Shown here: one piece after another, positions 1 to 32,708 of the stretch | Layout: each line of letters opens with the position of its first letter | How positions within the stretch are numbered: the stretch's first letter is position 1 | From: a virus | Length of the DNA: 32,708 bases | IMG/VR virus record: IMGVR_UViG_3300010885_027380 | Location: 1 to 32,708 of that record | Strand: one strand, 5' to 3' | The notes under the pieces: model-generated | Told to the model about the DNA's origin: nothing | The model's input: the letters and a program-made list of their open reading frames with translations, nothing else | Databases searched by the model: none | Program-made: the position numbers and the translations under genes

Positions 1-123
1 AAGATTACAGGTCGTAAAGCTACTGTAACTCGTGGTACCGGCACAGCATTTGCTACCGGCGCACAAGTTAAGTGGAACATGACTGCCGCAACAGCAGATT
101 CATTACTAGTAGAAAACGCTTAA
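1..123 (+). CDS. C-terminal end of a structural protein (partial)
   Basis: An open frame enters from the left edge and stops with TAA at 121-123, giving 40 visible residues that end in ADSLLVENA. The segment is rich in Thr, Ala and Gly, like the beta-rich virion proteins that follow. I do not recognise the family from this fragment. Its place at the head of a same-strand run of tail genes, separated only by a hairpin, suggests another virion component. The frame is open throughout and the stop is followed by a terminator-like hairpin and a new ribosome site. Confidence 0.75.
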   Translation, partial: KITGRKATVTRGTGTAFATGAQVKWNMTAATADSLLVENA

Positions 124-130
124 TAACTAA

Positions 131-148
131 TAGGGGCTTCGGCCCCTA
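131..148 (+). terminator. UUCG-loop hairpin, probable terminator or RNA stabiliser
   Basis: A perfect 7-bp stem (taggggc/gccccta) closes a TTCG tetraloop at 138-141, a very stable C(UUCG)G hairpin. It lies between the stop of the first gene (123) and the next ribosome site (about 151-155). There is no T-run after it, so it may pause or partly terminate transcription, or protect mRNA ends from 3' decay. T4 uses similar UUCG hairpins between late genes. Confidence 0.6.
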
Positions 149-160
149 CTAAGGATATAC

Positions 161-1147
161 ATGTCAAGAGTATTAAACCTAAGTGGTGATTATCGTATCA
201 GGGTGCAGGCTGGCGGAAATATTATTTTAGATCCAGGAAGTAGTGGCACGGTTACAATTACTGGAAATCTTGATGTTGTTGGATCACAAACTAATATTGA
301 AAGTAATAGTGTTTCTATTCAAGACAATATTTTACAACTTAACTACGACCCAAACAACATATACAACGGAGATGGAATTCCAACAGCAAGTCCTATTAAC
401 GGACAATCTGGTTTACAAATTTGGCGAGGAAGTAGAAGTAGCGCATATCTAGTATTTGACGAAACAGTTAGCCATTTTAATCCATATTCCAGTTCAAGTG
501 TAGCTGGTTCGTTTGTAATGAAAACTGCTGACGGCACTCCATCGGCACTAGCATTGTCAGGTATTTTAACTCCAACTAATAGTAATTTTGTATTTGATAT
601 GCAAAATCAACCGTTTGTTCTTAGAGTAGTTAATGCGGCAGGTTACGAAAACCGTGTACTAAATGACAATGATATTCCAACTAGAAAATATGTACAACAG
701 TATGTTACCAATGCCGCTGGAACTATTGCGGTTAGTGCATTATGGTATCCAACTGTAACTCCTTTAGTTGATGCTACTACAAGTATACAGGCTTTTGCAT
801 CTAGTATTGTATTCCAATTAGGTGGAATAACAGAAGTATCATTATCCTCAGGCGGATTTACAGTCAACGATATTACTCTGTATCAGGATTTGATATCAAA
901 CACTGGTAGCAACATTAACAATTTAAAATTATCAGCAAATACTGGAAAAGTTGAAATTGTTGGAGTTCTTGTATTAGACGATCAAGGCGCACAGCCTAGC
1001 GTAACAAGCGGAACCACTAACATTTATTCTAGTGCCACTATTGGCCCAGGAAAAACTGGTATATATTTTAATAATAATAATGCATCTCAAACACCAGACG
1101 AATTAGTTAGTAGAAGCCGCGCGGTTGCACTAAGTATTTTATTATAA
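161..1147 (+). CDS. Fibre-like virion structural protein, 328 aa
   Basis: The start follows an AAGGA ribosome site (about 151-155). The N-terminal third carries the pattern GNLDVVGSQTNIESNSVSIQ at about residues 35-54, which I associate with fibre-like structural proteins of T4-like marine phages. The protein is Asn/Thr/Ser/Gly-rich with alternating hydrophobics, as expected for a trimeric beta-rich fibre, and has no Cys. It ends in a short hydrophobic tail (SRAVALSILL) that resembles the ends of the 635- and 353-residue proteins downstream. It is followed nine bases later by a small beta protein, and this pairing recurs at 4559-5989. A receptor-contacting or baseplate-attached fibre is the likely role; the exact role is inferred. 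Confidence 0.75.
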   Translation: MSRVLNLSGDYRIRVQAGGNIILDPGSSGTVTITGNLDVVGSQTNIESNSVSIQDNILQLNYDPNNIYNGDGIPTASPINGQSGLQIWRGSRSSAYLVFDETVSHFNPYSSSSVAGSFVMKTADGTPSALALSGILTPTNSNFVFDMQNQPFVLRVVNAAGYENRVLNDNDIPTRKYVQQYVTNAAGTIAVSALWYPTVTPLVDATTSIQAFASSIVFQLGGITEVSLSSGGFTVNDITLYQDLISNTGSNINNLKLSANTGKVEIVGVLVLDDQGAQPSVTSGTTNIYSSATIGPGKTGIYFNNNNASQTPDELVSRSRAVALSILL

Positions 1148-1156
1148 GGAACACAC

Positions 1157-1501
1157 ATGGCACTAACATCAACTTTAATTGATTCAGCAAATACAAACAA
1201 AGGATTATACACTAGCACTGCGGTTTCTCCAGTTTTGGGAAATGCTATAACTACTATTATTATTTGCAATACTAGTTCTTCACAAACAGCAACATTTACT
1301 TTATATGCAGTACCCAATGCCAGCGGATCACAAGGTACAGCAAGTACAAGTAATATGATTATCAATGCTATTAGTATTCCTCCAACAGAAACTGTAAGTT
1401 TAGATCAAGAAAAATTAGTATTAAGTCACAACGATATACTAGTAGGAAAAGCTAGCGTTGCAAACGTTTTAACAGTAACCGTAAGTACATTGGCCGTATA
1501 A
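1157..1501 (+). CDS. Small beta-rich virion protein, 114 aa
   Basis: The ribosome site AAGGA (1146-1150) overlaps the stop of the previous gene. The protein is almost all beta-prone: a short N-terminus, a TTIIICNTSSSQTATFTLYA strand pair, then IPPTETVSLDQEKLVLSHND and a final beta strand. The motif order (strand pair, 'PPtetvsLd.ekLvL..nD.i.v') matches the 121-residue protein at 5624-5989 (MMAPQSSLKIITNSEKLILGNNNAILV), so the two are paralogues. It has no signal peptide or membrane segment. The fold looks like a single beta-sandwich, as in small fibre-joint or decoration proteins. Function is inferred from neighbours only. Confidence 0.75.
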   Translation: MALTSTLIDSANTNKGLYTSTAVSPVLGNAITTIIICNTSSSQTATFTLYAVPNASGSQGTASTSNMIINAISIPPTETVSLDQEKLVLSHNDILVGKASVANVLTVTVSTLAV

Positions 1502-2520
1502 TGAGATATTTAAAACGACAAAACATTAATCATAGAACTGCTAATCACGCAAGTGTTTATGTAGATTATACTGACACGAACGTTGTTTTAACCCCAGTTA
1601 ATCCTGGTAGCGTAGTAATACCAACAGGCACAAGTGCGCAACGTCCACTATCTCCTGTAAACGGTATGATGCGATATAATACTGATGTTACCACAGGCGG
1701 AGAAGTGGAAATTTATCAAAACGGAAATTGGAGACAATTGCGTTTTAAAGAATCTACAGGAATAACACAACAGAATTTAGGCGCAGGTGATGATATTAAT
1801 ACTATTTTTGGACCGTTAAGTCCTCGACCACCTAGTGTTGTTGCTAACAATACCACATGGGGCGGACAGAATATTATTGTAGTTGTAGAAAACGTTATAC
1901 AATTAAACAACATTAACTATACCGTAGTTCAAAATCCAACATTTAGTTCTGAAACATACACGATTACCACTAGTCAATCAACTGCTTCACCGTCTAGTGT
2001 AATATATTTAAATTCAAGTTTAACAGGTACAAATGCTACAGGAAATGGTACAACTGTTACACTAACATATCCGTCGCAAGCAGCCGCTCCGTTTGCTGTA
2101 GGCTCTACGATTGTAGTTACAGGATTCATGCCACAAGGATATAACGGTAATTTTGTAGTAACGTCATGTACAACTACCCAGGTAACTTACGCTAGTACAT
2201 TTACCACTGCAATGACTTACCCTGGAAATATTACTAGTAGAACTGCAACATTCCCAACAATTAATTTAATTGGCTCAACAGTAACTGGTACTGGCATTCA
2301 ATCAGCTACCACTGTAACTAACTATACACTAGATTCTATTACGGATGTATTGACTAGCATTACTCTTAGTAAAACTACCAACGCAACTATTGCAACAAAT
2401 AGCAATTTAACAATGGTAGAAAGTACTAGAACTATATCCAGCGGTGAATACTATCTACAATTTACTACTCCTGTTCCTATTGGAAAAGTTGTCACGGTGT
2501 TGATCGGATTCGATCAATAA
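1501..2520 (+). CDS. Fibre-like structural protein with a GYNG module, 339 aa
   Basis: The start codon overlaps the preceding stop (TAATG, 1499-1503) with no clear Shine-Dalgarno, so translation is probably coupled. Residues about 38-80 contain the fibre motif 'IPTGTSAQRPLSPVNGMMRYNT....EIYQNGNW', which is also near the C-termini of the 635- and 353-residue proteins; here it is near the N-terminus. Residues about 178-242 hold a 'PFAVGSTIVVTG...GYNG.FVV' beta module shared with three other genes in this window. A further TGTGIQSATTV segment follows, resembling a segment of the 1671-residue protein. The chain therefore looks like a fibre tip-type module fused ahead of two small beta domains. 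Its exact place in the virion is not known. Confidence 0.75.
   Translation: MRYLKRQNINHRTANHASVYVDYTDTNVVLTPVNPGSVVIPTGTSAQRPLSPVNGMMRYNTDVTTGGEVEIYQNGNWRQLRFKESTGITQQNLGAGDDINTIFGPLSPRPPSVVANNTTWGGQNIIVVVENVIQLNNINYTVVQNPTFSSETYTITTSQSTASPSSVIYLNSSLTGTNATGNGTTVTLTYPSQAAAPFAVGSTIVVTGFMPQGYNGNFVVTSCTTTQVTYASTFTTAMTYPGNITSRTATFPTINLIGSTVTGTGIQSATTVTNYTLDSITDVLTSITLSKTTNATIATNSNLTMVESTRTISSGEYYLQFTTPVPIGKVVTVLIGFDQ
2032..2226 (+). repeat. GYNG module, copy 1
   Basis: It encodes about 65 residues with the pattern TNATGxGTxVTLT...PFAVGSTIVVTG...QGYNGNFVV...TTQVTYA. The same order of landmarks (PF.[VI]G, GYNG, TT.V.[YF]A) occurs at 7448-7651 and 11112-11322 and three times in the minus-strand gene 25929-28406. 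The 11-base string GGATATAACGG is shared exactly at 2137-2147, 7553-7563 and 11220-11230. Confidence 0.7.
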
Positions 2521-2530
2521 GAGGTCAATC

Positions 2531-4438
2531 ATGGCCCATAAAATATCTCCAAAGATAAGCGTAAAAAACGTAAGTTTGCCAACGGTAGCAATACCTGACG
2601 TAAATATTCCACAAAATAACCCGTTTGGATCAGCAGGCCGTGAGTTTGGAAGAATCAGCGGCCCACTCTTGTCTGCTAATTTATTGCGTAATGGTAATAA
2701 TCTTGCTTTTGAAACTGATTTACTATATCTAAATATTAACGGCAGCAATATAGGAATTAAAAATAGTACTCCAGTTCGTGCCCTTGATATGTTAGGGGAC
2801 GCAACTACAGATAACTTAATAGTTGATACAGAAACTGATATTGGTACTGGATTTCAAATCACTACAAATCAGATTTATAATTCTATTATAAATCAAACGA
2901 TAATACTACAACCTAACCAGTCCGGCACTCCTACCATTAATATCAGTGGTGGCCTTAAAACTAACAATTTAACTTTTGCCACTAACGTACTAACAGGTAC
3001 TACTAATGCAACTATATATTTTACTCCTTATCAAAATCCTAATTATGTTGCTAATGCAGGATTTGAAACAGGCGATACTACTAGCTGGACAGTAACTGGC
3101 GATGTCGGCAAAATTGCAGTAGTTGGTGTAGATAATGCAATATCAGGTAGCTATGCACTATCCGCGGCATCGTACATACAAACTTCTACAGTAAAGCAAA
3201 CTTTAAATACAGACGCTGGCCAGACTTACGTTATAACCTTTAGTTTAAAAAATATTGCAAACGTTTACTTGGCAACAGAGCCAAGCATGTCAATTTTAAC
3301 CACAGAAGACACTTTAAACATTATTGCATTGACACCAAATGCTACCGTAGGACAAGCAGATTTTAAAGTGTTATGGAACGGTGCAGTATTAACAGGCGGA
3401 AGTTCATCAGGTCCTGGACCAACACTACCATACGGTTCTCCAAATGCAACGTTTTGGGACTACACAACTTATACATTTACAACAACTGCTATTGGGTCAG
3501 ACGAACTAAGTTTTAGTTTCCGAAACGATTATAGCATTTTTTATATTGATAAAATTTCAGTAATATTGCAAGGTACTACTGGCGGCATAACTCAGATTAA
3601 TTCAAATACGCTAGTTAATGGTATACTACATGCAACCGGCGATATAACATTTGATGGTGATTTAGTGTTTGGCGATAGCGTTGATGATAGGATTACTATT
3701 CCCGCAGAAGTAGCTAGCGATATCATCCCGTTAGAATCCACAGTTACCGTTACACCTACAACTGTAGCGTTAACAGATCAGTTGGGTAACGCACTAACAA
3801 CTCAAACTAGCGTTGGTTTATTTACAAATCCAGGCGCACCTTATCAGCAAACTAACAGTTGGAATTTAGGTTCTAGTACATTACAGTGGAATAATGTATG
3901 GCTTAATAGTGCTACATTATATACAGATTTAACAGCAAATGCAGTAACTACTAGTTTATTAACTGCTGGAAATATCAGCATTTCAACTAATAAAATATCA
4001 AATGCAACTGCTGATTTAAATCTAACAACGCTGGGTGTAGGACAAGTTAAAATAAATGGGGCAGTATTATTTGATCATAATACTATTAATAATCCAAGTT
4101 TTAGTAATCCTTATTTTACTACTGAAACTGGATCGTTCATTATTACAACAGAAACAGGCGGACTTGTAATTGCGGCTGAAGTTACCGCATTGCCGTTTAC
4201 TATTGCCAATACTGGTGCAGGTGTTACTAAGTTTTCTGGAACAAAAGCAGTCAGACTCCCAGCTGGAACAACAGCAGTTCGTCCTACAAATCCACAAACA
4301 GGTACTACTCGATACAACACATCTAATCAAAATACTGAGATTTACAACGGAACATCGTGGCAAGATATTGCTGGAGTAAGCACATCAACTAGTGCTGAAA
4401 ATGACCTAACCACAATTTGGAGCCTGATACTAGGGTAA
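2531..4438 (+). CDS. Tail fibre-like protein with inserted galactose-binding-like domain, 635 aa
   Basis: A GAGGT ribosome site (2521-2525) precedes the start. Residues about 35-75 carry GRISGPLLSANLLRNGNNL followed by AFET.LLYLNI, closely matching the N-terminus of the 353-residue protein at 4559. Residues about 171-348 form a distinct block beginning ANAGFETGDTTSWTVTGD and ending in a 'YDTYTFTTTA...LSFSFRND.....IDKISV'-like pattern, the layout of galactose-binding-like/CBM domains found in secreted proteins. The paralogue lacks this block. The C-terminal part again matches the paralogue (NLGSSTLQWN near 453-462, then P.GT...RP.NPQTGTTRYNT near 577-597) and ends TIWSLILG. A carbohydrate-binding adhesive fibre is likely; the domain call rests on motif layout, not a search. 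Confidence 0.78.
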   Translation: MAHKISPKISVKNVSLPTVAIPDVNIPQNNPFGSAGREFGRISGPLLSANLLRNGNNLAFETDLLYLNINGSNIGIKNSTPVRALDMLGDATTDNLIVDTETDIGTGFQITTNQIYNSIINQTIILQPNQSGTPTINISGGLKTNNLTFATNVLTGTTNATIYFTPYQNPNYVANAGFETGDTTSWTVTGDVGKIAVVGVDNAISGSYALSAASYIQTSTVKQTLNTDAGQTYVITFSLKNIANVYLATEPSMSILTTEDTLNIIALTPNATVGQADFKVLWNGAVLTGGSSSGPGPTLPYGSPNATFWDYTTYTFTTTAIGSDELSFSFRNDYSIFYIDKISVILQGTTGGITQINSNTLVNGILHATGDITFDGDLVFGDSVDDRITIPAEVASDIIPLESTVTVTPTTVALTDQLGNALTTQTSVGLFTNPGAPYQQTNSWNLGSSTLQWNNVWLNSATLYTDLTANAVTTSLLTAGNISISTNKISNATADLNLTTLGVGQVKINGAVLFDHNTINNPSFSNPYFTTETGSFIITTETGGLVIAAEVTALPFTIANTGAGVTKFSGTKAVRLPAGTTAVRPTNPQTGTTRYNTSNQNTEIYNGTSWQDIAGVSTSTSAENDLTTIWSLILG

Positions 4439-4558
4439 AATCTCCAATCAGCTAAATACTATTACTGCAAAAGCTGACCAAGTTTTTGCGATATTAAACT
4501 GTGGTAAACCCGCAATGCAAGGTGGTTAACCGTGAAACACGGGGTCAAAGGAGCGTAA
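4439..4558 (+). promoter_or_regulatory. 120-base structured leader between fibre genes
   Basis: This is the longest spacer in the plus-strand tail cluster. It contains a CTAAATA late-promoter-like site (4452-4458) and a 9-bp hairpin gcaaaagct/agtttttgc with a gacca loop (4467-4489, one G-T wobble). A second hairpin ccgtg-aaa-cacgg follows at 4530-4542, then a strong AAAGGAG ribosome site (4547-4553) six bases before the ATG. There is no usable open frame. It could be a late promoter plus a folded 5' leader that controls translation of the 353-residue fibre. I do not recognise it as any named riboswitch. Confidence 0.5.
4452..4458 (+). promoter_or_regulatory. T4-late-like promoter motif CTAAATA
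   Basis: This resembles the T4 late consensus TATAAATA read by the phage sigma-like factor. It sits about 100 bases upstream of the 4559 start and just before the 4467-4489 hairpin. Motifs this short occur by chance in AT-rich DNA, so position is the main support. Confidence 0.4.
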
Positions 4559-5620
4559 ATGGCTGTTGGTCGAATCTCAGGTCCGCTCTTAAAAGATAAT
4601 TTACTTCGCAACGGAGTAAACCTAGCTTTTGAGACGAACTTACTTTATCTAGATGTTGTAAACAGCCGCGTTGGCATTAATACAGCAACGCCATCCAATG
4701 ACCTACAAGTAGTCGGCACTACAAGAACTACAAATTTAACAGTAAACACGCAGGCCCAAATGGCCTCGTTTACTCTTAGCGGCAATACAATTGCCAGCAC
4801 CAATAGTACTATCAATCTTATTCCAAATAGCGGCAACGGTGTCGTTTATCAAGGAACAATTCTAGTTGGCCAATTTAGTATCACAAATAGCACAATTAGC
4901 TCAACTGGTACTAATACTAACATAAACATTACTCCAACTGGTACAGGTAGCACTATTATCAATAGTGATACATTAATCAACGGAAACTTACACGCCACAG
5001 GAACAATTACTGCCGACGGTAATATTAGTTTGGGTAATGCAACAACTGACAGAATTCAGTTTAACGGCGAAATCAACAGCGATATTATTCCAAGTGCTAC
5101 AAATACTTACAATTTAGGTAGTAGTACACTACAGTGGAATAGCTTATACGCTAACACATTAAACATTAGTAATGCACTAACATTACCTACACTAAATGCT
5201 ACAACAATCAATGTTGGCAATTTAGTATTAAGCGGTAACACAATAACTACAGCTAGTTCAGACACGGATATTAATCTAACAACTAGTGGCACTGGTGGTG
5301 TTGTACTAGGTAATTTTAGAATTTTCAACAATACAATCACCAATACTGTAGCTAATTCAAACACTGTGTTTACAGAAACAGGAACAGGCTATGTAGTATT
5401 ACAAGGTACAAATGGTGTAGTTATTCCTAGCGGAACGACTTTACAACGTCCAGCATTTCCTGAAGCAGGTATGATCCGCTTTAACACAGAATTACAATAT
5501 TTAGAAACATTTAACACTGTAACAGCACAGTGGCAACCAGCAGGCACAGTTGGTGGCGCTGGCTTAACATATACAGAAGTAGAACAAATGAGCATAGCAT
5601 CAGCATTGATATTTGGATAA
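4559..5620 (+). CDS. Tail fibre-like protein, 353 aa, paralogue of the 635-aa protein
   Basis: A strong AAAGGAG (4547-4553) sets the start. The N-terminus AVGRISGPLLKDNLLRNGVN followed by LAFETNLLYLDV is the same module as residues 37-75 of the preceding 635-residue protein. Shared internal landmarks include LHATG.IT.DG, SDIIP and NLGSSTLQWN. Near the C-terminus is the fibre motif IPSGTTLQRPAFPEAGMIRF, then an end in ASALIFG. It lacks the galactose-binding-like insert of its neighbour and so looks like the minimal form. The next gene starts three bases after its stop. Role in the virion is inferred: a fibre or whisker-like subunit. Confidence 0.78.
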   Translation: MAVGRISGPLLKDNLLRNGVNLAFETNLLYLDVVNSRVGINTATPSNDLQVVGTTRTTNLTVNTQAQMASFTLSGNTIASTNSTINLIPNSGNGVVYQGTILVGQFSITNSTISSTGTNTNINITPTGTGSTIINSDTLINGNLHATGTITADGNISLGNATTDRIQFNGEINSDIIPSATNTYNLGSSTLQWNSLYANTLNISNALTLPTLNATTINVGNLVLSGNTITTASSDTDINLTTSGTGGVVLGNFRIFNNTITNTVANSNTVFTETGTGYVVLQGTNGVVIPSGTTLQRPAFPEAGMIRFNTELQYLETFNTVTAQWQPAGTVGGAGLTYTEVEQMSIASALIFG

Positions 5621-5623
5621 AAC

Positions 5624-5989
5624 ATGGCAACTCAATTTTTAAACGCTATAACACAGAACATTGGAGTAACTCCTGTTGCTGTATTGTCAACTACAAGTTC
5701 AGGTACATACACGATCATTGGCTTAAATTTAGCTAATACTACAAACACTATGATACAAGTTAGTGTTCAATTGTTTACCTACGGAGCATTGGGCGACGGA
5801 ACAAACAATACTAGTAACATTACCAGCCAAGCATACATTGCTAAGAATATTATGATGGCTCCACAAAGCAGTTTAAAAATAATAACAAATAGCGAAAAGC
5901 TAATTTTAGGTAACAACAACGCTATACTAGTAAGTTCAAACAATAGTAACAGTATTGATTCAATTGTAAGTTATGTTAGCATAACCTAA
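5624..5989 (+). CDS. Small beta-rich virion protein, 121 aa
   Basis: The start is three bases after the preceding stop, with a weak GGAT site inside the end of that gene. The chain is beta-prone and Asn/Thr-rich with no Cys and no membrane segment. Its central and C-terminal strand pattern (APQSSLKIITNSEKLILGNN) lines up with the 114-residue protein at 1157-1501. Both follow directly after a fibre-like gene, so they are probably duplicated partners of those fibres. A single beta-sandwich joint or cap protein is a reasonable guess only. Confidence 0.72.
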   Translation: MATQFLNAITQNIGVTPVAVLSTTSSGTYTIIGLNLANTTNTMIQVSVQLFTYGALGDGTNNTSNITSQAYIAKNIMMAPQSSLKIITNSEKLILGNNNAILVSSNNSNSIDSIVSYVSIT

Positions 5990-5998
5990 GGATAAGAA

Positions 5999-6559
5999 AT
6001 GGCAAATAATTTTTATTTAGGACAATCTCCAGAATTCTTTTTAAATCAAACTTCTAGATATTTTTATGGAATGTCTAGAACTAATGACGGATTCATAAAG
6101 ATTACTAAAGTTAACTTAGATTCAGATTTAGAGCCTGTTAGCATATCAGACGCTACCGGTACATATGATAACTTTGAAGAAGGTGTTGACTTTTTTGAAG
6201 GAGTAGATGGCACTTCAAAAATGCCAAATTATTCTGGAATGAACTTTGAACAGTACAAATGGTCTGCAGATGACTTGTACTATTATGTAGATGCTAACGG
6301 GATATTAAGTGTAAGAGTTGATACTCCTTACAACTATTCATTTGGCGTTATCACACAGGTTGCCCCACAGACATTATTAACTGGAAGCACAGCTCCAGCA
6401 AACGCAGTAGCACATATTTTAGCAAACAGCTATAATTTTGGTACAATTATTGGTACTGGCAACCCAATGGAAAATGTTAACGCTAGTAATTTAAGTACAA
6501 TATCAGACGACGAAGGTGCGTTATACGCAATAGACATGGGAACCATCACAGGTAGTTAA
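5999..6559 (+). CDS. Structural protein of unknown family, 186 aa
   Basis: AAGGA (5988-5992) overlaps the previous stop and places this start. Unlike its neighbours the N-terminal half is aromatic and acidic (YFYGMSR, DNFEEGVDFFEGVDG, YKWSADDLYYYVD), while the C-terminal half is Ala/Thr/Asn-rich. There is no signal peptide, membrane helix or catalytic motif I can see. Its place inside a run of tail genes supports a virion or assembly role. I do not recognise the family. Confidence 0.65.
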   Translation: MANNFYLGQSPEFFLNQTSRYFYGMSRTNDGFIKITKVNLDSDLEPVSISDATGTYDNFEEGVDFFEGVDGTSKMPNYSGMNFEQYKWSADDLYYYVDANGILSVRVDTPYNYSFGVITQVAPQTLLTGSTAPANAVAHILANSYNFGTIIGTGNPMENVNASNLSTISDDEGALYAIDMGTITGS

Positions 6560-6578
6560 TTTAGTTCATAAACTATGA

Positions 6579-6585
6579 ATAAATA
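6579..6585 (+). promoter_or_regulatory. T4-late-like promoter motif ATAAATA
   Basis: It lies in the 45-base spacer between 6559 and 6605, 19 bases upstream of the start of the 1316-residue gene. It is immediately preceded by a 6-bp inverted repeat ttcata-aac-tatgaa (6565-6579). Being intergenic, it is one of the better-placed late-promoter candidates. Confidence 0.5.
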
Positions 6586-6604
6586 AGACATCAAGGAATA
6601 TAAA

Positions 6605-9600
6605 ATGGCAGAATTTAAACTAGGTAGAATCAAATTTGTATGGAAAGGCCCATGGCAGGCCAGCACTCCTTACTACAAAGACGACGTTGTTTTAGTAGGT
6701 GGCGTCAGCTACATGTGTATTAACGCATACACATCTTCAGCAACTTTTTCAAGCGATACAGTTAACTGGCAACAAATGGCCGGTGGTACTAAGTTTGTTT
6801 CAGGCGGCTGGACAGCTAGCACAGCATTTAACTTTGGCGATTTAGTTACAGTTAACGGAAACGTTTACTATTGTAATACTGCCCACACAAGTGCAAGTAC
6901 TTGGTTAACAGATATTAGCAACTGGACATTATATGTACCAGGTGTAAAATTCCGTGGCGTATGGGCATCAGGAAATGTTCCTTACTTTGTTAACGACCTA
7001 GTTAAGTATGGTCCAGACATTTATATTTGTACAACTGCTAATTCAAATAGTACATTTACAGAAAGTAACTGGAGCATATTTGTACAAGGCTTAGAGTACA
7101 TGAACACATGGAGTTCAAGTACAACTTATGCAATTGGCGATGTTGTTACATACGGCGGCTATGTTTATAATTCAAAAGCAATTAACATTAATCAAGTTCC
7201 AAGCACAGCAACAGGATACTGGAGCGTAGTTACAACAGGCTACAATCAAAGCGGTAATTGGAGTTTATCATCAAGTTATAAAACAGGTGATGTAGTATTA
7301 TTTGGTGGATGGAGCTATGTTGCTCTAGCAGATAATGCTAACCAACAACCGTACATTGGTACAACTGGTATCAACACAGCTTACTGGTCTCTAGTGGTTA
7401 AAGGATTTAACCACAGAGGCGCATTTGCTAAAGCATTGACAGTTACTAATGCCAGCGGCAGCGGCTCAACTGTTACTTTAACATTTACTGCTCAATCTAG
7501 CACACCGTTTACTATTGGCACTAACATTATTGTTAACGGAGTATTACCAAGCGGATATAACGGAACTTATGTAGTAACAGGCGGAAGTACAACAACTGTA
7601 ACATTTGCCAGCACAACAACTGCAACATTCCAAGCAAGTACTGGTACAGTAGCAGGCATTTACTATCCAGGCGACGTTATTTTAAACACAAGTTCAACTT
7701 ATGTTGCTGTTGCAGTAACTAGTAATGTATTTCCTCCAAACGCAACTTACTGGCAAATTATTGGCCAAGGCGGCGTAGGTGCTAGTTTAACTGAAGTAGG
7801 TGACTTGGCGTATCGCTATAGCGATGGTACAGTTACTGGTTTGCATATGGCAACAGGAACTCAAGCCGGCGGCAACGTAATAGATGGTTATGTATTAAAA
7901 GCCAAAACACAAAGCGACACCACAATGCAACCGCGTTGGGGCGAGCTGGGCTATATCAATAATATTTGGTATGTGTCATCTAGTACAGGTACTGACGCTT
8001 CGGGATTTGGTCGTACACTAGACAAACCATTTGCATCAATTCGTTATGCTTGTTTGAATGTAACTGGACCAGCAACAATTTATGTCAAGACTGGTTCTTA
8101 CTATGAAACCTTACCAATCAGTGTGCCAGCAAACGTGAGTTTAGTGGGCGATGAATTGCGCACCACAATGGTTTATCCAGCTGCCGGCACAAGTGCAGAT
8201 GGTGTAACACCAAACAATCGTTCACGCATGTTTATGGTCAACAACGGTGTTGTAATTCGTAATATGACATTGGGCGGCTTAACCGGACAATTTACAGGTG
8301 CAACTTATATCACTGGTGATACAACAGATACAGATGGTATCTATCGTTTAACAGTTGGTACATGGCCAAGTCTAACAGCATCAGGTGCATACATTGCACT
8401 GGACCCAGCAGGTGCAATCACAACCAAATCACCATATATTCAAAATTGTTCAACATTTGGCGATCATGCAGTGGGAATGTATATCAACGGTGCTGACCAA
8501 GCCAGCGGCAACAAATCCATGGTGTCAAATGACTTTACACAAGTTATCGATGACGGCATTGGCGTATTTGCCTTGAATGGCGGCCGCGCTGAATTGGTTT
8601 CTGTTTTCACTTACTATGCATACATTGGCTATCTTTGCCAAACAGGTGGTGTGCTACGTGCCACTAACGGCAACAACTCATACGGACGCTTTGGTAATGT
8701 TGCAACAGATACAGATCCAACTGATACTGGATATAGTGGTACAGTAAACAATTTGGCAAATAGTGCCAAGATTGGTAATGTGCTAGTAGGTAACGGACAG
8801 ATCTTGGCAATCTTATGGGACTATTGCGGACAGAATTACACAAGCCCAACAATTGCATTAGACAATGCACCATTAAACGGTACAAATGCCAGTGTGTCGG
8901 GAGTTATTACCAATAACGCATTGAGCCACGTTAATGTTACCAACGCAGGATCAGGATATCAATATGTGGCTGGTACTGGACGTAATGGCGGTGTCAGCTC
9001 TAGCGGCACTTGGTTTGCTCTAGCGGCAACTGATAAAGCAACCGCCAACAATCAGTATCAAGGCATGCGTATTACCATTATCAATGGTTTAGGAGCAGGC
9101 CAAACTGGTGTTATTACCAACAGCTATTTGACTGACACACCTAGCGGAACTACCAAAGTGGTGTATGTTCAAACCACAGCTGGTGCAGACGGATGGGAAA
9201 CATTGGTAACTGGTGCAACGATTGTGACTACCTTAGATGCAAGTAGTCAATACACAATTCTTCCAGAAGTCAGAGTTATCGGCGGTGGTTATACTACCCA
9301 AGCAGTGGTAAGAGCCAATATTGATCCGGCTACATTTACATTTACCGGTGTTTATATCCTAAACGGAGGTGCAGGTTATACTGGCACTCCAACATACACG
9401 GTCACTGATCCACAAGGTGTTGGCGCCGCATTTACATCACAAATTTTGAGCGGAGCAATTTCCAGTGTAACTTATGCCAATCGCGGAGCAGGATATGTGG
9501 TAATTTATAACACAACTGCATCAATCACAGACTCAACAGGTTATGCAAATATTGCACAAACTGGTTTTGTAATAAATCTACAAGGATTGAATCAAGCACC

Positions 9601-10555
9601 GCGTGTTGGCAGTATTATTGTTATCCAAGGTCAGGCCAGTGCATTTTTAGTGGTGCAAACCAACAGCTATGCATCAAGTGGCGGAAAGGCCAACGTGACT
9701 ATTGGATCAGCAGTATCAACACTTACTCCTCTAACACAAGGCGCAACAGTCACAATTTATGCCAAGTTCAGTCAAGTGCGTTTAACTGGACATGACTATT
9801 TGGCCATTGGTACTGGCAATTTTGCAAGTACAGCATATCCAAATGTATTGCCAAACAGCTACAAAATCAATAACCAGCATGTAAGTCAGAACAATGGACG
9901 TATATTCTATACATCAACTGACCAAGACGGTAACTTCAGCGTGGGCGACTTGTTCAAGATTAACCAAGCAACTGGACAAGCCACATTGAATGTTAGTTCG
10001 TTCAACTTGGCTGGTTTGAATAGTTTGCAATTGGGCAATGCTGGAGCCATTATCAGTCAATTCTCCACAGACGGAACTTTGAGCGCCAACAGCGATTCAA
10101 TTGTGCCAACACAAAAAGCAGTTAGATCGTATATCAGTAGTCAGTTGGGTTCAGGCAGTAACAACTTGCAGGTCAACGTGTTGACAGCTGGTAAAGTTTA
10201 TATTCAAAACAACATTATCAGTAGCTCTCCAGGCACTGCTTCAGATATTGTGTTTGCTCCAGATGGTGCAGGTAAAGTTCAGTTTAACAGTTTGACAACC
10301 TACAGCTTCACAACAGCGCAAATTAACACACAATCTTATACTGCATTAGCTAACAAAGATTATGTAGATCAAGGTAACCGTGAAACAGTACACTCATTAA
10401 ATGTGGATTCAAATGGTAATTTGTTATGGACTAGCGATACTGGATCTTCGGGTGCATTGTTAGATGCATCATTATATCAAGACTATACTGTTTTAACTCG
10501 CGGTTCGGCCTTGCTAATAAATAACTCAACTGGTAATTTGCAAATTACATACTAA
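6605..10555 (+). CDS. Large tail protein: six carbohydrate-binding-like repeats plus beta-helix-like region, 1316 aa
   Basis: AAGGA precedes the start. Residues 7-265 contain five repeats of about 50 residues with the pattern W...[Y/F]..[GN]D.V...G..Y.[C/A]....W, the layout of CBM5/12-like chitin/cellulose-binding modules. A sixth (271-395) is split by a GYNG module (about 282-350). Residues about 452-695 begin WYVSSSTGTDASGFGRTLDKP and contain PATIYVKTGSYYE..PI..P..VS.VGDE, a beta-helix/pectate-lyase-like pattern found in tail proteins of T4-like marine phages. Residues about 775-980 carry GSGY/GGGY-type modules. The C-terminus has a fibre-type VPTQKAVRSYI motif (about 1165-1175). The likely role is a host-surface binding tail protein. 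Leucine codons shift from TTA to TTG between about 7900 and 10320. Confidence 0.82.
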   Translation: MAEFKLGRIKFVWKGPWQASTPYYKDDVVLVGGVSYMCINAYTSSATFSSDTVNWQQMAGGTKFVSGGWTASTAFNFGDLVTVNGNVYYCNTAHTSASTWLTDISNWTLYVPGVKFRGVWASGNVPYFVNDLVKYGPDIYICTTANSNSTFTESNWSIFVQGLEYMNTWSSSTTYAIGDVVTYGGYVYNSKAININQVPSTATGYWSVVTTGYNQSGNWSLSSSYKTGDVVLFGGWSYVALADNANQQPYIGTTGINTAYWSLVVKGFNHRGAFAKALTVTNASGSGSTVTLTFTAQSSTPFTIGTNIIVNGVLPSGYNGTYVVTGGSTTTVTFASTTTATFQASTGTVAGIYYPGDVILNTSSTYVAVAVTSNVFPPNATYWQIIGQGGVGASLTEVGDLAYRYSDGTVTGLHMATGTQAGGNVIDGYVLKAKTQSDTTMQPRWGELGYINNIWYVSSSTGTDASGFGRTLDKPFASIRYACLNVTGPATIYVKTGSYYETLPISVPANVSLVGDELRTTMVYPAAGTSADGVTPNNRSRMFMVNNGVVIRNMTLGGLTGQFTGATYITGDTTDTDGIYRLTVGTWPSLTASGAYIALDPAGAITTKSPYIQNCSTFGDHAVGMYINGADQASGNKSMVSNDFTQVIDDGIGVFALNGGRAELVSVFTYYAYIGYLCQTGGVLRATNGNNSYGRFGNVATDTDPTDTGYSGTVNNLANSAKIGNVLVGNGQILAILWDYCGQNYTSPTIALDNAPLNGTNASVSGVITNNALSHVNVTNAGSGYQYVAGTGRNGGVSSSGTWFALAATDKATANNQYQGMRITIINGLGAGQTGVITNSYLTDTPSGTTKVVYVQTTAGADGWETLVTGATIVTTLDASSQYTILPEVRVIGGGYTTQAVVRANIDPATFTFTGVYILNGGAGYTGTPTYTVTDPQGVGAAFTSQILSGAISSVTYANRGAGYVVIYNTTASITDSTGYANIAQTGFVINLQGLNQAPRVGSIIVIQGQASAFLVVQTNSYASSGGKANVTIGSAVSTLTPLTQGATVTIYAKFSQVRLTGHDYLAIGTGNFASTAYPNVLPNSYKINNQHVSQNNGRIFYTSTDQDGNFSVGDLFKINQATGQATLNVSSFNLAGLNSLQLGNAGAIISQFSTDGTLSANSDSIVPTQKAVRSYISSQLGSGSNNLQVNVLTAGKVYIQNNIISSSPGTASDIVFAPDGAGKVQFNSLTTYSFTTAQINTQSYTALANKDYVDQGNRETVHSLNVDSNGNLLWTSDTGSSGALLDASLYQDYTVLTRGSALLINNSTGNLQITY
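7448..7651 (+). repeat. GYNG module, copy 2, nested in a carbohydrate-binding-like repeat
   Basis: It encodes TNASGSGSTVTLTF...PFTIGTNIIVNG...GYNGTYVV...TTTVTFA. It sits between the first strand (GAFAKA) and the YPGDVI strand of the sixth carbohydrate-binding-like repeat, so it reads as an insertion into an existing repeat. Confidence 0.7.
9265..9520 (+). repeat. GSGY-type glycine module
   Basis: It encodes VRVIGGGY...., YILNGGAGYTGTPTYTVTDP and VTYANRGAGYVV in sequence. The same 'V..GG.GYT..P.V.V...G..A.A....G.V..V.V...G.GY' layout is found at 16981-17199 and 24610-24831 and, on the minus strand, at 26427-26633. Confidence 0.6.
10517..10523 (+). promoter_or_regulatory. T4-late-like motif ATAAATA inside gene end
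   Basis: It lies within the last codons of the 1316-residue gene, 45 bases upstream of the next start at 10569. That position would suit a late promoter for the first RCC1 protein. It also codes for part of that protein, so it may be coincidental. Confidence 0.3.
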
Positions 10556-10568
10556 TTAGGATAATAGA

Positions 10569-13500
10569 ATGGCACAAACTATAAATTTAGGAAAATTAAG
10601 ACTGGATTGGAGAGGAGATTACAATCCGTCAACAGCCTATGTTGCGAACGATATTGTCACTTATCGAAATCAACAATGGGTCTGTACACAGCCAACCCAG
10701 GCAGCTTCTTTTGTTGGAAGTCAAACTGGAACAACATTAACAGTTACCAGCGTTAATCCAATTACTCCAGAATCGGGTATTAATATTTTATCCACATCAG
10801 CAGGTACAACTGTTAATGTGGCAAGCACACTGGGATTACAAACTGGTAACAGATTTGTTGTTACCGGAAATGCAGGCGGCGGATTAACAGCAACAACTTA
10901 TTTTGTGGGCGCCGTAACATCAAATACCACACTGACATTGGCAACTACTTATGCTAACGCTATAGCTGGTACATACGTTACATTTACTGCATTCACATTT
11001 GGTTCAAGCAGTATAGGCAATCCTATAATGACTGGCACATTGTTTTCTGCATATGGCTCTTTAGCAGTTGGTCAGACAATTGCAGGTTCATCTAATCCAA
11101 TTAACGTTATCAATGCTACTGGAACTGGCTCTATCGCAACATTGACATTTGCAACACAGCCTACCAGCACACCATTTGCCAGCGGCAGTACTATTGTGGT
11201 GCAAGGTATTACCCCACTGGGATATAACGGATCATTTGTTGTTATATCCAGCACTGCAACCACAGTCACTTACGCTAATACTACAACTGCAACATTGCAA
11301 TCTGGAAGTTTAGGAACTATCAGCAGTATATCAACAGCCAACACCATAACAGCGGCGGCAGCGGGAAATGCTGTGGGCACCTACACCGTTAGCACATCGG
11401 TTGCTACTGCAACTGGTAGTATTAGTTGGACTTCAATATTTTCAACTTCGACTCCTGCTGTTAATAATAGCTATTGGTCTACATTCACACAAATGTTCAA
11501 CAATCAAGGAAACTGGGTCAATGGACAGACTTATGCTGTGGGCGACATTGTGTTGTATTCTACACCAGGTGCGTTACAAAATTTACCAACAACAGTTACT
11601 GCCAATTACTCACTAAATCGCAACGTTGTGCAAGCATACTATTGCATTTTAGCGCACACTGCCAGCAATACTGGAACAAACATCACACCAGCGGACCCAA
11701 CATATTGGACTCCTGTAAACCGCAAAGGCATTCTAGGAACACAAACGGCACCTAATTCATTGTTTGATTCCTATCAGTTGGGTGTGTATTCAAATCAAAA
11801 CTATTCTAATTTGGTATTCCCTAACAGAGGTATTGCATTTGACAACAGCCCCAACTACTATGGCGGCGCAACTAAAAATACCACAGACAGCCCAACATTT
11901 GGTTATGTTACAGCCAACGGTCAGGTCATGAACTGGGGCATGGACGTCAACGGATCAGTTGGAGTTCCAACTACTCATCAGGGCACAAGCAGTTACAACA
12001 ACTCAGCAAAAAATTCATTAACATTTCCGTTTTATGATTACTGGAGAAGTACCAGTGCCAACGGTAGTGGAGTACACTCTACACCAGACGGCGGTATCCC
12101 TCGCGTTATTCAGTGGGAAAAAGGTTATGACCGTAATTTAGTTCTAATGAACTCGGGAGAAGTATTTTCTTGGGGCATGGGAACAACTGGTGAAAACGGT
12201 GACGCTCAAAGCGCCGCCAACAGAGCGTATCCAGTACGTGTAGGTGGATCACTGGCGTCTGTATACAACAACGTGGCTCCAACAGGAACCACATTTGCCA
12301 ACGGCACACGTTTTACAGCAGGCCACAGTTGGTACAATGTGCGTATCAAACGTATCAGCATGAGCGGTGGATGCGGATCGCCTACCACTACTCATCATTG
12401 TTTGGCTCTAGACGAAAGCGGAAACTTATGGGTATGGGGCAACAACGCCAGCGGACAACTGGGTATGAACGCCATTGATCCAGGTGCTACTCAACAAGTT
12501 ACTGCCCAAACTCAACCTCAACAACTGCCTAGAAGCGCATTTACCACAGCGGCAAATCCGTCAGGACAAAGTGTTGTTGCAATTTGGGCCTGTGGAGTAG
12601 GACAATATGGATTTAGTTATGCAGTAACACAAGACGGAAACTTATGGGCTTGGGGATACAATGCTTCAGGACAATTGGGCACAGGTAACACAACCACTCA
12701 GTATGCACCAATCTTGATCAGTGCAGTAACAGGTACTGCTGGCACATATTTTGGTAGTGGTGCCATTGGATCCATTACAAAAATTCAAGTGTTGGACGAT
12801 AACGCAGGAACAACTTACGCATGTGCGGCAATTTTGACCAGCACTAATCAAATATATGTAACTGGCAACAATGCCAGTGGATGGGCAGGAATTGGTACAG
12901 CATCATTCAACTACTGGACCAACATTGCAGGCGGCCCAGGCACAGCAGGCAATAGTGCTGCCAGAGATTTCTGGTTGTACGGTACTGGTGGACGATATGC
13001 CAGTCTAATGCAACGTGATAAAAATACTGGCTTTTGCTGGACCGCAGGCTATAACGCATACGGGCAGTTGGGCTATAGCGGTACTAGTACAACATCAAGC
13101 TCAACATTCACAGTTAGTAAAATAAATGTGTCAGGAAGTTTGTACAATTTAACAAACGTCAAACAATTGGCATTTTCATCCAACGGAACATATTGCTCAG
13201 CTACCGTAGTACTAGATAACGGCATGGGATTCAGCATTGGCAACAACTATTTTGGCCAGACCAGTATTGGATATAGTAGCAACGCTGTACAATTAGGTAA
13301 CAACTACAGCGGCGGTCAAGGAACAGCCACAACAACACCAGCACTAGCTGGTGCATTTGCCAACGAACCAAACGGTATTGAACTAGTTTATTCTTTCGTA
13401 TGGCAACCTATGCGTACTCCTCCAGGCATGCAGGGCAACTTGGCAGATTGCATGGGTTACAATTATGATACCAGCAGTTTCTGGTTGATGTGGGTCAACA

Positions 13501-13646
13501 ATGACGGCAGGGTCATGCTGTCAGGATCATACGGCGTCAGCGGACAATATTTCAATCCGTGGGGGCAGATACACGTTGCAGGCGGAAACATCAACACCGG
13601 AACCGGTGTGAATACAGAAACAATGTCAATACCAATTACAGATTAA
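10569..13646 (+). CDS. RCC1-type beta-propeller tail protein, 1025 aa
   Basis: AGGA seven bases upstream sets the start. The N-terminus (NLGKLRLDWRGDYNPSTAYV) is the same module as in the three neighbouring large proteins. This first carbohydrate-binding-like repeat is interrupted by about 240 residues of small beta modules, including a GYNG module (about 182-251), before its terminal SYWSTF. A second repeat spans about 310-390. From about 440 to 1000 come RCC1-type blades: GQVMNWGMDVNGSVG, GEVFSWGMGTTGENG, GNLWVWGNNASGQLG, GNLWAWGYNASGQLGTGNTT, with later blades more degenerate. A TPDGG.PR.IQW motif near 500 is shared with the next two RCC1 proteins. A glycan- or protein-binding tail adhesin is likely; no enzyme motif is visible. 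Confidence 0.85.
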   Translation: MAQTINLGKLRLDWRGDYNPSTAYVANDIVTYRNQQWVCTQPTQAASFVGSQTGTTLTVTSVNPITPESGINILSTSAGTTVNVASTLGLQTGNRFVVTGNAGGGLTATTYFVGAVTSNTTLTLATTYANAIAGTYVTFTAFTFGSSSIGNPIMTGTLFSAYGSLAVGQTIAGSSNPINVINATGTGSIATLTFATQPTSTPFASGSTIVVQGITPLGYNGSFVVISSTATTVTYANTTTATLQSGSLGTISSISTANTITAAAAGNAVGTYTVSTSVATATGSISWTSIFSTSTPAVNNSYWSTFTQMFNNQGNWVNGQTYAVGDIVLYSTPGALQNLPTTVTANYSLNRNVVQAYYCILAHTASNTGTNITPADPTYWTPVNRKGILGTQTAPNSLFDSYQLGVYSNQNYSNLVFPNRGIAFDNSPNYYGGATKNTTDSPTFGYVTANGQVMNWGMDVNGSVGVPTTHQGTSSYNNSAKNSLTFPFYDYWRSTSANGSGVHSTPDGGIPRVIQWEKGYDRNLVLMNSGEVFSWGMGTTGENGDAQSAANRAYPVRVGGSLASVYNNVAPTGTTFANGTRFTAGHSWYNVRIKRISMSGGCGSPTTTHHCLALDESGNLWVWGNNASGQLGMNAIDPGATQQVTAQTQPQQLPRSAFTTAANPSGQSVVAIWACGVGQYGFSYAVTQDGNLWAWGYNASGQLGTGNTTTQYAPILISAVTGTAGTYFGSGAIGSITKIQVLDDNAGTTYACAAILTSTNQIYVTGNNASGWAGIGTASFNYWTNIAGGPGTAGNSAARDFWLYGTGGRYASLMQRDKNTGFCWTAGYNAYGQLGYSGTSTTSSSTFTVSKINVSGSLYNLTNVKQLAFSSNGTYCSATVVLDNGMGFSIGNNYFGQTSIGYSSNAVQLGNNYSGGQGTATTTPALAGAFANEPNGIELVYSFVWQPMRTPPGMQGNLADCMGYNYDTSSFWLMWVNNDGRVMLSGSYGVSGQYFNPWGQIHVAGGNINTGTGVNTETMSIPITD
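11112..11322 (+). repeat. GYNG module, copy 3
   Basis: It encodes NATGTGSIATLTF...PFASGSTIVVQG...GYNGSFVV...TTVTYA, closest to copies 1 and 2. It lies inside the first carbohydrate-binding-like repeat of the 1025-residue protein. Confidence 0.7.
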
Positions 13647-13655
13647 GGATAAAAC

Positions 13656-16178
13656 ATGTCAACATTAGATTTAGGTAAAATTAAACAACTTTGGAGAGGC
13701 ACCTGGACGACTGGTAATAGCTATTTGCCTAACGATCTTGTGGCTTACAACAGCGCCATTTGGATTTGTACACAAGGGCAGACAGCTGGTTCAAGCACAG
13801 AGTTTAGCCCAGGCAAACGAGACCGTGCAAATGCCTTGGTCAAAACTGTGGACACTTCGGAAATTATCACATTTGCTGTGACTGTACAAACAGTTAATAG
13901 TGTGAACTTTTTCTTTATAGATGGCCGCCAAGCACCAAGTTTAACTTTATATGCCAACGTGCATTATAGATTTTACCAAAAAGACCCAAGCAATCTGTTA
14001 CACAAATTTGCCCTGTCAACAACATCTGACGGTATTTTTGGAACAAACGGTGTTGAACTAAGCAGTGCAAGCACAGCATACACTTATCAATACAGTGGTA
14101 CTGCTGGAGTTGACGGCGTTCTTGATGTGGTATTGTCCAGTAACTTTGTGGGATCTTTGTATTTTTATTCGACTACAGATTCAGCATACGGCGGATCAGC
14201 CCTTACTCCACGATCAACTTTGACCATTGCCACAGCATGGAGAGGTTATCAATACTGGGATCAACTGACTTCTGGATTCAGCTTTACAGGAGCATGGAAT
14301 TCTGGAACACAATACTACTACAACAACATTGTAGAATATCAAGGCGCAACTTATCTAGCACTGGCAGATAACATTGGATCATTTCCAGCAGAACCAATCG
14401 GTCCTTTACAACTGGCTTCGTCTGATGTGAAAGCACCATACTTGGCTACTGGTACACAATATGCCACAGCCAACAGTGGAAACCACAACTGGATGCTGTT
14501 GGTCAATGGTGATCGCAGAACAGAACACAACAGCGTGGGTTGGTTCATGAACAAAGGCCCAATTGGTTGGCCTTATCCACATGGCAATCAAGGCAACGGC
14601 AATCACTATGCGGCATTGAAATGGATCACTCGCAGTGGCCGCGCTTACAATCACGGTTGCGGAGCTGGTTATAACAGCGGTGTTGATGCAAACAACTCAG
14701 TTGCATATATTTCGTACCCACAAGAAATTGTGTTTAACCATGCAGACTGGTGGATGAGTCGTGACAATGGTGGAACTGGTCGTTTGGTAACTCCAGACGG
14801 CATGCCACCACGTTGTATACAGATTGAAGCTGGATACCTATGGGCACACTACTTGTTCAACAACGGTGAAGTCTGGGGCAACGGCCAAGGCAATCAAGGA
14901 TACCTAGGCACTGGCGTGACAGCAAACAACGCAGGAGTTCCTCTACGTGTGGAAGGACTTAATGACGTTAAAATTATCAAAATTTCAGCTCCTTATGGTC
15001 CGTTGATTGACGAGCATCATGTGATGGCACTGGATGATCAGGGGTTTGTATGGACCTGGGGTGCAAACAACTCTGGCCAATTGGGCCTCGGTCACACCAC
15101 AGACATGTACACCGCTCAACGTTTACCAAGAAGTTATTTCAACAACGAGCGTGTTATTGATATTCTAGCAATGGGTGCTGCCAGTACTGGCCTTTGCTAT
15201 GCAAGAACAGCACAAAACAACATTTACGCTTGGGGCTACAACGGAGCCAGCCAACTGGGTGTAGGCGACACCACCGTACGTTATCGTCCAGTACAAATGA
15301 GCAGTTCATCATGGGCTCCAGCAACAAACTCTGGCATAGTCAAATGGCAGGCCGCACAATGCGGTACCAACGGCATGTTCATGCTGTTGGATGGTGCTGG
15401 TTATTTGTGGCATACCGGAGCAGATCCATACGGTGCCGCTGGCAACTCAGTAGTGGCCTCGACACGTACCACACTGACCAAATCCACAGCAGGGCCTGCT
15501 GGAACACTGGTCAACTTCTGGACCATATGGAGCGGTGATAACTCAACATTTGTACAGACTTTTGCTAGAAACGTCAGCGGCGCAACTTATAGTTGTGGCA
15601 TTGGAACAACTGGTGGTAGTGGTAATAACACCACTGGCACCAATAGTGCAACAGCACCAGCAACTGCGGCAAACATCATAACTGCAAACACCAATCCGTT
15701 GTCGACCACATTGCCAACTGGTTTGGGACAAGGCCTTGTCAACTTGAAAGATGTGTATGTGCATGTGTCGCAATCAAACACAAACAAAGTGATCACATGG
15801 TTGACCGATTCAGGCCACATGTTCAGCCAAGGATACAGCAACTTTGGCGAAACTGGAAATCCAGCGGTTCCAGCAGGATCCAGCAATCAACTTGACGAAG
15901 GTGGAGTCAACTATAATCCAGTTCAAGTGTATGCCACACCAGGCACACGCCCAACACAATTGATGCCAAGCGGCATGGCTACTAGCGATACTGGTACTAC
16001 TGTCAACGTGCAACACGGCATGTTTGCACTTACTGATATTGGACAAGTGTTTGCATGGGGCATGACTCGAAGCAACGCCATCCAAGTAAACTATGAAGGA
16101 CAATTCATCGGGTACAACTGGCGTGCTCCTAGAAACTCATATAGTTCACAACCAGTATGTATTCAGTGGGCACGTTAA
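13656..16178 (+). CDS. RCC1-type beta-propeller tail protein with cupredoxin-like insert, 840 aa
   Basis: AAGGA overlapping the previous stop gives the start. Residues 4-47 are the shared N-terminal module (DLGKIKQLWRGTWTTGNSYL). Residues about 63-187 resemble the cupredoxin-like domain of marine phage tail proteins (FFIDGRQAPSLTLY, then YRFYQKDPSNLLHKFALSTT, SDG, LYFYSTTDSAYGG). The Cys, His and Met ligands expected near its end are replaced by Ser, Asp and Tyr. A second carbohydrate-binding-like repeat covers about 205-285. RCC1-type blades follow to the end: GEVWGNGQGNQGYLGTG, GFVWTWGANNSGQLGLGHTT, NNIYAWGYNGASQLGVGDTT, GHMFSQGYSNFGETG, GQVFAWGM. The TPDGMPPRCIQ motif near 382-392 matches its two paralogues. 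Confidence 0.85.
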   Translation: MSTLDLGKIKQLWRGTWTTGNSYLPNDLVAYNSAIWICTQGQTAGSSTEFSPGKRDRANALVKTVDTSEIITFAVTVQTVNSVNFFFIDGRQAPSLTLYANVHYRFYQKDPSNLLHKFALSTTSDGIFGTNGVELSSASTAYTYQYSGTAGVDGVLDVVLSSNFVGSLYFYSTTDSAYGGSALTPRSTLTIATAWRGYQYWDQLTSGFSFTGAWNSGTQYYYNNIVEYQGATYLALADNIGSFPAEPIGPLQLASSDVKAPYLATGTQYATANSGNHNWMLLVNGDRRTEHNSVGWFMNKGPIGWPYPHGNQGNGNHYAALKWITRSGRAYNHGCGAGYNSGVDANNSVAYISYPQEIVFNHADWWMSRDNGGTGRLVTPDGMPPRCIQIEAGYLWAHYLFNNGEVWGNGQGNQGYLGTGVTANNAGVPLRVEGLNDVKIIKISAPYGPLIDEHHVMALDDQGFVWTWGANNSGQLGLGHTTDMYTAQRLPRSYFNNERVIDILAMGAASTGLCYARTAQNNIYAWGYNGASQLGVGDTTVRYRPVQMSSSSWAPATNSGIVKWQAAQCGTNGMFMLLDGAGYLWHTGADPYGAAGNSVVASTRTTLTKSTAGPAGTLVNFWTIWSGDNSTFVQTFARNVSGATYSCGIGTTGGSGNNTTGTNSATAPATAANIITANTNPLSTTLPTGLGQGLVNLKDVYVHVSQSNTNKVITWLTDSGHMFSQGYSNFGETGNPAVPAGSSNQLDEGGVNYNPVQVYATPGTRPTQLMPSGMATSDTGTTVNVQHGMFALTDIGQVFAWGMTRSNAIQVNYEGQFIGYNWRAPRNSYSSQPVCIQWAR

Positions 16179-16179
16179 T

Positions 16180-16578
16180 ATGAAGATCATGAGTCGTACA
16201 CAAGAACAACTGGAAGGTTATAACGAACCTGAATTTTTGGAATCTTATGATGCCAAGACCAGTTATAAATTGTTAGGCAATGCTGATGGTAAGGAGTTTT
16301 ATAGCTTTGACCCGTCAGCAGTTGAATTGGCCACCAATGATGAGCGATTTCAAGTAAAAATATACGACACAACCAATGCACAAGATGCTGAATATTTGTC
16401 AAAGATAAAAAATCAGCTATGGGTTGTACAGCAGGAAACACAAGATATCAAGAGCAAGTTGGACATGGACATTTTTACCGTACTGACTAACTTGGCAGTT
16501 GGCGATAAATACACTATCGATACACTAACAGCTCTTAAAAAAGAACACGATGATTACTTGAGTAATCTGGGATTTTAA
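16180..16578 (+). CDS. Small protein between RCC1 genes, 132 aa, possible accessory or chaperone
   Basis: The frame is open from 16093, but I place the start at 16180, one base after the preceding stop; an ATG at 16189 (MSRTQEQ) is an alternative with a short GAAG site. In contrast to its neighbours the chain is charged and looks alpha-rich, especially from about residue 70 to the end (YLSKIKNQLWVVQQETQDIK, then ALKKEHDDYL). It has no Cys and no membrane segment. Small helical genes directly after phage adhesin genes are often dedicated chaperones or adaptors, but nothing here proves that. I do not recognise the family. Confidence 0.7.
   Translation: MKIMSRTQEQLEGYNEPEFLESYDAKTSYKLLGNADGKEFYSFDPSAVELATNDERFQVKIYDTTNAQDAEYLSKIKNQLWVVQQETQDIKSKLDMDIFTVLTNLAVGDKYTIDTLTALKKEHDDYLSNLGF
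16505..16511 (+). promoter_or_regulatory. T4-late-like motif ATAAATA inside gene
   Basis: It lies within the 132-residue gene, 79 bases upstream of the third RCC1 gene. It could drive that gene separately. It is a coding match as well, so support is weak. Confidence 0.3.
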
Positions 16579-16590
16579 TAGGAAAGAATC

Positions 16591-19032
16591 ATGGGACTAA
16601 CAGTTTCGCAATTTAAATTTAATTACAGAGGCCAATGGCAATCTGCTACACTATACAAGAAAAATGACATAGTGCAGTACAACAATGCCGCTTATGTTTG
16701 TCTACAAGATGTTAGCGACGAGTGGAAAGTGGCCATGGATCACCAAGTGGTTCAAAACAATAGTGCAACTGCCAGCCCGTTCTATGTTTCCAGTCCAGAA
16801 ATTTATTTCGTAGATAAACGTCCAGATTTAGAAACTCAGTATTTTCGATTGATTGCTCGTGGTAACACATTCAAACGCGGTTGGGCTCCACATCGTGTGT
16901 ACACATACGGTGATGTGGTGCGTTACGGCGGTGACTTGTTCATGTATACAGGTATGCCAGGACAAAATGCAACAGCAACAGCCGCCATCAATGGCCAAGG
17001 TAGCATTGTTGGCGTTACCATCACCAACGGCGGCACGGGCTATAGTCAGGCACCTTTGGTAACATTTGGATTTGATAGCTTGCGTGGTTCAGCAGGTGCG
17101 CAAGGTTATGCAACGGTATCCAACGGCGTGGTCACCGGCGTGGTGATTACCCATCCAGGATTGAACTATCAAACAGCACCCACGGTTAATTTGAACTTTG
17201 CACCAGTACGTAATACACATCCAGAAGATCCAACATATTGGACTCGTGTGTTTACTAACCCCAATAGAGATACACGTCGTTTATATGCAGTAGCAACACC
17301 AAACATGCAACCACTGGGATGGACTCGCAACAACGGCGACTATCCTAATACCGTGGTAAGTGACGGCACCATGATAGGATTTATTGGTGCTGACGGCGTT
17401 CCTTACAGCAATGGTTGGAACACCGGTACATACAACACAGGCGGCCGCGGCATTAGAGATTGGTTAAACAGCTGGCAACCTAGTAGTTTTACATTTACCG
17501 ATTGGATGCGTAGCACTGACAATCAGGCAAGTTTGTCATTGGGCGTATTATCCAGCGGTTGGTTACCAACACCGGACGGATTGCCTCCGCGCTGTATCCA
17601 ATGGATCAAAGTGTGGCAAGCCAGTTGCTGGTTATTCAACAACGGTGAAGTATACTATTCAGGTATCAACGATTCTACTGGGCAGGCTGGTATGACCAGT
17701 GCTACTCAATATTCAGTCACAACCAGAGTGACCAATTTGTCCACATCAGGTTGGTTGGGTGAAACTTTACAAAGAAGTTTCAATCAAACCAAAATTATCA
17801 AGATAGACACCACAACAGTGGGTGTTAACACTCAGATCTCTGGAACATGGTTTGCATTGGGCAATGATGGCAGCATGTGGGGATGGGGACGTAACGATGT
17901 GGGACAGATAGGCTTGGGCAATAGTGCAACCAGTACCAGCTTGTCATTGGCCAATCAATTGAGTCCAATCCGTATTCCAGCAGTGTTCTTTGACAACAAG
18001 AAGATTGTTGATTTTATCTGCTTTGGACACGACTATGGCACATGTATTGCTCTAGACGAAGATGGAGATTTGTGGGGTTGGGGATCAGATTGGTCAGGCG
18101 AGTTGGGCATGGGCGGACGACCAGCTGCCAACAATACTCGCGTTATTCCAACACGTATTCCGTTTGACTTCAAGAAATTTGGCGGTGTTAAAAAAATGTC
18201 ATATGCACACACTGGATCTAATAGTGTTCGCTATGTGATAATTTTGACCAACGACGGTAGTTTGTTTGGTGCTGGGCAATTCCCATCCGCAATGGCTCCT
18301 AATAGTCCATTCTATGGTGTGGCAAGCAGTACAACCAATTCCACAGGACGTCAAGTTAATAGATTTACCAAGTACATGACCACTAACTACAACATCAAAC
18401 AAGTTGAGAATTTTTGGATCTTGGGAGATGCTATTTCTTGCAATGTGTTTATCCGTGAAAAAGACACTGGATTGACTTATGGCATGGGCGACAACACACA
18501 AAACACCGTTACTAGTGCTACACAAGCATATGGCACAGGCGCTGGTACCCAAGGGCCTTGGAGTTTGATTCGTGGTCCACGCAACGTTGTTCACATGACC
18601 AACACTGAAAGCGGTAACGGCCAGAACGGCAGTTTGACCATCATGATGTTGGACGAAAATGGCCGCGTTTGGGGACAAGGATTAAACACAAGAGGAAGTT
18701 TGAGTCTGGGTTATAACGGCAAATCGTTTGACCAAACAGTAGATCCAGCGCAAAATCCAGAAGCAGGCGGTATGTATCATTACTGGCCAGCACGTATGCC
18801 TAGCAACACTCGCATTACAACCTTAATGGGGCAGGGTCGACCTACTTATGATTTGTCATCTTTTATAACAGACGACGGCCAGTGTTTGTATTGCGGTAGC
18901 GATAGTGCTAACGATACTATCAGTGCAGGATTGGTTCAAGGACAAGTGGTGTATGCATTTAGACACTATTTTGTTTCAACCAGCGACGGTAACAGCGTTA
19001 GATACACAATGCACAGCTTGGTAGGTGATTAA
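16591..19032 (+). CDS. RCC1-type beta-propeller tail protein, 813 aa
   Basis: AGGAAA upstream sets the start. The N-terminal module (SQFKFNYRGQWQSATLYKKN, then DIVQYNNAAYVCL) corresponds to that of the three preceding large proteins. A second carbohydrate-binding-like repeat starts near residue 92 (RGWAPHRVYTYGDVVRYGGD) and is interrupted by a GSGY module (about 131-203) before its terminal DPTYWTRV. From about 260 onward are RCC1-type blades: GSMWGWGRNDVGQIGLGNS, GDLWGWGSDWSGELGMGG, GSLFGAGQ, GLTYGMGD, GRVWGQGLNTRGSLSLG, GQCLYCGSDS. The TPDGLPPRCIQW motif near 327-338 aligns with its two paralogues. A tail adhesin role is inferred from domain type and context. Confidence 0.85.
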   Translation: MGLTVSQFKFNYRGQWQSATLYKKNDIVQYNNAAYVCLQDVSDEWKVAMDHQVVQNNSATASPFYVSSPEIYFVDKRPDLETQYFRLIARGNTFKRGWAPHRVYTYGDVVRYGGDLFMYTGMPGQNATATAAINGQGSIVGVTITNGGTGYSQAPLVTFGFDSLRGSAGAQGYATVSNGVVTGVVITHPGLNYQTAPTVNLNFAPVRNTHPEDPTYWTRVFTNPNRDTRRLYAVATPNMQPLGWTRNNGDYPNTVVSDGTMIGFIGADGVPYSNGWNTGTYNTGGRGIRDWLNSWQPSSFTFTDWMRSTDNQASLSLGVLSSGWLPTPDGLPPRCIQWIKVWQASCWLFNNGEVYYSGINDSTGQAGMTSATQYSVTTRVTNLSTSGWLGETLQRSFNQTKIIKIDTTTVGVNTQISGTWFALGNDGSMWGWGRNDVGQIGLGNSATSTSLSLANQLSPIRIPAVFFDNKKIVDFICFGHDYGTCIALDEDGDLWGWGSDWSGELGMGGRPAANNTRVIPTRIPFDFKKFGGVKKMSYAHTGSNSVRYVIILTNDGSLFGAGQFPSAMAPNSPFYGVASSTTNSTGRQVNRFTKYMTTNYNIKQVENFWILGDAISCNVFIREKDTGLTYGMGDNTQNTVTSATQAYGTGAGTQGPWSLIRGPRNVVHMTNTESGNGQNGSLTIMMLDENGRVWGQGLNTRGSLSLGYNGKSFDQTVDPAQNPEAGGMYHYWPARMPSNTRITTLMGQGRPTYDLSSFITDDGQCLYCGSDSANDTISAGLVQGQVVYAFRHYFVSTSDGNSVRYTMHSLVGD
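16981..17199 (+). repeat. GSGY-type glycine module nested in a carbohydrate-binding-like repeat
   Basis: It encodes VGVTITNGGTGYSQAPLVTF, then A.GYATVSNGVVTGVVITHPGL and NYQTAPTVNLNF. It separates the GDVVRYGGDLFMYTG strand from the terminal YWTRV strand of the host repeat. Confidence 0.65.
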
Positions 19033-19051
19033 GAATTAACAGGAAAATATA

Positions 19052-20764
19052 ATGTCAAAAACCACACTTCAATTACGTAGAGGTAGTTCCGCAGATAATG
19101 CAACCTTCACTGGCGCAGTCGGTGAAGTTATCGTCAACACGACCACAAATTCGCTGGTTGTGCATGACGGCACAACAGTAGGTGGTTTTGGCCAAGCTCC
19201 TTTAGCCAGTCCAGCACTTACTGGCATTCCCACTGCGCCCACAGCAGTTGCCAATACAAACACCACACAAATTGCTACCACAGCATTCGTTGCAACAGCA
19301 GTGGCAAACGCTTCACCTACACTGACTACAACAGCAGTCACTGAAGGTACAAATTTATACTTTACCAATGCTCGTGCAAGATCAGCTGTTAGTGCTACTG
19401 GCAGCATTGCTTACAACAGCAGTACTGGTGTATTCAGTTATAGTGCTCCAACGGTTCTTAGTGCATTCACTAACGACGTGGGATTCTTGACCAGTGCTAC
19501 AATTCTTAATGCATTGAGTGTTACCTCAACACCAAGCGGAGCATTGACTTATAATTCAGCAAATGGTGTATTTACATTTACACAAGCAGTCAACAGTGTA
19601 AACGGAAGAACTGGCGATATTGTACTTACTACAACTAACATTGCTGAAGGTACAAACAAATATGCTACCACAGCTAACGTACAAACAGCATTGGCCGCCG
19701 GCGGTGTTTCTAACTCAATGTTGGCTAACAGTACAATTACTGTTAACGGATCAACATTAACACTAGGCGGCTCAAGCACAATAACAGCGGCAGCTGGTAC
19801 GCTAACTGGATCAACATTAAATTCTTCAGTTACTGGATCAAGTTTGACCAGCGTAGGCACACTAACCAGTTTGGCAGTTGCCGTTAACGCAGGAACTAGT
19901 GCAAACATTGGTGCAATTTCAGTTGGAACAAACGGATTCTTAGACACTGGCGTGTTGGCTAACTTTGTATCTAGTACTAACAGCTACAATCAAGTTACTG
20001 TACAAAACACCAATGCAGGTAGTTCAGCTAGTTCAGAGTTCATTGCTTATAATAATCAAGGTACAGCAAGTACCAACTTTGCAACAGTTGGTATCAATTC
20101 AAGTGGTTATTCGGGAGTTGGTTCTATCAATGCCGCTGGATATAGTTATTTCTTAAGTGGTAGTACTGACCTAGTAGTTGGTACAATTGGCAACAACGCC
20201 ATCCACTTTGCAGTCAACAGCGGTGCAACAGACGCTATGACTATCAGCACAGCTTCTAACGTGGGTGTTGGTGTAAATCCAGCATACAAACTAGACGTTG
20301 CAGGCGACATTAATTTTACTGGGGCTCTACGCACAAGTGGAACTCCAGGAACTTCAGGATACGTATTACTAAGCAAAGGTGCTGGACAGAACCCACAATG
20401 GTCCAACATTAGAGATAGTTTACCAAATATCACACAGTTAGACAGTTGGAGTGCTACTATTAACGGTGGAACCACCGTGTTTAGCCCTACAAACAACGGA
20501 TCTGCGGTGAGTATTTCTTACCCAATCCAAGTTTTGATGTTTAAAAATGGCGTATATCAACAGCCATGGCTAAATAATAGTAGACCAGTGTGGAACACAT
20601 TCACCAAGTACGGCGATTACACAGTAACCGCTGGACAAGTTGTTTTTACTAGTCCACCGCAGTACGGAGATTTTATATCGGCAACGGTAATGGTAGGAAA
20701 CGTAAGCAATCCAGTTTACGGATCGTATCCTTTCAGCGCATTTGATATAGCAACAGGAACCTAA
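19052..20764 (+). CDS. Tail fibre with phage-fibre repeats, 570 aa
   Basis: AGGAAA precedes the start. The N-terminus TLQLRRGSSADNATFTGAVG followed by EVIVN...LVVHDGTT is the short 'RRGT...GE....lkvGDG' module common at the start of phage receptor-binding proteins. Residues about 50-85 hold the classic tail-fibre repeat PALTGIPTAPTAVANTNTTQ followed by IATTAFV. Next come EGTNLYFTNARARSAV and related repeats, then a Ser/Thr/Gly-rich shaft. YKLDVAGDINFTG (near 411-423) leads to a distinct C-terminal domain with aromatic residues (MFKNGVYQQPWLNNSRPVWN, then YGDYTVTAGQVVF), possibly the distal tip. A long or side tail-fibre subunit is likely. No chaperone gene follows it. Confidence 0.82.
   Translation: MSKTTLQLRRGSSADNATFTGAVGEVIVNTTTNSLVVHDGTTVGGFGQAPLASPALTGIPTAPTAVANTNTTQIATTAFVATAVANASPTLTTTAVTEGTNLYFTNARARSAVSATGSIAYNSSTGVFSYSAPTVLSAFTNDVGFLTSATILNALSVTSTPSGALTYNSANGVFTFTQAVNSVNGRTGDIVLTTTNIAEGTNKYATTANVQTALAAGGVSNSMLANSTITVNGSTLTLGGSSTITAAAGTLTGSTLNSSVTGSSLTSVGTLTSLAVAVNAGTSANIGAISVGTNGFLDTGVLANFVSSTNSYNQVTVQNTNAGSSASSEFIAYNNQGTASTNFATVGINSSGYSGVGSINAAGYSYFLSGSTDLVVGTIGNNAIHFAVNSGATDAMTISTASNVGVGVNPAYKLDVAGDINFTGALRTSGTPGTSGYVLLSKGAGQNPQWSNIRDSLPNITQLDSWSATINGGTTVFSPTNNGSAVSISYPIQVLMFKNGVYQQPWLNNSRPVWNTFTKYGDYTVTAGQVVFTSPPQYGDFISATVMVGNVSNPVYGSYPFSAFDIATGT
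20570..20576 (+). promoter_or_regulatory. T4-late-like motif CTAAATA inside gene
   Basis: It lies inside the 570-residue fibre gene (coding WLNN), 214 bases upstream of 20791. The flanking string ggctaaataatag is identical to that at the minus-strand site 28431-28437. It may be chance. Confidence 0.2.
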
Positions 20765-20790
20765 GACCAAAATATTGGAGAAATAATAAA

Positions 20791-23700
20791 ATGGCAAGAA
20801 AAATTTTACTCGACACAGCATACACATTCACTCCTTCTTCAGCCACTATCGTAATTCCACGATACATACCAAGAGAAAGATTGATTCTGATCACTGATGT
20901 CACAAACAACACAGTCCTATATAACTTTTCAGATCCAACTCTGAAAGCTAGTAGCTACACAGCCGTAGCAGGACAAACTACTTGGGGCGGACAGGCAGGA
21001 ACAACTACAATCGTTCTTTCTTATAACACCAATACTTCGTCTTTCAACGCTCTTGACAAGCTACAAGTCATGATTGATGAATACGATGAGCGTTTTACTC
21101 CATCTGAAACTCAACTAGATCCAACAAACAAACTACGTGTTTCAATGCCACAGTCATTGATTGACACTGACTTTGAATATTCATTCCAACCTACTAAGTG
21201 GGAATTTTTCCAGTCACAAAACTGGAACGCTTCAGTTTACACAAGTACTAGCAACTCAGTACTAGCATCAACATACGGTGGCGCAGGTTTCAGCTTGATC
21301 CTACCAAGCGTTACTGTTTCAAGCAACGTAGGTACAATTTCTAGCTTGAACTTGCCAATCGCACCGTATGTTGGTTCATACATTTACATCATTGAACCTG
21401 CTGCCAACACAACATTGACATTTGGTAACTTCCGTTACACAGTGTCTACAGGAAGTACAACACAAATTACATTCGCAATCCAAGCAACCAACGGTACATA
21501 CAATCCACAATTGGTTGTAATTGCTTCAGTTCCAGGTACTGTGACAAACCCAAGCTATGCGGCATTCCAAGTTTCAAACAACTTGACAGCAGCCGGTGTT
21601 AACTTGGTAGCTGGTCAACCAGTATTGGCTCAAGATACACAAAACGAACCATACTGTGACGGTACATTCGTTGTGGCATATATTAACCAGACACAAGCGG
21701 CTTTCGCTTATTTCCCTAAAGTTAACCAACAGTTTAACCAAAACCAACTACAAAAAGCACAAACCAGTTTGTTCGTAGGTGGATACTATGCCGCAGGTTA
21801 CGGTATTGGTTCAATCATTCCAGTAGGTTCAATGGCTACAGGAAGTGACGGCCGTACAGTTACAGTTACTTGCTACAGTAATCACAACTTGGTACCAGGT
21901 GCTCCTGTATATGTTGGTAATGCTGTATTAACAGCGGCCAACGGTCCATGGTATGTTCAGTCAACACCAAACCCGTACAGCTTCACATACAACGTGTACG
22001 GCGGTATTACAGCTAGCCAAAGTGGTTCATCAGTATTACAAAACACCACAGTAGTTTACGCTCGTCCAGAAGGTTATCAAATTCAACGTTCAAGTGACGG
22101 CGGTATTGGTATTTTTGGTGGTAACGCAGTGGCAGGTGCTCAAGCATTACGTCAAACACGTCGTTATTTCCGTTACCAAGCTGGTAAAGGTATTCAGTAC
22201 TCAACAAGTGCTACATTCAAGCCAAACCAAGATATTGTTAAAATCACAGTAGTAGGTAACTTGGCCACTGTAACATGTGATCAAGATCACGGTTTACAAT
22301 ACGGAGCTGTTGTTAACTTGCGTAATATCGCTACCACTACTGGTACAGACTTGCCAATTTACAACTGCACAGGTTCAGTTGATCCACGTGTTACATTAAC
22401 ACCACGCTCATTTGGTATCCAGTTAGCTGGCACACCAACAGATACTAACCCAGGTTGCGGTATTGCCACAGTAGAAGTGGGATATGCAACAGGTGCATGT
22501 ATTCGTTGCGGATTGTTTGATGATCAAAACGGTTTCTTCTTTGAATATGATGGTACATTCTTGAATGCAGTTCGTCGTAACGGTACTACAATTTTACGTG
22601 GTACAACTAACGTATGTACAGGTTCAACAATTGTTATTGGTACTGATTCACAGTATACACGTCAAGTTCAAGCAGGTGACAAGATTATTATTCGTGGTTC
22701 AGTTTACGAAGTTTCACAAGTTGTTAACGACAGCGTTATTCACATTGCTCCAGCATATCGTCCAGCAAGTCCAGCATTGGCTTCAGGTACAGCAGGTTTA
22801 CCATTTGCGTTTATTACTGGCGGTAACGGTACAACACAAACTGTAACAACATCAGCAAGTGCTAACACAAGTCGTGTGACATTTACAGCAGTAGCTGGTA
22901 CTGGTACAGCAGGTGTAGGTGGTATTGGTGTAACTGGTGCTTATCAAGTAACTGGTACTATTCCACGTACAGTTAGTACAACATTAAGTGCTATTGCATT
23001 GTTAAATGCTACAGCAATTACAGTTACTAGTGCAACCAGCATTGTTCCAGGACAATTGGTTGTTATCAGTGGCGCAGGTAACTTGCCAGCTAACACATAC
23101 GTAGCATCTACATACGTAGCTGGTTCAACTACAGTTCCATTGACACAGGGTGTTACAACTCAAACTGCGGCAACTACCACAGTTGATTTCTACAACAGCC
23201 CAGCATCAGGTATGAACGTAATTGCTGGTTCAATGGCACAAGGTATTATTGCTAACGGTACACAAGTTTCAGCCTTTACCAACACAGCAGGTACAGCAGG
23301 TGCAACTATTACTATTCAGTTGTATCTAAACCAAGCGGTTGTAGGTACTACAACAGCGGCAACATTGTATATTGGTTCAGTTCCAGGTTATACGGCAGCT
23401 AGCTTGTACACAACTTCAACACAAGTTGTTGCATTGACAACCACATACGGTATTAGCCCAGGTATGACAATCTCAGGTACTGGTATTCCAGGTAACTGTA
23501 TTGTAGCTGGTCTAGCTGTAGCAGGTGTTGGTGTTATTTTAAACACACCAATTACCAACGCAGTGGCTGACGCAACTACATTGACATTTGCTCCAAACAC
23601 AACATTGTATGCGATTACAGTGCAAACATCGGCAGCAAGTGCGGCAACATCAACTACATTAACATTGAGCAACATCAGTGGTGTGCAAGTTGGTAGTTTC

Positions 23701-25806
23701 ATTACAACTACAACTAACAGTGCTAACATTCCGTTAGGAACATTTGTTACTGCTATTAACACAACTACTAACGTTGTAACTGTTTACACACCGTTTACAA
23801 CTACACAAGGTTTTATCAATACTGGTGTAGCAAGCGGACAAAACTTAGTATTTGGTTCACGTATTTTCGTTACTGGTGCAACAAACACCAACGCAAACGG
23901 CATGTGGCCAATCACTGGTTTCCCAACAGCAACTACATTAACATACGCAACAGCTAACTCAGTAGCAGTTTCAAGTGTTATCAGCACATACGGTACTACC
24001 AAAATGTTTGCTGAAGATATTGCTGTTAAGAAATATCAAGTACGTGAAGTTCGTGTGCCACAATTCCAGTGGAACTTGGACACATTTGACGGCACAGGCC
24101 CAACAGGCTACAATTTGGATGCAACTAAGATCCAGATGATCTACATCGACTACACATGGTACGGTGCAGGTTTCATTCGTTGGGGTGTTCGTGCAGTTAA
24201 CGGTGATATTGTTTATGCACACAAGACACAACACGGTAACCGTGAATACTTGGCGTTCCAACGTTCAGGTAACTTGCCAGGACGTTTTGAAGCAGTTAAT
24301 AGTCCAGCACGTAGCCCAATTACAGTACAGATTCCTGCAACTGGCTACACAATGAGTGCAACTCCTGCAACTGGTAACATTACAGTGTATGATGCAAGTC
24401 GTTATTTCTTCCCATTCTCAAGCACAGCAGGTCAAGGCGTGAACGGCGAAGTTAACATTGACGGTGAGATTTTCTATTACACAGGTATTGGTGCAGTTGT
24501 AACTGCTAACACAACTGGTAATCCAGATTATGTTATTCAAAATACAGCAGTTCCATACGCAGTATCAAGCACAGCGGCTCCTTGGGCAACTGGTGCAGGC
24601 GGTTTAACAGCAGTTTGTACAGCAACAGCAGTTCAATCAGGCGGTACTGTTACTGCAATCACAATCGTTGCTGGTGGTTCTGGTTATACTAGTGCTCCTC
24701 CAGTAAACATCGTTGGTGGCGGTGGTGCTGGCGCCCAAGCTCGTGCAGTACTTGTTAACGGTACAGTAACTCAAATTATTGTTACAGCAGGCGGTTATGG
24801 TTATACTGGTAACCCAACTATTGTAGTTGGTGCAAACCAATTGACTGGTTGTTTCCGTGAGTCAACAGCAGTAACATCAGTTAACACTGCTGGATTTACT
24901 GGTACAACAACTGGCCCATCAGGTGTAACTCCAGGTGCAAACACAATCACTAGCGTGTCAAGCATCATTATGTCACAATTGGCAATTGGAATGATTCTAC
25001 AAGCCAATAGTAACTTTGGACAGTTGAATGCACGTATTGTAGGTTTAAGCGGTACAACAGTATATGTTAACTTGTCAGCCACAGCAGGCGGACAGACTAC
25101 ATTCTATCTAGTTAACCGTGGCAATTCAACAGCGGCAATCCACTATACATACAACAACAGTGGAAACCCATTAAGTAACGCTTGGAACACTAACGTTATG
25201 CTGGCACCAAACGTACAACACTGGGGTGTGTCAGCTATCATGGACGGACGTTATGACGGCGATATTTCATATGTGTTCACAACACCACGTTCAACAGCGG
25301 CGGTTGTACAACCTAACCAAACATCACCATTGATTAGTATGCGTGTAAGCCCAAGTAGTTCAAACGGCTTTGCTCGTAACTTTGGTGTACGTGACGTTGT
25401 GCTACGTATGCAGGCTAAATTGTATCAGATGGACGTTTACAACGCTGGACCATTCTTGGTAACAGTCAAGTACAACTGTGCAAGTGCTACATTTACTCCA
25501 GCATTATGGACAGCTAACAGCGTAGGTTCAGGTTCATTAAGCCAAGTTATCTATCACAACCCAAGTGACGTTGTTACTGGCGGTGATATTATCTTAGCTT
25601 TCTATGCTAACGCTTCTGGTGGTACATTCTTCACTTCAACAAGTGCTGATATGACAGTGGTTAAAGACCTAGGTAACTCAGTATACGGTGGTGACGGTGT
25701 GTTCCCAGACGGTCCAGACGTTATCACAGTGTTTGCAACCAACTTGGATACACGTTATTCAAACCCAATTTTCAGTCGTATTTCATGGACTGAATCACAA
25801 GCGTAA
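20791..25806 (+). CDS. Large T4-like virion structural protein, 1671 aa
   Basis: GGAG lies about ten bases upstream of the start. The N-terminus (MARKILLDTAYTFTPSSATI, then VIPRYIPRERLILITDVTNN) and the core near 1080-1135 (VPQFQWNLDTFDGTGPTGYN, then IQMIYIDYTWYGAGFIRWGV) are features I know from large virion proteins of T4-like cyanophages and pelagiphages. The middle is a long chain of Thr/Ala/Gly-rich small beta modules of the 'PG..I.G.G....' type, for example near residues 225, 360 and 890. A GSGY module occupies about 1274-1347, apparently inside the conserved C-terminal part, which resumes with GFARNFGVRDVVLRMQAKLY near 1529-1548. It is last in the plus-strand cluster, followed by a terminator. 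The exact virion location is not known to me. Confidence 0.85.
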   Translation: MARKILLDTAYTFTPSSATIVIPRYIPRERLILITDVTNNTVLYNFSDPTLKASSYTAVAGQTTWGGQAGTTTIVLSYNTNTSSFNALDKLQVMIDEYDERFTPSETQLDPTNKLRVSMPQSLIDTDFEYSFQPTKWEFFQSQNWNASVYTSTSNSVLASTYGGAGFSLILPSVTVSSNVGTISSLNLPIAPYVGSYIYIIEPAANTTLTFGNFRYTVSTGSTTQITFAIQATNGTYNPQLVVIASVPGTVTNPSYAAFQVSNNLTAAGVNLVAGQPVLAQDTQNEPYCDGTFVVAYINQTQAAFAYFPKVNQQFNQNQLQKAQTSLFVGGYYAAGYGIGSIIPVGSMATGSDGRTVTVTCYSNHNLVPGAPVYVGNAVLTAANGPWYVQSTPNPYSFTYNVYGGITASQSGSSVLQNTTVVYARPEGYQIQRSSDGGIGIFGGNAVAGAQALRQTRRYFRYQAGKGIQYSTSATFKPNQDIVKITVVGNLATVTCDQDHGLQYGAVVNLRNIATTTGTDLPIYNCTGSVDPRVTLTPRSFGIQLAGTPTDTNPGCGIATVEVGYATGACIRCGLFDDQNGFFFEYDGTFLNAVRRNGTTILRGTTNVCTGSTIVIGTDSQYTRQVQAGDKIIIRGSVYEVSQVVNDSVIHIAPAYRPASPALASGTAGLPFAFITGGNGTTQTVTTSASANTSRVTFTAVAGTGTAGVGGIGVTGAYQVTGTIPRTVSTTLSAIALLNATAITVTSATSIVPGQLVVISGAGNLPANTYVASTYVAGSTTVPLTQGVTTQTAATTTVDFYNSPASGMNVIAGSMAQGIIANGTQVSAFTNTAGTAGATITIQLYLNQAVVGTTTAATLYIGSVPGYTAASLYTTSTQVVALTTTYGISPGMTISGTGIPGNCIVAGLAVAGVGVILNTPITNAVADATTLTFAPNTTLYAITVQTSAASAATSTTLTLSNISGVQVGSFITTTTNSANIPLGTFVTAINTTTNVVTVYTPFTTTQGFINTGVASGQNLVFGSRIFVTGATNTNANGMWPITGFPTATTLTYATANSVAVSSVISTYGTTKMFAEDIAVKKYQVREVRVPQFQWNLDTFDGTGPTGYNLDATKIQMIYIDYTWYGAGFIRWGVRAVNGDIVYAHKTQHGNREYLAFQRSGNLPGRFEAVNSPARSPITVQIPATGYTMSATPATGNITVYDASRYFFPFSSTAGQGVNGEVNIDGEIFYYTGIGAVVTANTTGNPDYVIQNTAVPYAVSSTAAPWATGAGGLTAVCTATAVQSGGTVTAITIVAGGSGYTSAPPVNIVGGGGAGAQARAVLVNGTVTQIIVTAGGYGYTGNPTIVVGANQLTGCFRESTAVTSVNTAGFTGTTTGPSGVTPGANTITSVSSIIMSQLAIGMILQANSNFGQLNARIVGLSGTTVYVNLSATAGGQTTFYLVNRGNSTAAIHYTYNNSGNPLSNAWNTNVMLAPNVQHWGVSAIMDGRYDGDISYVFTTPRSTAAVVQPNQTSPLISMRVSPSSSNGFARNFGVRDVVLRMQAKLYQMDVYNAGPFLVTVKYNCASATFTPALWTANSVGSGSLSQVIYHNPSDVVTGGDIILAFYANASGGTFFTSTSADMTVVKDLGNSVYGGDGVFPDGPDVITVFATNLDTRYSNPIFSRISWTESQA
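24610..24831 (+). repeat. GSGY-type glycine module
   Basis: It encodes VTAITIVAGGSGYTSAPPVN, then GGGGAGAQARAVLVNG and VTQIIVTAGGYGYTGNPTIV. This is the most regular copy of the module in the window, with two half-repeats. Confidence 0.7.
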
Positions 25807-25824
25807 TCAATACGCTTACGCAAG

Positions 25825-25849
25825 AAAAGGATCGAAAGATCCTTTTTTT
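25825..25849 (+). terminator. Rho-independent terminator of the plus-strand tail cluster
   Basis: A 9-bp stem aaaaggatc/gatcctttt closes a GAAA tetraloop (25834-25837) and runs into a T tract ending at 25849. It lies about 20 bases after the stop of the 1671-residue gene. Confidence 0.88.
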
Positions 25850-25889
25850 GTGGCTGGTATATCTATACCATAGCAAATTTTAGTCAACA

Positions 25890-25913
25890 AAAAACCCGCC
25901 TTAGCGGGTTTTT
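25890..25913 (-). terminator. Bidirectional-type terminator between convergent genes
   Basis: The inverted repeat aaaaacccgc/gcgggttttt with a ctta loop has A-tract and T-tract arms, so it can act on both strands. It sits 15 bases beyond the stop of the minus-strand 825-residue gene and backs up the plus-strand terminator at 25825-25849. Confidence 0.85.
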
Positions 25914-25928
25914 GTTTAGTGTAATTGC

Positions 25929-28406
25929 TTAGGTTAATGTAAATGTAGCATATACATCGTTTACGCTACCACCTGCATAACTAGCTACACCTGTGTAGCT
26001 GGTGCCTGGTACAATTTGATTGCCTTGCGATAACACCATAAACTCGCATTTTGCAGTTTTATTAGCAGTCAATGTCACAGCATTAGTACTGGTACCAGCA
26101 TTGTTATTGACCAGATTGCTGAATGTTAATGTTATACTGCCATTGTGTGTGTTCTTTACATAAAGAATAATTCTGCGACCTAATGGAAATCCTTTTGCGT
26201 AAGGAGTACCACCGCTGGAAATCACGTTATCAAAGTAGAATGTTGAGTTAACACCAGTTGCTAAAAATACTACGTTGTGTCCTGTTAAACCAAAGTCTAA
26301 ACCATACACGTTAGCACTAGTACCAGTTGCTACAGGAGGTACAAATGTAGAAACAATTGGCTTTTCACCAGGATTACCAATAACTGCCGTAGCAACTGCA
26401 ATAGTACTAGCAGCCGGGCCGTTGGTTATAAACTGAACAGTTGGAGGATATAAGTATCCTGATCCTGCATCAATAACAGTGATATACTGAATTGTACCAC
26501 TGGAAACGCTACAACTAGCAAGAGCTTGTCGTCCACCTGGCACATCTGGACGACTCAATACAATAGTTGGAGCAGAACCGTATCCTGAACCTGCGTTGGT
26601 CACAATAATCTGATTAACACAGCCCACTTGATGAATAGCACCCTGAGTAACCATACCACTGTAACCAATACTAGCATAAGCAGTAGCAGTTGATCCAATA
26701 TAAGTCAATCCAGCAGTACCGCCAGTTGGAAGTTGAGTTCCGTAAATATGTGTAGGTGCGCTGGTTCCTAGTGTTCCAGGATAGCTAACTTGGTAAAAGT
26801 TAAAAATTCCGCTACCAGCTGCCACTTTTATAAATGTAGTAGGTGTATTGCTTGGAGCAGTTGAAATAATACCGTTGGCACTAAGGTTACTTGTACTAGT
26901 ACTTTGAATAACAACCGATGTAGTAGTAGCGTAAATAACTTGGAATGTGCCGTTATAACCGTTAGGTAATCCTGACACAGATGTGTTAGAAATTACAATT
27001 GTTTGTCCAGGATAAAATGGAACAACACTAATACCGTTACCCAATGCACTGAACGAAATAGTCAAATAACCGTTTTTAATATTATCTGGCAATGTAGGAG
27101 TAACTGTAGCTGACACAGCAGTACTGCTGGCAAACACATATGGAATTCCCCATACTGCATTTTGATAGCTACTTGCTAGTTGGCAAGTACTACCGCTAAG
27201 ATACTGAGAAAAATACCAAGTACCGTTAGTTAAACCACCGTTGGCATTGCCAGTTAATCCTGATATTACAAGTGGTTGACCAACTTGCAAGTTAATGGTA
27301 CTGGCCATAGTTACAGTGGTAGTGTTCACGTTACTGATTGAAGTTACACCTGCTTGCGGAACTTGGCCGGTACCACTAGCACCGCTAGTAGCAATAACCT
27401 GAGGAATAGCACCAATACCAATTCCGTTAGCACCTACCCATAACTGAGTATTTCCTGTGTTTGGAACTGGATCGCTAACTGTAACAGTTGGCACGTTGGT
27501 ATAACCAGTACCTGGATTAACCACGTTGCTACCAACAATGTAGCCACTGCTAACCAAACCAGCACCAGTAACAAAGCTAGTGTTACCTGAACCACCCATT
27601 GTGGCACTGACTGTTGTGGTTGTACAACCAGTTACAGTCCAAGTACCGTTATAGCCAGTTGGAGTAACGTTACTTACATAAATTTGTTGACCAACAACGA
27701 ACGGTGGAAGAGACTGTGCGGCAAATGTTATTACACCGGTGTTAATAGCGGTAATGTTCAATACCGTGGTGTTCATAATAGGGCTAATTTGCGCAGGAGA
27801 ACCACCTAGTAGTTGCGGAGCACCGATTGCAAACTGCGGTTGAATTTGACCTCCAGCGTATGTTTGATACATATAGCCATAGCCGCTTAATGCGCCTGGG
27901 CTACTAGTACCATACTGCCAACTAACTGAACTTGAAGTACAGCTTGTAACAATCCATGTACCGTTGTATGCCGTTGGCGTTACACCAGTTACTACAACAT
28001 ATTGTCCTACGATAAAAGGAGGAACAGTTTGTGCTTGAAAACTCATAGTAACAATACCACCGCTCCACGCCACACTGGTAGTACCTACCAAGTTGTAATA
28101 GCCTCTATAGTCGCCGCCTAGTGTAGGAGCAACTAGTACGTTGTTTACGCTATAGCCATAAGGCATGTTTGTAAACTGACCACCAGTACTAACGTTGTGT
28201 TGGGCACCAATACCGCCCATTGTTTGAATTGCACCGGTATTTGAACTGAAACTAGGTGTCATTTCATCAAATACAACAGAACCTTTTAAGTTGCTGTTGG
28301 TGGATCTAATAACTAAGTTGTTGCCAGCCGTATCGCCACCTACAATTGGGAAGCCTGGATTTAGCTGGTTGGTATTAGTTACGCCGGATTGTGTTTGAGT
28401 CGTCAT
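25929..28406 (-). CDS. Modular tail structural protein, 825 aa
   Basis: GGAG eight bases upstream of the ATG sets the start. After an N-terminal region (LVIRSTNSNLKGSVVFDEMT near 31-50) the protein is a string of small beta modules: GYNG modules at about 113-163, 217-270 and 447-501, a related VGQPLVISG module near 376-420, and GSGY motifs near 299, 606 and 649. The C-terminal ~130 residues (LGRRIILYVKNTHNGSITLT) look like a compact beta domain found at the ends of phage structural proteins. It has no visible catalytic motif. Unlike the other adhesin-like genes it is on the minus strand, downstream of the 102-residue gene. A tail or fibre role is inferred from shared modules. Confidence 0.8.
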   Translation of the reverse strand: MTTQTQSGVTNTNQLNPGFPIVGGDTAGNNLVIRSTNSNLKGSVVFDEMTPSFSSNTGAIQTMGGIGAQHNVSTGGQFTNMPYGYSVNNVLVAPTLGGDYRGYYNLVGTTSVAWSGGIVTMSFQAQTVPPFIVGQYVVVTGVTPTAYNGTWIVTSCTSSSVSWQYGTSSPGALSGYGYMYQTYAGGQIQPQFAIGAPQLLGGSPAQISPIMNTTVLNITAINTGVITFAAQSLPPFVVGQQIYVSNVTPTGYNGTWTVTGCTTTTVSATMGGSGNTSFVTGAGLVSSGYIVGSNVVNPGTGYTNVPTVTVSDPVPNTGNTQLWVGANGIGIGAIPQVIATSGASGTGQVPQAGVTSISNVNTTTVTMASTINLQVGQPLVISGLTGNANGGLTNGTWYFSQYLSGSTCQLASSYQNAVWGIPYVFASSTAVSATVTPTLPDNIKNGYLTISFSALGNGISVVPFYPGQTIVISNTSVSGLPNGYNGTFQVIYATTTSVVIQSTSTSNLSANGIISTAPSNTPTTFIKVAAGSGIFNFYQVSYPGTLGTSAPTHIYGTQLPTGGTAGLTYIGSTATAYASIGYSGMVTQGAIHQVGCVNQIIVTNAGSGYGSAPTIVLSRPDVPGGRQALASCSVSSGTIQYITVIDAGSGYLYPPTVQFITNGPAASTIAVATAVIGNPGEKPIVSTFVPPVATGTSANVYGLDFGLTGHNVVFLATGVNSTFYFDNVISSGGTPYAKGFPLGRRIILYVKNTHNGSITLTFSNLVNNNAGTSTNAVTLTANKTAKCEFMVLSQGNQIVPGTSYTGVASYAGGSVNDVYATFTLT
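26427..26633 (-). repeat. GSGY-type glycine module
   Basis: It encodes VNQIIVTNAGSGYGSAPTIV followed by IQYITVIDAGSGYLYPPTVQ, the double half-repeat seen also at 16981-17199 and 24610-24831. Confidence 0.65.
26904..27068 (-). repeat. GYNG module, copy 6
   Basis: It encodes a variant with PFYPGQTIVISN, then PNGYNGTFQVIYATTTSVVI. It is more diverged than the others but keeps the PF..G, GYNG and TT.V landmarks. Confidence 0.6.
27597..27758 (-). repeat. GYNG module, copy 5
   Basis: It encodes VITFAAQSLPPFVVGQQIYV, then TPTGYNGTWTVTGCTTTTVS, closely matching copy 4 in the same gene and copy 1 in the 339-residue protein. Confidence 0.7.
27918..28070 (-). repeat. GYNG module, copy 4
   Basis: It encodes VTMSFQAQTVPPFIVGQYVV, then TPTAYNGTWIVTSCTSSSVS. 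GYNG is changed to AYNG here. Confidence 0.7.
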
Positions 28407-28429
28407 TTAAGAATCTCCGCTTATTGCTA

Positions 28430-28738
28430 TTATTTAGCCGAATCTTGCATAACTTCTTCCACATGAGTGTTAGGAGCATGGGCTAACATCCAAGACTCCA
28501 TGTTTACTTTAGCTTCGCGCACACGATCTTGAGCAGCCACGTGGTCTAGATGCGTACCTGACTCAGTTTTTTTAATAAGTCCGGCGGTGGTATTATCAAA
28601 ATCCTCTATAGCTATTTGCAACTTATCAAACAATTCTTGTCCTTCAGTTGCTATTTCGTCCGATTGACCTTGTATTCCCAGTGCAAATCGTTTACAATCA
28701 AGTTTGTACCGATCTAAATCTTGTATTCTTGAGAACAT
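28430..28738 (-). CDS. Small helical protein of unknown function, 102 aa
   Basis: Two in-frame ATGs lie six bases apart (28744 and 28738). GGAG is only two bases from the first but eight from the second, so I prefer 28738. The protein is charged and looks helical (RIQDLDRYKLDCKRFALGIQ, then ELFDKLQIAIEDFDNTTAGL and ESWMLAHAPNTHVEEVM), with no membrane segment. Its stop overlaps a CTAAATA motif, and the 825-residue tail gene starts 23 bases on. It may be an assembly or tail-accessory protein; the family is not recognised. Confidence 0.7.
   Translation of the reverse strand: MFSRIQDLDRYKLDCKRFALGIQGQSDEIATEGQELFDKLQIAIEDFDNTTAGLIKKTESGTHLDHVAAQDRVREAKVNMESWMLAHAPNTHVEEVMQDSAK
28431..28437 (-). 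promoter_or_regulatory. T4-late-like promoter motif CTAAATA
   Basis: It overlaps the last codons of the 102-residue gene (GCT AAA TAA) and lies 24 bases upstream of the ATG of the 825-residue gene. It fits a late promoter for that gene. Confidence 0.4.
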
Positions 28739-28744
28739 AAACAT

Positions 28745-28806
28745 AACTCCATTTTATAGTATACTTATTTTAGATCTAGTTAAATAGTTGCAACCCTGGA
28801 GAGCAC
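28745..28806. promoter_or_regulatory. Divergent intergenic region
   Basis: This spacer of about 62 bases separates two divergent genes. It holds three short perfect palindromes: agtatact (28758-28765), tagatcta (28771-28778) and gttgcaac (28787-28794). The minus-strand reading gives TATACTATAAAATGG just before the ribosome site, a possible promoter; the plus-strand TTAAATA at 28780-28786 could serve the acidic gene. The palindromes could be protein-binding sites but are short enough to be chance. Confidence 0.4.
28780..28786 (+). promoter_or_regulatory. T4-late-like motif TTAAATA
   Basis: It lies 20 bases upstream of the acidic gene start, ahead of GGAG (28798-28801). It differs from the T4 consensus at its first bases, so an early or middle promoter elsewhere in this spacer is equally possible. 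Confidence 0.3.
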
Positions 28807-29280
28807 ATGAACACAGATAATATAGAAATCAATGATTGGAAAGAAGAGCTAGAGGAAAAAGACATTATTTCCACAGCATGGCAAGCTGAGTTTTTTGGCC
28901 CGGATGAAAAAATTGAAAACGAAGAAGAGTTAGCCGAGTACAATGTACATGTAATTTACAAAAATTCTAAAAGTTTCACTTGGTATTATCCACAAATTAA
29001 ATCAGCACTGCTATCCGATGCTGTGAAAGAATTTGTAGAGTTTAATGGAATTACTGATGCAACCGCAGACGATATTGAAGAATTAAAAGCATTTTTCTTT
29101 CACTATATACGATTTGTTCAGTTCGATGTGGATCTCGAATCCGACGGCCCAACTGAATTTGAACCTGAAGGTATTAATGAAGAATTCGGCGATGAAGACT
29201 TAGAAGATATTGTTGACGAGTTAAAAGAAGCCGGAATGGAAGACAAGTTTGGCGACGCAAACAAGCCACAACTACATTAA
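28807..29280 (+). CDS. Very acidic protein of unknown function, 157 aa
   Basis: GGAG five bases upstream sets the start. By hand count about 44 of 157 residues are Asp or Glu against about 12 Lys/Arg, a strong net negative charge. Acidic clusters flank a more ordered aromatic middle (HVIYKNSKSFTWYYPQIKSA, then FFFHYIRFVQFDV). The C-terminal part (EEFGDEDLEDIVDELKEAG) looks helical. It is the only plus-strand gene in the minus-strand neck block and its last nine bases overlap the NUDIX gene tail-to-tail. Acidic phage proteins include DNA mimics and inhibitors of host factors, but I see no specific match, so no function is assigned. Confidence 0.75.
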   Translation: MNTDNIEINDWKEELEEKDIISTAWQAEFFGPDEKIENEEELAEYNVHVIYKNSKSFTWYYPQIKSALLSDAVKEFVEFNGITDATADDIEELKAFFFHYIRFVQFDVDLESDGPTEFEPEGINEEFGDEDLEDIVDELKEAGMEDKFGDANKPQLH

Positions 29281-29721
29281 ATCAACTACATCAAAGACTG
29301 TTTGTAATTTAGTACGAATAGTCTTTGAACTAAAACTATTGCGCAATCCTTGATGTAAGGGTTTAGGAGCACGATCTACAGTACTCCATGCCCATGCACT
29401 ATGCTCATCGCTTAGTATAGGAACAAACTCAGTTTCTATGACACACAAATATGTATGAAAATTAAAGACTCTATCATTACTAACAAATGTTTCTAATGGT
29501 AGAGTTTTTATTATTTTAGGAATACTTCCTATTTCTTCAGTAATTTCACGTTGTAAACCTTGCCATGGAGTTTCTCCTATGACATTTGTACCACCTACTA
29601 GCCCCCAAGTACCGGCGTGTTTACCTTCTGCTTTTTGTAGCAAGAGAAATCTGCCTGTAGTTTTTGCATAAAACAATGCACCGCTACAAACAATAGGGTC
29701 TTTTATAGTACTAGTTTCCAT
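29272..29721 (-). CDS. NUDIX hydrolase, 149 aa
   Basis: Residues 44-66 form the Nudix box GX5EX7REUXEEXG: G44, E50, R58, E59, E62, E63 and G65 are all present, with Ser at the final hydrophobic place. Upstream is RFLLLQKAEGKHAGTWGLVG, the usual strand and substrate loop. Length is typical of the family, which hydrolyses nucleoside diphosphates linked to another group; the exact substrate cannot be read from the sequence. The gene overlaps the end of gp15 by 19 bases on the same strand, so translation is probably coupled, and it converges with the acidic gene. T4 has a Nudix hydrolase (nudE), but not next to gene 15. Confidence 0.92.
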   Translation of the reverse strand: METSTIKDPIVCSGALFYAKTTGRFLLLQKAEGKHAGTWGLVGGTNVIGETPWQGLQREITEEIGSIPKIIKTLPLETFVSNDRVFNFHTYLCVIETEFVPILSDEHSAWAWSTVDRAPKPLHQGLRNSFSSKTIRTKLQTVFDVVDLM

Positions 29722-31184
29722 TGATCTGCCGTATATTCACCTTCGTAGCTCTTGACCCAGGAAACTCCGTTCCATAAGTATTGAACTCCAGTGTATATAT
29801 TCGTTTGCCAGACCATGGTCTCGGTAAAGTGACTGTGCGAAAACACCACACGCCACGCAGAGCCAGTCCACTCTATGATATCGTTAGCATAGGCCACTAG
29901 TGTGCCCCATTCTGTTGCAGGATGAGTGTTGTTAATATTGCCTATATCATCTACTAACAAGTAACGTGTTCCTGCACTAACCTCACCTGGATTATAGGTT
30001 AACGGATTAATAATAGCATCAAATGTTCCTGTACTATTAGGTCTGTAACTACCAGCGGCATCGTATCCAACAGCAGTATCAATTTTACCAGTGCTGTCAA
30101 TACCGGTATTGCTAGACAATGAATCTGGGTTCCAATTAACACTTAGTTTAGTTTCATCTAGTGGATTAATTGCAAATGTACCTACTACATAACTGCCATT
30201 CGGCTGTTCTAAATATATCATACTGCTACCAGCAACATAAGTACCACCGCTATTAATTAAAAATTCTTGCCAGCTTAGTGGAACTCCTTGGCGAACTGGA
30301 GCAGGATCTGGAGTTGGTTCGTTTGGATAAACGCTTTCATGTGGATTCAGCAATAATACACTAGATCCCATAACTTCAATATTATTATTCCCAGCAACCG
30401 TAACAATTTTTTCTAGCATCGTGCTGAGAGTGGTAGTAGGAGGAGTAGGATCGCTACCCAATCCGTCAATATAAGTTCCGCTAGTAGTAGATCCTTGTTG
30501 AATACTTGTAATAATTTTTGTAATAACACCAAGATGTTTTACTTTTGCAGGCGGGCTAATCCATACAGGACTATCTACAGTAATTGTAGCAACGCTAATT
30601 GGAGTGTCGTTGCCTACCGGAACTGTACGACTATCCCAAGCAATATCATTCAAATTTAATACACTTAAACTGGTCCAATCAATATAGTTGTCAGTAGTTT
30701 GTAGTTCTAAACTAGGATTAAACAAGACTAATATTTGTTCTAATAATTGCAATTTTTGTTCAGTGCTAGCAGTCCAAATGTCTACTTTCATAGTAAGTTT
30801 GAACGGAGTTGGCATTAATCGCTCAACGGTATAGTTTCTACCGTTATCTTGATTGTAAATTATTTCACCGTATGTTGGGCTACCTGGTACGCTATCTACT
30901 TGTGTTCCACGTTCTCTAACATGAATTTTACCTACATAACTAGAATCAGACAATCTTTCACGGTCCAATGCAAATGAGCTAACATACACACTAATACGCG
31001 GTATGCTGTTAACTTTGTTTTCGCTGTTTTGTCTAATAATGCTGGCCACTTGACGATCGGCATCGCCGTACATGACTGGAACACGCACTAATGTACCGTC
31101 GCCGTACTTGACTACAAAATTACTAAACACACGAATAGTTTGTGTGATGTAACGTCTTACTTGCCCGTCATAAAAAAATTCCAT
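29703..31184 (-). CDS. 15: Tail sheath stabiliser and completion protein, gp15-like, 493 aa
   Basis: The start overlaps the gp14 stop (TAATG). The N-terminus EFFYDGQVRRYITQTIRVFS, the segment LVRVPVMYGDADR, and the region MPTPFKLTMKVDIWTASTEQ followed by KLQLLEQILVLFNP match the layout of T4 gp15 (YFYN...RRY, IRVPI.YA, P.PIKM.YELSIFTRYEDDM, QIVEQILPYFQP). PVWISPPAKVK near 208-218 corresponds to the T4 'W.YPP' strand. gp15 forms a ring at the top of the tail that caps the sheath and tube and joins the neck. At 493 residues it is far longer than T4 gp15 (272); the extra C-terminal part ends with WTGSAWRVVFSHSHF and a Trp-rich YLWNGVSWVKSYEGEY. Confidence 0.88.
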   Translation of the reverse strand: MEFFYDGQVRRYITQTIRVFSNFVVKYGDGTLVRVPVMYGDADRQVASIIRQNSENKVNSIPRISVYVSSFALDRERLSDSSYVGKIHVRERGTQVDSVPGSPTYGEIIYNQDNGRNYTVERLMPTPFKLTMKVDIWTASTEQKLQLLEQILVLFNPSLELQTTDNYIDWTSLSVLNLNDIAWDSRTVPVGNDTPISVATITVDSPVWISPPAKVKHLGVITKIITSIQQGSTTSGTYIDGLGSDPTPPTTTLSTMLEKIVTVAGNNNIEVMGSSVLLLNPHESVYPNEPTPDPAPVRQGVPLSWQEFLINSGGTYVAGSSMIYLEQPNGSYVVGTFAINPLDETKLSVNWNPDSLSSNTGIDSTGKIDTAVGYDAAGSYRPNSTGTFDAIINPLTYNPGEVSAGTRYLLVDDIGNINNTHPATEWGTLVAYANDIIEWTGSAWRVVFSHSHFTETMVWQTNIYTGVQYLWNGVSWVKSYEGEYTADQWKLVL

Positions 31185-32668
31185 TATAAATCTGCCCTTG
31201 GTCTAAGTGCTTTGCTAAGTCCTTGTTTTTCAGCTACTCTACTGTTGTAGAATGTGATATTCCATTGACCTGCAAACGGTATTGTTTGTTGTACTGTGTT
31301 AATGACTGGTAATGTAATACGTAATTTGGTACTAGCTATGCCATTCAACGGATTTACATTGGTGTATGTACTTAACATTGTAGGATATGTTGCAACTGTA
31401 AATTGCAATGTGTTTGTTTCAAATTTAAGCACCAGGTACAATCCAGTGACTGTTGGATCAATAGTAGTGTCAATAACACTTTGTCCAACAGTAAGTGTAA
31501 TATAATCAGAAGTTATATTAGTAGTTGGAGGATTTGCAACAACAGCTTCAAAATATGTATAGTTATCGTTGTTAATGAATCCTGTTTTTAGTGTATTTCT
31601 AGTATCGTTATTGGTCATGTTCATACGTACTGAATCTTCTACAGCGATCCATGCACTACTTTTAATGTCAAACTTATAAAGTCTATTAGGTAAAAAATCT
31701 ACACGCAAAAAGAAATCATTATCTTGTGGGTTAGTGGGAAATTGGATACCAAATCCAAAATCATATCCATTATCTGGAAATCCGTTACCTAACAAATAGC
31801 CTGTATATCCGCTACGTTGCGGAACACTATTAACACTTGCGGCATTGGTGCTAGTACTGCCACTGCTGGCCAGCGTTGCGGCAGTGTCTGCTGTTTGTAA
31901 TATTGGCTTGCCTGTATCAGCATCGGCCGCTAGTGTGTAAAATTGTCTAGTTTCATAACCACTCTTTGGAGCGTCAATTTCTGCTTGTTGAACAATAGCG
32001 TCATTAATAGCAAGTTCTTTGCCGTGCATACTTAATAAATCTCGTAGAGTTTTACCACTTGCATCTGCATCGCCATTGGCATCTTTGGCCGGCTGATCAA
32101 ATATATCGGCAAATTGCTGGCTATCTGTAATCTTCTTAATTTTTAATCTGTATAGATGCGGATACCACGTAGCACTAAATCCTTCACTAGCACGGCCTAC
32201 ATCTTCAATAACATAATATCTTGGTAAACTAACGTCATAATCATTTAACGCAAAATCATCACGCAAGTGTGGAAGTTCTATCACATCTCCGCTAATAGGT
32301 TTGCGGCCAATGTAATGAATAAAATCATTAATATGTACAGTCATGTACAAAGTGTCGTTATCAATAAACAAGCCAAATTGACTTAGGTTAAAGTCCACAT
32401 TTTGTACATTATAAATTCCACGAATTCTGTAGATTTGACTGTCGTAAGCTCTGTCACGATTTTCTAAGAATAGCAAATCTTGTATGTTTGCCACGTTTTG
32501 TGTGGCGTATACAGGCTGATCTCCTGTGCCGCTAGTGGGGTTTTTAGGACCCATGTACTTGTGCAGGTACACATCAGTGCCCCCAACTTGGAACATTTCG
32601 CTGGCTTGACGATCTATAAACTTATAGTCGAAGCCTTTTTCTGGTTTGAATAAGGATAAACGTGGCAT
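31184..32668 (-). CDS. 14: Neck protein, gp14-like, 494 aa
   Basis: Key segments are FKPEKGFDYKFIDRQASEMF, VGGTDVYLHKYMGP, DLLFLENRDRAYD, and FGLFIDNDTLYMTVHINDFI followed by HYIGRKPISGDVIELPH. The last matches the T4 gp14 pattern FGMQVQDEVTLSINPNLF...GKEPKEGDLIYFPM, and the order gp14 then gp15 is the T4 order. In T4, gp13 and gp14 form the neck that joins head to tail. The protein is almost twice the T4 length (256). There is no Shine-Dalgarno before the ATG; instead ATAAATA lies five bases upstream. The frame stays open to the window edge, so a start outside cannot be fully excluded, but MPRLSLFKPEK looks a natural N-terminus. Confidence 0.78.
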   Translation of the reverse strand: MPRLSLFKPEKGFDYKFIDRQASEMFQVGGTDVYLHKYMGPKNPTSGTGDQPVYATQNVANIQDLLFLENRDRAYDSQIYRIRGIYNVQNVDFNLSQFGLFIDNDTLYMTVHINDFIHYIGRKPISGDVIELPHLRDDFALNDYDVSLPRYYVIEDVGRASEGFSATWYPHLYRLKIKKITDSQQFADIFDQPAKDANGDADASGKTLRDLLSMHGKELAINDAIVQQAEIDAPKSGYETRQFYTLAADADTGKPILQTADTAATLASSGSTSTNAASVNSVPQRSGYTGYLLGNGFPDNGYDFGFGIQFPTNPQDNDFFLRVDFLPNRLYKFDIKSSAWIAVEDSVRMNMTNNDTRNTLKTGFINNDNYTYFEAVVANPPTTNITSDYITLTVGQSVIDTTIDPTVTGLYLVLKFETNTLQFTVATYPTMLSTYTNVNPLNGIASTKLRITLPVINTVQQTIPFAGQWNITFYNSRVAEKQGLSKALRPRADL

Positions 32669-32673
32669 AATAG

Positions 32674-32680
32674 TATTTAT
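32674..32680 (-). promoter_or_regulatory. T4-late-like promoter motif ATAAATA directly before gp14
   Basis: On the minus strand it reads CATAAATACTATTATG, with only five bases between the motif and the gp14 start codon. In T4 late promoters the TATAAATA box spans about -13 to -6, so +1 would fall on the A of the ATG. It is preceded by the inverted repeat gtaaga-gtta-tcttac. Confidence 0.5.
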
Positions 32681-32681
32681 G

Positions 32682-32708
32682 GTAAGATAACTCTTACATT
32701 GTAAGATA
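32682..32708. repeat. Direct and inverted repeats upstream of gp14
   Basis: GTAAGATA occurs at 32682-32689 and again at 32701-32708, with the inverted TCTTAC at 32692-32697 between them. Either flanking copy can pair with the central one to form a 6-bp hairpin. The array abuts the ATAAATA motif. The window ends here, so its full extent is not visible. Confidence 0.5.

Follow-up and report, generated by a model that had tools for sequence, protein, structure and literature searches.

Three neighbouring genes for RCC1-type propeller proteins form an ordered set that recurs in dozens of uncultured phages with two kinds of major capsid protein, and are not, as the original prediction had it, a feature of one phage. 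The set was analysed in the window, the whole stretch of 32,708 nucleotides, where the three genes (here P1, P2 and P3) follow a fibre gene on the same strand. We infer that P1-P3 are probably three non-interchangeable tail adhesins whose propeller heads contact the host and would bind a receptor there. The features on which the argument rests are these:

6605-10555, + strand: fibre gene of 1316 aa upstream of P1 (phrog_9851 tail fiber, PHROG E 1e-154; Pfam CBM_5_12 E 7e-18)
10569-13646, + strand: P1, RCC1-type tail protein of 1025 aa (ORF, Pfam, PDB sequence search)
10569-10703, + strand: putative N-terminal anchor module of P1, CBM5/12-like, residues 1-45 (Pfam E 3e-6)
11721-13643, + strand: propeller region of P1, residues 385-1025, eight predicted four-stranded units (AlphaFold2, Foldseek)
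12081-12113, + strand: P1 motif TPDGGIPRVIQ, between blade 1 and blade 2 (alignment, AlphaFold2 model)
13656-16178, + strand: P2, RCC1-type tail protein of 840 aa (ORF, Pfam, PDB sequence search)
14508-16175, + strand: propeller region of P2, residues 285-840, aligning with P1 across all eight units
14790-14822, + strand: P2 motif TPDGMPPRCIQ (alignment)
16180-16578, + strand: small gene of about 132 aa in the P2-P3 gap (homologues by sequence, similar-size ORFs, alignment)
16591-19032, + strand: P3, RCC1-type tail protein of 813 aa with a CBM5/12-like N-terminus (ORF, Pfam, PDB sequence search)
17272-19029, + strand: propeller region of P3, residues 228-813, aligning with P1 across all eight units
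17569-17601, + strand: P3 motif TPDGLPPRCIQ (alignment)

The lengths originally given for the three reading frames hold at these positions, and the claim that all three proteins end in RCC1-type blades is borne out by Pfam, where profile searches place the segments of P1, P2 and P3 in the RCC1 families PF00415 and PF25390, and by sequence matches in the PDB. The RCC1 profile PF00415 is matched with E-values of 3e-14, 2e-17 and 1e-12 for P1, P2 and P3 (53.6, 63.8 and 48.6 bits, all above the curated cut-off of 21.7). For the RCC1-like domain PF25390 the E-values are 6e-50, 4e-32 and 1e-22; here P1 passes the curated cut-off of 150 bits with 171, and P2 (112) and P3 (81) fall below it. PDB searches with the three sequences return strong matches, far beyond chance, to UVR8, HERC1/2, RCC1 and RPGR. 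In an alignment of 18 propellers (the three paralogues from each of six phages), P1-P3 share one linear order of eight WG-type hairpin units, with the canonical pattern WGxNxxGQLGxG found mainly in units 3 and 4 and the other blades degenerate yet alignable in all three paralogues. The motif TPDG..PR.IQ, which had been described as shared by the three proteins ahead of the blades, does occupy the same alignment position in all three, but it lies within the propeller, where according to the alignment and the P1 model it follows the first WG-type hairpin and leads into the innermost strand of blade 2.

An AlphaFold2 model of the P1 propeller, built with 35 homologues and covering P1 only, is confident from about residue 415 (pLDDT 79.5, pTM 0.85), and its strands group into eight four-stranded units. 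The alignment and the model thus both give eight units rather than the seven blades of the canonical RCC1-like domain, and the P1 propeller is probably eight-bladed. The leading Foldseek matches of the model in the PDB all belong to the RCC1 family, the best being UVR8 (4dnu; E 2.6e-23, TM 0.72 by target and 0.45 by query, rmsd 5.5), and the high rmsd is what would be expected when an eight-unit ring is laid over a seven-blade template. Structure prediction therefore yields an RCC1-type propeller fold for P1, to which P2 and P3 are tied by alignment; a full-length P3 model made with five sequences was poor (pLDDT 35.5) and was left out of the conclusions. Matches in a viral structure library include annotated tail fibres of the Pseudomonas phages Littlefix and PollyC, which have a predicted propeller like that of P1 but, unlike the cassette described here, are single proteins from unrelated short-genome phages.

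Searching with the 18-propeller alignment produced 127 matching stretches, of which the best 80 were kept; they represent 70 viral loci. As these loci were chosen by propeller similarity and include near-duplicates (34 distinct P1 remain after de-duplication), the frequencies apply to this group and not to RCC1-bearing phages generally. The check for the same triplet in related phage genomes, suggested at the outset, was positive: exactly three RCC1 genes are present in 57 of the 70 loci, on one strand, with short spacing between P1 and P2 and a gap of 350-800 bp between P2 and P3. Eight of these 57 reach the edge of their contig. By best-scoring profile, the genes run P1, P2, P3 in 56 of them; in the exception, L152, the middle gene is assigned to P3 by a narrow margin (110 versus 98 bits). 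Of the remaining 13 loci, 12 run off the contig end and one, L118, has a split P3 (14598-16765, in two reading frames, through a sequencing error or because the gene is broken). No further RCC1 genes beyond the three ORFs were found in 11 contigs of 59-151 kb. The gene order is P1, P2, small gene, P3, behind a homologous fibre gene wherever the sequence extends that far; a homologue of the fibre gene was detected in 55 of the 70 loci, and also in cyanophages and in Mosig. Close relatives carry one-to-one orthologues of P1-P3 at 60-84% identity in unchanged order, and even in the distant contig L091 all three are present at about 34-35% identity with a small gene between P2 and P3.

The small gene can be read from 16093 as 161 aa overlapping P2, and its homologues, which begin at the internal ATG at 16180, suggest that the latter is the true start. 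Its position is conserved and its sequence weakly so: a sequence homologue occurs in 30 of the 70 loci, and an ORF of similar size fills the P2-P3 gap in every divergent locus inspected. Family searches returned no consistent match for it, and a role as assembly factor or linker would be a guess.

In a tree of 96 propellers, P1, P2 and P3 each form essentially their own clade: the labels, including the outgroup, require four changes, against a minimum of three and a mean of 49 after shuffling, and the one extra change is due to the marginal middle gene. Since each paralogue has its own clade, the triplication appears to be ancient, and a single such event is the simplest reading of these sequences. 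The idea that the genes multiplied by duplication is thereby supported, though not as a recent multiplication, since the split into three separately conserved subfamilies is old. Likewise, the strong divergence between the blades of the copies reflects this old subfamily split, with orthologues under purifying selection, and not a recent amplification.

The Gp23 capsid proteins encoded on triplet contigs fall into two kinds, one 67-69% identical to those of the jumbo phages Phosso, PA5oct/MIJ3 and Vibrio 2.275.O, the other 79% identical to that of Pelagibacter phage Mosig and 75% to that of Methylophilales phage Melnitz. Judged by these proteins, the carriers comprise two T4-superfamily lineages, a PA5oct/Phosso-like jumbo lineage and one like the Pelagibacter phage Mosig. 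The 32.7-kb window lacks a Gp23-type capsid gene, which is present in its close relative G002 and in many triplet contigs; matches to the gene at 31184-32668 in Atu_ph07, Phosso, PA5oct and RaK2 place the window's phage on the jumbo side. The label "T4-like" is hence apt at the level of the superfamily but not more narrowly, as the Gp23-type capsid proteins of the relatives are nearest those of the jumbo phages Phosso and PA5oct. We also considered transfer of the cassette between the capsid lineages. P1-P3 are about as similar between lineages as within them, which is no more than a hint of such transfer; the small trees, when unrooted, can be reconciled with a split into jumbo and marine phages and do not show incongruence. 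No clue to the host came from searching bacterial genomes with the P1 profile: the matches were all general RCC1 proteins, 23-34% identical and spread over many phyla.

Among jumbo-type contigs whose capsid proteins are 70-88% identical, P1-P3 share 25-44% identity in most pairs; between the two lineages the values are 22-39% for P1-P3 and 33-37% for the capsid protein. P1-P3 therefore diverge fast relative to the capsid protein, as host-contact proteins do, and this underlies our reading of host contact. At short range, comparing P1-P3 of the window with their L012 counterparts gives a dN/dS of 0.05-0.12 (dS is saturated) and no sign of positive selection, which counts against an adhesin function. 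Fast divergence among distant phages combined with purifying selection at short range nevertheless fits host-contact proteins. In the same comparison, synonymous divergence exceeds 1 in the block from the fibre gene to P3 and is 0.4-0.5 in the two downstream genes (19052-25806), so that a recombination boundary near 19040 is possible, with the same saturation of dS.

P1-P3 lie in a tail-fibre cluster and begin with a tail-type module, the surroundings of adhesins. This CBM5/12-like N-terminal module is common to P1, P2 (residues 16-53, plus a second match), P3 and the fibre protein, in which Pfam finds it in three stretches, and its 45-aa start is recognisable across loci. Of 46 contigs found with this anchor, six have an RCC1 match and about 40-41 have none, indicating that the anchor is not propeller-specific but a generic tail anchor that carries the propeller as its head. 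While the tail location of P1-P3 can be inferred firmly, receptor contact, argued from context, anchor domain and divergence rate, is the weaker claim. We envisage that the short anchor would attach P1-P3, like the neighbouring fibre, to the tail or a fibre hub, that the variable middle would act as a stalk, and that the large, probably eight-bladed propeller would be the distal head touching the host surface. The proteins would then be present in the virion with the anchor at one end and the head at the other, would contact the host, and would act jointly as three parts. One ancient triplication may have been followed by retention of the set as fibre, P1, P2, small gene and P3. It is possible that the shared N-terminal module is a common stalk element instead of an anchor.

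The surrounding genes have features of their own. The gene at 19052-20764 (570 aa) starts with an Mtd_N domain, the N-terminal domain of major tropism determinants (E 2e-12), and the C-terminal part of its product varies among close relatives, the L010 and L011 versions being longer and matching in the first part only; it is a further host-range candidate. Short modules, 40-60% identical over 50-85 aa, are common to P1 residues 175-245 and the genes at 1501-2520 and 6605-10555, and to P3 residues 118-200 and the gene at 20791-25806, suggesting shuffling within the tail cluster.

With the RCC1/BLIP-II superfamily (UVR8, the HERC RLDs and RCC1) P1-P3 share the repeat profile, the blade motif and, for P1, the fold, but they differ in having eight predicted units instead of the seven in solved structures, long inserts and fused phage tail modules; identity to UVR8 is about 17%. 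Multiple RCC1-type proteins are likewise found in Vequintavirinae and RaK2-like jumbo phages (W70, GAP32, 121Q, phAPEC6, EJP2), where in contrast to P1-P3 they are stand-alone proteins of about 370-400 aa in 3-13 copies with no shared tail anchor reported. The products of three consecutive RCC1 genes of W70 (W70_237-239) were detected in the virion by mass spectrometry (PMC11370258), as was GAP32_001, an RCC1 protein present in multiple copies in 121Q and PBECO4 (PMC5259590), and the phAPEC6 genome encodes eleven (PMC7247149); the proteins of W70, GAP32 and phAPEC6 were ascribed to DNA condensation or encapsidation (PMC11370258, PMC5259590, PMC7247149). In Escherichia phage EJP2 (L168 28572-40001), genes for proteins of about 370-460 aa form a long tandem run, and several of them bear the annotation GTPase regulator (RPGR-like, RCC1-type). 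The cyanophages S-SRM01 (three genes) and BUCT-ZZ01 (one) and the single-cell contig AG-345-E08 (three) also have RCC1 genes beside baseplate or fibre genes, but these are dispersed, their products are shorter or built otherwise, lack the P1-P3 N-terminus and fall outside the P1, P2 and P3 groups in the tree. The BUCT-ZZ01 protein (L096 11826-13928; 700 aa, annotated "BNR repeat") consists of about a dozen near-identical RCC1 repeats and looks recently amplified. A tblastn search with P3 found no match among cultured phages, and in the open-licence literature we found no paper that describes a fixed tail set of three RCC1 propellers. Multi-copy RCC1 virion proteins being known, the new findings that carry most weight are an ordered triplet that is fixed over two lineages and the prediction of eight units.

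The cassette has a parallel in four cyanophages, S-CAM1, S-CAM3, S-SSM7 and Sf-FS3. Behind their homologous fibre gene comes a tandem array of exactly three Gly/Cys-rich paralogues, which match P1-P3 in slot and number but are unrelated to them in sequence type:

L171 15958-18776; L271 10272-13072; L272 10270-12663; L273 6561-8974: Gly/Cys-rich triplets of the four cyanophages

In this small, hand-picked sample, P-SSM2 has two paralogues in the slot and AG-345-P14 at most one candidate, and the paralogues of S-SSM7/Sf-FS3 resemble one another (53-60%) more than they do those of the S-CAM phages, pointing to either independent triplication events or gene conversion. From the cyanophage triplets it could be argued that tail tips need exactly three paralogous heads of any fold, RCC1 propellers or Gly/Cys-rich, that form a hetero-trimeric (1:1:1) tip on a trimeric fibre and are not separate adhesins, an idea that we regard as doubtful. 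As an alternative to the adhesin reading, P1-P3 may be structural parts of the tail or baseplate (spacers, hubs or whiskers) with no part in receptor binding, and host recognition would fall to the fibre, to the Mtd_N-type protein encoded at 19052 or to a 1671-aa protein. Strict copy number and order would suit such parts, as would purifying selection and the Mtd_N neighbour, whose class includes known tropism determinants. However, among related phages P1-P3 have diverged far more rapidly than the capsid protein, and they have large C-terminal heads with long variable loops, and a purely structural role appears rather improbable to us.

Depolymerases are often encoded in phage adhesin clusters, and the propellers could on that ground be catalytic; yet all close structural matches are RCC1-family binding scaffolds and Pfam matched no enzyme family, and we see next to no prospect of an enzymatic function. 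Binding or condensation of phage DNA by P1-P3 would agree with the PHROG category labels and with what has been proposed for phAPEC6 (PMC7247149) and W70 (PMC11370258). Against it stand the position in a tail-fibre cluster, the tail-type N-terminal module in common with the fibre and the fact that no DNA-binding feature was noted, the label being inherited from eukaryotic RCC1. The similarity to RCC1 as Ran exchange factor and chromatin binder is at the level of the fold only, and no phage counterpart of Ran is known. DNA condensation by P1-P3 is thus unlikely, and we give it very little weight beside a function as tail adhesins.

With P1-P3 read as tail adhesins, the database label "regulator of chromosome condensation" becomes a testable tail-adhesin hypothesis. 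An eight-unit RCC1-type propeller would extend this architecture beyond the solved RCC1 structures, and the three-gene signature defined here serves to find a widespread group of uncultured aquatic phages, raising the question of why exactly three heads have been kept.
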